Below are positions 1 through 53,966 of a DNA stretch of 53,966 nucleotides, piece by piece. Both the position numbers and the translations under genes were made by a program. The stretch is from Syntrophaceae bacterium (lineage in GTDB: Bacteria > Desulfobacterota > Syntrophia > Syntrophales > UBA5619). The DNA is taken from NCBI GenBank assembly GCA_003141195.1, contig PLLC01000056.1, positions 19,622-73,587 on the forward strand, read 5' to 3'. Within the stretch, counting starts at the first letter, position 1. Every line of letters starts with the position of its first letter. The notes below the pieces were generated by a model. That model made no database searches. It was not told the origin of the DNA and saw only the letters and a program-made list of their open reading frames with translations.

Positions 1-570
1 GCGGGCGCGTTCGCCGGGGTCTATGCGCTCGCCATCGGGCTCCTCTTCTACCGGGAGCTCACTTGGGAAAAGTTCAAAAGGACGCTCGAAAACACCATGA
101 TCGACATCGGTTCGGTGATGCTGATCATCGCCCTGTCGGGGATATTCGGCTACGGCCTCGCCTACGACCGGGTCGGGGACGCCTTCACCGGATTCATGCT
201 GGGCATCACCCAAAATCCCCAAATTCTGATGCTCATCATGATCGGCCTGCTCATCATCGCCGGCATGTTCATCGAAAGCACGGCCATCATCCTGCTCTTT
301 ACCGCGATATTCCTGCCCCTGGCAAGGCATGTCGGGATCGATGACGTCCATTTCGGGCTGGTTTTCGTCCTCGTCTGCACCATGGGGCTGATAACCCCGC
401 CGGTGGCGGTGAACATGTATGTCGTCTGTTCCATCATGGATTGTCCCGTCGAGGATTATATCAGGGAGTGCCTGCCGTTCATTTTGACCGTGCTGCTGGT
501 CTTGATTCTGATCGTCTTTTTCCCGGAGGTGGTCCTGTTCGTTCCCAACTGGATCTTCGGAAAGGGCTGA
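1..570 (+). CDS. dctM: TRAP transporter large permease (DctM family), 3' part only
   Basis: The window opens inside this gene; reading frame 1 is open from base 1 to the TGA at 568-570 and gives the last 189 residues. Several hydrophobic helices are visible, with the family-typical stretches IESTAIILLFTAIFLP and MGLITPPVAVNMYV near residues 93-140 of the fragment. DctM is the 12-helix inner-membrane channel subunit of tripartite ATP-independent periplasmic transporters, which import organic acids using an ion gradient and a periplasmic binding protein. The small DctQ subunit and binding protein would lie upstream, outside the window. An SDR dehydrogenase follows 100 bp downstream on the same strand, as is common in sugar-acid or hydroxy-acid uptake loci, so the cargo may be a substrate of that enzyme (inference). 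The family call is firm; the substrate is unknown. Confidence 0.93.
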   Translation, partial: AGAFAGVYALAIGLLFYRELTWEKFKRTLENTMIDIGSVMLIIALSGIFGYGLAYDRVGDAFTGFMLGITQNPQILMLIMIGLLIIAGMFIESTAIILLFTAIFLPLARHVGIDDVHFGLVFVLVCTMGLITPPVAVNMYVVCSIMDCPVEDYIRECLPFILTVLLVLILIVFFPEVVLFVPNWIFGKG

Positions 571-670
571 TGGAAACGGGACAACCGGTATTGGAGACTT
601 GGATCGGCGGGTGGGTTCAGGGGGACCCGAAATCATTCAACAACGAAAGGATGCGTCGGGAGGGAGCGGG

Positions 671-1417
671 ATGAGATTCCAGGATCAGGTGGCCGTCATT
701 ACCGGAGGGGCTAAGGGAATCGGCAGGGCCGTTGCCCTCGCCTTCATCCGCGAGGGGGCGAGGGTGGCCCTCGTGGATATCGACAAGGCGGGATTGGCGG
801 CGCTTCGGGAGGAGATTGAAAAACTCGGAGGGCAGGTCCTTGCCGTTTGCTGCGACATTTCGAACAGCTCCGAAGTGAGGGAGATGATGAATCTGGTTCA
901 GAAAACCTTCGGCCGGATCGACATCCTCGTCAACAATGCCGGCATCATCCGCCGGGGGACGATCGAGACGGTGACGGAGGAGGACTGGGACCGGGTCATC
1001 GCCATCAATCTCAAGGGGACTTTCAACTGCTGCCGGGCCGTGATCGAGCCTATGAAAAGGCGGGGCGGAGGGAAAATCGTGAACGTCTCCTCGATCGCCG
1101 CAAAGACGGGGGACATCACCTCCGCCCCCGGATACGGTTCATCCAAGGCGGGGGTCGATGCCTTGATGAAGACCCTGGCGCGGCAACTGGCGCCCTACGG
1201 CATCCGTGTGAACGCCGTCGCCCCGCATGCCATTGAAACGGAGATGAGCGCCCAGTGGCCGGAGGAAAAGAGAAGGGAGATCATCGCCTCCATTCCCCTC
1301 GGCCGGCTCGGCAGGCCCGAGGATGTGGCGGAGGCGGTCCTCTTCCTAGCCTCTAAGAGCGCCTCGTTCATCACGGGGGAGATCCTCGATGTCAACGGGG
1401 GCATGCTCATGGATTGA
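671..1417 (+). CDS. Short-chain dehydrogenase/reductase (FabG-like), 248 aa
   Basis: Classical SDR NAD(P)-dependent oxidoreductase. The cofactor-binding motif TGGAKGIG is at residues 11-18, NNAG at 88-91, catalytic Ser near 141 and YGSSK at 155-159. The C-terminal ITGEILDVNGGM is typical of FabG-like members. The ATG at 671 was chosen because a purine-rich GGGAGGGAGCGGG precedes it and the protein then begins just before the Rossmann fold; an in-frame ATG at 599 would add 24 unrelated residues. An acidic residue at the end of beta-strand 2 (VDIDKAG, residues 35-41) suggests NAD rather than NADP preference (inference). The gene follows the TRAP permease on the same strand, so it may oxidise the imported compound. 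A role in fatty-acid synthesis (true FabG) is less likely because no fab genes are near. Confidence 0.9.
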   Translation: MRFQDQVAVITGGAKGIGRAVALAFIREGARVALVDIDKAGLAALREEIEKLGGQVLAVCCDISNSSEVREMMNLVQKTFGRIDILVNNAGIIRRGTIETVTEEDWDRVIAINLKGTFNCCRAVIEPMKRRGGGKIVNVSSIAAKTGDITSAPGYGSSKAGVDALMKTLARQLAPYGIRVNAVAPHAIETEMSAQWPEEKRREIIASIPLGRLGRPEDVAEAVLFLASKSASFITGEILDVNGGMLMD

Positions 1418-1450
1418 CCCCCGGGTTGTGCATCCTCATGGAATGAAGAG

Positions 1451-1464
1451 ATCGTCCGGACGAT
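1451..1464. other. 14-bp perfect palindrome between convergent genes
   Basis: ATCGTCCGGACGAT reads the same on both strands. It lies in the 88-bp gap between the ends of the SDR gene and the YchF-like gene. It has no loop and no T-run, so it is not a convincing terminator. It could be a protein site or chance. Confidence 0.3.
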
Positions 1465-1505
1465 TAAGTTGCGAGAAACATTTCTGGTCAGGGATTTGGA
1501 AGTTT

Positions 1506-2537
1506 TCAGACGTTGAAGCGGAAGTTGATGATATCGCCGTCCCGGACGACGTACTCCTTGCCCTCGAGGCGGAGCTTCCCGGCCGCCTTGGCGGCGGCAT
1601 TGGTTCCACCGCAGGCGATGAACTCGTCAAAACCGATCACCTCGGCCTTGATGAACCCCCGTTCGAAGTCGTTGTGGATCACGCCAGCCGCCCGGGGGGC
1701 CTTGGTGCACGCGGGGATGACCCAGGCCTTGACCTCGTCCTCGCCGACGGTGAAGTAGGAGATCCGGCCGAGCAGCGAAAAAGCCGCACGGATTACCCGA
1801 CCGAAGGCGGCCTCCGCGACGCCGAGCGATTCCAGGAACTCCTTTCGTTCCTCGGGCGGGAGGGCCGTCAGTTCCGCCTCGATCGCGCAACAGATCCCGA
1901 TGGCCGGGACAGCAGGCCCCGCCTCCCGAATGAAAACGTCGGCAATGGATGGGTTCTCCTCGGGGGTGTTCACAACGACCAGCTCCGGCCGGATCGTCCA
2001 GAAGGAAAAGCTCCGGAGGCCGTGGCGCTCCTCTTCGGCCAGGGAGAGCTCCCGGAGGGGCTTCCCCGCTTCGAGCTGTTCCCGGAGCCGCGGCAGCACG
2101 TGGGCATGAAGGGCGTCCTGGGGCGTCATCGGCTTCTTCGCCATCTTCGCGAGCCGCTCCAGACGGTTTTCGACGATCATGAGGTCGGCGAGGATCAGTT
2201 CATCCTCTAATTTTCGGTAACGGCTCAGGAGCTCGGGGAGGTCCGCCGCGGTGAAGGCATCGACGACGTGGACAAGACCCTCGGCCCCGGAGAGGCTCTG
2301 CCGGACGGCATCCCAGGCCTTCTCCCCCACGGCGTTCACGTCGCTGAAGGGAACCTTCGCAGGAGAGACCTTGACCGGCCGGAAGATCTCCACCAGGCGG
2401 TCGAAGCGGGCGTCGGGGACCGAAGCCAGGCCCCGGACGCAGGCCTCCCCGTGCATCTCCCGGCTCCGGACGCCGGTCATGATCTCGAAGAGGGTGCTCT
2501 TGCCGCTCTGGGGAAGCCCCAAGATGCCGATTTCCAT
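1506..2537 (-). CDS. YchF/Obg-like P-loop GTPase with TGS-like C-terminus, divergent
   Basis: 343 residues, against about 363 for typical YchF. The P-loop GLPQSGKST is at residues 7-15, where YchF normally has GLPNVGKST. The family helix region (MIVENRLERL), an NTPEEN where YchF has NVxE-type nucleotide specificity, and the C-terminal GKEYVVRDGDIINFRFNV (YchF TGS-like domain) are all clear. YchF/OLA1 proteins bind ATP or GTP, associate with ribosomes and take part in stress control. The G3/switch II position reads FSDVNAVGEK instead of a DxxG-type motif, so hydrolysis may be altered or lost. It is convergent with the SDR gene and stands alone. It could be a YchF paralogue rather than the housekeeping copy, so no gene symbol is given. 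Confidence 0.85.
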   Translation of the reverse strand: MEIGILGLPQSGKSTLFEIMTGVRSREMHGEACVRGLASVPDARFDRLVEIFRPVKVSPAKVPFSDVNAVGEKAWDAVRQSLSGAEGLVHVVDAFTAADLPELLSRYRKLEDELILADLMIVENRLERLAKMAKKPMTPQDALHAHVLPRLREQLEAGKPLRELSLAEEERHGLRSFSFWTIRPELVVVNTPEENPSIADVFIREAGPAVPAIGICCAIEAELTALPPEERKEFLESLGVAEAAFGRVIRAAFSLLGRISYFTVGEDEVKAWVIPACTKAPRAAGVIHNDFERGFIKAEVIGFDEFIACGGTNAAAKAAGKLRLEGKEYVVRDGDIINFRFNV

Positions 2538-2581
2538 TGTCTTTTAATCTCTCCACTTGGCAAAACACCGCGGTCGCACCC

Positions 2582-2635
2582 TTCAACAAGCTCAGGGTGA
2601 CATGGGATGGCTGGTGTCATGGTGAGCTTGTCGAA
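2582..2635. repeat. REP-like inverted repeat (two 21-bp arms)
   Basis: Left arm TTCAACAAGCTCAGGGTGACA (2582-2602, shown without its last base it pairs over 20 positions) and right arm at 2615-2635 are imperfect inverted copies separated by 12 bp. The same core (TTCGACAGGCTCAAGGTGAC on the minus strand) recurs at 36388-36410 in front of gspE. It sits in the gap between the YchF-like gene and dapL. This type of palindromic unit is typical of dispersed REP elements. Confidence 0.7.
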
Positions 2636-2679
2636 CCATGAATCAAGCCTTTCCCGGGTGAAGGGTCGAATCCTCGGGT

Positions 2680-3852
2680 TCAGTTGCCCGCAAAGGCCTT
2701 CTCGATTCGGGCCAGCGCCTCCTCAAGGCGGGCGTCGGGGACGGTGAGCGAGATCCGGATGAACCCCTCGCCGTACTGGCCGTAGGCGGTCCCCGCCGCG
2801 ACGACGACGGCCGCCTTCTCAAACAGCCGGTTCGTGAACTCGATCGAACCCATCTCCTTCGGCGTCGGGACCCAGAGGTAGAAGGTTCCCTTCGGCGGGT
2901 TGAAGTCAATGCCGATTCTGGCCAAAGTTGCAAGAACCTTTTTCCGCCTCCGCGCGTAGATCGCGAGCATCCGGTCGATGTTTGAGGCCTCGTGGCGGAG
3001 GGCCTGGATCCCCGCGTACTGGACGGCGTTGAAGATTCCGGAGTCGGTGTTTTCCTTCACCTTGCTGATCGCGGCGATGAGCTCCGGGTTCCCGACGGCC
3101 ATGCCGATCCGCCAGCCCGTCATGTTGTAGGGCTTGGAGAGGGAGTTGAGCTCGACGCCCACCTCCTTCGCCCCGTCGGCGGATAGAAAGCTGAGCCGCT
3201 CCTGCCCCTCGAAGACGACCTCGCTGTAGGGGTTGTCGTAGCAGACGGCGATGTCGTTCGCCTTCGCAAAGGCGACCAGCCGGCCGAAGAACTCCCGGGT
3301 TGCGCAGGCGCCGGTCGGGTTGTTCGGGTAATTGAGAAACATCCCCCGCGCCTTTTTCACGATCTCCGCCGGAATCTCATCAAAAACGGGGAGGTAGGCG
3401 TTCTCCGGGCGGATCGGAACGTTGTAGGGAATCCCGCCTCCCATGAGGATGCTCGCCCGGTAGGCGGGATAGCCGGGATCGGTCATCAGGACGACATCGC
3501 CGGGATTGATCCGGGCCAGGACGAAGTGGTGGCACCCCTCCTTGGAACCGATGAGGCCCAGGATCTCCGTCGCCGGATCCAGCGTCACGCCGTAGCGGGT
3601 CTGGTACCAGCGGGCGACCTCCTTCCGGAAGGCGAACATCCCTTTCTCCTCATCCGTCGGATAGCGGTGGTTCTCCGGGTCGCGCGCCTGCCGGCAGAGC
3701 TCGTCGATGATTGAATCGGGCGTCGGCTCCACCGGGTCGCCGATCGCGAGGCTGATCACATCCACGCCGTCGGCCTTGGCCCTGGCGATCTTCTTCCTCA
3801 GTTCCATGAACAGGTAGGGCGGAATCTTCGCCAAACGGGCGGCAGTCTGCAA
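2680..3852 (-). CDS. dapL: LL-diaminopimelate aminotransferase, 390 aa
   Basis: Fold-type I PLP aminotransferase that converts tetrahydrodipicolinate directly to LL-diaminopimelate with glutamate as amino donor, in lysine and peptidoglycan synthesis. Visible are NYPNNPTGA near residues 174-182, YDNPYSEV (205-212), the PLP-binding lysine in NSLSKPYNMTGWRIG (Lys 240) and the C-terminal RISLTVPD substrate-binding arginine region. The start is taken as TTG at 3852 because AGGAG precedes it by about 7 bases and the protein then begins MQTAARLAKIPPYLF like other DapL proteins; an upstream TTG at 3876 would lie inside dapF. It follows dapF with a 2-base gap, and DapF uses its product. The call as DapL rather than a general aspartate-type aminotransferase rests on sequence style and this pairing. 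Confidence 0.9.
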   Translation of the reverse strand: MQTAARLAKIPPYLFMELRKKIARAKADGVDVISLAIGDPVEPTPDSIIDELCRQARDPENHRYPTDEEKGMFAFRKEVARWYQTRYGVTLDPATEILGLIGSKEGCHHFVLARINPGDVVLMTDPGYPAYRASILMGGGIPYNVPIRPENAYLPVFDEIPAEIVKKARGMFLNYPNNPTGACATREFFGRLVAFAKANDIAVCYDNPYSEVVFEGQERLSFLSADGAKEVGVELNSLSKPYNMTGWRIGMAVGNPELIAAISKVKENTDSGIFNAVQYAGIQALRHEASNIDRMLAIYARRRKKVLATLARIGIDFNPPKGTFYLWVPTPKEMGSIEFTNRLFEKAAVVVAAGTAYGQYGEGFIRISLTVPDARLEEALARIEKAFAGN

Positions 3853-3854
3853 CG

Positions 3855-4685
3855 TTATTCTCCTTTCCTCTTCCAAGCCTCATCCCAGAGTTTTCCCTGA
3901 TAAACCACTTTGGTCTTTCCTTCAAGATAAACTTTCGTGAAGCCGCCTTCCGTCTGGTCGAAGTGGATCCGGAGGGTTTCGCCGCTCTGCACGCGGACAT
4001 TCACCGGGGATTCGACAAGCCTCTTCCGGGCGGCGATCAGGGCGGAGGCGACGGATCCGGTCCCGCAGGCGAGGGTTTCGTCCTCCACGCCGCGTTCGTA
4101 GGTCCGGACGCGGAGCGTATGGTCATCCACGACGGCCGCGAAATTGGCGTTCGTCCCGGCGGGCTGGTAATGTTCATGACGGCGGATTGCCCGGCCGGTG
4201 TTGAAAACATCAAACCCTTCGAGATCGCGGGCAAAATGGACGACATGCGGAACGCCTGTGTTGACGCTGTGGACGAAAAGGGTCTGCTTTCCGACCTGGA
4301 TCCGGTCGTCCATGACAAGGTCCCGGGGATCGGTCAGGCGGAGTTTGACCACGTCGTCCCGGACCTCGGCGTCGATGATCCCGGCCACGGTCTCGAAGGA
4401 CATCTTCTCTCCGGCGATCCCCCGCAGGAGGGCGAAACGGGCGGCGCAACGGCCGCCGTTCCCGCACATCTCCACCTCGGAGCCGTCGGCGTTGAAGAAC
4501 CGCCACCGGAAATCGACCTTGTCGGACGATTCGATCACGATGAGGCCGTCCGCCCCGACCGACACCTTCCTCTCACAGACGCTTTTCACAAAGGCGACGA
4601 TGTCTCCCACGGCGAGCGACCCGTCCCGGTTGTCGATCAGGATGAAGTCGTTGCCGCTTCCGCTCATCTTATAGAATTCGATCAT
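3855..4685 (-). CDS. dapF: Diaminopimelate epimerase, 276 aa
   Basis: Cofactor-independent epimerase that interconverts LL- and meso-diaminopimelate. The N-terminal FYKMSGSGNDFILIDN is diagnostic. The two catalytic cysteines are visible: Cys74 in EMCGNGGRC and Cys207 in LACGTGS. The ATG at 4685 was chosen because GGAAGGATT stands directly before it and the family starts here; an upstream start would add ten residues. The gene is first in a two-gene operon with dapL, so tetrahydrodipicolinate is converted to meso-DAP by two adjacent products without succinylated or acetylated intermediates. Length and motifs match the family. Confidence 0.96.
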   Translation of the reverse strand: MIEFYKMSGSGNDFILIDNRDGSLAVGDIVAFVKSVCERKVSVGADGLIVIESSDKVDFRWRFFNADGSEVEMCGNGGRCAARFALLRGIAGEKMSFETVAGIIDAEVRDDVVKLRLTDPRDLVMDDRIQVGKQTLFVHSVNTGVPHVVHFARDLEGFDVFNTGRAIRRHEHYQPAGTNANFAAVVDDHTLRVRTYERGVEDETLACGTGSVASALIAARKRLVESPVNVRVQSGETLRIHFDQTEGGFTKVYLEGKTKVVYQGKLWDEAWKRKGE

Positions 4686-4767
4686 AATCCTTCCCCCTCG
4701 CCCCTCACTCCTCATGCCAGAAAGCAGACCGCCCGCTGGCTCTGAGGAAAACAGGGGCTCCGTCCCC

Positions 4768-5451
4768 CTATTTAATCCGCTGCCTCAGCGCCTCCAGGTT
4801 GTGGATCAGGATGGCGCTTCCCGAGAGGCTGACCAAATTCTTTTCGCGCAGGGTGCGGAGCTCCTTGTTGACGCTCTCCCTTGTTGTGCCGATCATTCCG
4901 GCGAGGTCCTTTTGGGTAACGCTGAGTTTGATGGGCCCGTTCTCCCCTTCCCGGAAGCCGTTGCTCCCGGCCAGTTCGATCAGCTTCTTGGCGATCCGCG
5001 CGGCGACTTTCAGAAAAAAGATGTCCTCCAGAAAATCATCGGCCTTGCGCAGACGTTTGGAGAGGGCGGAGAGAATGGCCTTAACCGCCGTTTCGTTGTT
5101 CATGACGTAAGCGAGAAAATCCTTCCGGTTCAGACCATAGAGGTGGGTCTCCTCGACGGCGACGGCGTCCGCGGACCGGGACAGACCGTCGAGCAGGGCC
5201 ATCTCCCCGCAGAAATCGCCGGTGGAGAGAACCGCCAGGATCATCTCGTCCCCATCCCGCGACTGGCGGACGATTTTGATCTTCCCGGCGATGATCATGT
5301 AAAGGGAGTGACCTTCCTCCCCATTCCGGAAAAGAACATCCCCTTTCCGGAGGGTATGTTTCTGGAGGAGCGCCGCGATGTGCCGCCTGTCGTCGGCCCG
5401 CAGAGACCGGAACAGGGGAACCTGCTTCAAGAGGATTTCAGGATGGGTCAT
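4768..5451 (-). CDS. Crp/Fnr-family transcriptional regulator, 227 aa
   Basis: Residues 10-115 form a cyclic-nucleotide-binding-type jelly roll with GEMALLDGLSRSA (82-94), including the Arg expected at the phosphate site. A long dimer helix follows, then a winged helix-turn-helix with VTQKDLAGMIGTTRESVNKEL (178-198, slightly more than the recognition core). The N-terminal cysteine cluster of oxygen-sensing FNR is absent, so it is Crp-like or of another ligand class. ATG 5451 was chosen for the upstream GGGAGGGAAGG; an earlier in-frame start would add seven residues. It lies upstream of dapF with an 82-bp gap, but no regulatory link is visible. A scrap of a close relative's C-terminus lies at 34583-34653. 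Confidence 0.92.
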   Translation of the reverse strand: MTHPEILLKQVPLFRSLRADDRRHIAALLQKHTLRKGDVLFRNGEEGHSLYMIIAGKIKIVRQSRDGDEMILAVLSTGDFCGEMALLDGLSRSADAVAVEETHLYGLNRKDFLAYVMNNETAVKAILSALSKRLRKADDFLEDIFFLKVAARIAKKLIELAGSNGFREGENGPIKLSVTQKDLAGMIGTTRESVNKELRTLREKNLVSLSGSAILIHNLEALRQRIK

Positions 5452-5498
5452 GTCCTTCCCTCCCGGCCCCACGGGGCCTTCTCTTTAAGGCAACGTCA

Positions 5499-5974
5499 TT
5501 ACGGCAAAATCACAAGTGTGCCGGGTTTGACTTTGCATTCGATCCCCTTGAGATCGTCACCCCACCCATGAGCTGCACCTCCGGAATCTCGATGACGGTC
5601 GTGTGGTTGCCCTCAAGCCCCTTTTGACGGTGAAGTTGAGCGTCAGGATCGTCATCCCCTTGCCCTGAATGCCCCGGGCGCCGGCCGTGACGATGATCAG
5701 CTTCCCCGGTGTCTTGTGGTTGATGATGTGTATCAGGGACTGGGTGCTCTAAGTCTTGACCCCCTTCTTGAATGTGAGCAGTTCCTTATCGTAGTGGAGA
5801 ATGAGCTTGACGCCGGCGAGGTTGGCCGTCTGATCGATCACGAGCGGCGCCCGGACCTCCTGGCCGGATTTCCCTTTCAAGTCGGGAATACGAAGCTCCG
5901 TTCCCCAGGCGGGAGAGGTCGCGAGAACGGCCGGCGGATGTCCGCAGCTCCTTCAGCCATCCATGGGCACACAT
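5499..5974 (-). pseudogene. Decayed secreted cohesin-like domain protein
   Basis: No single open frame, but three frames joined give a coherent protein of roughly 155 residues. A likely start at 5974 is followed by a signal-peptide-like AVLATSPAWG, then LRIPDLKGKSGQEVRAPLV, DQTANLAGVKLILHYDKELL, an in-frame TAG at 5749-5751, LIIVTAGARGIQGKGMTILT and LNFTVK. A frameshift near 5620-5626 leads to GLEGNHTTVIEIPEVQLMG, and another near 5560-5566 leads to DDLKGIECKVKPGTLVILP and a TAA at 5499. The pattern (x-G-V-K-L-x-L-x-Y-D followed later by A-G-A-R-G and L-x-F-x-V-K) is that of cohesin/dockerin-type beta-sandwich domains. It is a single-domain remnant, and no dockerin gene is seen in the window. 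One stop and at least three frameshifts (including one near the signal peptide) mark it as inactive. Confidence 0.72.
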
Positions 5975-6179
5975 ATATGTAATTTATGCGGCATGACGTT
6001 CAAAATGTCAACAGTTTTCATTAAGGGCTCAGGACTATAAAGATTCCGCTTGAAACTTACCAAAACCGGCAAGAATAGCCATCCGGGACCCGAAGATAAA
6101 AATAACGCGCAAGACCTGTCCTTCGAACGAAGAGGAAACTACCCGGATTATTCTTAAGGAAAAGTCCTGTAAAAACTCC

Positions 6180-6208
6180 TTGACATTTTGACCATCCTGC
6201 TGGATAAA
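6180..6208 (+). promoter_or_regulatory. Candidate sigma70 promoter ahead of the porin
   Basis: TTGACA at 6180-6185, a 17-bp spacer and GATAAA at 6203-6208. It lies about 210 bp upstream of the porin start. The surrounding 5975-6417 is AT-richer than its neighbours and holds no convincing gene on either strand. Confidence 0.35.
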
Positions 6209-6417
6209 AAGCGCGCGGGTGTGCTCGTGGATAGCTGAAGGGGTGCGGACATGCACAAACTGTTCGCGGAAATACTTGATATTCATTGTACTTTGTGCTT
6301 GCTGGTTTTTTATGAAGGGGGGTGGGAGGCAGGCGAAGATGTTGCTGTTTGCTGCGTATCGTGAGACATACATGAAACCAGGGGTTAAACTAAAGTAAGC
6401 AAGGAGGAAACAGGACT

Positions 6418-7677
6418 ATGAAGAAGCTGTTAATGGGTTTGCTTGCTGTTGGTGTGGTATTGGCGTTGGCCATGCCGGCCTCGGCGTTCGACAGTGAGTT
6501 TGGAGGGTACTTCCGCGCGAGAGCCTATATGCAAAATAATTTTAGCGGGAGTGATACCGGTGCGCAGGATCTGACGCGGACGGATATGCGGACGAGGCTG
6601 TTTTATACGGCGGTCTTCAGTGAGGACTTCAAGTTTGTCAACAAGTTTGAATTCAACAGCACCTTTGGCGACGTCAACACGGGCGGCGAGATCGCGAGTA
6701 ACACAGGCAATCGCGATATCTTCAGGATCAAGAATTCGTATGTCAATTTCAACCTCGGGTCATTCAACTTTATGGTAGGCATCCAACCCCGCGTGCTCAA
6801 CCGCGGTTTTCTGGTTGACACTGATTTTGCCGGCATATCCGCTACCTATAAGGCCCCCGGCATTGACTTTCCCTTTATCTGGATGAAGGCGTACGAGGGT
6901 GGTCAAGGCGATAATGCCAATGACAATGATGTGGATTACTATGCCCTGAAACCGACCTTTAGGTTTGGGAACAGCTCCCTGACGCCCACCCTGGTGTATA
7001 TGTACTCAAAGGATGCCACCAAATGGTCCGCGACGACGGGGGACAAGAAAATACAGGTTTACTTTGTGGGGTTGGACGCGGACGTGAAATTCGACAGCGG
7101 GTCGGTATGGTTCACCGGCATTTATGAGGGCGGCTCGGTCGACAAGATCAGAACGGGCTGGACGCTGACGGACTCCGTGGACGTGCGGGCCTACCTGCTT
7201 GCCGTGGGCGGGCAGGTGAATATCGGTACTGCCGACATTCACGGGCAGATTTTCTATGCGACGGGCGACGACACGGGGACAGCCGATAAAGTGGAAGCCT
7301 TCACTGTTCCGCGGGGACAGATGTATTACTGGGCGGAGATCATGGGTTATGGAATCTTCGATAATCAGGTCTCGGCCAACGCCTGTGCGGACCAGATCAG
7401 CAATACCATGGCGGCCAATATCGGTGTTGGCTTCAAGGTGTCTGACGCGGTGAAGATCACGGCGGATCTGTGGTATGCAAAGCTTTTGGAAGACACCAAG
7501 TTCACCCAGGCCGGTACCTTGGGTACGGAAATCGATGTCGTGCTCACCTACAGCCTGATGAAGAATCTGAATCTGGATCTGGTGGGCGCCTATCTGTTTG
7601 CCGGGGATGCAACCTACGGCGGGTCAAATTCCAAGAATCCCTACGAACTGGGCACCCGGCTGTCGTTTAGCTTCTAA
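6418..7677 (+). CDS. Outer-membrane porin-like beta-barrel protein, 419 aa
   Basis: A clear signal peptide (MKKLLMGLLAVGVVLALAMP, then ASAFDSEFGG with cleavage after ASA) precedes alternating polar/aromatic beta-strands through the whole length. The last residues are LGTRLSFSF, the terminal Phe being typical of outer-membrane barrels recognised by the BAM machinery. AAGGAGG lies 10 bases before the ATG. The family is a general porin or alginate-export-like barrel; substrate specificity cannot be read. It stands 90 bp upstream of an arylsulfotransferase on the same strand with a hairpin between them, so it may admit the sulfate esters or phenolic acceptors used by that enzyme (inference). Confidence 0.8.
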   Translation: MKKLLMGLLAVGVVLALAMPASAFDSEFGGYFRARAYMQNNFSGSDTGAQDLTRTDMRTRLFYTAVFSEDFKFVNKFEFNSTFGDVNTGGEIASNTGNRDIFRIKNSYVNFNLGSFNFMVGIQPRVLNRGFLVDTDFAGISATYKAPGIDFPFIWMKAYEGGQGDNANDNDVDYYALKPTFRFGNSSLTPTLVYMYSKDATKWSATTGDKKIQVYFVGLDADVKFDSGSVWFTGIYEGGSVDKIRTGWTLTDSVDVRAYLLAVGGQVNIGTADIHGQIFYATGDDTGTADKVEAFTVPRGQMYYWAEIMGYGIFDNQVSANACADQISNTMAANIGVGFKVSDAVKITADLWYAKLLEDTKFTQAGTLGTEIDVVLTYSLMKNLNLDLVGAYLFAGDATYGGSNSKNPYELGTRLSFSF

Positions 7678-7695
7678 GGGGGCCGCAAAGGGTAA

Positions 7696-7721
7696 AGAGA
7701 AGGGACAACCTATCCCTCTCT
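7696..7721 (+). terminator. Hairpin between porin and AssT1
   Basis: AGAGAAGGGA and TCCCTCTCT pair with one bulged base around a 7-base loop. No T-run follows, so it is more likely a partial attenuator or mRNA-stabilising hairpin that sets different levels for the two genes. Confidence 0.4.
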
Positions 7722-7767
7722 CCTCCGGAAAAAACGATACTGCATCAACCTGATAAGGGGGTTTATT

Positions 7768-9618
7768 ATGAGAAAGAAGATGTTACTTGCAGCGGTTTTG
7801 GCGCTGTGTCTCGCCATGCCGCTGGGTTCAGCGTTTGCCGTTGAGTCGTTCGTTCAACCGTCGGGGGTTATCCAGTACAACGCGGCAAAAGTCAACGGCG
7901 GCTACGTGCTGTTTTCGGGAACCGGCGCAGCCAACACCACCACATATCTGATCGATATGGAAGGGTATGTCGTCCATGAATGGAAGAGGGATTACGTGGT
8001 CTCACTACACGAGACCCTGCTTGACAACGGCAACCTCCTGGCCGCGCAGGCGGCGTGGTCGCTGCCACTGCCGGCCGGAGTAAATCCGAACGTGAAAATC
8101 AAGAAGCAAACATGGCCTAATGGTGCCACACCGAGCAGCACAAATATCATAACCGTCGGCGGCGGGCACGGCGGCTACCTCCAGGAATTCGACTGGGACG
8201 GGAACGTCGTCTGGGATTACGAGCTCAATGACGCGACCCACGTTCAGCACCATACGTTCGCCCCGCACGAAAGCATTTACACCCCGAACACCAGCAGCGA
8301 CGGCAACGTGCTCATCCTCGCCTGGGAGTACCACACCAACGCCGAGGCCATCGCCGCGGGCCGCAATCCCGCCACCGTCGGCAGGGGAATTTGGTCGGAT
8401 TATCTCATAGAGGTCAATCGGGCCAAACAGATCGTATGGGAATTCCACATATGGGACAATCTGGTCCAGAACTTCGACCCGACCAAGCCCAATTACGGGA
8501 ATCCTGTGGATCACCAGGACAAATGGGACATCAACTGGATCAACCCCGGCATGCCCGTCCCCGGATCAGCCACGGTAGCGTCCACGACTCAGGACTGGAC
8601 GCACTTTAACACGATCAATTATCATCCCACGGACAATAACAAGATCGTCACCAACTCGCGCCATATGGGCGAGTCCTACATTATCGACAAGGCCGCCAAA
8701 AAGCTCATCTACCGGTTCGGCAATCCAAGCGTGTACGGTGGGGGCAAGGCCCCGTCATTCCAGAACGACGGCGATCAGCTCATGTGGGGGCCCCATCATG
8801 CCCATATCATCCCGCCGGGGCTGCCCGGCGCAGGGCACCTGCTGATCATCGACAATGGCTGGAACCGCCCTGAGGGCAACCGCACCCGCAGCATCGAGGT
8901 GGATATGTCCCAGACCAGCAATACAGCGGTAGCCGCCGGGGTCGGGGGGCTCCCGACCGGCAACACAGCCATCCCCGGCACCATGCACCCCGGTCACATC
9001 ATCTGGCAATATGCGGGGGCCAGGCCCAACAGCATGTACTCCGCCTCCCAGTGTTCGAACGAGCGGCTCCCGAACGGAAACACGTTCATCACCATCACCG
9101 AGACGGGCCATATCATCGAGGTGACCAAGGGCGTGGCATCCGGCGTAAACTGGGTCAACAAAGAGGTGGTCTGGGAGTTCATCAATCCCCTCGAGTCTAC
9201 GGGTAGTGTGGCGGCCGGCTACACCTACCCGGTTGTGAGGTGTCTCTTCAATGATGGCGGCGTAGGCGGCACTGCCACAACCGACAACCCCACGGCCATC
9301 CACCGGTCAACTCTCATTCCGCCGAACCATCCAGGTCTCAAAGACAAAGACTTGAGCCGAAAATACCTCATGGCTACGGGTTGCCCGGAGTTCTGGAAGA
9401 TGCTGACCTATCCGGCTGTGGGGACGCAGGGCCCGACGACGGGCTGGAATGCGTTACAGGTGCCTGCGGCTTTGCCTCTCACCGGGTGGGGCTTCGGCAG
9501 CTTTGGCACCAGCGGAAGCGAAGGTTTGGATGTTACCACTACCACCAGAGGTACCGGCAGTAGTGGCGGCGGCGGCGGCGCCGGCGCCGGTGCCGGCGGC
9601 GGCGGCGGCGGTTATTAG
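7768..9618 (+). CDS. Arylsulfotransferase family protein (AssT1), 616 aa, Gly-rich tail
   Basis: Signal peptide (cleavage near GSAFA) followed by the beta-propeller of the periplasmic aryl-sulfate sulfotransferase family (PF05935-like), which moves sulfuryl groups from a phenolic sulfate to another phenol through a histidine intermediate. Repeated propeller motifs are seen (IDMEGYVVHEW, FDWDGNVVWDYE, RLPNGNTFITITETGHIIEV). His-bearing motifs shared with the two paralogues are VQHHTF (about 161), DWTHFN (about 276) and HHAHIIP (about 343). The last 35 residues are Thr/Gly-rich and end in a nearly pure Gly/Ala run and Tyr, encoded by GGC repeats; neither paralogue has this. It is longer than both paralogues. 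GGGGG stands 8-12 bases before the ATG. No DsbL/DsbI genes are adjacent, unlike the uropathogenic E. coli locus. Substrate unknown. Confidence 0.88.
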   Translation: MRKKMLLAAVLALCLAMPLGSAFAVESFVQPSGVIQYNAAKVNGGYVLFSGTGAANTTTYLIDMEGYVVHEWKRDYVVSLHETLLDNGNLLAAQAAWSLPLPAGVNPNVKIKKQTWPNGATPSSTNIITVGGGHGGYLQEFDWDGNVVWDYELNDATHVQHHTFAPHESIYTPNTSSDGNVLILAWEYHTNAEAIAAGRNPATVGRGIWSDYLIEVNRAKQIVWEFHIWDNLVQNFDPTKPNYGNPVDHQDKWDINWINPGMPVPGSATVASTTQDWTHFNTINYHPTDNNKIVTNSRHMGESYIIDKAAKKLIYRFGNPSVYGGGKAPSFQNDGDQLMWGPHHAHIIPPGLPGAGHLLIIDNGWNRPEGNRTRSIEVDMSQTSNTAVAAGVGGLPTGNTAIPGTMHPGHIIWQYAGARPNSMYSASQCSNERLPNGNTFITITETGHIIEVTKGVASGVNWVNKEVVWEFINPLESTGSVAAGYTYPVVRCLFNDGGVGGTATTDNPTAIHRSTLIPPNHPGLKDKDLSRKYLMATGCPEFWKMLTYPAVGTQGPTTGWNALQVPAALPLTGWGFGSFGTSGSEGLDVTTTTRGTGSSGGGGGAGAGAGGGGGGY

Positions 9619-9715
9619 TGCCGTCTACGATCTAACCGCATACGGTAAGGGATTTTTCAGGTAAATGCCTCCGGGCCATGGACGATTTCATTCATGCGCC
9701 CGAATGTGAGGAAAG

Positions 9716-9754
9716 AAAGGCTGCAGAACGTTTTAGTTCGGCAGCCTTTTCTTT
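9716..9754 (+). terminator. Rho-independent terminator after AssT1
   Basis: AAAGGCTGC pairs with GCAGCCTTT and an inner GAAC with GTTC, around a GTTTTA loop, followed by TCTTT. It ends the porin-AssT1 unit about 100 bp after the stop codon. Confidence 0.85.
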
Positions 9755-10304
9755 GAAAGATCCGCTTCCGCAGCAAGCTGCGGGGTATCTGAAACATCAA
9801 GGAAAGAAGCAAACTTCGGAGAATATAACCCGAAGAGATTTAATGAACGGGAATCAATTCCCTTTCGACAATAATGTCGAAGACTCAACAAAGCAGTCGA
9901 ACGTGTAACGGTACGTATTCTTTCAGTCATTTAATAATCGTCCGGAGATAGACGACATTTCTTTCCGAAAAAGACGCTTTCTTCCGGCGGGCAGCACGGC
10001 GGCATCTCATAAATATTATCTTTAAATATAATTAGTTAAACAGTTATTGCACTTCTGGCATGGTTAGTGCTGAAAGAAAGGCAACTCTTCAGTCCAGCAT
10101 AACGGGCGTGCTTAACTGACAGTGGTGCAACCAAGAGAAAAATAGCCCTTCATTCCTGTTTAGCCGGGAGGTCAGCAATGATCTCCCGGCGCCTCCTTTT
10201 ATGATACTCCTTACCATAACCCCTCCGGATAACCAACCGGTGCACCGCCCATCGGAAAAACGACCAGTCATATATATCGTTCTTCGCCCGCAGCAGTTAT
10301 TCGT
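9755..10304. other. Gene-free interval with one GC-rich hairpin
   Basis: No convincing coding region on either strand; short open frames here run across hairpins and have no family resemblance. At 10163-10190 GCCGGGAG and CTCCCGGC form a perfect 8-bp stem around a 12-base loop, followed by GCCTCCTTTT. This may be a weak terminator or a processing site ahead of the FKBP gene. Confidence 0.4.
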
Positions 10305-10334
10305 TTGACAAGGCGTTTTGAATCGTGATAGCAA
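10305..10334 (+). promoter_or_regulatory. Candidate promoter of the FKBP gene
   Basis: TTGACA at 10305-10310 and TAGCAA at 10329-10334, spacer 18 bp. It is 29 bp upstream of the FKBP start codon, which gives a short leader including the GGAGG. Confidence 0.4.
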
Positions 10335-10362
10335 TCGGCGATTAATTCAAAGTGGAGGTCCC

Positions 10363-11094
10363 ATGAAATCAGCAATCATCGTTTTTGCAGGAATTCTATT
10401 GTTGGCAGGCCAGGCTTTGGGGGCTGATGATGCACTCCTCAAGAGCCAGAAGGATAAGGTCAGCTACACGATCGGGGTGTATACCGGAAATAACCTGAAG
10501 CAGCAATCCATTGATATCGATACGGACATCATGGTGAAAGGCATTAAAGACAGTCTTTCCGGAGGCAAAATGCTCCTGACGAACCAGGAGTTGCGGGAGG
10601 CAATGGCGGTTTTCCAGAAGGATATGGCAGCCAAGCAGATGGAAAAACGGAATGCCCTGGCAGAAAAAAACAAGAAGGAGGGTGAAGCCTTCCTTGCCGA
10701 GAACAAAAAAAAGGAAGGGGTCAAAACCCTGCCGAGTGGTTTACAGTACAAGGTCATCCAGGAGGGTACGGGTAAGAGCCCGAAGGAAACGGATACCGTT
10801 GTCGCCCACTATCGTGGAACCCGGATCGATGGAACCGAATTTGACAGTTCATACCAGCGGGATGAGCCGGCAACGTTCAAGTTAAACAATGTCATTAAAG
10901 GCTGGACGGAAGCGCTCTTGATGATGAAAGAGGGTGCGAAGTGGCAGATCTTCATCCCTTCGAATCTGGCCTATGGCGAAAACGGCTCCGGCCCCATAGA
11001 GCCGAATGCCACCCTCATCTTCGAAGCCGAACTGATCAACATCGTTGCAGATCCTGCTGCGCCATCGCAGACGACGACGCCGGGGACAAAATAG
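10363..11094 (+). CDS. Periplasmic FKBP-type peptidyl-prolyl isomerase (Mip/FkpA-like), 243 aa
   Basis: Signal peptide ending QALGA, an N-terminal alpha-helical dimerisation domain (residues about 22-120, Lys/Glu-rich with EKNKKEGEAFLAENKKKEGV), then the FKBP catalytic domain (about 125-225). Family signatures are LPSGLQYKVIQEGTG, VVAHYRGTRIDGTEFDSSY, VIKGWTEALLMMKEG and IPSNLAYGENGSG. It catalyses proline cis-trans isomerisation and acts as a chaperone for exported proteins in the periplasm. A Pro/Thr-rich tail closes the protein. GTGGAGGTCCC precedes ATG 10363; an upstream in-frame start would lengthen the signal peptide without reason. A single-gene unit with its own promoter, it may serve the many secreted proteins encoded nearby. 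Confidence 0.93.
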   Translation: MKSAIIVFAGILLLAGQALGADDALLKSQKDKVSYTIGVYTGNNLKQQSIDIDTDIMVKGIKDSLSGGKMLLTNQELREAMAVFQKDMAAKQMEKRNALAEKNKKEGEAFLAENKKKEGVKTLPSGLQYKVIQEGTGKSPKETDTVVAHYRGTRIDGTEFDSSYQRDEPATFKLNNVIKGWTEALLMMKEGAKWQIFIPSNLAYGENGSGPIEPNATLIFEAELINIVADPAAPSQTTTPGTK

Positions 11095-11216
11095 TCCACG
11101 CCGGCAGTAAAATCTTCGAAACCTGCGGCAAAACCTTCGAAGCTGGCAGCAGGAAAGTAGCTCCCACACACCGTGCAGGTTACTTTGGTCGATGGGTGGA
11201 CCCGATAAGCGGAGCG

Positions 11217-11249
11217 ACGAGGGAAATGATCGCCATCTATTTCCCTCGT
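11217..11249. terminator. 11-bp perfect hairpin between convergent genes
   Basis: ACGAGGGAAAT and ATTTCCCTCGT pair perfectly around an 11-base loop. It lies between the end of the FKBP gene and the end of the minus-strand lipoprotein gene, so it can serve as a bidirectional terminator, though the T-run is poor. The rest of 11095-11407 shows nothing else recognisable. Confidence 0.6.
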
Positions 11250-11407
11250 TGCCCTGTTCAATTTTCACTCTCGGTCAGAACCCCGGAACGCACGGAATAC
11301 GCCTCATGCCCGCTATGTCGGACATACAGAAACATTCTGGAATACCCCTTCTCGGGTCATCTTGCAGAGCATGAAGCACTTCGGGGCATCCGCAACGATT
11401 GCAGCAA

Positions 11408-11938
11408 TCATCTGATAATAGGGATTTGCCAAAAAGGCGTTATCCCGCCACCGCTGCCTTTTCCGTCGCCACCGCTATCGCGGGCCTGACCGCTGTAGCT
11501 GAAGGCCATGTTCGCAGTTCCCGGCGGCAGCAGCAGCTTCTCACTAAAACGAATCTGATTGTTGGGGTCGTCACTGCCGGGGGTCGGGATCCCTCTGTCC
11601 TCTAAGATCCTTCCCTGCGCATCGGTGAAAAACACGCTCAGAAGAAAAGAAGGGATCATGTTGAAGTTGTTTCGTATCCTCGGGGTGAATTTTGCCAACC
11701 CGGAAAGTTGCAGCTCATTTCCGCTTCGCTCCCATTGGTATTCGATGGTCAGCTCGGGTGACTGATAGCTGGCGCTCTTTTGAGTTCCATCCGTCAGGGC
11801 AATGAGGTAGGCGTCACGAACCTTCGCGCCTTTGTAAGTCAAAAGGACCCCTTGACAACCCGTCCATACGATGCTCGACGCCGCCAGCAACAATCCGCCG
11901 CGTTTCATCCATTCAGCAATACTCCATGCCTTGCTCAT
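11408..11938 (-). CDS. Putative lipoprotein of unknown function, 176 aa
   Basis: Hydrophobic N-terminus followed by a lipobox-like VWTGC at residues about 25-29, so the mature protein would be anchored by a lipidated Cys. The rest is a soluble, probably all-beta domain (ELTIEYQWERSGNELQLSG, FSEKLLLPPGTANMAFSYSG) with no family I recognise. A Gly/Ser-rich stretch lies near the C-terminus. ATG 11938 was chosen for GGAGG six bases upstream; a TTG/ATG pair just upstream is possible. It is a single gene divergent from the next lipoprotein gene with a 265-bp gap between the two starts. Confidence 0.65.
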   Translation of the reverse strand: MSKAWSIAEWMKRGGLLLAASSIVWTGCQGVLLTYKGAKVRDAYLIALTDGTQKSASYQSPELTIEYQWERSGNELQLSGLAKFTPRIRNNFNMIPSFLLSVFFTDAQGRILEDRGIPTPGSDDPNNQIRFSEKLLLPPGTANMAFSYSGQARDSGGDGKGSGGGITPFWQIPIIR

Positions 11939-12101
11939 ATCAGCCTCCATCAAACGCTTTTTCCAGTTTTCAATTTCTGGATCTGCGATGTTTGCTCGCT
12001 TCTGACAGGCGCATTATTCTACCACTATTTTGTTGACATGCAAGGGCGCGCATCTTATAGTCGGATCGCGTAAAAAACAATATCTTGTCAGCCTTTGGCT
12101 C

Positions 12102-12131
12102 TTGACAGTCAGTTCTGGTTACGGGTATAAG
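12102..12131 (+). promoter_or_regulatory. Candidate sigma70 promoter for the SHOCT lipoprotein
   Basis: TTGACA at 12102-12107, 18-bp spacer and TATAAG at 12126-12131, giving a leader of about 65 bases before the ATG at 12204. An alternative -10, GATAAT, starts at 12132. Confidence 0.5.
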
Positions 12132-12203
12132 GATAATCATGGCATAAACAGATCGGAAACGACGCATAGGGAGACGACAGAATCAAGATAAGGAAGGAAT
12201 AAG

Positions 12204-13184
12204 ATGAAAAACAAAGCGATATATCGCCTAATCATCACGACCGTTTTTTTCGTTTCTTTGGCCGGTTGCGGAACTTTTAACAAGAATCTCGGAATTGCAC
12301 AGTCGCGGACCGGGAGGCCCGTGGAGAACAACGTGTTCTCATCCTCCTTTCCCGAGATAAAGCTCCAGGTGGACCAAGAACTCAAATATCTGGGCAGCGT
12401 TCAGCAGCTCAACGAAAGTCCCGAAAATCGAATCAGCGACCATGCAGACCCTATGGAAAATATCATTGAGGCGACATCCTATCTCTTCGGGCAGATCGAC
12501 CGGAACAACCGGATGGCAAAAGGCGTCCTCATCCGGATGCTTGTCATGTATGGCGATCCGAGCCAGGTTGTGCCGGAGATGTTTGCAAAGATAAGCAAGA
12601 ATATCCTGGAATCAGGCGAGATGAAAATTCTTGAGGAAAAATACCAATATGACCTCCACACCGAACAGGAGCTCTTCACGCAGAAGGAAAAGAGGTTGCT
12701 CGTAAACAGCCGGGTGCCGTCATGTTTCCTGGTCAAACAGCTCTCGATCAAGGCCGGCCTCGGGAATAAGTCACGGGTTCAGGTGCTTTATTTTGAGGAT
12801 GTTTCCGACACATGCGGAGACTGGCCGTGCGGCGCATGCCTTGATTCAAAGAGCCGTACTGCAGAGCAGAAGCAGTTCCTCCAGGGATTCACCGACAGGA
12901 GCTATGCGAGTATCCGTTTCTTAAAGACGAGGACCATTGAAGACACCACTTCCCGGTATGTGGACGCCGAACCCAAAATGCAGCCCGCTCCTGCTGAAAA
13001 AGTGCGACCCGCTCCTGTTGTCGTTCCTGTTGCTCCTATTGAAAAAGCGCCCCCGGTTGCTGAGTCAATCAAGGCCGATACCGTGGAAAAGAGGCTTGAA
13101 GCCTTGAAGAGGATCTACGAAAAGAACCTGATATCAAAGGAAGCCTACGAAAAGAAAAAGGCGGAGATCCTCAACGAGCTCTGA
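12204..13184 (+). CDS. Lipoprotein with C-terminal SHOCT-like motif, 326 aa
   Basis: N-terminal signal with lipobox SLAGC at residues about 19-23. The central region (about 30-230) is soluble and of no family I recognise; it contains a Cys cluster (DTCGDWPCGACLDSK, near 205-219). A Pro/Ala/Val-rich linker (about 258-290) leads to VEKRLEALKRIYEKNLISKE and EKKAEILNEL at the end, the pattern of the short SHOCT oligomerisation motif. AAGGAAGGAATAAG precedes the ATG. The gene is alone and convergent with the Bat-type operon. Probably an envelope protein; function unknown. Confidence 0.75.
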   Translation: MKNKAIYRLIITTVFFVSLAGCGTFNKNLGIAQSRTGRPVENNVFSSSFPEIKLQVDQELKYLGSVQQLNESPENRISDHADPMENIIEATSYLFGQIDRNNRMAKGVLIRMLVMYGDPSQVVPEMFAKISKNILESGEMKILEEKYQYDLHTEQELFTQKEKRLLVNSRVPSCFLVKQLSIKAGLGNKSRVQVLYFEDVSDTCGDWPCGACLDSKSRTAEQKQFLQGFTDRSYASIRFLKTRTIEDTTSRYVDAEPKMQPAPAEKVRPAPVVVPVAPIEKAPPVAESIKADTVEKRLEALKRIYEKNLISKEAYEKKKAEILNEL

Positions 13185-13229
13185 TCTTACCGCGCCCGGG
13201 CTGAAAAATCCGCACAATGGCCTTGCCCG

Positions 13230-14294
13230 CTAACGGCGTGAGATGACCCCGAGGCCGAGGAAGAGGGCGGATGCCAGCAAGAACGGCCAGTAGATGTCGC
13301 TAAATACCTTCTGCCCGCCCGGAGATCGGCCCAGTTTCCGAACATCGTTGATGATTTTGGACGCGATGACCACATCCGATTCCGTGTCAAGCTCGAAGTA
13401 CCTGCCTCCGCCCAGCGCCGCAATGCGCCGAAGTGAATCGCGGTCTATGGATGAATGGATTCGCTCCGTCGGTATCCCCGCCCGCTTTCTTTCCCATTCA
13501 GCATAGTACCTCATGTTAACTTTGCTTGGCTCCTCCGGCGGTTTCGGCAGTGGAATGAGACCGCCCGATGGGGTTCCCACGCCGACGACATGGATGGGGA
13601 TGCGGAGTTGCCGGGCTTCGGCAATGGCCGGAAGGGTCTCGCCGCTAAATTGGTCGCCGTCCGACAGGAGGATGAACGCCTTCGGGTTCGTATTCTTTCC
13701 GTAGTACTCCTCATCCTTCACGACAAGCTTCAGGCCCCACCGGATCCCTTCGAACGCGTTCGTATCCCAGCTCGTGTTCTCTTCGAGTGCGAACGGCGAT
13801 CCGCCCTTCAAATGCTCGATGAAGAAGATGACCGTGTTCGGGTCTCGTACGAGACGGACCTGCGGCAAGGCATGGTTCGCAAACACCGCGAGACCCATCC
13901 GGTCATCCTTCCATGGAAGCGTCTCCACGAGCGTCCGGAGGAACTTCATCGACCGCTGCCACCGGTCTGGGTGGACATCGGTAACGCGCATGGATGCAGA
14001 CCCATCCTGGAGGATGATGAGATCTACCGGGTCGGCATCGGACACCGTCAGCGTTTGAGGCCGTGCCAGTGCAAGCGTCGCGTATGCAACCGCCAGGATC
14101 AGGAATCCCCAAAAAGCAAGGGGACCCGCGAAACGGAATCGCTCGGGAAAGGGTATGATTCGGGAATATTGGAGACGACCGACATCCTGCCTGCGTTGTA
14201 CAAGACGCAGGATCCAGAGGAGCGCCAGCACACCCGGAACAGTCAAGAACCAGAGGAAAAGGGGTTGGGCAAAGCGAAATGTCTCGTGGGTCAC
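13230..14294 (-). CDS. von Willebrand A domain membrane protein (BatB-like), 354 aa
   Basis: Two N-terminal membrane helices (about 10-30 and 58-77), a VWA domain with intact metal-ion-dependent adhesion site start DGSAS (97-101), and a C-terminal helix (about 330-350). Such proteins (BatA/BatB, CoxE-like neighbours) work with MoxR AAA+ ATPases at the inner membrane and are tied to stress tolerance or enzyme maturation in other bacteria. It is the last gene of a six-gene minus-strand operon that starts with moxR at 19489. It follows the preceding gene by 12 bases. The VWA domain carries an insertion (PKPPEEPSKVNMRYYAEWE, about 255-275) before the last strands. Confidence 0.85.
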   Translation of the reverse strand: MTHETFRFAQPLFLWFLTVPGVLALLWILRLVQRRQDVGRLQYSRIIPFPERFRFAGPLAFWGFLILAVAYATLALARPQTLTVSDADPVDLIILQDGSASMRVTDVHPDRWQRSMKFLRTLVETLPWKDDRMGLAVFANHALPQVRLVRDPNTVIFFIEHLKGGSPFALEENTSWDTNAFEGIRWGLKLVVKDEEYYGKNTNPKAFILLSDGDQFSGETLPAIAEARQLRIPIHVVGVGTPSGGLIPLPKPPEEPSKVNMRYYAEWERKRAGIPTERIHSSIDRDSLRRIAALGGGRYFELDTESDVVIASKIINDVRKLGRSPGGQKVFSDIYWPFLLASALFLGLGVISRR

Positions 14295-14306
14295 GGTATT
14301 CGCCCC

Positions 14307-15020
14307 TCAGCCGCGTTTTTTCGTGGCCGAACCCTTACCGGGCTCCGGGCCCCGCTTGTTGGGATCCTCGTCGCCTTCCCTTGGAACCAGAACCTTCATC
14401 TGCTGCGGCACCTTGAAGGCCGGTTCGGCACCCTGCTCGCCATGAATCTCTTTCATCCGATCCAGCAACTTCTGCGCACCGGGATGCCTGAACGGGGTCG
14501 ACCGCCTGCCGCCGGCAATGTCGTCGCGCAGCATCAGCAGGAACTCATAATTGAACGCGGCGTCGGTGAACGTCGGATCGGTCTCGATGGTCTTGGCGTA
14601 ATCACGGATACTCTGCCCGAGGTCCCGGATGACCTTCTCGCGATTTTGCTTCCCCGTGATGGCGCGGTAGCGGGCGTTCGCCCGGATGAAGCGCAGAGAT
14701 GGGCTGAGTGTCTTCTCATCTTCCCCGTTTGCGGCCGTTTCTTTGAGGATCGCCGCATAGTCCTGCCTCCAGTAGGAGAGGCGGCTCCTTCGAACCTGCA
14801 AGTCCTCGCGCACCGTTTTGAAGATCCAGGGGATGCGCCTTCCGGTCTCCAGTGTTTTCTCCAGGCGCGCATAGATGCGGTCCGCCCGGGCGGCGTCGAA
14901 TGTCGCAAGCGCTTCTTCCGCCCTCGCGACCTCAAGATGATAGAACCCGATGCCCAGGGCGCCGCATGCCAGCATGACTGACAGCGTCATCGCCATCGCG
15001 GTGCCGAATATTCTCTTCAT
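14307..15020 (-). CDS. Membrane-anchored helical protein of the MoxR/Bat operon, 237 aa
   Basis: One N-terminal membrane helix (MKRIFGTAMAMTLSVMLACG and onwards), then a helical periplasmic part with TPR-like character (ATFDAARADRIYARLEKTLE, SPSLRFIRANARYRAITGK, YAKTIETDPTFTDAAFNYEF). The Lys/Gly-rich C-terminus ends GKGSATKKRG. In position and design it corresponds to the BatC-type TPR partner of VWA proteins (inference). ATG 15020 was chosen for GGGAGG seven bases before it; much longer upstream frames overlap the neighbouring gene and look artefactual. It is flanked on both sides by VWA genes. Confidence 0.75.
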   Translation of the reverse strand: MKRIFGTAMAMTLSVMLACGALGIGFYHLEVARAEEALATFDAARADRIYARLEKTLETGRRIPWIFKTVREDLQVRRSRLSYWRQDYAAILKETAANGEDEKTLSPSLRFIRANARYRAITGKQNREKVIRDLGQSIRDYAKTIETDPTFTDAAFNYEFLLMLRDDIAGGRRSTPFRHPGAQKLLDRMKEIHGEQGAEPAFKVPQQMKVLVPREGDEDPNKRGPEPGKGSATKKRG

Positions 15021-15036
15021 GACCTCCCTCCTTTCT

Positions 15037-16158
15037 TTAGGGAAACTTCCGGAAGAGCCGAAATACGAGCCACAGCGCAAGCGCCAGGCTCCAGCAGAGC
15101 GTTGCAACAAGCGCGAAGAACGGGAACTGGGGGGTACGGGCGCTGTAGCGCGTGTACTGAATCCTGCCTGCCGCAATCTTGTTGATCTCGTCACAGGCCT
15201 GGACGATGACGTCCGCATTGGCGCCGGCATAGAGCTTTCCTCCGGTCTTTTCGACCGCGGGGCCCCAGAGTGCGTCATGGGTGGACGGGTGTCCGAGCGG
15301 CTTATTGCTCGCCGTGCGGATGAAGAATATGGGAACCTTGTTCTTGCTGCTCTCGGCAAGAATGTCGTCGAGTTTCCGTCCTTCGTGCTCGACCTGCATG
15401 TCTTCGCCGTCGGAAATGAGCACCATGACGTTCCCCGCAGATTTCAGGAAAGAGAAGGTCTTAAAGAGATTGACGCCCTGGTTGATGGCCTGGGCGATCC
15501 TCGTACCGGAATCGTTGAAGCGATTATACTCCTCCGGTTCCGACAGGAGGCGTATGCTGGTGAGGACGTTCTCGTAGTCCGTGTTGAAGGGGCTGATGAT
15601 ATACGATTCGTCCCCAAATTCGATGAGACCGATAAGGTCCTGATAGCCGCTCTTCATCCGCGCGCGGACGAAGTACTCGGCCGCCGCGGCCGCCGTATAG
15701 AAAGGCTCCACGTACCTGACCTTGAGCGTCGTCGTCGTCTTTTTGAACCGGTTTTCATACGACCCGCCGCCCATGCTGCCGGATGCATCGAGCAGGATCA
15801 GGATGCGCCGGCCGGGATTGGTGACATCCTGCTTGATGAAGGTCGTGTAAGGATCGGCGAGCGCGATCAGGAAGAAGAAAAGTCCGGCAAGCAGGAGCAC
15901 TGCAGGCAGGCGCCGCGCTCTCCGCCCCGAGCCGGGGGTCAGCGATGAGAGGAGCGCCGGGAGGACGATGCCCGCCCTCCCGGGGGTATTCCTGCTTAAC
16001 CGCCCAACGAAGAAGGCGATGGCCGCCAGCGCCGCCAGCGCGAAGACCGCCGCCAGCGCCTCATCGCCGTGAGAGAAATGGAGCTTCATCCAATCGAGAT
16101 TCCAACCGTCCCGGAGTAGACGTCCGCAGAGGCGGATGAAGCTCAGGATCGTTTCCAT
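15037..16158 (-). CDS. von Willebrand A domain membrane protein (BatA-like), 373 aa
   Basis: Membrane helices at about 36-52 and 84-102, a VWA domain with complete MIDAS start DASGS (124-128) and ISDGED further on, and a C-terminal helix at about 345-365 ending in a basic tail. This is the BatA/BatB architecture. ATG 16158 is preceded by GGAGGCGGCA and gives a 16-base overlap with the upstream gene, a sign of translational coupling. The two VWA proteins of this operon flank the helical BatC-like protein, an order often seen in Bat loci. Confidence 0.86.
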   Translation of the reverse strand: METILSFIRLCGRLLRDGWNLDWMKLHFSHGDEALAAVFALAALAAIAFFVGRLSRNTPGRAGIVLPALLSSLTPGSGRRARRLPAVLLLAGLFFFLIALADPYTTFIKQDVTNPGRRILILLDASGSMGGGSYENRFKKTTTTLKVRYVEPFYTAAAAAEYFVRARMKSGYQDLIGLIEFGDESYIISPFNTDYENVLTSIRLLSEPEEYNRFNDSGTRIAQAINQGVNLFKTFSFLKSAGNVMVLISDGEDMQVEHEGRKLDDILAESSKNKVPIFFIRTASNKPLGHPSTHDALWGPAVEKTGGKLYAGANADVIVQACDEINKIAAGRIQYTRYSARTPQFPFFALVATLCWSLALALWLVFRLFRKFP

Positions 16159-17432
16159 TGCCGCCTCCACCGCGCGTAACGCTCGACGGCCGTGCGCATC
16201 ACACGAACGAACAGGAAGTGGTCATGCCGCAACGCGCGCAAGAGCATCAACCCCTTCTTCAGCGCACCGTCGAGCGCCTCCCGGCCGGCGGCATTCCCCG
16301 GTGTCGCATAGCGGGTTTCGTTGAACGCGGCAAACGCCCTTTGGGTTTCGTCGAGCAGCGCCTTCCGCCGGGCCTTGCCGACCCCCTGCCAGTCCGCGCC
16401 GGCCAGTTCATCGGCCATCTCTTCGGGGGTGAGACTCGCGGATACCAGAACCTTCGTCCGGGGCCAGAAGCCATTGCGGAGTTCCATCTGCCCTTCACGG
16501 CCGCGGGTTCCGACTTCCACCGGCGCCTGGGCAATCCGACGCCCGATGGCCAGGGCGCCGCCCACGCGGAACACCGACAATACCGTCCCGATCGACGCTT
16601 CATCCCACGAAGCCGCGCGGCAATGCTTTTCGACGCGATCGAGTTCCCCCGCCAGACGCCTCAACAGATCCTTGTCGCGGAAGACCGTGCCGTTGAAGAC
16701 GCTCTCGCGTTTACCGCGGATGGCCCACACCAGGACGGGAAGCATGACCACCAGCGGCAGGAGCAAGAAGATCCCCGCGGCAATGAACGCGATGACCGCA
16801 TTCCTCCGACGGCCTTCGATGTCGCCGAACGTCTCGTTCCCGGCATCCCGGATGGCGTCGGCGGCTTTCGGCACGAGCGACTGGATCCTCATCGGCAATG
16901 GAGGGAGGACATAGGTCCGCTCTTTACCCGGCGTCACAGCGTCTTTATTCGTTACGAGATCGATGTGGTAACGGATCTCGAACGGGGGCAGCGGCACGTC
17001 CTTTCCGAAGAATCCCTCACCTATGAGCTTGACGGTATAGGCATACTGCACGCTACGGAGCGTCACCGGCCCGTCCGGTCCGGGGAGAATCCGGATGATA
17101 TCCTTGTAACGCCTGCCGTTCTTCACCTGGTAGGGAGGAAGCGCCAAGGCGTTCGGATCGAGCAGCGATTCATTGAGAACGGTCCTTTCCCGGCCCGTCT
17201 CAGCCGACCGGCAGGTCAGTACGACCGAGAACTCCTCGCCGATGCGAATGGAACTCTTGTCGGATTTCCACCAGCAGCTCAGCGCATCGGCGGCAGCCGT
17301 CTCGGTCTCCCCGTATGACGCACCGGGGGAGGTCTGCGCAACCGCGCCGGCTCCCCAGAAGAGGGCGAAAGCGACGAGTATAACCGCCTTTGATACGACA
17401 ACTCCCTTCCAACGCATTGACTTTCGGGACAT
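16143..17432 (-). CDS. Secreted membrane protein of the MoxR/Bat operon (BatD-like position), 429 aa
   Basis: Signal peptide (cleavage near GAVAQ), an N-terminal beta-rich domain starting SSIRIGEEFSVVLTC, in the style of BatD-type Ig-like domains that bind no known ligand, a central membrane helix (IAFIAAGIFLLLPLVVMLPV, about 215-235) and a helical cytoplasmic C-terminal half rich in Arg and Glu. ATG 17432 was chosen for GGAGGGAAACGG upstream and because the signal peptide then has normal length. It lies between the DUF58 gene and the BatA-like gene, as BatD does in other genomes. I assign it by layout and position, not by a diagnostic motif. Confidence 0.65.
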   Translation of the reverse strand: MSRKSMRWKGVVVSKAVILVAFALFWGAGAVAQTSPGASYGETETAAADALSCWWKSDKSSIRIGEEFSVVLTCRSAETGRERTVLNESLLDPNALALPPYQVKNGRRYKDIIRILPGPDGPVTLRSVQYAYTVKLIGEGFFGKDVPLPPFEIRYHIDLVTNKDAVTPGKERTYVLPPLPMRIQSLVPKAADAIRDAGNETFGDIEGRRRNAVIAFIAAGIFLLLPLVVMLPVLVWAIRGKRESVFNGTVFRDKDLLRRLAGELDRVEKHCRAASWDEASIGTVLSVFRVGGALAIGRRIAQAPVEVGTRGREGQMELRNGFWPRTKVLVSASLTPEEMADELAGADWQGVGKARRKALLDETQRAFAAFNETRYATPGNAAGREALDGALKKGLMLLRALRHDHFLFVRVMRTAVERYARWRRQWKRS

Positions 17433-17537
17433 GTGCCGTTTCCCTCCAACGTGTGATTTTGCCTTTAAACGCATAACGGAACGATTTGCACCCTATCAAG
17501 CCCGTCAATCCGGGGGCCGGATGGCCGGCACGGGCAA

Positions 17538-18449
17538 TTACCTCCTCCGGAGCCTGCGCTCCAGGAAAAAATCAACGATAGCGCTCTGAAACTGTTCCGC
17601 GTCCGGGAGGACCCTCAAGACCTCCAGGTCCATCCGTTCCGCATAGTCCGCGACGGCATCCTGATGGCGCCGGATCAGGTCGGGAAGCCCCCGGATCTGC
17701 GCGTGTGAGAGGTCGACATGGGCCCCCGTTTCGCTGTCCACACAACCGATCCATCCCGCAGAGATCGGGAGAAGCTCGAATGCAAAGGCGCTGTCGGCCA
17801 TGACCAGAAACACGTCATGGGGTTGTTTCAGGTCCGCGAGTTCCTTCAGGGTGGAAAAGACGTCGGGGAAGAGGAAGTCGGACGCCACGATGACCAGCGA
17901 TGTCCGGCGCAACTCGCCCGCCAGGGTCTCGGCGAGGCGCTCCTTCCCCGGAAGTACGGGTACAGCCGGCGTGGTCTGGTAGAGGTCCACCATCCTCTCG
18001 ACATGGTTCCGTCCGCCGCGGGGCGGCTCAATGACAGGCTCTTTCCCGCCGAACAGCACCAGTCCCACCGTGTCCTGGAAGATGGATGCGGAGAGGCCGA
18101 TCGTCGCAATGGTGCGGGCAATGCCCTTGCCAATCAAGGCGCTGAAGACGCCACACCTCGCGGAGCAGGAGACGTCCGCCGCGATCACGATATCGATGGA
18201 GCGTTCCTCAATGCACTCCCGCACTTGCAGCGGGCTGAAGAGCGTTGTTGTGGAATGCGCCCAATCCACCTTGACCTGCGGGTCTCCGGGTTCGAAGTCG
18301 CGGATCCCGGAAAAATTGAATCCCCTCGTTCCGGTGAATACGCTGGCGTGCTCGCCGAATATCAGCTCGCGCACCCTGGCATTACAGAAGAGGTTGATGG
18401 CTTCGACCTCGGACGGATCGAGAAGCGGAGCTGCGTTGCCTCTCGTCAT
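17538..18449 (-). CDS. DUF58 domain protein, 303 aa
   Basis: Contains the DUF58 hallmark IRDFEPGDPQVKVDWAHST (about 48-66), followed by a VWA-like fold (SIDIVIAADVSCSARCG, VGLVLFGGKEPVI, TSLVIVASDFLFPDV). DUF58 proteins are coded next to MoxR ATPases and VWA proteins and are thought to be their partners. Its ATG overlaps the moxR stop as ATGA, so the two are translationally coupled. Upstream extension of the frame inside moxR is not supported by any ribosome site. The apparent MIDAS is DVSCS, which keeps the D-x-S-x-S spacing. Confidence 0.88.
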   Translation of the reverse strand: MTRGNAAPLLDPSEVEAINLFCNARVRELIFGEHASVFTGTRGFNFSGIRDFEPGDPQVKVDWAHSTTTLFSPLQVRECIEERSIDIVIAADVSCSARCGVFSALIGKGIARTIATIGLSASIFQDTVGLVLFGGKEPVIEPPRGGRNHVERMVDLYQTTPAVPVLPGKERLAETLAGELRRTSLVIVASDFLFPDVFSTLKELADLKQPHDVFLVMADSAFAFELLPISAGWIGCVDSETGAHVDLSHAQIRGLPDLIRRHQDAVADYAERMDLEVLRVLPDAEQFQSAIVDFFLERRLRRR

Positions 18450-19489
18450 GGGATCGGCACCCTTTCGACGATCTCGTTGATCACATCCTCCACCGTCACT
18501 CCGGCCTTGCGGGCGCGGGACTTCAGGTTTATGCGGTGCGAAAGGATGTTCTTCGCCAGCGCCTGGATGTCCTCGGGGAGGACCTTGTCGTCTCCGCGAA
18601 CGAACAGGGCCCGCACCCGCGAGGTCGGCCCCCACGCGATCGTCGCGCGCGGGGAGGCGCCGAGTTCGACAAACTCTTCGACGAGCGGCGACGGAGAGTG
18701 CTCATCGCAGTGGATATCCGGGTTGTATGGACGGGTGGCGCGGACAAGCCGGCGGATATATTTCTTGAGCGACGGGTGGAGTGCAACCCGGGTCGCGATG
18801 GCCGATCGGAGTCCGATGATCCTCTCGGGTTTCGCAAGCGGCAGGATATCCACCGCCTTGATGTCGAAGTCAACCAGTTTCCGTTCCTCGTCCGGTGAAA
18901 GGTATCCCACGTCGATGAGGAATGTGAAGCGGTCGGCGTTCGCCACAGAGAGCGGGAACGTCCCTTCGCCGGTTTCCACGGGGTTCGTGGTCATGACGGC
19001 AAAGTAGAACTCGGGCAACTCGAATGTGTAATCGCCCAGGGTCACCGTCCGGTCCTGGTTCACCTCCAAAAACGCGCTCTGGGACTTCGGGGAAATGCGG
19101 TTTCCTTCGTCGAGCAGCAGGATGTTCGCCCTCACCACGGGCCCCGGACGTTTCTCCCATTCGCCGGTCTTCGGGTTGAAGATCTCAACGCCGACGATAT
19201 CGCCGGGCGTAAGATCCGCACGGCCCTGGATACGCGCAAATTCGGACTCGGTGGTCTTCGCAAGGACGAGCACCATGTAAGTCTTGCCCACGCCCGGGAC
19301 GCCCCTGTACCATACAAGACCTGCGTTGACGCGCCTGTTCTTCTTGGCGCTCAGCGTGGTGGGAATTTCGGACATGAACGCAATAAAGGTTGCCTCCTTC
19401 ACGGAATTCAGACCCACGACACCCTTGTCGGCCTCAGCTTTCAATGCTTGATAGAGGGCAATCGCCTCTTGGAGATCAGGATGCAGCAC
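18446..19489 (-). CDS. moxR: MoxR-family AAA+ ATPase, 347 aa
   Basis: Walker A GVPGVGKT at residues 63-70 and Walker B ILLLDEGNR at 123-131, with the MoxR-typical ISPKSQSAFLEV after it, sensor 1 region FAVMTTNPVETGEGTFPLS and the C-terminal lid (PRATIAWGPTSRVRALFVRG). MoxR ATPases act as chaperone-like machines for protein or cofactor assembly together with VWA proteins. The start is GTG 19489 with GGGGGTGA upstream. First gene of the six-gene operon moxR-DUF58-BatD-like-BatA-like-BatC-like-BatB-like. The 290-bp gap upstream holds the terminator of the preceding minus-strand cluster. Confidence 0.9.
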   Translation of the reverse strand: MLHPDLQEAIALYQALKAEADKGVVGLNSVKEATFIAFMSEIPTTLSAKKNRRVNAGLVWYRGVPGVGKTYMVLVLAKTTESEFARIQGRADLTPGDIVGVEIFNPKTGEWEKRPGPVVRANILLLDEGNRISPKSQSAFLEVNQDRTVTLGDYTFELPEFYFAVMTTNPVETGEGTFPLSVANADRFTFLIDVGYLSPDEERKLVDFDIKAVDILPLAKPERIIGLRSAIATRVALHPSLKKYIRRLVRATRPYNPDIHCDEHSPSPLVEEFVELGASPRATIAWGPTSRVRALFVRGDDKVLPEDIQALAKNILSHRINLKSRARKAGVTVEDVINEIVERVPIP

Positions 19490-19673
19490 GGTATCACCCC
19501 CCTATTTCGAAGGTTTGTCTATGATAAGATCCTGGGGAAACCTTACCACAAGTGTAAAAGTTGAGTCGAGAATTTAAGACATTGCTTTTTGGCGGGAAGA
19601 GTATAAGAAGAACGGCCTTGGGTGTCAATGAATTCATCGCCGCAAAACGACGTACGGACTATGGCCAAAATCT

Positions 19674-19710
19674 ATGAGTACCCCCCAGGCTTTCGCCGGG
19701 GGATACTCAT
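19674..19710. terminator. Bidirectional hairpin terminator ending the sulfur-gene cluster
   Basis: ATGAGTACCCCC and GGGGGATACTCAT pair over 12-13 bases with one mismatch around an 11-base loop. On the minus strand it is followed by AGATTTTGG. It lies 70 bases after the stop codon of the last HhH gene and before moxR, so it separates two minus-strand operons. Confidence 0.75.
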
Positions 19711-19779
19711 TACTTATCGGTACACAACCAGCCTCCGGCAGCATCTCCGGTTTTGTCCCTCTCAGGAAACCATCAGGTC

Positions 19780-20133
19780 TTAGCACTTGGAAGGCGATAA
19801 AACCGGTTCCGCATCGGGATCATAAATCACATCGCCATTTTTCAGGACGGGATTGAGTTTTTCAAACCAGGCATTCGTCATGCCGGGCACCTTCCTGAGC
19901 TGCAGAGGATCCTTGAAGGGACCGTTTTTCGTCCGGTATTCCACGATTGCCTTGCAAAGGGATTCGGGAAGCCGAAGATCCTCGAGACCCATCAAATCCT
20001 TCACGGTGGCCTTGTTCAGGCTGAGCACCTTCGACTGGGCTTGGGCGACCGACATCGTCCCTCCCAACAAAACCAGCGCAAAAACAAAGATCGCCACGGA
20101 ACACAGCCCCAAAATCAGCTTTTTCTTTTTCAT
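19780..20133 (-). CDS. Secreted ComEA-like helix-hairpin-helix protein (HhH-1), 117 aa
   Basis: Signal peptide (cleavage near VAQAQ at about 32) then a ComEA/PsbU-type HhH domain: LSLNKATVKDLMGLEDLRLP, AIVEYRTKNGPFKDPLQLRKV (shortened core AIVEYRTKNGPF) and PGM. ComEA binds DNA in competence, but related short exported HhH proteins, such as PsbU, are structural subunits of redox complexes. A short tail ends in PSKC with a single Cys. AGGAGGCAGTAT precedes ATG 20133. It is the last gene of the twelve-gene cluster, 116 bases after AssT2. No competence genes are near, so a DNA-uptake role is not supported. Paralogue of HhH-2 (28661-28984) and of the pseudogene at 32982-33230. Confidence 0.85.
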   Translation of the reverse strand: MKKKKLILGLCSVAIFVFALVLLGGTMSVAQAQSKVLSLNKATVKDLMGLEDLRLPESLCKAIVEYRTKNGPFKDPLQLRKVPGMTNAWFEKLNPVLKNGDVIYDPDAEPVLSPSKC

Positions 20134-20248
20134 ATACTGCCTCCTAAAAAATGTATTTGGTTTGTTGCCCACGGTTAAAGGCAATGGGATTGGGACCCCT
20201 CGCCCGATGTTAAAAACTGCCTTCCTTGATCCGCCTTCCGCTATTTCA

Positions 20249-21685
20249 TCATTTTACGGAAATGTCTTTGATCCGGAGTTTGCCGTTATCTGGAGGAAGC
20301 ACGGCCGTCTCCACGGGTTTCTGCAACTGAGGTATATAGTCGTAGGGCACCCGGTAGGCGCGGTACACCAGGTTGAACTTCCCCGTATCGACGAAATAGG
20401 GGCTGATGTACTCCCAGACGATCTCCAGATCCGGGGTCACTTCCATCAACTGACCCACGGCCCCATGGGTGATGAGCGTGTTGCCGTTGGGGAGGCGCTG
20501 GGCCGAGCTGACATAGCTGCTGAAAATCTTGTCTTCGTCGCGGTATCCGTAGGTTCGCCCAGAAAATTCCCAGAGGATTCTGAGCGTCGTGGGATCGATC
20601 TCGATCACCCGCGAGGTTTCGCGGATCGCGTTGTTCATACCGGTCGGACTGCCGGGGTTCGGGGCCCCGTAGCCGGCGCGGCCGCCGTTGTCGTAGATCA
20701 GGAGGTTCCCCTCTCCCGGAAGCCCCTTCGGGATCATGTGGGTGTGGTGCAGGCCGATGAGCCAATCGAGGTTCTTGTAGGCGTTCTTATACTGCCTGCC
20801 GGCAAAGGTCCAGACGGTGTCCGGCGCGTAGTAGGGGCCGATTTGATAGACCAGCTTCTTCGTCTTTTTGTCGATGATTTGAATGGTATTGGTCTGGCGC
20901 CCGTCCGAGATGATGTTTTCCGGATTGAACATGGCATACTTGACCGGGTCCTGGTCATACCACTTGTTGGGTCCGACATAGGACGCGCAGTTGATATGGG
21001 TCCAATCCCCTCCCTGGACCCCCACGACGCGGGTTGCCTCGAGATTGGGATGCTTGTACAGCGTGTTCTTGTCCTGTTCCGTAAACCCCATTTCCGAGAA
21101 ACCGTCGCTGTAGAGGTAATCCCAAAGGATTTTGCCTTTGGTATCCACCTCGACGAGATAGTCGTCCTCGATGAGCTTGTCGGTGAGCTTTTTATTGTTC
21201 ACCATCTTGTGGGACAGGATCAGGACCCTGTCCGTATTGAAGGTCATCGGCATGCCCGGCACCCAGTAGCCGACCGGATTGCCCGGCAACTGGAAATCGT
21301 GGTGCATCCCCGCCTTGGGGAAAGACCAGACGATCTTGCCATCCCAGTCCATGATGGACAGATCCGTCGATTCGGGGTTCTTCCACTCCCGTCCGGTATG
21401 CTCGATCTTTTCCCGGGTGGAGCCCATGATATATCCGCCCTTGAGGATTTTGACCGGATGGTCCAGGTTGCTCATGTCCTTCCACTGTTTCACGACATTG
21501 CCGTTCATGTCAATCAGAACGGAACCTTCCCCTTCCATCTCCGTGGCGTAAACCGTGTACCCGCTCTGGCATTTATCCGGCTTGTAGATGGTCGTTCCGG
21601 TGGGATAGACGGTCGGAAACCCGAAAACGGCTGCAGGGGCGATCAACAGCGCGCAAAGCCCCACGGCGATCCATATCTTTTTCAT
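20249..21685 (-). CDS. Arylsulfotransferase family protein (AssT2), 478 aa
   Basis: Exported (signal peptide, cleavage near VFGFP) beta-propeller protein of the AssT family. Propeller motifs include IDMNGNVVKQWKD, IMDWDGKIVWSFPKAGMHHD and RLPNGNTLITHGAVGQLMEV. His motifs shared with AssT1 and AssT3 are GMHHDF (about 128), DWTHIN (about 228) and LHHTHMIP (about 313). The family transfers sulfuryl groups between phenols in the periplasm. GGAGGTTGGCT precedes ATG 21685. It follows a small secreted protein gene by 60 bases and precedes HhH-1. Between DWTHIN and the propeller's next blade its sequence departs from AssT1 and AssT3, so the substrate pocket may differ. Confidence 0.87.
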   Translation of the reverse strand: MKKIWIAVGLCALLIAPAAVFGFPTVYPTGTTIYKPDKCQSGYTVYATEMEGEGSVLIDMNGNVVKQWKDMSNLDHPVKILKGGYIMGSTREKIEHTGREWKNPESTDLSIMDWDGKIVWSFPKAGMHHDFQLPGNPVGYWVPGMPMTFNTDRVLILSHKMVNNKKLTDKLIEDDYLVEVDTKGKILWDYLYSDGFSEMGFTEQDKNTLYKHPNLEATRVVGVQGGDWTHINCASYVGPNKWYDQDPVKYAMFNPENIISDGRQTNTIQIIDKKTKKLVYQIGPYYAPDTVWTFAGRQYKNAYKNLDWLIGLHHTHMIPKGLPGEGNLLIYDNGGRAGYGAPNPGSPTGMNNAIRETSRVIEIDPTTLRILWEFSGRTYGYRDEDKIFSSYVSSAQRLPNGNTLITHGAVGQLMEVTPDLEIVWEYISPYFVDTGKFNLVYRAYRVPYDYIPQLQKPVETAVLPPDNGKLRIKDISVK

Positions 21686-21744
21686 AGCCAACCTCCAAAT
21701 AAAGGGTTTATTTGTCTTTCCATTCAAGCGGCAATCCCGGTCCC

Positions 21745-22245
21745 TCAATAGGAAGGCGTCCCGCTCTTGCCCGTCGCCTCGTTCTCAATTCCAAACCAAC
21801 CGAAGATGATATCCATCCATTCCGCCCGGTTGCCTTTCCGCGCCGTTTCGACGCCCTTGTCACCGGCGCCGGTAAAGACGATGACCTCCTGGCCCTTGCC
21901 CCAGACATCGGACTTCACGTACATCGCGCTGCTTCCGGCCTGGTTCATCCTCTCAAACTCCGATTTGCTCAACGCCTTTTCGGCCAGCGGCTTGATCCCG
22001 CCGGCTTCATCCATCGCCCCCAAGAGAACCACGTACGGCGCGTCTTTGAAGGCTGCCAGGTCCGACGGCGCCACATTCTTGATGGGGATGTTCTTCGATT
22101 CCAGAAACTTCGCCCAATCCGCGGCCTTGGCGAAGCTATCCGGCGTGGCAACAACCATCAGATCTGCGGCAGAGGCGACCGGCGCCAGCGCCAGGCCCAG
22201 AACCGCAACCATGCCCAAAACCATGAACATTTTTCTCGCTTTCAT
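21745..22245 (-). CDS. Small secreted protein of unknown function, 166 aa
   Basis: Signal peptide (cleavage ASAAD at about 28), then an alpha/beta domain beginning LMVVATPDSFAKAADWAKFL and including VVLLGAMDEAGG, MYVKSDVWGKGQEVIVFTGA and ETARKGNRAEW. The strand-glycine pattern suggests a Rossmann-like or flavodoxin-like fold, but I do not recognise a named family. GGGGAGGAATTAT precedes ATG 22245. It is placed between AssT3 and AssT2 with gaps of 132 and 60 bases, so it is probably co-expressed with them and exported to the same compartment. Function unknown. Confidence 0.75.
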   Translation of the reverse strand: MKARKMFMVLGMVAVLGLALAPVASAADLMVVATPDSFAKAADWAKFLESKNIPIKNVAPSDLAAFKDAPYVVLLGAMDEAGGIKPLAEKALSKSEFERMNQAGSSAMYVKSDVWGKGQEVIVFTGAGDKGVETARKGNRAEWMDIIFGWFGIENEATGKSGTPSY

Positions 22246-22376
22246 ATAATTCCTCCCCATAATGGACTTGACAGGCTCCGGGAGACCCATCCGCTGCGGA
22301 CCCGCCCCGGGGCGTTTCCAAAAATCATGTCAAAAAGATCAAACTTTCAACCCTTTGACGTCATGCCGCCTTGAGA

Positions 22377-23738
22377 CTAATATTTGAAGATCTTGAACAT
22401 CTCCGGGCATTTCGGCGCCAGTTTCCCCTTCGGGCTTAAATCCTTGCCCTTCAAGCCGGGATAATCCTTGCCATACCGGTAGGCCCTATGAATGATGTTG
22501 GCCAAGTTATCGGGGGCCCCAAGCTGCACATTCTCCTTGTCGTCGTCGCGCATCGTGCAGATCATATTGTCATTACATATCGGGCTCACGAAATCCCAGA
22601 CGATCTCGCCTCTCTTGGTCACCTCGAACAGATGGCCGACGTTGCTCGATGTGATAAACCAATTGCCGTTGGGAAGCGGCTGGGCCATGCCCTGACGGTG
22701 GGTGAAGAAGCTCGACTGATCCCACGCCTCAAATTTCCATTCGATTTCATTGGTCTTCGTATTGACGATCAAGACGCGGGACCGGGTCCCTTCCGGATTT
22801 TCGGAGCCGTTGTCGAAGACCGACACCTTGCCGTTGCCGAGCCACCGGGCGTCATGCGAACCGAACATCTTCTGATCGCCCGCATCGAAGTAGGACGGGC
22901 ATTTCCCGGCGCCGTAGGCGCAGGGGTTGCCCCACCGGTATACGATCTTTCCGGTTTTGTAGTCGATCAGATAGAACTCGCTGAGGTTCCGGGAGTTCAT
23001 CAGGACCTGATTGGTCTCCGGGATGTATTCGACGCTATTGAAATGGCTGTAGTCATAGTAGGTGTAGATCTCCCCGACCGGCAGCGGCAGGATGTAGTTG
23101 GGGTCCAACTTGTCCGGCCCCTTGCCGAGCTGGTCAAAGACATGCCACTCCCAGACGATCTTGCCGGACGGATTGACCTCCCAGACGAAATCCAGCCAGA
23201 AGTCCCGGTGATAGATCCCCTTATTCTTTATGCTTTTCGTCGGGATGGTCTTCGGGTCCCGGCCCTTGGCGATCATTTTTTCGTTTTCGATCCGTTCCCA
23301 TCCGAGGATCATCGTGTTCCCGTTCGGCAACCGGGTGAAGCAGTGGTGCTGGACCTGGTTTTTGGTGTACATATCCTTGAAGCTCCAGACCACCTTCCCG
23401 TCCCAGTTGAACTCTTCCATGTACCCGCCGACGCCGTCGATGCCGCAGTAAACTATCCCCGGCCGGGCGGCCCGGAGCAGGTTGCCGTTGGGGAGCAGCT
23501 CGGCGTACAGACCCGGGTAGTACTGCGACTCCCAAGTATGGATGAGATTGCCCTCCATGTCGATCAGAAACGTCTTCTTGCTGGTGAGGGGCGCATACAG
23601 CGTGTAGCCGTCGTACGCCTTACCGCTCTTGTAAAGCAACACCCCGGTCGGGCCCACGAGCGCCTGATAGGCATAGACGGATGTTCCAAAACCTGCAATG
23701 ATAACCAAAAGAGCGATAACCCAAGTTATTTTTTTCAT
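22377..23738 (-). CDS. Arylsulfotransferase family protein (AssT3), 453 aa
   Basis: Signal peptide (cleavage near SVYAY) and AssT-type beta-propeller with FLIDMEGNLIHTWES, EEFNWDGKVVWSFKDMY, PLPNGNWFITSSNVGHLFEV and VFDNGSENPEGTRSR. Shared His motifs: VQHHCF (about 131), DYSHFN (about 231), GSHDARWL (about 294). NQVLMNSRNLSEFYLIDYKTG matches the family's conserved Ser-Arg motif. Unlike AssT1 and AssT2 it contains several cysteines (VYCGIDG, NPCAYGAGKCPSY, SPICNDNMICTM), some of which could form disulfides. AAGGAGGTAGAG precedes ATG 23738. It sits in the middle of the cluster between a Usp-like gene and the small secreted protein gene. Confidence 0.88.
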   Translation of the reverse strand: MKKITWVIALLVIIAGFGTSVYAYQALVGPTGVLLYKSGKAYDGYTLYAPLTSKKTFLIDMEGNLIHTWESQYYPGLYAELLPNGNLLRAARPGIVYCGIDGVGGYMEEFNWDGKVVWSFKDMYTKNQVQHHCFTRLPNGNTMILGWERIENEKMIAKGRDPKTIPTKSIKNKGIYHRDFWLDFVWEVNPSGKIVWEWHVFDQLGKGPDKLDPNYILPLPVGEIYTYYDYSHFNSVEYIPETNQVLMNSRNLSEFYLIDYKTGKIVYRWGNPCAYGAGKCPSYFDAGDQKMFGSHDARWLGNGKVSVFDNGSENPEGTRSRVLIVNTKTNEIEWKFEAWDQSSFFTHRQGMAQPLPNGNWFITSSNVGHLFEVTKRGEIVWDFVSPICNDNMICTMRDDDKENVQLGAPDNLANIIHRAYRYGKDYPGLKGKDLSPKGKLAPKCPEMFKIFKY

Positions 23739-23814
23739 CTCTACCTCCTTCTTGTCTTTCATCATTCGGTAATTGATAATCCTGGTCCGTTTCCAGACCG
23801 GACCCCTGACCCAT

Positions 23815-24258
23815 TCAGCACTCTACCACCTTGCCGGCGAACTTCTTGCGGAGCTGAGTGGCGAGGTGCTTCTGCAGGAGCGGGAACAGTTTCTTTTTTT
23901 CTTTGGCCAGATAGATCATCTCGTACCCTTTTCCCGCCTCAGCGATAACGGTCGATACCACGTCATCCGTCTCCACCGGGTCAATCTCCAGGGAGACGCC
24001 CATATTGCGCGCCTTCTCCCGGAGTTCTTGCGCCTCCACTCCTCCGCGTTCGAGCACCTGATCGCGAATGTAGAGCAGAAACCTCTGCTTGTTGAGGCGG
24101 GGGGCGACCAGGTCATTGTGGCCGTAGTGGTAGAGGTCCGAATCGAGGATCTGGAGCACCTTTGCCTTTCTCGATGAGGACTGAGCGGCCCGGAATGCCG
24201 CATCGGCGGCATTCCCACTGCCGCTGCCATTAAAGACGATAAGGATATCCTTCATCAT
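23815..24258 (-). CDS. Usp-like cytoplasmic protein, 147 aa
   Basis: No signal peptide. Begins MKDILIVFNGSGSGNAADAA and continues with alternating strands and helices (KAKVLQILDSDLYHYG, EKARNMGVSLEIDPVETDD, GYEMIYLAKEKKKLFPLL), the layout of universal-stress-protein (HUP) domains. The usual ATP-binding GxxG-9x-GS motif at the C-terminus is not seen, so it may not bind nucleotide. A Cys is the last residue (VVEC). Usp proteins are often coded beside membrane transporters and modulate them; here a YeiH-family transporter and a 57-residue membrane protein lie just upstream in the operon. The family call is tentative. Confidence 0.6.
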   Translation of the reverse strand: MMKDILIVFNGSGSGNAADAAFRAAQSSSRKAKVLQILDSDLYHYGHNDLVAPRLNKQRFLLYIRDQVLERGGVEAQELREKARNMGVSLEIDPVETDDVVSTVIAEAGKGYEMIYLAKEKKKLFPLLQKHLATQLRKKFAGKVVEC

Positions 24259-24306
24259 CCCGGCCCTCTCTTCTCCAATCCGTTTCAGATTCGTCGCGAC
24301 CCGCTC

Positions 24307-24480
24307 TCAGTAGAGCCCCAAAGACTGCAATAACCAGAGGATGAGCACCGCGCCAAGGGCAATAACCATCGCGATGTACTCGTCGACGCGGTGGCGCAGC
24401 TGTTTCGCTTCAGCCGTGGCGGCAACCTTTTTCAGTTCGGCGTCATCCAGGTCCGCTTTCTTATCGATATCGTCAGTCAT
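24307..24480 (-). CDS. Small single-helix membrane protein, 57 aa
   Basis: Open frame from ATG 24480 to TGA 24307-24309, with GGGAGAGTATGGT as ribosome site. The first 36 residues are charged (MTDDIDKKADLDDAELKKVA then EAKQLRHRVDEY), followed by one hydrophobic helix (IAMVIALGAVLILWLLQSLG) and a Tyr end. It lies 72 bases after the YeiH-family transporter and 48 before the Usp-like gene, in the same direction. Its place and form suggest an accessory subunit of the transporter (inference). No named family recognised. Confidence 0.75.
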   Translation of the reverse strand: MTDDIDKKADLDDAELKKVAATAEAKQLRHRVDEYIAMVIALGAVLILWLLQSLGLY

Positions 24481-24551
24481 ACCATACTCTCCCTATCATC
24501 ATTACGTTCGTGTCATGCCTCGGGCATGTTCCAATCCCCCAAAGGGAAACA

Positions 24552-25718
24552 CTATTTGAAGTAACCCATCTTGATCACGATAAAAAGAAGTATCAGACAC
24601 ATGCCTATTCTCAGGCTTCCGGCGGTATACCCGATCACAATCCCTTTGGGCCCTGCTTTTCTCAAATCTGCCAACTTGGTCTGAAGTCCCAGACCAACAA
24701 AACAGAGGGAGAAAAACCAGTTCATCACATTACCCATCGCCTCGCTGGCCGGAACAGGCCAGACCTGCAGGCAATTCATGGTCCACACGGCGGCGAACCC
24801 GAACACAAAGAGGGGAAACTTCTCCTTGATAACCTGCCAGTAACTGACCGTCGCCGTGCGCAATTCCTTGCCCAAAGTCATGAAATAGATAAACAGAACG
24901 CCGGCGGGAATCAGAACCAACCGTCCGATGTTCGAAAAGCCGGCAACTTTCCCCGCCTCGAAACTGAAGTTGAAGCCGGTGGCGATGACCTGGTTCGAAT
25001 TGGGAACCCCTGCTGCGGCCAGCAAGCCGAAGGCCTCGTTTGACATACTCAGAAGCTTCCCCACAAAGGGGAGCGCAAAAAGGCAACAAAGGCCGAACGT
25101 GACCGAGACGGCCATGGCATAGGCCACCTCCTCGCTCTTGGCCCTTACCATCGGGGCGATGGCGATACACGCCGACACGCCGCACATGGAAAAGGCCGCA
25201 GCGAGGAGTCCCGTCATGGCGTCCCCCATTTTGAAGTGGCGTCCCATGAAGGTGAAGATGAGCGCCCCGCCAAAGACCATAAACACCATGACGATGATGC
25301 TGACGGCGCCCAGCTTCACCAGATCTCTCAGCATGTACTGGGACCCGAGCATGATGATCCCCACGTTCATGAAGACGCCGCTGTACGTCAGGCCCGGTTC
25401 CCACGATTTCGGAACACCGATGACGTTCCGAATAACGATGCCTGCGACGAGACAGGTCACCACATAGTTGAAATGCAAGAGGTCCACAAAGAGACCCTTG
25501 CCGTAGATCGGCGGCAACATTGCATCGAAGTAGCGCAAAAGACTATCAATCGTAAAAGAGAAGTCGACGCCCGGCAGGCCGCATGCTATCGCAATGATCG
25601 CCGTGGCCAGAAGTCCCGGCCAACTCTTCTGAAAGCTGGGGAGCGCACTCCAGATCGAAGGCTTGCGCGCCTCCGGGCGTCCCGCAACGACTTGATTATA
25701 AGTTACATCTTGTGCCAT
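24552..25718 (-). CDS. YeiH/UPF0324-family putative sulfate exporter, 388 aa
   Basis: Polytopic membrane protein with about ten hydrophobic helices. Family-typical stretches are NVGIIMLGSQYMLRDLVKLG, AFSMCGVSACIAIAPMVRAK (the conserved CGxSA-type segment) and the C-terminal LCFVGLGLQTKLADLRKAG. The family is annotated as putative sulfate/sulfite or sulfonate-product exporter; direct biochemical proof is limited. The N-terminal 30 residues are cytoplasmic and without similarity. It stands between the 956-residue secreted protein and the 57-residue membrane protein. In a cluster with sulfuryl transferases and a sulfur-type reductase it could move the sulfur oxyanion they make or use (inference). 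Confidence 0.88.
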   Translation of the reverse strand: MAQDVTYNQVVAGRPEARKPSIWSALPSFQKSWPGLLATAIIAIACGLPGVDFSFTIDSLLRYFDAMLPPIYGKGLFVDLLHFNYVVTCLVAGIVIRNVIGVPKSWEPGLTYSGVFMNVGIIMLGSQYMLRDLVKLGAVSIIVMVFMVFGGALIFTFMGRHFKMGDAMTGLLAAAFSMCGVSACIAIAPMVRAKSEEVAYAMAVSVTFGLCCLFALPFVGKLLSMSNEAFGLLAAAGVPNSNQVIATGFNFSFEAGKVAGFSNIGRLVLIPAGVLFIYFMTLGKELRTATVSYWQVIKEKFPLFVFGFAAVWTMNCLQVWPVPASEAMGNVMNWFFSLCFVGLGLQTKLADLRKAGPKGIVIGYTAGSLRIGMCLILLFIVIKMGYFK

Positions 25719-25796
25719 TTTGTACCTCCATTTCCCTTTACTTTTGCCAAATGGCCCTTATGGATCACCCGTATATTGTGCTCCGAATGCGTATCA

Positions 25797-28667
25797 TCAC
25801 TTCAGGCGCCATATCTCACGGTAGGCCAGTCTCCTCAATAAGGTCTTCCGGAGGAAATGTTCCGTCGTGCCGTTCACTCCGACCATCACATCAACGTTGT
25901 TCCGGGCAAGTTCCGCCAGGTTGGGGGTTTTCCATCCCGTCTTGTCTTCCATATGCCAAGCCTGAATCTTCTCGCCATCGAAGTCATCGATAACGATCTT
26001 GAAGTACCCCTCCGGCCCGGTATAGGTCGGGTTTTTGGCATCAAGGATAATCGACTCCGGGTTATCTAAGATAAACTCATTCAACATGTAGCAGTGGCCG
26101 CACACGTCGGGGCGCATCATGAAGCGCGGATCGCTCGCCCACGGTTTGTCCCGTTCAAGCTTGTGCGCACCCTTCGTCGCGTAGAGCGTCACCTTGCCCT
26201 CCTTGAAATCGGCGGGAAGATCGAGCTCAACATGGATGTCCTTGTACTGCATCATCACTTTCTGCTGGGCGGGGCTGTACTGGGGGAGAAGGTCATACAC
26301 CTTCTGATCGACGGGGCCCAGCGTTTTCTCCATCGCCACCTTGCCGCTCTCGTCGAGAAGGAGCAGTTTCACCGTTTTGCGCCCCTGATCGACGCTCGCA
26401 ACCTTCAGTTTGTATTTGCCGACGGCGGCCTCTCCCCCCGCCTTCAAGGCGAGTTTTTCCGGCGCCTCGTACGAGATCGTAAAGGAGTCCATCCCGGGGC
26501 TGCCCATCTCGGCAATCTCCACGACGTCCGGGCTTACCCAGCGGGGAATCGCGTACGTCGCCCCCTCGGAATATACGTCGGGCAGTGAGTAGTTCTGATT
26601 CTGGAAGGACTTGTCGCCGTAGATAGGCGCGTAATCCTTGAGCCCCGGTCCCAAAAGCATGTCCGCCCCGAATGCGTTGCCGGAATACTTTATGATGCGC
26701 GCCTGGGCCACCGGCCGTCCCCAAAGCAGCCGCGACTGCAGAAACCGCACCGTCTTGCTTCCGTCCCCCAGGGGAATATCCTGCCAGAACAGGGGGTTTC
26801 CATCCCCCATGGGCAGGAGTTTCCAGAAGTCCATCACCATATTTTTCTTGACAACAAGGTAGCTTTCCGTACTCAGGAGATACGCCTTCTTGCCAAGAAT
26901 GTAAATCGCCTCGCCGGCGAGGGGGCGCACGTTTCTCCCCAGACGGGTCGAATAACACAAGCCTGCCGGAGGTATGATGATTTTCCCCTTCCGGTAGTCC
27001 ACATAGCTGCCGCGTATGACAATCGCATCCGAAGAGGTGAGCCGTTCGCCTTTGCGCGTCTCCACAAATTTGCGGGTAAGTCCCTTCATCTTGGGTACGA
27101 ACGGGCAGTCGGGGTCGGGGGCAAATCCCTTTGCCGAGGCGATCGCCGCCGGATAGGACGTAAACTTCGACTTCACGATCGGCACACCGTAGGTCGGGTC
27201 GGCAAGCCGGTTGAGGAAGGTGTCCTCCATGACGGAGACGACCAGTTCGCTCATGCCGATGAAGAAGTCCGCGTTCTCCCTCCCTTCTTTCCAGAGGATC
27301 AGATTATCCGTCCTGCGGAACCAGGAATCCCTGGCATAGCTGTTCTTCACCACATCGCCTTCGATCTTCCCTACCACAACGCTGAAATATCTCCTGTCCC
27401 AGTAGTTCGACATGCTGATGGGACCGTCGTACGAGTCCTTCTCGTTGGTGAGCTCGAAGGGCTCCTTGTTTTCCAGCACGACGCGCTTCAGCATGCCGGA
27501 CATCTGCTCCGCCTCGAGTCCCACCGTGTACCGTTTATCTCTCGGCCACGGCTCGCCATCCTTCAGCTTTACCAGGTCATGATAAATAACGAAAGAAATC
27601 GTCCCCTTAGTCCATCCGTACGGCACATCATTTGCCCATGGTCCGAAGTCAGAGCCTTTAAACCAGGAGGGATCAACCACCAGTTCAATGTGCATATCAA
27701 GGTCGAAATCCGTGAGAGCCATCTTCTCCTGATCCGTCACCTTGTATTCCTGCTGAGTCGTCGGGAGAAGAAGCTTGGATGCCAGGACCGTCTTGCCGGT
27801 CCAGTTGCGGATTTCGACCAGGATGCCGTTCTCCTTCCTGAACGCGTAGATCCTCTTGTTGCGCCACCAACGGTAACTCTCCTGCTGGATACCGATCACA
27901 TACGGCCTGTCGAGGGAAAAGACCGCCTCCTGAATTACCGGGTATCTCACCTCCGAGAAGAGGGCCTCTTCGTGCGTAAGCTTTTTGGTGACGAGTTTCG
28001 TCGCACCGTATGAATACGTACTGGTCAGGAAGAACTGTTCCTGCTGGGGATTTATCCCCTCTTTCAGCTTTAACGCCCTCGCCTGCGCAGGTTCGGGAAA
28101 GGAGGAAGAGACGGGCATCTCAGACTGCCAGCCACCGGAGGGCGACATCACCGCGAATTCGCCGTAGGGTTTGCCGTAGTGATCCGTCGAGTAATCGAAC
28201 CAGAGGCGATACCCTTTATCATCCAGGAGGGCCTTATCCCTCCTTTTCAGCGAGAAATTCTGCTTCGAGACCTGCCCGGTTTTCAGGGACAGGAGGTAGG
28301 AAGTCTCTCCGAGAATGAGGAAAGGGTCGCTCCTCAGGGGCTTGGCGTCCAGCGACGTGGAGGACGCATAAAAGAGCCCGCCGGCCGGCACCGAAACCTT
28401 GCCATCCTTCACCATGCTGCCCCTGAGCACAATACACTCGGCGAGTTCCTTCTCCTGCCCGTAGTGGTTCCTCAAGGTCTTGTTCAGCAGGCCTCCCAGT
28501 TGCGGGATGTATGTGGCGTCGTCAGCAGGGGGGAGACCGTGAGGTCGGTCCGCTCCCGCCGAGTACTCGGGGAGCACCATGGCAAACGACAGCACGAGGA
28601 GGAGGGAGAGAAGGATCCCTCTTCGAAACTGCAAGGGTCTTATGATGCGCAAAAGTTTATTTAACAT
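25797..28667 (-). CDS. Large secreted protein with internal duplication and one CGHC motif, 956 aa
   Basis: Signal peptide (cleavage near YSAGAD at about 38), then two homologous halves. Half 1 (about 70-500) and half 2 (about 540-950) share an N-terminal block (ECIVLRGSMV against AIVIRGSYV; ILGETSYLLS against ILGKKAYLLS) and a C-terminal block (DMHIELVVDP against DIHVELDLPA; then YFSVVVGKIEGD against YFKIVIDDFDGE; ADFFIGMSELVVSV against VDVMVGVNGTTEH). A CGHC motif (about 856) occurs only in half 2, where half 1 has a Cys-free QMSG. Gram-negative periplasmic or surface location is likely. I recognise no family. GGAGGAAAGGATTGCAC precedes ATG 28667, which overlaps the HhH-2 stop by seven bases, so the two are coupled. 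It follows the reductase module and may be an accessory or substrate-handling protein. Confidence 0.8.
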   Translation of the reverse strand: MLNKLLRIIRPLQFRRGILLSLLLVLSFAMVLPEYSAGADRPHGLPPADDATYIPQLGGLLNKTLRNHYGQEKELAECIVLRGSMVKDGKVSVPAGGLFYASSTSLDAKPLRSDPFLILGETSYLLSLKTGQVSKQNFSLKRRDKALLDDKGYRLWFDYSTDHYGKPYGEFAVMSPSGGWQSEMPVSSSFPEPAQARALKLKEGINPQQEQFFLTSTYSYGATKLVTKKLTHEEALFSEVRYPVIQEAVFSLDRPYVIGIQQESYRWWRNKRIYAFRKENGILVEIRNWTGKTVLASKLLLPTTQQEYKVTDQEKMALTDFDLDMHIELVVDPSWFKGSDFGPWANDVPYGWTKGTISFVIYHDLVKLKDGEPWPRDKRYTVGLEAEQMSGMLKRVVLENKEPFELTNEKDSYDGPISMSNYWDRRYFSVVVGKIEGDVVKNSYARDSWFRRTDNLILWKEGRENADFFIGMSELVVSVMEDTFLNRLADPTYGVPIVKSKFTSYPAAIASAKGFAPDPDCPFVPKMKGLTRKFVETRKGERLTSSDAIVIRGSYVDYRKGKIIIPPAGLCYSTRLGRNVRPLAGEAIYILGKKAYLLSTESYLVVKKNMVMDFWKLLPMGDGNPLFWQDIPLGDGSKTVRFLQSRLLWGRPVAQARIIKYSGNAFGADMLLGPGLKDYAPIYGDKSFQNQNYSLPDVYSEGATYAIPRWVSPDVVEIAEMGSPGMDSFTISYEAPEKLALKAGGEAAVGKYKLKVASVDQGRKTVKLLLLDESGKVAMEKTLGPVDQKVYDLLPQYSPAQQKVMMQYKDIHVELDLPADFKEGKVTLYATKGAHKLERDKPWASDPRFMMRPDVCGHCYMLNEFILDNPESIILDAKNPTYTGPEGYFKIVIDDFDGEKIQAWHMEDKTGWKTPNLAELARNNVDVMVGVNGTTEHFLRKTLLRRLAYREIWRLK

Positions 28668-28984
28668 GTGCAATCCTTTCCTCCGATACCTTCAAGAATA
28701 AAAAAATTAGTCCATTTCTTCAGAAGCGTCCGGTCCATGCCCTTGACCTGGAGAAGTTCTTCCAACTGCTGATAATCGCCGTTATCCTTTCGATATTTGA
28801 CAATATTCTTTGCCAGCTCCGGCGGCATCTGCGGGACATTCTTGACCAGCTCTTCGGCAGTAGCCTTGTTGATATTGACCGATTTCCCCTTCAGCGCTTC
28901 AGCGGCCAGAACCGTCCCCGCCAGCATATTGCAGAGAAACAAGGCAACCAGAAACCATATCCATACTACGTATTTCCTTCTCAT
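28661..28984 (-). CDS. Secreted ComEA-like helix-hairpin-helix protein (HhH-2), 107 aa
   Basis: Signal peptide (cleavage near VLAAE at about 28) followed by one HhH domain: VNINKATAEELVKNVPQMPP, IVKYRKDNGDYQQLEELLQV and KGMDRTLLKKW. Two cysteines close the protein (KDCTC). GGGAGG stands nine bases before ATG 28984. It starts 18 bases after the NrfD-like gene and overlaps the 956-residue protein gene by seven bases, so it is part of the respiratory operon. A structural role in the exported complex, as for PsbU in photosystem II, fits better than DNA binding (inference). Paralogue of HhH-1. Confidence 0.85.
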   Translation of the reverse strand: MRRKYVVWIWFLVALFLCNMLAGTVLAAEALKGKSVNINKATAEELVKNVPQMPPELAKNIVKYRKDNGDYQQLEELLQVKGMDRTLLKKWTNFFILEGIGGKDCTC

Positions 28985-29002
28985 GAAATCAGCCTCCCTC
29001 AT

Positions 29003-29935
29003 TCACGGCATATACGTCAGGCGATACGCCGCGGTGATAACATGCTCCTGGCCGGTAAAGACCAGGACCAAGCGCAACAAGAAGCCCCCGGCCAGAAGAG
29101 AACCGAGAACAACCAAAACCCTCGAAAGACTTGCCTTTGCCTTTCTCAAGCCAAGAAACAGCGGAAGCATACTGCCGACCCCGACCACACCCAGCCACCA
29201 GATAAGGCCATTCCCCCCGGTTATCAGGGGCAACACCTCTTCCCGCCTCATTCCCGGGACAAAATATAACATGACATAGACGAGAATCGCAAGAAGATAG
29301 GCCGGCAGAAGAATACGATAAGAACCCTGCAGCCACGGGAATGGTCCGGTGATGATCCCTTGCCGCTTTCCGGGCGAGAATAGGAGGGCCAGTAAGAGCC
29401 CGGCCGCAAACCCTGTAGCCATACTGGAGAAACAAAAGAGGGCCGGCAGGGCCGGGTTCCGCCAGATGGGGATGGAAGTGGCGGAGAGCAAAACACCGGT
29501 GTAAATCGAGACAAACAGGGCAACCGGACCGCCCACCAATCCCAGTGCGTCGCGGACCCTCCGCTGCGACCACAACGGCCATCTCCCGATCACGGGAATG
29601 CGCTCCCGTACAACAGCAGGGATCCAGAATATGGCATAGAGCGCCGCGATGACGGAAAACAGGGTGAGCAGCCAGACCCCCAGGGACATGGGTGAATCAC
29701 CGTTGAATACGGTCATCGTAAACCAGAAACGGGTTTTAGACCGGAGATCAAGGATCAGCATGGACAGGCCGAAGGCAATCGACAGCGGCGCCAGGAGGGC
29801 AGCTGCCCGCGAGCAGGCCTGGAAACTCTCACTCGCTCTTCGGCTCGCCAGCACCGCAAAGCAAAAGGCGCCCGCGGCCAAACCGGCGAAAAAGAGGTCC
29901 AGGACTACAGGCATGCCCCAGGTGATCTCACTCAT
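29003..29935 (-). CDS. NrfD/PsrC-like membrane quinol-interacting subunit, 310 aa
   Basis: Eight or nine hydrophobic helices. The start WGMPVVLDLFFAGLAAGAFC is the hallmark of NrfD-type subunits, and GDSPMSLGVWLL and FTGVL-like (YTGVLLSATSIPIW) segments match the polysulfide reductase PsrC group. These subunits anchor a periplasmic FeS/molybdopterin pair and exchange electrons with menaquinone. ATG overlaps the stop of the FeS subunit by eight bases (translational coupling). Family call firm; whether it acts as quinol oxidase (respiration) or quinone reductase is open. Confidence 0.9.
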   Translation of the reverse strand: MSEITWGMPVVLDLFFAGLAAGAFCFAVLASRRASESFQACSRAAALLAPLSIAFGLSMLILDLRSKTRFWFTMTVFNGDSPMSLGVWLLTLFSVIAALYAIFWIPAVVRERIPVIGRWPLWSQRRVRDALGLVGGPVALFVSIYTGVLLSATSIPIWRNPALPALFCFSSMATGFAAGLLLALLFSPGKRQGIITGPFPWLQGSYRILLPAYLLAILVYVMLYFVPGMRREEVLPLITGGNGLIWWLGVVGVGSMLPLFLGLRKAKASLSRVLVVLGSLLAGGFLLRLVLVFTGQEHVITAAYRLTYMP

Positions 29936-30590
29936 GCGTTTCCTCCTCGCTGACAGCCCTTTTCCACAGCCAGGCCAGAATGAAAACTCCGGGCACCAGC
30001 CCTCCCAGCCACTTCCACACTTGCTGGCCGGTTACCGTATTGAGGGGTACCGGGTCGGGCAATCGGAACTCCTCCGGTTTTCCCTGCAGGGCGTAAATCA
30101 TATGGAGACGCTCCGCTTTACCGTACGCGGTGAGCCCTGCCGGGATTTTTCCCGCAGGGTAATAGGTAAGCGAGCCTGTCGGGCACTTCGCCACACATGC
30201 CGGCTCTTTGCCGTAATCGATACGCTGGACGCAGAAGCTGCATTTCCTCATGGTATGTTGCGTCGGACTTACCTGGGGCACGTGGAACGGACAGCTCTGT
30301 ATGCAATATCCGCAACCGATACACCGTTCCCGCCGATGTTCCACAACCCCGTCAGCCCTCCTGCTGAGGGCTCCCGCGGGACAGGATGAAACGCAGGCCG
30401 GATCATCGCAGTGAAAGCACGCCGTCGATATGAAACGCTCGTCGCCATCAGGAAAGCGCCCTTTGATGTGACTCCTCACCCCACGGAGCAATACGCCCGG
30501 CGGGGCATCGTTTTCCAGTTGACAACCCACCTCGCACGAGTGACAGCGAATGCACTTCTTCCCATCAAAAAGGATCAACCGTTCGCTCAT
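29928..30590 (-). CDS. Four-cluster FeS electron-transfer subunit (PsrB/NrfC-like), 220 aa
   Basis: Four Cys groups for [4Fe-4S] clusters: CIRCHSCEVGC (13-23), CFHCDDPACVSSCP (58-71), CIGCGYCIQSCP (90-101) and CSFC with CVAKCP (about 116-139). A C-terminal membrane helix (WLGGLVPGVFILAWLWKR, about 192-209) is an extra anchor found in only some members. No signal peptide is seen; such subunits travel with the Tat-bearing catalytic subunit. It lies between the molybdoenzyme and the NrfD gene and carries electrons from the membrane subunit to the catalytic subunit or back. Confidence 0.94.
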   Translation of the reverse strand: MSERLILFDGKKCIRCHSCEVGCQLENDAPPGVLLRGVRSHIKGRFPDGDERFISTACFHCDDPACVSSCPAGALSRRADGVVEHRRERCIGCGYCIQSCPFHVPQVSPTQHTMRKCSFCVQRIDYGKEPACVAKCPTGSLTYYPAGKIPAGLTAYGKAERLHMIYALQGKPEEFRLPDPVPLNTVTGQQVWKWLGGLVPGVFILAWLWKRAVSEEETHE

Positions 30591-30743
30591 GGTGATTACT
30601 GCAAAGGCGGATCAGGGATTAATGCATCGAAAGGATTCATCGCTCATCGAAAGAGACTTGGGCGTCCCCGCCTCATGGGTTCCTTACCCTTCAATCCTTG
30701 CTGCTTTTCATCCTGTCCTTACGCCTTTTATCCTCCTCATGCA

Positions 30744-32912
30744 TCAGGCTTTCGTCAGCCTGCAGCCAAACCCGTTGTACTGGGCCGAAACCTTGTCCCA
30801 ATTGCCGGGGATAATGGTATTGATCGATACCCCTGTATTGGCCTTTATAGGGCTGCCGCCTCCCGGATAAGAGGGTGTCCAGACGACGCCGGGCAGGATC
30901 ATTTCGCTTAAGTGAAGCCTTGCCTTGATCTTACCCAACTCGGTCTCCAGATAGACCCAGTCACCTTCCTTCAGCCCCAGGCTCTGTACCGTCCGGGGAT
31001 TCACCTGGACGTAATTTCCCTCCGAAAACTGCGCCATGTAAGCCGACCATTGCGTGTATGTGTGTTGCCAGTGCTGTACGACTTTACCCTGCGTGAAGAT
31101 CAACGGGAAGGCTTTTGCCTCTTCGGAATCCCCGTAAGGGCTTCCTTCAGGCTCGGTCCACTCGATGGGGCCGAGCGCAGGGGTGTTGAGTTCGACCTTT
31201 CGATCGGCCGTCAAAAAACGGTTGTCCGGGTAAAGGGTCCCCAACGTACCCGGATGCCCTTCCGCGGGGCAGGGCCACGATATGCCCGTGGGATCTTTTT
31301 TCAAGCGTTCCAGCGTCAGCCCGGTCCATGTCGGCGCGTTCTTCCTGACCAGCTCGAAAATATCCTCGGGGCTATCGAATGTGGGGAACGTCCCCGGGTT
31401 GATCCTCCTGCCAAGATCCGCATAAAAACGCCAATCCTCCACCGTTTCACCGGGAGCAGAGACCGCCCTGTTGCGCCAGACAACCTGCCGCTGCGCCCCA
31501 TACTGGGAACCGGAACTCTCAAATACCATGGTGCCGGGAATGATGAGATGGGCAAGTTGAGCCTCTTCGTCCATAAAGAACCCGCGGTACACGACAAAAT
31601 CGACGTTCGATATCCCCTTTCTCACCCGATTGGCGTCGGGGTAGCGCCGGTAACTGGAATTGAGCAGAAGAACCTTCACCCGTTTCTGCTCCATTCCGTA
31701 AAGCACCTTTCGGTAGCCAAGGGCTGCCGCCAGGTCTTTGGCGCTATACTTCTCCTCCAACATTTCCAGCCCGCCCGGCTTACCCCCCTGCATGTTCATG
31801 ATGCCTTTTCCGGGACCCGAAAGGTTTGCGGTCAGTGCCTGCAGCGCAACGATGGCCCGGACAGTCTGAATGGCGTTGGTAAAGCGGGAGAGGGAACCTC
31901 CCATCCAGATGATCGTTTGCTTGCTCTGCGCAAGCATTCTCGCCAGGTCGATCATCTTCTCTTTCGGCACCCAGGTGATCCTGGAAACCGCCTCCGGCGT
32001 GTAGGACTCGGCTGATGCCGCGAGTTCCTTGAAACCTTTCACGTAGCGGGCAATATAGTCACGATCATAAAGATTTTCATGGATAAGAATACGGATCAGT
32101 CCCAAAATGAGGGCGCCGTCCGTTCCCGGGCGTGCCATGACGTGCGTATCACTGTGGTTGCTTGTGGGCGTCCGCCTCGGATCGACGTAGATCACTTTCA
32201 CGCCCTTCTTGCGGGCGCGGTCGATCCAGCGAATGTATGGCGGATAGGTTTCCGCTATGTTCGCACCCCAAAGAACGAGTGTCTGGGTATTGAGCACCTC
32301 ATTGAGCGTGGTTGAGGAAACCGCGCTTCCGAGGCAGATACGCAGTGCCGTTGCGGAATTTCCGATGCATGTGTCCCCTGAGGAGCATATTTCGGGAAAA
32401 CCTGCCATACGGAGCGCCATTTGAGCCACAATCTCGCTCTCGTGAGACTCCCAGAGCGGGGCAAAGAGGGCCACCCGGTGGGCATAATCGTCGGGGAATT
32501 CTTCCTTTACCTTGACTATGCGGTTGGCGACAATATCCAGGGACTCTGCATATGAAATGCGCTTCCAGACGTCACCCTCCCGCTTGAGCGGGTAGAGGAG
32601 GCGATGAGGGCTGTTGGTCAGCTCGACCAGTGACTGTCCCTTGGGACACATGCCCCCCTTCGTCCAGGTGTTGGCCGGATTGCCGTACACGTTAACGACC
32701 TTATCATCTTTCACCTGAACCAGGGTCGTACACCTGACCTGACAGAACTGGCAGCAGCTTATCACCTCGCGGTCGATCCGGTTTGGCGATGAGGGACCCT
32801 GGACCTGCCCCATCCCTTTCGCTACGGAGGGGACTGCCAAGGCGCCTGTTGCCAAGGCGCCCGCCTTGAGGAAGCTTCTGCGTGACATGCCAATTTGGTG
32901 TTTCTTCACCAT
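30744..32912 (-). CDS. Tat-exported molybdopterin oxidoreductase, Phs/Psr-type catalytic subunit, 722 aa
   Basis: Tat signal MSRRSFLKAGALATGA (9-24). [4Fe-4S] site with Cys at 54, 57, 61 and 89 (CQFCQVRC and GGMCPKG). SSGDTCIGN gives Cys182 at the expected molybdenum-ligand position, as in PsrA/PhsA and related reductases rather than the Ser or Asp classes. The bis-MGD-binding domains follow, ending VSAQYNGFGCRLTKA. The family reduces polysulfide, thiosulfate, tetrathionate or arsenate; the exact substrate cannot be read from motifs. AGGATGAA precedes ATG 32912. First gene of the twelve-gene minus-strand cluster; a 150-bp gap without genes separates it from the FeS subunit gene. Confidence 0.92.
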   Translation of the reverse strand: MVKKHQIGMSRRSFLKAGALATGALAVPSVAKGMGQVQGPSSPNRIDREVISCCQFCQVRCTTLVQVKDDKVVNVYGNPANTWTKGGMCPKGQSLVELTNSPHRLLYPLKREGDVWKRISYAESLDIVANRIVKVKEEFPDDYAHRVALFAPLWESHESEIVAQMALRMAGFPEICSSGDTCIGNSATALRICLGSAVSSTTLNEVLNTQTLVLWGANIAETYPPYIRWIDRARKKGVKVIYVDPRRTPTSNHSDTHVMARPGTDGALILGLIRILIHENLYDRDYIARYVKGFKELAASAESYTPEAVSRITWVPKEKMIDLARMLAQSKQTIIWMGGSLSRFTNAIQTVRAIVALQALTANLSGPGKGIMNMQGGKPGGLEMLEEKYSAKDLAAALGYRKVLYGMEQKRVKVLLLNSSYRRYPDANRVRKGISNVDFVVYRGFFMDEEAQLAHLIIPGTMVFESSGSQYGAQRQVVWRNRAVSAPGETVEDWRFYADLGRRINPGTFPTFDSPEDIFELVRKNAPTWTGLTLERLKKDPTGISWPCPAEGHPGTLGTLYPDNRFLTADRKVELNTPALGPIEWTEPEGSPYGDSEEAKAFPLIFTQGKVVQHWQHTYTQWSAYMAQFSEGNYVQVNPRTVQSLGLKEGDWVYLETELGKIKARLHLSEMILPGVVWTPSYPGGGSPIKANTGVSINTIIPGNWDKVSAQYNGFGCRLTKA

Positions 32913-32981
32913 TTCATCCTAAATCCGAGTCACGAATCACTGACCTCAAATTAGAATTTTCAACTTTCCGCTCCCTACACC

Positions 32982-33230
32982 CTATCCCCGGTCGTTACAC
33001 CGATGAAGATCATCCGATTTCTCGAAAGGGCCGGCCTTTGTTCGATCATCTTTTGATCGCCTTGGCGACCCCGCTCGTAACGCCGGGCACCTTGCCCGGT
33101 TGCGCTGAATTTTGACCATTCAGCCTTATTTTTTCGCCAGCCCCCAGGCAGCCGCCGGGCCAGAGGAATCCCGCATGAAAAGGCCTGCCAATAGCGCCAA
33201 AGCCACTGTTAGGTATATGCTTTTCCTCGT
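32982..33230 (-). pseudogene. Decayed third secreted HhH (ComEA-like) gene
   Basis: Joined frames give a signal peptide RKSIYLTVALALLAGLF followed by GPAAAWGLAKK and a stop, then in another frame NSAQPGKVPGVTSGVAKAI, KR, a stop, SNKGRPFREI, and after a further shift DDLHRCNDRG and a stop. This matches the HhH layout of the intact paralogues (N-x-x-T/SA, VPGV, AI-x-YR-x-K-G-x-F, DDL). The expected start codon appears changed to ACG (33228-33230) with GAGGA upstream. At least two stops and two frameshifts. It lies 70 bases upstream of the molybdoenzyme gene in the same orientation, so the cluster once began with an HhH gene. Confidence 0.7.
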
Positions 33231-33338
33231 TCTGAGGTCCTCTTTATGCCACCCCCGCGTCGTTTTTCATGCGCAATGTATAAACTGATACATTTTACTT
33301 GTAAAGCTGTTTTTGCGATCATTTCTTATGCCTTTATC

Positions 33339-33367
33339 TTGACAAACAGGCACCGTTTTCATATATA
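33339..33367 (+). promoter_or_regulatory. Strong sigma70-type promoter
   Basis: TTGACA at 33339-33344, 17-bp spacer, TATATA at 33362-33367. The best -35/-10 match in the window. It is about 280 bp upstream of the secreted protein gene at 33645 and directly ahead of a structured leader. Confidence 0.7.
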
Positions 33368-33374
33368 AAAAAGG

Positions 33375-33606
33375 TACAGAAAAGCAGAGCCTTTTGCCCG
33401 GGTTTTAAAGACAAGAAGCTGCCGAAGCAAAACAATCGAAGGCAGCAACAATGCCATCGCTAAAGGCGAGATGGTGGACACAGGGTTGAAATAATCGGGC
33501 GTACTGGTCCGCACACTGCGGTTCATGAGGCCGCAGCGGCCGCAGAAACCAGCCGGCGCTTGGTGCAGGCGGAACAGGCAGAGTATAGATCCGTCCTTTT
33601 TTATTG
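33375..33606 (+). ncRNA. Structured leader or small RNA, about 230 nt
   Basis: Between the promoter and the terminator at 33568-33606 there is no ribosome site or gene, but several stems: CTGCC/GGCAG (33419-33423 with 33441-33445), CCATC/GATGG (33454-33475 region), and CTGCGG/CCGCAG (33516-33536). No known riboswitch consensus (c-di-GMP, TPP, cobalamin, glycine, fluoride) is seen. It is either a free small RNA or an attenuated 5' leader of the gene at 33645. Confidence 0.45.
33568..33606 (+). terminator. Intrinsic terminator just ahead of a start codon
   Basis: GGCGGA pairs with TCCGTC (one G-U pair) across a 16-base loop and is followed by CTTTTTTATT. It ends 39 bases before ATG 33645, so it would stop transcripts from the promoter at 33339 unless read through. 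Confidence 0.55.
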
Positions 33607-33644
33607 CTTCGATCAAACAACACGCTTACTAGGGGGAATAACCC

Positions 33645-34613
33645 ATGGGAAAAGCCAAAACATGGTTAATAATATCAATATCCTTTATCTTGGTGTTCGC
33701 TGTTACGGGAGCAGGAGAGGCGAGAAACTACCAGACATGGTGCAAATCTTTCTCAACAGGCGAAAATCTTGCGTGTTCAACACATACGGATTACGGCGGA
33801 ACGTATTCATACACCCCCAGCGTAGCGCCAACGATCTATAACGTGCCGGACAACACGCTTTTCAACGTCCAGTACGAGGCAGTCGGCCACGAGAAGTCTC
33901 TTTTCTCCATGTTCGTGGATTCAAACGTATCTTCCTGTATAAAAGGCGCCAACTGCAATTTTTCCAATGGCAAATGGGAAACTCATTGCGTATGGAACAA
34001 CGTGGACGCCTGGGTCTGTACGATCTATCATCAAGGGGCAAAGATCAATGGGGCAAAGATCAACCAATATTGGCTCTGGACGGATTATGTAGTCACAAAC
34101 TACATATACTTGGCACTTACAGGCAATAAAAACAGCCCTCCTATCATAACCGCCGTCCCGGCAATGTCCTATCCAGAAAATACAGGCTCATTGTCAAACA
34201 TCGTGGATCTTTGGTTCTACACAGGAGATGACAAAACGCCAAAACAAGACCTGACTTATGCGATTGCGAGCCAATCGAATCCAGGAGTCGTCTCTTGCTC
34301 CGTTACTTCCAACCGATATATCAGCTGCTCAACACAGCCTTCTGCCAATGGTTTCACCGACATCACCTTCAGCGCAAAAGACGCAAGCGGTGCGACGACT
34401 TCCAGCACTTTCAGCATCACAATCACCCCCGCCAACCCGGCGCCTTCACCATCTGCTGCTGGAGCAAAACTCACCTTACCTTCGACACCCGCAGGAGACA
34501 CAATCACTCCAGCAACTCCATCGGAAACCCAGGTAACATCGCGTTTCGGGGCTGAAAAAACGGGGATGCGGAAGGCTGGTGGGCCGGTTGTTTCAGCGCC
34601 TCCAGGCCGTTGA
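33645..34613 (+). CDS. Secreted protein with Ig/cadherin-like domain, 322 aa
   Basis: Signal peptide (WLIISISFILVFAVTGAGEA, cleavage near residue 26). Residues about 27-160 form a Cys-containing domain of no known family (WCKSFSTGENLACSTH, NVSSCIKGANCNF). Residues about 165-265 look like a cadherin/Ig-like repeat (PPIITAVPAMSYPENTGS, DITFSAKDASGATTSSTFSI). A Pro/Ser/Thr-rich tail follows. GGGGGAATAACCC precedes the ATG. GC content is lower than in flanking genes. The last 10-20 residues are read across a minus-strand crp scrap (34583-34653), so the natural C-terminus may have been replaced by a rearrangement. Probably a surface or T2SS-exported protein; function unknown. Confidence 0.7.
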   Translation: MGKAKTWLIISISFILVFAVTGAGEARNYQTWCKSFSTGENLACSTHTDYGGTYSYTPSVAPTIYNVPDNTLFNVQYEAVGHEKSLFSMFVDSNVSSCIKGANCNFSNGKWETHCVWNNVDAWVCTIYHQGAKINGAKINQYWLWTDYVVTNYIYLALTGNKNSPPIITAVPAMSYPENTGSLSNIVDLWFYTGDDKTPKQDLTYAIASQSNPGVVSCSVTSNRYISCSTQPSANGFTDITFSAKDASGATTSSTFSITITPANPAPSPSAAGAKLTLPSTPAGDTITPATPSETQVTSRFGAEKTGMRKAGGPVVSAPPGR

Positions 34614-34653
34614 TTGCGATTGAATATCCTGAGAGGCTGACGAGTTTCTTTTC
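34583..34653 (-). pseudogene. 3' scrap of a Crp/Fnr-family gene
   Basis: The minus strand reads EKKLVSLSGYSIAINGLEAL then KQP, matching the C-terminal end of the intact regulator at 4768-5451 (EKNLVSLSGSAILIHNLEAL then RQ). No upstream part and no stop codon remain. It overlaps antisense the 3' end of the secreted protein gene and lies 20 bases from the gspE stop codon, marking a recombination scar. Confidence 0.7.
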
Positions 34654-34672
34654 GGGCGGGATGGGCTACCCT

Positions 34673-36385
34673 CTACGTCTCCAGATCGTTCTCCCGCTTG
34701 AGGATCCGGGTCACGCGGAACACCTCTTCGATCGTCGTCACTCCGGCCATAACCTTCCGGGCGCCGTCGCTTAGGAGGTTCGTCATCCCCCGCTTCATCG
34801 CCTCGTCCTGGATCTGATTCGCGTCGGAGGTCTTCAGGATCAGCCTCTTGAGCGGATCGTCCAGGATGAGGATCTCGAAGATCGCCGTCCGGCCGCGGTA
34901 TCCGGTGTTCATGCAGGCGGCGCATCCCTGCCTCCGGTAGAGGGGGTGCCGGTCGAGCTGGTTCTTGCCGATCCCCAGGTTGGCGAGCGATTCGTCGTCG
35001 GGGGTATAGGCCTCCTTGCATTTCGGGCAGAGGACCCGGACCAGGCGCTGGGCAATGATCGCGATCACCGACGAGGTGACGAGGAAGGGTTCGATCCCCA
35101 TGTCGATCAGGCGCGTCACGGCGCTCGCCGCGTCGTTCGTGTGGAGGGTGGAAAAGACCAGGTGGCCGGTGAGCGACGACTGGATTGCGATCTCCGCCGT
35201 CTCCCGGTCGCGGATCTCGCCGACGAGGATAACGTCCGGGTCCTGACGGACGATGGAGCGGAGCCCCTGGGCGAAGGTCAGGTCGATCTTCGGGTTGACC
35301 TGGATCTGGCCGATCCCGTCGATCTGGTACTCGATCGGGTCCTCGATCGTGATGATGTTCACCGAGGGTTGGTTGATGCTCGAAAGCACCGCGTAGAGGG
35401 TCGTCGTCTTGCCGCTCCCCGTCGGCCCCGTGACGAGGACGATCCCGTAGGGGGATTTGATCAGCCGGTTGAAGATGCCGACCTTCCGGTCGTCCATCCC
35501 GAGGTCGGAGAGCATCAGGATCGAGGAGGTCTTGTCGAGGAGCCGGAGCACCACCCGCTCCCCAAAGGCGGTCGGGATGGTGGAGACGCGGATGTCGACA
35601 CTGCGGTCGGCGATCTTGATTTCGATCCGGCCGTCCTGGGGGAGTCGCTTCTCGGCGATGTTGAGATTTGCCATGATCTTCACGCGTGACACGAGCGGCG
35701 AGTGGATCTTCCGGGGGAGGCTCAGGATGTCGTAGAGGATGCCGTCGATCCGGTAGCGGACCTTGACGGTGGCCTGGTAGGGCTCGATGTGGATGTCGCT
35801 CGCCCGGTCCTTGATCGCCCCGGAGAGGAGGAGGTTCACGAGCTTGATGATCGGGGCGTCGCTCGTCTCGTCGAGGAGGTCGCCGGTCTCCTCGATCTCG
35901 GAGATGAGGCTGTCCGTTGACTCTTCGTTCATCTCCTGGAAAAACTCCTTGGCCGTGCTCCGGCTCAAGTCGTAGGCGAGGTTGATGGCGGCCTGGATCG
36001 CCTCCTGGGTCGCGAGGACCACCGGCCGCTCCGGTAGGCCGAGGAGGCGGCAGAGGTCGTCCGCCGCCTGGAAATTGGCCGGGTCGTTCACCGCCACGAC
36101 GAACCCCTGCGGCGTGTCGAGCGGAACCATCTTCTGCTTTTTGAGGTACTGGATCGAAAACAGGGCGGTGAAGGCCGTGTCGATGTGGTCCGTGGGAAGC
36201 TCCTCCCAGAAGGGGAAGCCGTACTCTTCGCCGAGGGCCGCAAGCAGATCCGTCTCCGGCAGGACCTTCTTCTGGATCAGGAGATCGACCATCCCGGCGC
36301 CGTTCGCCCGGGCAAGACCCCGAATCTCCGCGAGGACTTCCGCCGGGACGCCAAGCACGACGAGCCGCGCGTCGAGGGTATTCAT
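34673..36385 (-). CDS. gspE: Type II secretion ATPase GspE, 570 aa
   Basis: N-terminal MshEN-like domain (about 1-150), then the secretion ATPase domain with Walker A GPTGSGKTTT (about 318-327), Asp box (ITIEDPIEYQ), Walker B DPDVILVGEIRD and His box GHLVFSTLHTNDA. The tetracysteine zinc site CPKC (about 450) and CAAC (about 487) is complete. GspE powers pseudopilus assembly from the cytoplasmic face. ATG 36385 was chosen because AAGGTGA precedes it and MshEN begins there; a longer frame to 36508 would start within a dispersed repeat. Last gene of the T2SS operon. Length and motifs are normal. Confidence 0.95.
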   Translation of the reverse strand: MNTLDARLVVLGVPAEVLAEIRGLARANGAGMVDLLIQKKVLPETDLLAALGEEYGFPFWEELPTDHIDTAFTALFSIQYLKKQKMVPLDTPQGFVVAVNDPANFQAADDLCRLLGLPERPVVLATQEAIQAAINLAYDLSRSTAKEFFQEMNEESTDSLISEIEETGDLLDETSDAPIIKLVNLLLSGAIKDRASDIHIEPYQATVKVRYRIDGILYDILSLPRKIHSPLVSRVKIMANLNIAEKRLPQDGRIEIKIADRSVDIRVSTIPTAFGERVVLRLLDKTSSILMLSDLGMDDRKVGIFNRLIKSPYGIVLVTGPTGSGKTTTLYAVLSSINQPSVNIITIEDPIEYQIDGIGQIQVNPKIDLTFAQGLRSIVRQDPDVILVGEIRDRETAEIAIQSSLTGHLVFSTLHTNDAASAVTRLIDMGIEPFLVTSSVIAIIAQRLVRVLCPKCKEAYTPDDESLANLGIGKNQLDRHPLYRRQGCAACMNTGYRGRTAIFEILILDDPLKRLILKTSDANQIQDEAMKRGMTNLLSDGARKVMAGVTTIEEVFRVTRILKRENDLET

Positions 36386-36387
36386 CC

Positions 36388-36456
36388 GGTCACCTTGAGC
36401 CTGTCGAAGGGGCGTCTTGCCCCCCAAAGCCGCGGGTTTGTCGAACGGTCGAAGGG
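36388..36456. repeat. REP-like sequence overlapping the gspE ribosome site
   Basis: GGTCACCTTGAGCCTGTCGA at 36388-36407 and a related TTTGTCGAACGGTCGAAGGG at 36437-36456 resemble the repeat at 2582-2635. On the minus strand the first copy supplies AAGGTGACC, the ribosome site of gspE. Confidence 0.6.
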
Positions 36457-36635
36457 CGTCCTCCGCCCTTCTCTCATCGAGGTTCTGTTCCGGCATTACG
36501 TCACGCACTCCTTAAACTCCTTACCCCTTCCGGCTACGATCGTTCTTCATGCCCGTCATTCTTTGACGTGTTCGTAAAGAGTCCCAAATCTCCCTCCCCT
36601 TGAACGAGAGGGAGAAATTACTATTTACGAGGGCA

Positions 36636-39215
36636 TTATTTTGTCTCCTTGTTCTCCTTGTTGCGGACCGGGGCATTCTTGATCGTTCCTTCTTGAATGG
36701 TCCGCATGTAATCCATCTTTTCCTCCTGGATTTTACGGGCATCTTCCGGCTGCTCGATGATCCGGGGGGTGATGAAGACAAACAGGTTCGTTCTTGTATT
36801 TGTGGTGGACCGCGTTTTGAAGAGCCATCCCAGGAGGGGGATGTCGCCCAGGAGAGGCACCTTGCCGGTTCCCTTGCTGGAATCGTCCTGAATCATCCCG
36901 CCGATGACGACCGTCTCCCCGCTCTTGACCACGACGGTCGTTTTGGCCGTGCGCTTCAGGGTCGTCGGCGTCAGCACCTGGCTCCCCGCAGCGTCCACGG
37001 ATGCGGACTGGTTGACGACCTTCGTGACGCTCTGGTCGATCTTCATCCGGATAAAACCGTCCTTGTTGATCTGGGGGGTCACCTTGAGCGTGACGCCGAC
37101 GTCCTTGTAATCGTAGCTGCTGTAATTCGTCGTTCCGGTCACCCCCACCACCCCCGAGTCCTGGCGGGAGACATAGGGGATGTTCTCCCCGACGGTGATC
37201 TCCGCGTCTTCATTGTCCAGGGTCAGCAGTTGCGGCGTCGACAGGATCCGGACATCCGTATCGTTCTGGTACGCATTCAGGACGGCGCCGATATTCGGAA
37301 AGAGCAAGCCCCCGATTTTGATCCCCGCGCCGATGACGCCCAGGGAAAAACCGCTCGGCATAGAAATCGCACCGGTCGAACTGACCTGGGGAATGATGGA
37401 GGAGCCCGTAAACCCCGCCAAACCCACGCTTTGTCCGCCCAGATCCGTGACGGGCTGGATGTTCACATTCTTGAGCATGCTCCATTCGACGCCGACGTTG
37501 AAGCTCTTGTCGGCCTTCACCTCCATGATCAACCCCTCCAGATAGACCATGGCCCGGGTGATGTCCAGTTTCCGGATCACGTCCTCGATGATGAGGTAGT
37601 CCGCCGGATCGGCGGTAATAATCAGCGAATTCGTGGCCTTGTCCGCCACAATCTGGACATTCTTGGATAAGGCCGCCGTGGAGGTCGCCGCGGCGGCGGC
37701 GGTCGTGCCGGTGGCGGTTTTGGTCTGCTGGGGGATGCTCGTGAGGACCTTGGCCAGATCCTCCGCCTTGGCGTTCTGGAGATAATAGACCCGGATCGCG
37801 CCGGCCCCCTTGGGAATCTCCTTGTCCATAAGGTTCAGGAGCTCCCGAATCCGCTTCATATCGTTTTCCGCCGCCACGATAATCAGGGCGTTGCTGCGAT
37901 CATCCGCCACGATCTTGATCGGGGCGATGGTCCCCCTGCCGGCCTGCTGCTGAAAGACCGTCGTCAGGGACTTGACCATGTCCACCGCCGAGGCGGACTT
38001 CAAAGGAACATAGGAAATCACCTCCCCGACCCCTTCCACGTCGAGGGCGGTCACAATCTCCTGGAGACGCTGGATGTTGGAGAGGATGTCGGTGATGATC
38101 AGCATACCCGTCGGCGGATAGGAGAGAATGATGCTCGTCTTGGAGATCAACGGGTCGAGAATCTTCTTCATCTCGTCGGGACTCGCGTGCTCGAGGGTGA
38201 GGATCTGGGTGACGATCTTGTCCTCGGACGCGACGGCCTCCCTCTTCAGCCGGAGTTCCTGGTTCTTCCCCCGGGCGTCCTGGGCAAGGATAACCTTGGT
38301 CACCTCGCCCGCCTGAACCGTGGCGAAGCCGTAAATATCGAGGACCGATTCGAACACCTTGTAAACCTCGTCCACGGAGATCTTCTTCGGGGAGATGACC
38401 GTCACCCTCCCCTTGACCTTGTCGTCGACCACGAAATTCCGGCCGGTCAGTTCGCTGACGAACTTGATGAAGACCGAGATATCGACATTGTCGAAGTCGA
38501 TCGTCACATACCGGCCTGCCTGCGACGTGGTGGTGGACTGCCGGGGCTGCGGAGGCTGCGGGGGCAATGCCGGCTGAGATTGCGGCTGCTGCAGTAATGG
38601 CGGAAGGGCCGATCCCTGAACCGGAACCTGGGAAGGCGGGGGCATTGCAACGACCGACTGCTGGGCTGAACCGGGGAGAAGCGACGGAGATGCGCTCATC
38701 GTCCCGGCAGCCTTGGGTGCGGAGGCAGCCGGGAACAAGGACGGAGAGGAAGCGGATTGAGCAGACGTCGCGGGGGCGCTTCCCACGGGAGCCTGCAAAC
38801 GACTGTTTTCCGGAGTTACGGCAGGGGATACCGAGGGATTGGCCCGAGGGGAGCCGGGTGTCTCGGGTTGGAGGGTCACTGCCTGGCCCGTCAACTGGCC
38901 GGCAGCAGGTTGCGTTGTTGCGGTCTTCGCCGAGGCGTCCTTCCGATCGACGGGCTGCGAGGGCGCGGTCGGCACCGGTTGGTCCTCGCCCGCAAGGCGC
39001 GCCGTCCGGCCCGTCTCCGGCGACAGGAAAACGATCACCGCAAAGACGGTGAAAATGAGTGCACATAAACGGTGCGTACTATTGCTGCCTCTGCAAAAAG
39101 TGCCACGACTACCCGCTCCTCTGGAGGGACAGAGCTGTGTCAAAGGTATCATTTGACCCCCTTCTGCCAAGACAGGACTTTTTACGAAGTCGGTAATTTT
39201 GTGTACAAACGGCAT
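36636..39215 (-). CDS. gspD: Type II secretion secretin GspD, 859 aa
   Basis: Outer-membrane channel of the T2SS. A hydrophobic signal (LCALIFTVFAVIVFL) lies at about 52-66. A long Pro/Gln/Ala/Ser linker (about 70-230) precedes the N0 domain (YVTIDFDNVDISVFIKFVSE, about 232), N1-N3 ring domains (about 300-590) and the secretin barrel with VRILSTPQLLTLDNEDAEI, VGENIPY and GGMIQDDSS. Start at ATG 39215, which overlaps the upstream stop as TGATG with GGAGGGG before it; ATG 39152 is an alternative and would give a shorter signal region. The linker is unusually long for GspD. No pilotin gene is seen nearby. Confidence 0.93.
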   Translation of the reverse strand: MPFVHKITDFVKSPVLAEGGQMIPLTQLCPSRGAGSRGTFCRGSNSTHRLCALIFTVFAVIVFLSPETGRTARLAGEDQPVPTAPSQPVDRKDASAKTATTQPAAGQLTGQAVTLQPETPGSPRANPSVSPAVTPENSRLQAPVGSAPATSAQSASSPSLFPAASAPKAAGTMSASPSLLPGSAQQSVVAMPPPSQVPVQGSALPPLLQQPQSQPALPPQPPQPRQSTTTSQAGRYVTIDFDNVDISVFIKFVSELTGRNFVVDDKVKGRVTVISPKKISVDEVYKVFESVLDIYGFATVQAGEVTKVILAQDARGKNQELRLKREAVASEDKIVTQILTLEHASPDEMKKILDPLISKTSIILSYPPTGMLIITDILSNIQRLQEIVTALDVEGVGEVISYVPLKSASAVDMVKSLTTVFQQQAGRGTIAPIKIVADDRSNALIIVAAENDMKRIRELLNLMDKEIPKGAGAIRVYYLQNAKAEDLAKVLTSIPQQTKTATGTTAAAAATSTAALSKNVQIVADKATNSLIITADPADYLIIEDVIRKLDITRAMVYLEGLIMEVKADKSFNVGVEWSMLKNVNIQPVTDLGGQSVGLAGFTGSSIIPQVSSTGAISMPSGFSLGVIGAGIKIGGLLFPNIGAVLNAYQNDTDVRILSTPQLLTLDNEDAEITVGENIPYVSRQDSGVVGVTGTTNYSSYDYKDVGVTLKVTPQINKDGFIRMKIDQSVTKVVNQSASVDAAGSQVLTPTTLKRTAKTTVVVKSGETVVIGGMIQDDSSKGTGKVPLLGDIPLLGWLFKTRSTTNTRTNLFVFITPRIIEQPEDARKIQEEKMDYMRTIQEGTIKNAPVRNKENKETK

Positions 39216-39958
39216 CAGTTTTTCTGCCCCTCCATGATCTTCTTGAATTCGGGGGATGCAACGACGTTTTTCAGGTCGGCATCCTTTTTCACCCAGTTTA
39301 TCACATTGCCGTCGATGGTCGCGGCAACCTTCAGATACCAGAGGCTCTCGTTGAGCTCATTCGCCTGCGCGTAGAGGCAGGCCAGGTTGTAATACGGATC
39401 GACGTAATCCCTTTTCAGCACGACGGCCCGGCCGAGAACCGCGATGGCCTTTTCCCGCTTCTTCTGCGCCATGTAAACGACCCCGAGGTTGTTCAGCGCC
39501 CGGACATGGCCGGAATCGAGCGTCAGGACCTTCTGATAGAGGGCCTCCGCCCGCTTGAGATCCCCTTTGCGCTGGGCAAGCAGGGCCTCCCCATACCGGG
39601 CGTCCGCCTCTCGCACCGTCTGCGTCCCGCCGGGCGGCTGAACCGCCGCCCAAGAGTCCCCGTCCGGAACGGCCGCCTTCGGCGCGGAACTTGTCGCTGC
39701 GGCCGGAGGAGCGGCGGTTCCCGCAACAGAGGGTTGGGGCGCCTTCTTCGCGAGAGGAGGCTGATGCGGGGCCCGGACGGCAAGCAGCAGGACCGTTGAA
39801 ACAAGAAGGATCAACGCCACCGCCACGAAAAGGACGACTCTCCTTTTCCGGAAGTGACCGGCTCCGCCGGGACAGTCAGCGATGATGCCGCGGAACCGCT
39901 CGTAACGATTGTCCCTTTCCCTCTGCGCCTTTCTCAGCGCTTCATTGATATAACTCAT
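39215..39958 (-). CDS. TPR protein of the T2SS operon (GspB-like N-terminus), 247 aa
   Basis: Starts MSYINEALRKAQRERD, the N-terminal motif of GspB/ExeB-type partners of GspA ATPases. One membrane helix follows (VVLFVAVALILLVSTVLLLA, about 41-60), then a Pro/Ala-rich linker and three TPR-like units (about 120-230: RYGEALLAQRKGDLKRAEAL, ALNNLGVVYMAQKKREKAIA, PYYNLACLYAQANELNESLW). GspA/GspB pairs help place the secretin through peptidoglycan. Here the usual GspB C-terminal domain is replaced by TPRs. It lies between gspA and gspD and is coupled to gspD by TGATG. Confidence 0.82.
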   Translation of the reverse strand: MSYINEALRKAQRERDNRYERFRGIIADCPGGAGHFRKRRVVLFVAVALILLVSTVLLLAVRAPHQPPLAKKAPQPSVAGTAAPPAAATSSAPKAAVPDGDSWAAVQPPGGTQTVREADARYGEALLAQRKGDLKRAEALYQKVLTLDSGHVRALNNLGVVYMAQKKREKAIAVLGRAVVLKRDYVDPYYNLACLYAQANELNESLWYLKVAATIDGNVINWVKKDADLKNVVASPEFKKIMEGQKN

Positions 39959-40001
39959 TCCCCTCCCCCGTCAAGCAATTTGACGGTTTGGCGTCGCTTC
40001 C

Positions 40002-40946
40002 TCACAACCGCGGCCATTTGAATCCCCCTGCGAGATATCCGTATCCGGCCAGAAGCAGGACCGCCGCCATAAGCGCGGCAACCATGATTCCGAAGACGAT
40101 CCGGTTCGTCCTTCCGGGACCCGCATCCGTCAGGTATCCCGGACCGATGTCCCGGATGGCCGTCCGGACGATACGACGGTCCACGGTCCGGAGATCCTTT
40201 CCGTAGGCGACCAGCAGCGCCCGGTCGCAGATCGCGTTGATCCGCCGCGGGATGCCTCGTGACGCCCGGTAGATCCGCCCGCAGCTCCCCGGGACGAAGA
40301 TCGCTTCCGTCCGTCCGCCAGCCGTGGCGATCCGGTGCTCGACATAATGCTGAACATCCTCCCGGGCAAGCGGTTTCAGATCGTAGCGGACCGTGATCCT
40401 TTCGTTCAACTGACGGAGCGAGGGAAGCGCCAGCAGCCGGAGAAGCTCCGGCTGCCCCAGAAGGATGATCTGGATCAGCTTCTCCCGGACCGTTTCCAGG
40501 TTCGATAGCATCCGGATCTGTTCCATGACGCCGTGCGGGAGGTTCTGCGCCTCGTCGATCAGCAGAACGGCGTTCTTCCCCGTGGCAAAATTCTGCACGA
40601 GAAACGCATTCAGGGCGTCGAGATACCGCTTCTTCGTCCCCCGGCCTCTCCCCATCCGGACGCCGAACTCCTGGTTGATCGTCTTGAGGAGTTCGAGATC
40701 GGAAAGCGTGGGGTTGAAGATGAGCGCCGTGGCGACGGAATCGTCCAGACTGGCGAGGAGGGAACGGCAGAGCGTCGTCTTGCCGGTGCCGATCCCGCCG
40801 GTGATGACCATGAACCCCTTTTTTTCATGGATCCCGTAAATCAGGCAGTTCAGCGCCTCCCGGTGCTGCGGGCTCAGGTAGAGGTACCGCGGATCCGGAG
40901 ACAGCGTGAACGGATTTTCCTTCAGCCCGAAGAAGGCCTCGTACAT
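40002..40946 (-). CDS. gspA: GspA/ExeA-type AAA+ ATPase, 314 aa
   Basis: Begins MYEAFFGLKENPFTLSPDPR, typical of the ExeA/GspA family. Walker A GGIGTGKTT (50-58), Walker B VLLIDEAQN (127-135), sensor region LLGQPELLRLL, and one membrane helix (VFGIMVAALMAAVLLLAGYG, about 285-305). ExeA ATPases with ExeB help assemble the secretin in the outer membrane. The periplasmic peptidoglycan-binding domain seen in Aeromonas ExeA is absent; only about eight residues follow the helix. The adjacent GspB-like TPR gene supports the role. Confidence 0.87.
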   Translation of the reverse strand: MYEAFFGLKENPFTLSPDPRYLYLSPQHREALNCLIYGIHEKKGFMVITGGIGTGKTTLCRSLLASLDDSVATALIFNPTLSDLELLKTINQEFGVRMGRGRGTKKRYLDALNAFLVQNFATGKNAVLLIDEAQNLPHGVMEQIRMLSNLETVREKLIQIILLGQPELLRLLALPSLRQLNERITVRYDLKPLAREDVQHYVEHRIATAGGRTEAIFVPGSCGRIYRASRGIPRRINAICDRALLVAYGKDLRTVDRRIVRTAIRDIGPGYLTDAGPGRTNRIVFGIMVAALMAAVLLLAGYGYLAGGFKWPRL

Positions 40947-40987
40947 ATCGACGACCCATAAAAGGGGGGACGGAGCCCCTATTTCCC

Positions 40988-41863
40988 CTACCGGAACTGG
41001 TAATTCAGCGTCTCCTGTCTTCCCCCGCGCCGGATCGACAGAGCCATGGTCGAAGCGTTTTTAAAGGTGTTGAACAACGACATCATATCATCCGCCGTCT
41101 GGATCTTCCGGTTGTCGACCCCCTGAATGATGTCCCCGTCGACCATTCCCATCTTCTGGTAGAGACTCCCCGCCTGGATGCTGCTGATCATGAATCCGTC
41201 CGGAACCCCCGCGTTGAAGTAGGGCCGGACCTGAGCCTGGCGGAGCATGCTCCCCATGTCCTGGAGCCCCGCCCCGATCTCGCTTCGGTTGAGAACAAGG
41301 GATCCGGGCGAGACGGACGGCGCGGATGCGGACGGCGGGAGGATCGGGGCTTCTTTCGTCTCCACCATCTTGAGGGTCCTTTCCTGGCCGTCGACCAGGA
41401 GATCCACGGCGTTTCTGTTGATCCGAACCAATTTTGCACCGGCGACGACATCCCCGGCTTTCACGAGACGCTGCTTGCGCGTCCCCTTCTCCTCGATGAT
41501 CGCAAAGCCGTACTTGGCTTCGCCGGCAACCGTCCCCTTGAGGTCGATGAGGAGCGCGATGTCCTGCTGTAAGGCCCCCGTCTGCTTGTCCGCAACCGCC
41601 TTGGTCGTCGTCCCGAAGAGGTTCCGCTCCGGGATCACCCGATAGGCGTCCGCCAGTTCACGAACCGCCGAAGCGGCGGCCGGTACCTTGACCTCCACCT
41701 CGGGTGCCGGCCTCATCCGGATGATCTGGAGTGTCAGGACCTTGTAGAAGATTCCCACCCCCTGGTAGAGGAAAACGGCCATCAGCGCGAGGATCACCGT
41801 CCGCCAGGAAACGAGCCCCCGGAGATCGGACAGCGAAAAATGAAAATAACGAAACCAGTCCAA
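40988..41863 (-). CDS. gspC: Type II secretion protein GspC, 291 aa
   Basis: Inner-membrane helix near the N-terminus (TVILALMAVFLYQGVGIFYK, 22-41), an HR domain (about 78-165: NLFGTTTKAV, IALLIDLKGTVAGEAKYGFA, VKAGDVVAGAKLVRINRNAV) and a C-terminal PDZ domain (about 215-290: DGFMISSIQAGSLYQKMGMV, DGDIIQGVDNRKIQTADDMM). GspC links the inner-membrane platform to the secretin and takes part in substrate choice. Gene order gspN-gspC-gspA here differs from the classic gspC-gspD start of enterobacterial operons. Confidence 0.9.
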   Translation of the reverse strand: MDWFRYFHFSLSDLRGLVSWRTVILALMAVFLYQGVGIFYKVLTLQIIRMRPAPEVEVKVPAAASAVRELADAYRVIPERNLFGTTTKAVADKQTGALQQDIALLIDLKGTVAGEAKYGFAIIEEKGTRKQRLVKAGDVVAGAKLVRINRNAVDLLVDGQERTLKMVETKEAPILPPSASAPSVSPGSLVLNRSEIGAGLQDMGSMLRQAQVRPYFNAGVPDGFMISSIQAGSLYQKMGMVDGDIIQGVDNRKIQTADDMMSLFNTFKNASTMALSIRRGGRQETLNYQFR

Positions 41864-41960
41864 GCACTCACCTTAATTCTTAACTGCTCAGGTGTTTAGG
41901 CTGAAGGCTGAAGTGTCCTAACAGTCTTCCCCCTTCATCCTATCTACCTAAGTAGTTACC

Positions 41961-42794
41961 TCACATGAACCTTGTCTTCGGGTTCCCCAAGGTGCCGCTG
42001 ATAGCCAGCGTCACCCGCTTGTTGCCCTGCATCGGGAGCTCGATCGAGCCGTTCATGTCGATCTGGCTCTCCCGGAAATCGTCGGCAAGCAGGATATTCC
42101 CCTTCAGCGAACAGCGAAGCTTCTCCCCGTTCAGGGTCAGCCCCGTGATCTTCAGGGCGCCGTTCCGGAAACTGATCTTCGCATCGACCTTGTTGAAGTC
42201 GAGCCGGTCGAAACCGAAGAAACTCTCCAGGAGCGGGTAGGTCCCGTTCGTCAGCGTGAAATCGAGGTTTCCCGTTCCGTTATTCAGGGCCTCCGCGGCG
42301 CCGCTGAAGGAGGCCGACCCCTTCAGCGTCCCGGTGATCTGGCGGGACAGGGCGTCGCGGAGCCAGGCGCACTTCTCGATCCGGATCTCCCGGAAATTCG
42401 CCTCCGCCGAGAGCGGTCCCTGAAGGGAAAAAATGTTAGCAAAATCAATGCGTCCTCGGACCTCGCCGCCGTACCCCTCCGCCGTCAGGAGAAATGCGAG
42501 ACGCCCCCGGAGCAGGGAAAGCCAACCGGGCCGGACGCTTAGGCGGTCCGCATGGAGGGTCGCCTCCGGGTGTCCCCGAAAGCCGGCCGTGACATTCTCC
42601 AGAGCGACGCCGGGAGGAATGGCCGGCTGGACCGTGTCGATCGAGAGCAGCATCCGGGGATAGCGGACGGCGGCCATCGCCTTGACGTAATCCGTCACGG
42701 TCTCCCCGGGGAAACGGAGGTAGAGGATCATAACCAGCATGGCGATACCGGCCAGGATGTAACCCGCAATGGCCCGATTCATTCTCAGTCTCAT
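41961..42794 (-). CDS. gspN: Type II secretion protein GspN, 277 aa
   Basis: N-terminal membrane helix (AIAGYILAGIAMLVMILYLR, 8-27) and a beta-rich periplasmic domain with repeating strands (LDFTLTNGTYPLLESFFGFD, GALKITGLTLNGEKLRCSLK, MNGSIELPMQGNKRVTLAIS, SGTLGNPKTRF). This is the pattern of GspN, an accessory T2SS protein distantly like AsmA-type proteins. It begins two bases after the gspM stop. Position after gspL and gspM fits. Confidence 0.85.
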   Translation of the reverse strand: MRLRMNRAIAGYILAGIAMLVMILYLRFPGETVTDYVKAMAAVRYPRMLLSIDTVQPAIPPGVALENVTAGFRGHPEATLHADRLSVRPGWLSLLRGRLAFLLTAEGYGGEVRGRIDFANIFSLQGPLSAEANFREIRIEKCAWLRDALSRQITGTLKGSASFSGAAEALNNGTGNLDFTLTNGTYPLLESFFGFDRLDFNKVDAKISFRNGALKITGLTLNGEKLRCSLKGNILLADDFRESQIDMNGSIELPMQGNKRVTLAISGTLGNPKTRFM

Positions 42795-42796
42795 CT

Positions 42797-43348
42797 TTAG
42801 CGACTCCCCGGGGGCATGGGCTGATAGGTAAATACCTGGATCAGCACGCTCAGGTATTCCGGGCTCTCCTTCATCTTCCCGACGGACATCTTCCGGATCC
42901 GGACCAGATCCTCCCGGGATTCCACCAGATAGAGGAAGTCCGTCAACTGCTTCATCGTCAGCTTGTCCAGCCTCATCTCGACGGCGGTCTCCTCGTAGGC
43001 GCCCTCTGGCGCGGATTTCAGAGGATTGATGGACTTGATGTTCGTTTTCACCCCCGCATCGCCTGCCCGCTTTTCCAGATAGGAGAAAAGGGCGAAGCCC
43101 GGCGGTCGCCGCTCGATCACCCGCCGGATCTCCTCGGAGCGCTGCCGGAGGACGCCGTACTCCACACCGAGGGTCGTAAGCTCGCGGAGGGTCTTTTCGC
43201 TTCCAGCGATCGCGCCGCGCACCTTCTGCCGCGTATCGAAGTAAGGGAAGACGGCAAACTGGACGAGGAGCGCCGCCACCACGAAAACGAGGCCGGCGAT
43301 CACAGTGTATTTCTGACTCTTCGTCAGTTGTTCCCAGAAACGCTTCAT
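42797..43348 (-). CDS. gspM: Type II secretion protein GspM, 183 aa
   Basis: One membrane helix (YTVIAGLVFVVAALLVQFAV, 14-33), a coiled-coil part (about 45-80: GSEKTLRELTTLGVEYGVLR) and a ferredoxin-like C-terminal domain (about 85-180), as in GspM/PilO proteins of the inner-membrane platform. Its ATG overlaps the gspL stop as ATGA. Identity rests on size, topology and place between gspL and gspN. Confidence 0.85.
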   Translation of the reverse strand: MKRFWEQLTKSQKYTVIAGLVFVVAALLVQFAVFPYFDTRQKVRGAIAGSEKTLRELTTLGVEYGVLRQRSEEIRRVIERRPPGFALFSYLEKRAGDAGVKTNIKSINPLKSAPEGAYEETAVEMRLDKLTMKQLTDFLYLVESREDLVRIRKMSVGKMKESPEYLSVLIQVFTYQPMPPGSR

Positions 43349-44877
43349 TTCTTCAATATCATCTTGAGATCGAACTCCACCCCGGTTCCCTGTTTCATGA
43401 GGTTTGTCGATCCGATCGTCACCGTTTTTATGTATTTCGAGTTCGCGAACATCTTCTTGACGGTATCCACGGCATCGAAATTCCGGGCCTCCCCCTTGAG
43501 GCCGACCGCATCCCCGTCCAGGGTAAGCGAAGTCACGAGAAGCTCCGGCGGCACCAGCGCTGAAATCTCCTTGAGGAGGTCGAGCGCCGTCGCCGCCGCG
43601 GTTGCATCGCCCATCCCTGCCGCGAGCTTCTTCGCCTCGGCGATCTTTCCCCGGAGCTGGACCACCGGATCGACAATCCGGGTCGTCTCCGGGTCGATCT
43701 TCCGGAATTCGGCGGTGATCTCCCTCTTCAGTTGGGCGAGGCGGAGACGGGCGCCGTAGTCGTCGAGTCCGAGTTCAATGCCGGCCAGGATCATGATGAT
43801 GAGGACCGCTGCGGCCCCTTTTTTCAGACGTCCGCGGAGCTCCCCATAACCCGCCCGCGCCTCGGACTCCCGCTGACGGAAGTTGAAGCCGCTCCCCTTG
43901 CCCATCGGCCGGGCCGCCAAGGCGAGGGCCTGGTCCAGGATCGCCGGGTCCCACGACGGCCGGAGGGCGGCGGCGATCTCGAAGCCTCCGGACGCGATCA
44001 GGTCCGTACGTTCCACGGAGACGGAAAAGATCCGGGAGAGCCCCTCGGCGATTCCCGGCGTCCGGGCGCCGCCGCCGGTCAGGATGATCCGGGAGGGCGC
44101 CTCGGGGATACTTCCCTGATCGAGGAGAAAGACCTGGGTATTTTTCAGCTCGAAGAGAAACCGGTCGCGGACCTCCCGGACCGCCGCCCCCGCCGCTTCC
44201 GGGAGTTCGCCGCTTTGCTTTATTGCCTCCGCCGCGGTGGAATCGGTCCGCAGGGCCTCGGCGATCGCGCCGGTCGCCGTATCTCCGCCGAAGCGGAAAT
44301 GGCGGATGTGAAAAATCCGACCCTTCCCGGCGAAAATCGCCGTCGCATTCCGGACGCCGATGTCCAAAAGAAGGGCGCACACCGGAAATCCCGGCCGCTG
44401 CAGGAGGAGCGAGACGAGGGGAACGGCATCGATGTCGATCACCGCCGTATCGCGAACATACGGGGCAAGGAGCGCCGTCCGCTCGCCGACGAGCGCGCGG
44501 TCGACGAGGGCCGCAAAGATCTCCGACGGTTCGGCCCGTCTGGTCACCGCGTAATCGATGAAGACCCCGTCGAGGGGCTGCTGGATCAACGGCTCGAGGG
44601 CGAAGGCGAGGGTCTGCCCGATCCGCTTGTCGTCCCGGAAGGGGAGCCGGACGTTCCGGAAGGAGAGCAGGCCCGGGGAAAGCGTTGTCACGCAGACCGC
44701 GCCGCGGAAGGCCTGATCCGCGAAGAGCTGCGCCAGCGCCTCCGGGACGCCCCCCGCCTCATGGATCTCGATCCGGCGGACGCCGAGGATCCGGTGTCCT
44801 CCCCGGAATCCCCGGGAGAGAATCACCGCCTTGACGCTGCCGGCGCCGATGTCGATACCGATAATTTTCTCGGCCAT
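43345..44877 (-). CDS. gspL: Type II secretion protein GspL (PilM-like plus PilN-like), 510 aa
   Basis: Cytoplasmic actin-like domain (about 1-330) with EKIIGIDIGAGSVKAVILSR, LLLDIGVRNATAIFAG and ILTGGGARTPGIAEGL, one membrane helix (AAAVLIIMILAGIELGL, about 352-368) and a periplasmic coiled coil plus ferredoxin-like domain (about 375-510). GspL joins GspE to the platform. ATG 44877 was chosen because the actin-like fold begins there; a longer frame to 45021 reads through an inverted-repeat element and is not believed. The ribosome site is weak (GAGAG), perhaps because the element inserted just upstream. Confidence 0.9.
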   Translation of the reverse strand: MAEKIIGIDIGAGSVKAVILSRGFRGGHRILGVRRIEIHEAGGVPEALAQLFADQAFRGAVCVTTLSPGLLSFRNVRLPFRDDKRIGQTLAFALEPLIQQPLDGVFIDYAVTRRAEPSEIFAALVDRALVGERTALLAPYVRDTAVIDIDAVPLVSLLLQRPGFPVCALLLDIGVRNATAIFAGKGRIFHIRHFRFGGDTATGAIAEALRTDSTAAEAIKQSGELPEAAGAAVREVRDRFLFELKNTQVFLLDQGSIPEAPSRIILTGGGARTPGIAEGLSRIFSVSVERTDLIASGGFEIAAALRPSWDPAILDQALALAARPMGKGSGFNFRQRESEARAGYGELRGRLKKGAAAVLIIMILAGIELGLDDYGARLRLAQLKREITAEFRKIDPETTRIVDPVVQLRGKIAEAKKLAAGMGDATAAATALDLLKEISALVPPELLVTSLTLDGDAVGLKGEARNFDAVDTVKKMFANSKYIKTVTIGSTNLMKQGTGVEFDLKMILKK

Positions 44878-44917
44878 TGCTGACACTCTCGGAAAAGTCG
44901 AAAAACCATGAAACAGG

Positions 44918-45044
44918 GACGGCTTCGTAAAAAGTTCCACAGGCAAGGCGCGCGAATCCTGAGGAGTGAGGCGTACTGTATCGTACGCCGCAACGACGAA
45001 GGATGAAGCGCAACGCAGCATCCGGACTTTTTTACGATGCCGTC
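44918..45044. repeat. 127-bp inverted-repeat element (MITE-like), copy 1
   Basis: Ends GACGGCTTCGTAAAAAG and, inverted, GACGGCATCGTAAAAAAG form terminal inverted repeats of about 20 bp. The interior has a perfect hairpin GCGTACtgtatcGTACGC. About 80 percent alike to copy 2 at 46704-46829 in the same orientation. It fills the gap between the gspK stop and the gspL start. No coding content. Confidence 0.8.
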
Positions 45045-45045
45045 A

Positions 45046-46020
45046 TCAATCCACTTTCCAGGACAGGAGTTTGACCTTTTTCCGGTCCGCCTCTCGCTTG
45101 ACGACGGCGGTGATCTGCTGCGTCATTCTTCCCTGGAGGCCGACGGCCGTGATCCGGAAGGTGTCGCTCAGAACGGAGGTCAGCCCCGCGGGGATGTTCA
45201 GACCGGTCGCCCCCTGGACCCGATTGTACCAAGCGGGATCGGCGAGGTTGTTTTTCTCATCCCGGCGATACTCATCGAGCCGTTCGACTGCATCCTCCGT
45301 CATCTCCGCCGACAGCGCCCGGAGCACCGGTTTCGGGGCGGTGTTGATGTTGATCCTCCCATCGCCGAAGACGGTGAGACACAGGACCAGGCCGGGCGAT
45401 TCCCCCGTGCCGTAAAACAGCTCGCGGGTCACCCCCTTTACCATTAATAATTCCTCAATGCAATCGAGAGGTGCGTTCTTCGCGGCATAGGGTTTCTCAA
45501 GACCCGCGTAGTACCCCCCCTCCGCGCCGCTCCCGGTGACCTCGTCGTCCGTGTCGATCCAATCCTTGATGGCATCGACGACTTCATCGGCCTGATCCTG
45601 GGACAGGCGGAAGTAAGGACCGGTCAGGAGGCGCAGCAGGAGGTCCCGGACAGGCGCGTTGTAACCGTTTCCGCTGACGAGACGGTTGACGGGGATTCTC
45701 CCCCCCTCGTCTTCGATCAGGAGCTTGAAGGAACCGTTGTCGAAGAGCCCCTCGGACTTGAGGGCGAGCATCTCGGTCTTCGCCCAGTCCTCCGTCAGGG
45801 CGTCAAATGGGTTCTTGTCGGCCAGGAGGAGCGCCTCGCCGGCGTAAAATCCCGATTCGGCGACATAACGCATCCGGATGCCGTCGCTCAGGTTGGCCGC
45901 CTCGTAAACCTCGGAGCGTGTGGAGCGGTTCAACTGGATCGTGACCGCCACGATGATGCTGATCATGAGCAATACAAGGATCAGGGCGACGCCCCGCTGG
46001 TTCGACTGATTTGAAATCAT
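45046..46020 (-). CDS. gspK: Type II secretion minor pseudopilin GspK, 324 aa
   Basis: Prepilin N-terminus QRG/VALILVLLMISIIVAV with the hydrophobic helix but no Glu at +5, as expected for GspK. A large periplasmic domain follows (SGFYAGEALLLADKNPFDAL, FKLLIEDEGGRIPVNRLVSG, DWIDTDDEVTGSGAEGGYYA, GRININTAPKPVLRAL). GspK tops the pseudopilus with GspI and GspJ. ATG overlaps the gspJ stop as ATGA. The 3' end abuts the inverted-repeat element. Confidence 0.93.
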   Translation of the reverse strand: MISNQSNQRGVALILVLLMISIIVAVTIQLNRSTRSEVYEAANLSDGIRMRYVAESGFYAGEALLLADKNPFDALTEDWAKTEMLALKSEGLFDNGSFKLLIEDEGGRIPVNRLVSGNGYNAPVRDLLLRLLTGPYFRLSQDQADEVVDAIKDWIDTDDEVTGSGAEGGYYAGLEKPYAAKNAPLDCIEELLMVKGVTRELFYGTGESPGLVLCLTVFGDGRININTAPKPVLRALSAEMTEDAVERLDEYRRDEKNNLADPAWYNRVQGATGLNIPAGLTSVLSDTFRITAVGLQGRMTQQITAVVKREADRKKVKLLSWKVD

Positions 46021-46841
46021 GGTGTAACCACCTGGTTCAGCGGCAAACGCACCCGGGTCGTGAATGGATAGGGCTGTTCCCGGTCCTTCTCGTTCACCAG
46101 GACGAGACGGATCTCGACCATCATGGGGGCCTTCTTTTTCTGCGCCTCGTCGTCCCCGCCGGCGTCCCAGGTTTCGTACTCCTTTCCCGCGCCGTCGTAG
46201 AAACGGTAGGTCAGGGTCTCAATCCGGTCGCACAGGGGAAATCCCCCGGCGGGAGCCTCCTCCTTTCCCGGATCGCGGCGGAGGGAGTCGCTCCGCAAGA
46301 GGGTGTAGCCTTCCTTCTCCGTCCCCTCCTCGACGCCATACTCGATCACGGCGATCCCGGCCGGGGCCTCCTTTTCACCGAAGGCGACGTGGGCCGAGGA
46401 CCGGAAGATCAGGCGCGTGAATTCCCGGTTGCCCAGGCTGTACGGCTTCGCCAGGAAGGTGAACGCCCCTTTCCAGGGGGCGGCCGCCTCCAGGTCCCGG
46501 GTCATCCGCTCCAGGACCGTTCTCGCCATGCTGTAGAGTTCGGCGTCGGTTTCGGTCTCCCGGATGATCCGGAAGGTACCCGTGTAGGAGGCATAAACGG
46601 TCGAAAGGACGATCCCCAGGATGAGAACGGCGATCAGGATCTCGATCAGCGTAAAACCATTTTCCGATGGCCTCGCACAAATTTTCCACGGCCTGTATTT
46701 ACGAACGGCCTCGTAAAAAGCTCCAGGGGCAAGGCGCGCGACTCCTGGGGAATGAGGCGTACTCTTTTGTACGCCGCAACGACGAAGAAGGAAACGCAAC
46801 GCAGCATATGGACTTTTCCCGTGGCCGTTATTTCCCCTCAC
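46017..46841 (-). CDS. gspJ: Type II secretion minor pseudopilin GspJ, with element-encoded leader
   Basis: Prepilin site ENG/FTLIEILIAVLILGIV with Glu at +5, followed by the GspJ-type domain (LYSMARTVLERMTRDLEAAA, LIFRSSAHVAFGEKEAP, ETLTYRFYDGAGKEYETW). The only canonical in-frame start is GTG 46841, which overlaps the gspI stop as GTGA. This puts 62 residues before the cleavage site, where 5-25 is usual, and most of them are coded by inverted-repeat element copy 2. Either this long leader is used, or translation starts at a rare codon after the element, or the gene is impaired. The mature protein looks intact. Confidence 0.85.
   Translation of the reverse strand: MRGNNGHGKSPYAALRFLLRRCGVQKSTPHSPGVARLAPGAFYEAVRKYRPWKICARPSENGFTLIEILIAVLILGIVLSTVYASYTGTFRIIRETETDAELYSMARTVLERMTRDLEAAAPWKGAFTFLAKPYSLGNREFTRLIFRSSAHVAFGEKEAPAGIAVIEYGVEEGTEKEGYTLLRSDSLRRDPGKEEAPAGGFPLCDRIETLTYRFYDGAGKEYETWDAGGDDEAQKKKAPMMVEIRLVLVNEKDREQPYPFTTRVRLPLNQVVTP
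46704..46829. repeat. 126-bp inverted-repeat element (MITE-like), copy 2
   Basis: Ends AACGGCCTCGTAAAAAG and, inverted, AACGGCCACGGGAAAAG. Internal hairpin GCGTACtcttttGTACGC keeps the stem of copy 1 with a different loop. It lies inside the 5' region of gspJ between the gspI stop and the prepilin motif and leaves the frame open. Confidence 0.8.
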
Positions 46842-47233
46842 GGCAGCACCACCTTATAGAGGGTCAGACGATAGGTGTTGCGAACAACCATCCGGCTGTT
46901 GGTCACCGTAAGGACGATCTTTTTCAGGAGGTCGATCTCCGTCTCGCCGATCTCCACCTGCCACTGATAGTCGGGGAAATCATCCCCGAAGTCTCCACTG
47001 CCTGCGGCGACCTCCCGGGGGTCCGCCGCGTCGATCTCCGCCATCCGGCTCTGGGCCAGAAGCGAGGCCGTGGTGAGAAAACGGGAGGAGCCCGCCATCG
47101 AAATGCTCTGGGACTGGGACTGGTAAACGGCGACGAGGGCGATGGCCAGGATCGCCATCGCGATCATGACCTCTAAGAGTGTGAACCCGCCGGGGACGAC
47201 GGCGATCCGCCGCGGCCGTCGGCGGGATTCCAT
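46838..47233 (-). CDS. gspI: Type II secretion minor pseudopilin GspI, 131 aa
   Basis: Leader MESRRRPRRIAVVPGG then FTLLEVMIAMAILAIALVAV with Glu at +5. The remainder (QSRMAEIDAADPREVAAG, YQWQVEIGETEIDLLKKIVL, RNTYRLTLYKVVLP) is GspI-like. ATG 47233 gives a normal 16-residue leader; ATG 47266 is possible. Ribosome site weak, as often in coupled operons. Stop overlaps the GTG of gspJ. Confidence 0.9.
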   Translation of the reverse strand: MESRRRPRRIAVVPGGFTLLEVMIAMAILAIALVAVYQSQSQSISMAGSSRFLTTASLLAQSRMAEIDAADPREVAAGSGDFGDDFPDYQWQVEIGETEIDLLKKIVLTVTNSRMVVRNTYRLTLYKVVLP

Positions 47234-47312
47234 CCGGACCGGCTCATACGCATCAGCGGCGGCCATCAACGGCGCCCCCGCATTTTTCGGCAACCGGACC
47301 GCCGGACGCGGA

Positions 47313-47834
47313 TCAAAGACCGGCGGCACGGTCATCCTCATTGAAGATGAAATCGACATACTTCTCATAGATGCTGACCGCCTGGAGAAAAGGGTTGAAA
47401 ACGAGGGTGAAGGCCCGGTCATCCTTCACCAGATGGACGACGGTGGGTTCCATGTATCCTTTGCGGAAGAAACGGATAGAGGCCTCGCCTTCCGTTTTTC
47501 GGACCTCCTCCGGATGACGGACGTCGGCGATCCGGATCCCCTCGGGGAAGCGGATCGCCCCTTTGCGGATCTCGGCCCGCTTTTCGGCGGTCGTATCGGC
47601 GCTGTAGGTCCAGAAGCCGGGCTGGTTGAGGTCGAGGTGGAGGACGTAATCCAACTGCTCGCGAACCGCCTCGTTTCGCAGTTCGCGGGCGGCGCCGACG
47701 ATCTGCCGGGTCGTCGCCTTGAGGTCGTCGCTGAGCAGGGCATCCCGCACCCGCGGGACGGCGATCAGCAGCATCATCCCGATCAGCAGGACGACCACGG
47801 ACAGTTCGATCAGCGTGTATCCCCGGTCAGTCAC
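47313..47834 (-). CDS. gspH: Type II secretion minor pseudopilin GspH, 173 aa
   Basis: GTG 47834 gives a five-residue leader MTDRG before [20 protein letters not shown] (Glu at +5; Tyr rather than Phe at +1). The C-terminal part carries GspH-type strands ([42 protein letters not shown]). It overlaps the end of gspG by eight bases. Longer upstream frames lie inside gspG and are rejected. Confidence 0.88.
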
Positions 47835-48270
47835 TTTCCCAACTGTTGATATCCTTGTTCTTTCCCTCCCCGCCCGCTTCGCCGTCGGCGCCGCGGGAGG
47901 CGAGGTCATAATCCCCGTGGGCGCCGGGGGAGAGATAGACAAAATCGTTGTCCCACGGATCCTTGGGGACCTTGCCCTTTTCGAGGTATCCCCCCTGACG
48001 CCAGTTCTTGAGCGGCGTTCCCACCGCCGGCGCTTCGACCAGGGCCTGGAGCCCCTGTTCCGTCGTGGGGTAGTTCCCGTTGTCGAGCTTGTAGAGCTTC
48101 AGGGCCGTTTCGAGGCTCTCGATCTGTATCAACGCCTTCGCCCGCCGCGCCTCATCCGGCCGCCCCATGATCCTGGGGACGATCAGCCCGGCCAGGATGC
48201 CGAGGATGACGATGACGACCATCAGTTCGATCAGCGTGAAACCCTTCTCGTTGTGCCTTATTTTTCTCAT
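47827..48270 (-). CDS. gspG: Type II secretion major pseudopilin GspG, 147 aa
   Basis: Leader [10 protein letters not shown] then [20 protein letters not shown] with Glu at +5. The GspG core is clear: [57 protein letters not shown], and the calcium-site region [29 protein letters not shown] precedes ATG 48270. Main subunit of the pseudopilus. 17 bases after gspF. Confidence 0.96.
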
Positions 48271-48287
48271 GCATTTCTCCTGTCTCT

Positions 48288-49517
48288 TCACCGGACAAGC
48301 TGGTTCATCTCGAAGATGGGGAGCAAAACCGACACGACGATGAACCCGACCACGGCCCCCATCACGAGGATCATCGCCGGCTCTAACAGGGAGGTGACAA
48401 GGATGATGTTGGCCTCCACCTCCTTCTCGTAGGCGTCGGCGACCCGGAAGAGCATCGTCTCCATGTTGCCGCTCTGCTCCCCCACGGATATCATCTCGAC
48501 GGCGATGGGAGGGAAAAACCCGTTCCGGGAGAGGGGGGCGGAGAGACTCTGTCCCTCCTCGACCTCCTTGGCCGCCCGCCGGATCTCCTCCGCAACCAAG
48601 ATGTTGTCCACGACGTTCCTGGCGATCTCCAGCGCCGCGAGGAGCGGCACGCTGCTCTGGAGGAGCGTCCCCAGGGTGCGGCTGAAGCGCGCCACGGCGA
48701 TCTTCCGGTTCAGGCCGCCGAAGAGCGGGGCGTTGAGTTTCAGCCGGTCCCAGAGATGGCGGCCCTGTTCGGTTTTCCGGATCGCATAGCGCAAGCCGAC
48801 GATGCCGGCGAACAGGATGAGCGCGATGATCCACCAGAGGGATTTCAGAAAACCGCTCACGACGATCAGAAAGACGGTGATCCCCGGCAGCGTCTGGTGC
48901 ATCTCCCGGAAGATGTTCGTGATATTTGGCACGACGAAGGTGACCAGAAAGAACAGGACGCCGCTCCCGATGAAGAACATGAAGATCGGGTAGGCGAGCG
49001 CCGACCGGATTTTCGTTTTCAAGGCCTGCTGGCCTTCCTGGAAATCGGCCAGCCGATCGAGGACGAGGTTGATCGTCCCCGACGCCTCCCCCGCCCGGAC
49101 CATGTTGACGTAAAAAGGGGGAAAGATCCGCGGGAAATGGGACATGCTCTGGGTCAGGCTGTTCCCCTCGTTGACCTCCTCCCGGATCTGGGCGAGCGTC
49201 GTCTTGAGAAGGGGATTCCGGATCTGGGCGACGAGCGCCGAAAGGGAAGGCACAAGCGGCAGCCCCGCCCCGAGAAGCGTCGCAAGCTGCCTCGTCATCA
49301 GGGCCAGTTCCTGGAGGCCGACCCTCCGGAAGAGATGGATCGCGCCCCCCCGCGCGGCCGTTTCCTCCCGCTTCCGGTCGGAGGCCTCGGAGAGCTCCAC
49401 GGGGAAGACGTCCGTCTCGCGGAGTTTTTGCCGTGCGGCGGCGACGCTTCCGGCATCGACGATCCCCTTCCTCCTGCGGCCGCCGACATCGAGGGCTATG
49501 TATTCATAAACCGGCAT
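48288..49517 (-). CDS. gspF: Type II secretion inner-membrane protein GspF, 409 aa
   Basis: Starts [20 protein letters not shown], typical GspF. Two T2SSF domains (about 70-195 and 275-395) with membrane helices near 170-195, 220-245 and 380-400 ([20 protein letters not shown]). Signatures [20 protein letters not shown] and [20 protein letters not shown] are the duplicated GEASG/GEQSG motifs. Platform protein contacting GspE. First gene of the fourteen-gene T2SS operon; no prepilin peptidase gene (gspO) is in the window. Confidence 0.95.
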
Positions 49518-49819
49518 GAATGATCAGATCCCTTTTCCCCGTCGTTTTGTTCTTTTCTACCACACTGCCGGTACGATTTCAAGGACGCCAATTTTTACGA
49601 GTCTTTTTTTGTCGGATCGGCGGCCTAGACCCCACGGGTAATTCAGGCACCGGCGAACGGGGCGGGATCGCCATCGGCTGGCGTTGATCCTGCCATAGCG
49701 AACATCGGTTTCCGGGGCCATCGCCAATGACGGGCTGCGCATGCTGCAAAGCACCCTTTCTAAAGCGGACCCCTCTATGCTATGAGGGGGCAGCATTGAT
49801 GCAGAAAGGTGGACAAAAC
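49518..49819. other. Divergent intergenic region between gspF and tex
   Basis: About 300 bp between two divergent starts, so it should hold both promoters. No clear -35/-10 pair, hairpin or gene could be made out. An in-frame ATG at 49727 would extend tex into it but has no ribosome site and gives a Cys-rich, non-family N-terminus. Confidence 0.5.
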
Positions 49820-52282
49820 ATGATGGAAAGCACGCAAAACGACCGCCCCGCGGACAATCCCGCCGAACGCCATATTCGGAAGATCGCCGGCGAACTGGGT
49901 ATTGCGGCGGGTCAAGTCGAGTCGACGGCACGCCTTCTCGAAGCAGGAGCGACGGTACCATTCATCGCCCGCTATCGAAAGGAGGCGACGGGAACGCTGG
50001 ACGAAGTCCGGATCACCAATATCCGCGATCGCCTCGCCCAACTCGCCGAGCTGGAAAAACGGCGCGAGGCGATCCTCAAATCGCTCACGGAGCGGGAGCT
50101 CCTCACCAACGAACTCGCAACGAAGATCGCCGCCGCCGAAACCCTCGCCATCTTAGAGGACCTCTACCTCCCCTTCCGTCCCAAACGCAGGACGCGGGCA
50201 GCCGTCGCCCGGGAGAAGGGGCTGGAGCCGCTTGCACAGGGAATTTTCGCCCAGGAGGAGGCGCTCGACCCGCTCGCTGCTGCGGCCGCGTTCGTCGATC
50301 CGGAAAAGGGCGTGGCCACGGCGGAGGAGGCGCTCGCCGGGGCGAGGGACATCATCGCCGAATGGGTGAACGAAAACGAACAGGCCCGCGCCCGGATGCG
50401 CGAGTTCTTTGCGGTGAAGGCCGTTTTCCAGTCCCGGGTCATCCCCGGGAGGGAGACGGAGGGAAGCCGGTACCGGAACTATTTCGACTGGGAAGAGGCG
50501 GCCGCCAAGGCGCCGTCACACCGGATCCTCGCCATGCGGCGGGGCGAGAAGGAGGAGTTCCTGACCCTCCGTGTCGTCCCTCCGGAGACGGAGGCGATTT
50601 CCCTCCTCGACGCGATGTTTGTCAAGGGAGACGGCCCGGTCGCTGAACAGGTCCGGATGGCCGTCGATGACGGCTACCGGCGGCTCCTCGCGAACGCAAT
50701 GGAGACGGAGATCCGCATGGCCACGAAAAAACGGGCCGATGCGGAGGCGATCCGCGTCTTCGCCGACAACCTCCGCCAGCTCTTACTCGCCCCGCCGCTG
50801 GGTCAGAAGCGGCTCCTTGCCCTCGATCCCGGCTACCGGACGGGGTGCAAGCTCGTCTGCCTCGACGCCCAGGGAAAGCTCCTCCACCACGACGTGATCC
50901 TCCCCCACCTCTCCGAGAAGGCGCGGGGACAGGCGGCCGACACGGTCCGGGCGCTCTGCGCGCGGTTCCGGATCGAGGCGATCGCCATCGGGAACGGCAC
51001 GGCGGGCCGGGAGACGGAGACCTTCCTCCGGGAAACGAACCTGCCGGAGGCGATCCAGATCGTCACGGTCAACGAGAGCGGCGCCTCGGTCTATTCCGCG
51101 TCGAAGATCGCCCGGGAGGAGTTTCCCAACGAGGACGTCAGCATCCGCGGGGCGGTTTCCATCGGCCGGCGGCTGACAGACCCCTTGGCCGAACTGGTCA
51201 AGATCGACCCAAAGGCAATCGGCGTGGGACAGTACCAGCACGACGTCGACCAGACGGAACTCAAACAGAGCCTGGACGATACTGTCATGAGCTGTGTGAA
51301 CGCGGTCGGCGTCGAGTTGAACACGGCGAGCGCCGCGCTCCTCACCTACGTCTCCGGCCTCGGGCCGGCCCTGGCGGGCAAGATCGTCGCCTGGCGCGAT
51401 GAGCATGGTCCTTTCCCATCGCGCGAGGCGCTCAGAGAGGTTCCCCGCCTGGGGGCGAAGGCTTTTGTCCAGGCCGCCGGCTTCCTCCGGATCCGCAACG
51501 GGGAGAATCCCCTCGACGCGAGCGCTGTCCATCCCGAAAGCTATGCGATCGTCGACCGAATGGCGGGCGACCTGATCTGCTCCATCGTGGACCTAATGCG
51601 CGACGAGGTCCTCCGGAAGCGGATCGATCCAACCCGGTACGTCACGGACGAGGTCGGACTTCCCACCCTGAACGACATCCTCGCCGAGCTGGCCCGGCCC
51701 GGCCGCGACCCCCGCGAACGGTTCGAGGCCTTCCGGTTCGCCGAAGGGATCGAGAAGATGGAGGACCTTACGCCCGGAATGAAGCTCCCGGGAATTGTGA
51801 CAAACCTAACCGCCTTCGGCGCCTTCGTGGACATCGGCGTCCACCAGGACGGCCTCGTCCACTTAAGCCAGCTCGCCGACCGGTTCGTGAAGAATCCCGG
51901 AGACGTCCTGAAGGTCCGGCAGACCGTCGAAGTGACCGTCCTCGCCGTGGACCTGGAGCAAAAACGGATCTCGCTGACGCTGAAAAAGCAGCCGGGGAAG
52001 GCGGAAAATCCGAACAAGAAAGCGGATGCGAAACCCGCCGCGAAGGGCCGGCGGCGCGCTCCCGGACCGGCGCGCGCGCCGGGCGATTCTTCTCAGGCCA
52101 GACAGGGGCACGGAAAATCGCCGCAGGAAAAAACGACGCCGGGCAAGCCGCCGGAGGAAAGACCCGGAGAGGGACAACCGCAGCGGGAGAGACCCGGCCA
52201 CGGCCGGCCGCAACAGGGGAAACCGCGCGACGAGAAGGTCCCCTTCAACAATCCGTTCGCCACGGTCTTCGGTAAGAAGTAG
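49820..52282 (+). CDS. tex: Tex-like transcription accessory / S1 RNA-binding protein, 820 aa
   Basis: Tex domain order: N-terminal helical domain (ATVPFIARYRKEATGTLDEV), YqgF-like RNase H-fold (LLALDPGYRTGCKLVCLD, about 332), HhH pair (about 500-560: LGPALAGKIVAWRDEHGPF, VPRLGAKAFVQAAGFLRI) and S1 domain (about 652-720: GIVTNLTAFGAFVDIGVHQD, LVHLSQLADRFV). A low-complexity tail of about 100 residues rich in Lys, Pro, Gly and Gln (725-820) is added; it looks like a disordered RNA-binding extension. ATG 49820 was chosen for AAGGTGGACAAAAC upstream. Nucleic-acid-binding protein acting in transcription and RNA metabolism. Single gene. Confidence 0.95.
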   Translation: MMESTQNDRPADNPAERHIRKIAGELGIAAGQVESTARLLEAGATVPFIARYRKEATGTLDEVRITNIRDRLAQLAELEKRREAILKSLTERELLTNELATKIAAAETLAILEDLYLPFRPKRRTRAAVAREKGLEPLAQGIFAQEEALDPLAAAAAFVDPEKGVATAEEALAGARDIIAEWVNENEQARARMREFFAVKAVFQSRVIPGRETEGSRYRNYFDWEEAAAKAPSHRILAMRRGEKEEFLTLRVVPPETEAISLLDAMFVKGDGPVAEQVRMAVDDGYRRLLANAMETEIRMATKKRADAEAIRVFADNLRQLLLAPPLGQKRLLALDPGYRTGCKLVCLDAQGKLLHHDVILPHLSEKARGQAADTVRALCARFRIEAIAIGNGTAGRETETFLRETNLPEAIQIVTVNESGASVYSASKIAREEFPNEDVSIRGAVSIGRRLTDPLAELVKIDPKAIGVGQYQHDVDQTELKQSLDDTVMSCVNAVGVELNTASAALLTYVSGLGPALAGKIVAWRDEHGPFPSREALREVPRLGAKAFVQAAGFLRIRNGENPLDASAVHPESYAIVDRMAGDLICSIVDLMRDEVLRKRIDPTRYVTDEVGLPTLNDILAELARPGRDPRERFEAFRFAEGIEKMEDLTPGMKLPGIVTNLTAFGAFVDIGVHQDGLVHLSQLADRFVKNPGDVLKVRQTVEVTVLAVDLEQKRISLTLKKQPGKAENPNKKADAKPAAKGRRRAPGPARAPGDSSQARQGHGKSPQEKTTPGKPPEERPGEGQPQRERPGHGRPQQGKPRDEKVPFNNPFATVFGKK

Positions 52283-52442
52283 AAAAAGGGGGAACTTCTT
52301 CCGGTTTTCCCCAAAACTATAAGGGCATGAAAAAATCCCGCTGCTGGTAACACCTATAAGTCAAGGTTTTTCGCTTTGTAATTGAAGTGAGGATTACCAG
52401 TTGTACTGAAGTTTTTGATAGCGTCACATAATCTTTAGTACC

Positions 52443-52670
52443 GCGCCATCTGCTAACCCCTGTTCGGTATATGAGAACACAGGTTGGTCAGCCATTCCAG
52501 TGCGGGGAAGCTCTTGTTTGTCCTGCCGTCTTTGGATGTATAGACGACCTTCCCCTCCTGATTCAGGTACTGCATCCTTTCCTGGGAGAATGACGCCCGG
52601 ATGATGTATCGGGCCAAGTTCTCCATAGCCGTTTCATCGTCGAGCGAGATGCGGTTGCCAGTGAAATTAA
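52443..52670 (-). pseudogene. C-terminal fragment of an IS91-type (Y2) transposase
   Basis: The minus strand reads NFTGNRISLDDETAMENLAR, YIIRASFSQERMQYL, then KVVYTSKDG, ALEWLTNLCSHIPNRG, a TAG (52453-52455) and QMARY. This matches the C-terminal region of IS91/IS801-like transposases (LARY, SxERM, HIPNRG and a QMVRYYG-like end). The 5' part is cut off exactly where the IS5-family element begins at 52671. Confidence 0.78.
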
Positions 52671-53613
52671 GTGCTTATCCGTAAATAATAGTTTAGTTTA
52701 TTAAAGATCTTTGTTATGAATCAATACCATAGATTGACATCACCGTTAAGGAGGTTGATTTATGGCAAAGCGGATACAGTCATGGGAGGTGTCGGACGCT
52801 TTTTGGGAACGGGTCAATCCATTGATACCTCTTCCAAAACGGGATAAGGAGAAGAGTTATAAACGGATAGCAGGTGGAGGGCGAAAACCGATTCCCTATC
52901 GCCAGGTATTTGAAGGCATTGTCTATGTTCTGCGTACCGGCTGTCAATGGAAGGCTTTGCCAAAGGAGCGTTTTGGCAGTCCCAGCTCTATTCACGGATA
53001 TTTCACCCGTTGGATGAAGGCAGGGTTCTTCCTGTCTCTTTGGCGTGCAGGATTGGCCGAGTATGATGAGATGGAAGGAATCTCGTGGCAATGGCAGAGC
53101 ACCGACGGATCCATGATCAAAGCCCCGATGGCCAGGGAAGAGGTAGGGCGCAATCCAACAGATCGGGGGAAAAAAAGGCAGCAAGCGTCACATCCTTGTA
53201 GACGAGCATGGCGTCCCGCTATCGTTAGTCGTAACCGGAGCGAATCGTCATGACGTGACTCAACTGGGTGCAGTCCTTGATAATCGTATCGTCTTGCCGC
53301 CAGAGGAAACCAAACAAAACCTCTGTGCTGACAAGGGATATACAGGAGATCCAGCCAAAAAGATCATAGAGGCCCATGGCTATATTCCTCATGTCAAAGA
53401 ACGTGGTGAAGAGATAAGCAAAGAAAGAAATACCCGGTTATCATGCTCGCCGATGGTTTTTTGAATTAACCCATTCCTGGATCAACCGGTTCCGAAAGCT
53501 TTTGGTACGTTATGAAAAGCTGTCCGGTAGTTACATCGCTCTGATACAATTAGCGTTCTCCATTATCTGCTGGAGAAAAATCAAAAGAACCAAAGTTATT
53601 TACGGATAGGCTC
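52671..53613 (+). mobile_element. IS5-family insertion sequence, 943 bp
   Basis: Terminal inverted repeats GTGCTTATCCGTAAATAA (52671-52688) and, inverted, GAGCCTATCCGTAAATAA at the right end match at 16 of 18 positions. A direct TAA on each side (52668-52670 and 53614-53616) is a 3-bp target duplication, as for IS1031-type IS5 members. It contains one transposase gene with frameshifts. Lower GC than the chromosome. Confidence 0.85.
52762..53609 (+). pseudogene. IS5-family DDE transposase, frameshifted
   Basis: Frame 1 (52762 onwards) carries the N-terminal domain (FEGIVYVLRTGCQWKALPKE, FGSPSSIHGYFTRWM) and the first catalytic Asp in STDGSMIKAP. At a G5A7 run (53165-53176) the reading must move by +1 to continue as GSKRHILVDEHGVPLSLVVT, GANRHDVTQL and ADKGYTG (second Asp). 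A second +1 shift near 53425-53435 is needed to reach YHARRWFFELTHSWINRFRK (with the final Glu region) and the end at 53607-53609. The first shift could be programmed slippage; the second suggests decay. AAGGAGG precedes the ATG. Confidence 0.85.
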
Positions 53614-53622
53614 TAAGTTATT

Positions 53623-53886
53623 CTACTTGAACTGAAAATAAATCAATGCAACGGCAGCAACGCTCATCAGTATTAGCGTTATTGATCCGAGAACATTTGA
53701 CCATCTCTTGTTGGTAAATTTCCCCATTACTTTTTTGTTGTTACAAATGTGCATAATTATGGCAATCATTATCGGCGCTGTTAAGCCATACAAAACAGCA
53801 GTGTAAATAAGCGCTTGTATTGGGCTCATGCCGAGAAAATCCAGAGACAATCCAACAATGACCTGCCCCCAGAACATGTACCACAT
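53623..53886 (-). pseudogene. C-terminal remnant of an Nramp-type metal transporter
   Basis: Reads LDFLGMSPIQALIYTAVLYG, LTAPIMIAIIMHICNNKKVM, GKFTNKRWSNVLGSITLILM and ends AAVALIYFQFK, which resembles the last two helices of Nramp-family divalent metal transporters. The normal protein has about 400 residues; upstream of 53886 the frame is closed and no further helices are recognisable within 80 bp, so this is a 5'-truncated gene. The first residues (MWYMFWGQ) may not be native. It abuts the right end of the IS5 element. Confidence 0.65.
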
Positions 53887-53966
53887 TTAAAGTTAGAATT
53901 CTGCCATTTTTTTATTTCTCAATGCAGATACGCCTCTGGTGCTGGAGGGCGGTAATTCAAAGAGCT

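Follow-up and report, generated by a model that had tools for sequence, protein, structure and literature searches.

Layout of the twelve-gene cluster

We analyzed a 53,966-nt stretch of contig PLLC01000056.1 from a Syntrophaceae bacterium, an uncultured sulfur-metabolizing host; this whole stretch is termed the window, and all coordinates are positions within it. The analysis confirmed all 12 predicted open reading frames of the cluster, which occupy the minus strand between 32912 and 19780; adjacent frames overlap or lie at most 153 bp apart. Domain calls comprised HHH_3 and Arylsulfotrans (two each), PF03601 (YeiH), NrfD, FeS and Mo-bisMGD; p956, s166, m57 and a 147-aa protein gave no family match in domain searches.

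30744-32912, minus: Mo, Mo-bisMGD oxidoreductase of 722 aa with twin-arginine leader and [4Fe-4S] site
29928-30590, minus: FeS, ferredoxin-type electron-transfer subunit
29003-29935, minus: NrfD, quinone-reactive membrane subunit (PF03916, E 2.8e-40)
28661-29002, minus: HhH2, exported, ComEA-like, HHH_3, ending CTC-COOH
25797-28673, minus: p956, exported, 956 aa, an undescribed domain present twice in tandem, CGHC in copy two
24552-25718, minus: YeiH, PF03601 membrane transporter
24307-24480, minus: m57, small membrane protein with one helix, its gene kept between those of YeiH and the 147-aa protein
23815-24258, minus: 147-aa soluble protein, conserved in other clusters
22377-23765, minus: AssT2, exported homologue of PAPS-independent arylsulfotransferases, catalytic residues kept
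21745-22290, minus: s166, small exported alpha/beta protein, likely start at 22245
20249-21748, minus: AssT1, second, divergent arylsulfotransferase homologue, likely start at 21685
19780-20184, minus: HhH1, exported, HHH_3, variable linker, invariant C-terminal PSKC
about 19674-19710, minus: strong hairpin at the cluster end, from fold computation
7768-9618, plus: AssT3, third arylsulfotransferase homologue, outside the cluster and adjoining a porin-like gene (6418-7677)

Several listed reading frame starts were too long, for example, those of HhH1 and AssT1, which probably begin at internal ATGs. The top promoter-like site of the region (TTGACA-17-TATACT, 19628-19600) comes after the terminal hairpin, which makes the following gene (19489-18446) a probable transcription unit of its own. 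The original prediction of a twelve-gene minus-strand cluster was borne out by the reading frames, by the strong hairpin at its end and by its retention as a unit elsewhere. The prediction had counted eight of the twelve products as exported or membrane-bound; the number is nearer ten, as judged by eye from the sequences. A search of a viral collection returned no match.

Conservation and genomic context

The same gene order was found in a related genus (G127), with gene-by-gene identities of 64-89%, and rearranged versions occurred in ten further genomes from four other families. One more cluster contig (L004) came from a metagenome-assembled genome labeled Methylomirabilota, which may reflect a binning error rather than true carriage. 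Overall, the unit is conserved in 13 genomes or contigs. Gene-by-gene conservation in G127 and rearranged clusters in many other genomes point to more than chance, and synteny across five families rules out chance neighbors. The search for a conserved neighborhood that had been proposed as a check showed the cluster recurring as a unit, not scattered. Its occurrence is patchy (2/155 genomes of the host order). At its core are p956-YeiH together with HhH and AssT genes, accompanied by Mo/FeS/NrfD as the electron module, for which one variant has cytochrome c554 instead. In five of the other genomes, a sensor kinase and an NtrC-type regulator are encoded close to the cluster. The window was searched for a sigma-54 promoter ahead of the Mo gene, and none was found. 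The openly accessible literature yielded no account of the cluster.

The gene dsrA was present in all 12 cluster genomes examined, as compared to backgrounds of 39/155 and 61/85 genomes in two host orders. The naive joint chance for the ten carriers in those two orders is ~0.004, a weak statistic uncorrected for relatedness. The presence of dsrA in every cluster genome examined fits a role in sulfur metabolism.

The molybdoenzyme forms its own clade

The Mo, FeS and NrfD genes show the three-subunit layout of Psr/Phs enzymes, and polysulfide or thiosulfate respiration with accessory AssTs was the reading that the original prediction proposed. The layout and the presence of dsrA in all cluster genomes examined are consistent with it. 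However, in a tree built without PsrA, TtrA, ArrA or SrrA references, the Mo subunit fell into its own deep clade (support 100/100), outside both the group holding PhsA (99/97) and the formate dehydrogenase/nitrate reductase group (100/98). This placement rules out a PhsA-type identity and contradicts descent from Psr/Phs-type reductases; the subunit also scored higher against formate dehydrogenase models than against PhsA. As Mo/FeS/NrfD is absent from one variant, which has cytochrome c554 instead, the module is not part of the fixed core. With these observations against it, we regard respiration of the Psr/Phs type as distinctly improbable. A multiheme NrfD fusion was observed in G437.

The top profile and PDB matches of the Mo subunit were formate dehydrogenases, which would suit a formate dehydrogenase module placed by chance among unrelated secreted proteins. 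The probable Mo ligand, Cys182, is followed by Ile or Val in this clade, versus His in formate dehydrogenases, and this lack of a [U/C]-His pair, together with the tree, rules out formate dehydrogenase identity. Given also the conservation of these genes as a single unit, a chance placement is a highly remote explanation.

HhH proteins end in an invariant cysteine

Both HhH1 and HhH2 combine an HHH_3 domain with an export signal, as expected for ComEA-like proteins; no competence genes were noticed near the cluster. Every cluster HhH protein with a covered C-terminus (eight HhH1 and nine HhH2) ends in Cys, including HhH2 of the cytochrome variant (CNC), whereas other HhH proteins in cluster-bearing genomes lack it (4/4). 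In profile searches, the HhH proteins matched HHH_3 but neither SoxY nor DsrC. Instead of carrying sulfur, the terminal Cys could function purely in thiol-disulfide exchange or in cross-linking. DNA binding is the role most familiar for HhH domains, and characterized AssTs act on phenols and alcohols; both points count against a carrier role.

p956 has probable selenoprotein relatives and an S-layer-like predicted fold

The domain duplicated in tandem in p956 belongs to an undescribed family. The CGHC motif of p956 is invariant in 12/12 two-domain proteins, counting copies whose motif region is covered, and nine single-domain relatives carry an in-frame TGA at the first Cys position (UPQC or USTC). 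A tRNA-Sec gene was present in 7/7 tested host genomes of these TGA-bearing relatives; the gene is truncated by a contig end in G015 and G016, and the count leaves G594 outside. In the UPQC form, a clear hairpin carrying a GGTCT loop follows shortly after the TGA, while the SECIS-like hairpin of the USTC form is weak. In one lineage (f36), the TGA gene is preceded by a small exported protein ending in Cys (APDEGC, 4/4). From the nine in-frame TGA codons at the motif, these relatives are probably an unlisted selenoprotein family, judging by sequence. We found no entry for this family in the excerpts consulted from a 2026 prokaryotic selenoprotein inventory (PMC13188914). Together, CGHC invariance, TGA, tRNA-Sec and the UPQC hairpin are marks of a redox site.

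Neither Pfam nor NCBIfam gave a credible match to p956 or its relatives, and a profile search of the PDB with p956 returned nothing. Foldseek ranked a DUF1608 domain from the Methanosarcina S-layer first among matches to the p956 predicted model (E 8e-6). The superposition spanned 223 residues at Z 9.4, though with an rmsd of 6.4, and suggests an S-layer-like fold. The DUF1608 sequence profile (PF07752) matched neither p956 nor anything in the host genome. The model of s166 weakly resembles an S-layer anchoring domain, at low confidence (pLDDT 59).

The predicted fold of p956 would also suit a structural role, which counts against a carrier pathway. In such an arrangement, p956 and s166 would form an S-layer-like lattice at the surface or in the periplasm, cross-linked by HhH disulfides and holding structural AssT propellers, with electrons supplied by NrfD or cytochromes. 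A signal peptide followed by tandem DUF1608 domains is indeed an S-layer layout (PMC3361143), and cytochrome c554 and the multiheme fusion would suit electron transfer. The poor s166 model weakens the case; moreover, the apparent Sec residue in p956 relatives points to redox catalysis and away from a structural part, as invariant AssT active sites argue for catalysis. We consider an electron-transfer scaffold unlikely.

YeiH adjoins p956 in every copy where the contig permits. It matches PF03601 and scored 94.7 bits against TIGR00698 (YeiH sulfate exporter), below the curated cut-off of 232.6 bits. The 147-aa product has no export signal and resembles universal stress proteins by eye.

Arylsulfotransferases retain catalytic residues

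The cluster AssTs passed the PF05935 family cut-off. Equivalents of EcAssT His356, Asn358, Arg374 and His436 show no variation across 11 sequences; the His436 column, displaced by one position when the profile was aligned to 3elq, was assigned from its motif, and His252 and Thr501 were not placed residue by residue. On this alignment, the cluster AssTs keep the sulfuryl-transfer residues. AssT3 may be functionally linked to the cluster.

What bacterial PAPS-independent sulfotransferases act on in nature is not established, and known enzymes act on phenols (PMC13426309). The cluster might accordingly encode a sulfate-ester pathway for aromatics, in which AssT1 and AssT2 swap sulfuryl groups between imported phenols or hydroquinones, the Mo or cytochrome module oxidizes or reduces the freed aromatic, and sulfate passes in or out via YeiH. 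The kept catalytic residues, the porin-like neighbor of AssT3 and the separation of the Mo clade from PhsA are compatible with this. Such a pathway leaves the invariant Cys of the putative carriers, the CGHC/UxxC motif and the presence of dsrA in all cluster genomes examined unexplained, and no aromatic-ring genes were noticed in the neighborhoods. We assign it a low probability.

A candidate periplasmic sulfur pathway

The original prediction of a periplasmic sulfur-compound or sulfate-ester system was upheld in part: the genes form one conserved unit, AssT active-site residues are intact and dsrA is present in every cluster genome examined, but the Psr/Phs descent did not stand. It was silent on the HhH C-terminal cysteines, on the duplication and CGHC/UxxC motif of p956 and on the nearby sensor kinase and NtrC-type regulator.

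We tentatively favor, with somewhat less than even confidence, a patchy, self-contained periplasmic pathway that moves sulfur or a sulfuryl group on the C-terminal Cys of small exported carriers. AssT would take SO3 from a donor onto its catalytic His and hand it on to an acceptor, and substrate or product would be held on the carrier Cys arms, by analogy to the logic of SoxYZ and DsrC. p956 might then form or resolve whichever disulfide, persulfide or S-sulfonate arises, electrons would be exchanged between the quinone pool and the Mo enzyme or cytochrome, and YeiH would move the oxyanion across the membrane. More doubtful, though still a possibility worth stating, is the complete version: a new periplasmic sulfur pathway in which Cys-ending HhH carriers of sulfur or sulfuryl are loaded by PAPS-independent sulfotransferases, turned over by a new Cys/Sec redox protein of S-layer-like fold and linked to quinones via interchangeable molybdenum or cytochrome modules.

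If true, AssT enzymes would gain a physiological role in energy metabolism. The cluster places PAPS-independent sulfotransferases in a defined, conserved context in dsrA-carrying genomes, so that their role can be tested. Through the p956 relatives it further reveals a protein family in which some members apparently contain selenocysteine, and it brings to light a Cys-tailed form of ComEA-like proteins without known function.

Comparison with known systems

SoxYZ, which is periplasmic, and DsrC are small proteins whose flexible C-terminus bears a conserved Cys and which have redox partners. The cluster HhH proteins are likewise small, with a conserved C-terminal Cys and redox partners, a functional analogy only. 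Unlike SoxYZ and DsrC, they have an HhH fold in place of the SoxY/DsrC fold and end exactly in Cys, and no SoxAXB, SoxCD or DsrMKJOP genes were noticed in the cluster neighborhoods. With PhsABC and PsrABC, the cluster shares Mo-bisMGD, FeS and NrfD subunits and an exported catalytic subunit, but its Mo subunit forms its own clade and the module is exchangeable with cytochrome and embedded with AssT, YeiH, HhH and p956. The AssT-DsbL-DsbI system of Escherichia coli has the same catalytic His/Asn/Arg set, a periplasmic location and a CxxC protein in the same operon; in the cluster, by contrast, no family link between p956 and Dsb proteins was detected, two AssT paralogues occur and carriers and a respiratory module are added. 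p956 resembles the Methanosarcina S-layer protein (DUF1608, PF07752) in its signal peptide, its tandem domains and a possibly similar predicted fold, and differs from it in lacking a sequence match, in its CGHC/UxxC motif and in its bacterial host.

Gene cluster organization

As the original prediction described, a twelve-gene minus-strand cluster ends at a hairpin: twelve ORFs run from 32912 to 19780 (-), spaced from overlap up to 153 bp, with a strong hairpin 3' of them at ~19674-19710. Gene order is Mo, FeS and NrfD (molybdoenzyme catalytic, ferredoxin-type and quinone-reactive membrane subunits), HhH2, p956 (a 956-residue exported protein), the transporter YeiH, the small membrane protein m57, a 147-aa soluble protein, AssT2, the small exported protein s166, AssT1 and HhH1. 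The next gene has its own promoter-like site after the hairpin, the best in the region. Pfam and NCBIfam identified two arylsulfotransferases, two ComEA-like helix-hairpin-helix (HhH) proteins, NrfD, a ferredoxin subunit, a Mo-bisMGD enzyme with a twin-arginine leader and a PF03601 (YeiH) transporter scoring below the TIGR00698 cut-off; neither gave a credible match for p956, s166, m57 or the 147-aa protein.

Past the hairpin, four genes at 15037-19489 (-), by eye a MoxR/DUF58/VWA-type set, also neighbor the cluster in genome G127. Divergent from the Mo gene, 33645-34613 (+) encodes an exported protein of 322 aa that weakly matches Ig-like domains and is kept in G127 too (63%). Transposase-like ORFs lie near the window end (52762-53464 (+)).

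Conservation and distribution

Neighborhood searches bore out that the cluster is a conserved unit. Relative to the 3.27-Mb genome containing the window (G000), an uncultured Syntrophobacterales MAG of a different genus in the same family (G127, contig CAIYSL010000039) holds all twelve genes in the same order at 64-89% identity, plus some flanking genes. Rearranged copies occur in G180, G437, G186, G200, G590, G592, G594, G582, G599 and G558, spread over families f47, f53, f30 and f69. Seven genes (Mo-FeS-NrfD-HhH2-p956-YeiH-m57) occupy 6.4 kb of contig JAHFDH010000001 (L004), from a MAG labelled Methylomirabilota, through either inter-phylum transfer or a binning error.

p956 adjoins YeiH in each copy whose contig allows judgement. 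Two forms exist: p956-YeiH-m57-147aa, with Mo close by except in truncated copies, and p956-YeiH followed by HhH2 and cytochrome c554 (G200, G558, G582 and G594). A sensor kinase and an NtrC-like regulator lie nearby in G180, G437, G200, G592 and G594, the G437 kinase bearing a solute-binding domain. Genes for a metallophosphoesterase (G437 and G592; L049:3624-5069) and a type I phosphodiesterase (G180; L048:3332-5428) are joined to the cluster and are possible hydrolases of its pathway. Two-domain p956 occurs in only 2/155 genomes of the host order and is absent from ten congeners of the host; given this patchiness, the unit probably moves horizontally.

p956 and its single-domain relatives

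The two halves of p956 can be aligned to one another as well as to single-domain relatives, and the second contains RPDVCGHCY; CGHC is present in all 12 two-domain copies in which the motif region is covered. The sequence marks p956 as a duplicated protein that bears a putative redox motif. Modelled with AlphaFold2 at pLDDT 74.7, the second domain was structurally closest to the DUF1608 domain of the Methanosarcina S-layer (Foldseek E 8e-6), with a Z of 9.4 over 223 residues and an rmsd of 6.4. Methanosarcina S-layer proteins consist of tandem DUF1608 domains behind a signal peptide (PMC3361143), and p956 likewise has a signal peptide and tandem domains. The predicted fold would suit a rival reading of the cluster as an S-layer-like scaffold for electron transfer; a sequence link between p956 and DUF1608 was sought and none was found.

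In nine single-domain relatives, TGA replaces the first Cys codon of the motif, with similarity retained on both flanks.

Single-domain p956 relatives with in-frame TGA
L017:8161-9666, TGA-bearing relative
L018:6384-7916, TGA-bearing relative
L019:9322-10842, TGA-bearing relative
L053:8986-10488, TGA-bearing relative
L054:9015-10397, TGA-bearing relative
L055:9306-10694, TGA-bearing relative
L056:9596-10984, TGA-bearing relative
L058:8956-10332, TGA-bearing relative
L106, about 9200-10860, TGA-bearing relative

The motif reads UPQC in G015 (two copies), G016, G235 and G594, and USTC in G322, G345, G206 and G427. In UPQC genes a stable GGTCT-loop hairpin lies just downstream; in USTC genes the hairpin is weak. 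tRNA-Sec was found in 7/7 host genomes tested; in G015 and G016 it is truncated by the end of a contig. The consulted parts of the selenoprotein table of PMC13188914 have no matching entry, and these genes probably encode an unlisted selenoprotein family. The signal peptide is missing in the G015, G016 and G235 proteins; those of the f36 genomes and G594 are exported. G594 has both forms: its cluster encodes a two-domain CGHC protein, and a second locus an exported single-domain UPQC protein (L106, L101). A single-domain G206 relative without TGA (L057:8897-10315) reads CPQGHG; genes for a formate-dehydrogenase-like Mo protein and a large protein of FAD/FeS type lie a few kb away.

Cysteine tails of small exported proteins

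HhH1 ends in PSKC in 8/8 copies, after a linker differing in length and sequence, and HhH2 in CTC or CNC in 9/9; four HhH proteins from other loci of G000, G127 and G437 lack the tail. In the f36 lineage, the gene before the TGA gene encodes a different kind of small exported protein, ending in APDEGC (4/4 genomes). Proximity of a CGHC/UxxC protein to small exported proteins ending in cysteine is thus a recurring pattern. The small exported IAPDEGC-ending proteins are encoded just upstream of the USTC genes, at L054:8482-8790, L055:8770-9129, L058 near 8503 (+) and L056 near 11470 (-).

Molybdoenzyme and arylsulfotransferases

The cluster had been assigned a Psr/Phs-type reductase, and Psr-type respiration is one rival reading. 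The subunit layout is indeed the same; the label is unsupported, since in a tree of 26 sequences (without PsrA, TtrA, ArrA and SrrA references) the Mo enzymes of G000, G127, G180 and G437 formed one long-branched clade (100/100) outside both the PhsA-holding group and the formate dehydrogenase/nitrate reductase group, and their conserved Mo ligand Cys is followed by Ile or Val, whereas formate dehydrogenases have His.

All 11 AssT sequences from clusters and window match His356, Asn358, Arg374 and the nucleophile His436 of EcAssT; the PDB sequences 4p04-4p06 and 3elq differ at His436 in the stretch compared. This conservation is compatible with another rival, an aryl-sulfate pathway; the physiological role of AssT-type enzymes is in general poorly understood (PMC13426309). 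A third homologue (7768-9618 (+)), directly 3' of a porin-like outer membrane gene (6418-7677), has a Gly-rich C-terminus ending in Tyr.

Proposed pathway and comparison with known systems

dsrA is present in all 12 examined genomes with two-domain p956, against backgrounds of 39/155 and 61/85 genomes in two host orders. The naive probability of finding it in the 2 + 8 carriers of these orders is ~0.004, uncorrected for relatedness, so support for a sulfur link is modest.

The most probable reading, tentative and given slightly less than an even chance, is that the cluster encodes a periplasmic pathway; the sequences establish its parts and their conservation, and all transfer steps, their direction and the substrate are inferred. 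A sulfur or sulfuryl group would ride on the carrier cysteines, AssT would transfer SO3, p956 may carry out the thiol redox chemistry, the quinone link would come from the Mo or cytochrome module and YeiH may move an anion.

Our search of the open literature found no description of a system of such composition. It turned up no described counterpart of the whole unit, of the p956 family or of the HhH proteins with a Cys tail; several single parts of the cluster are members of known families.
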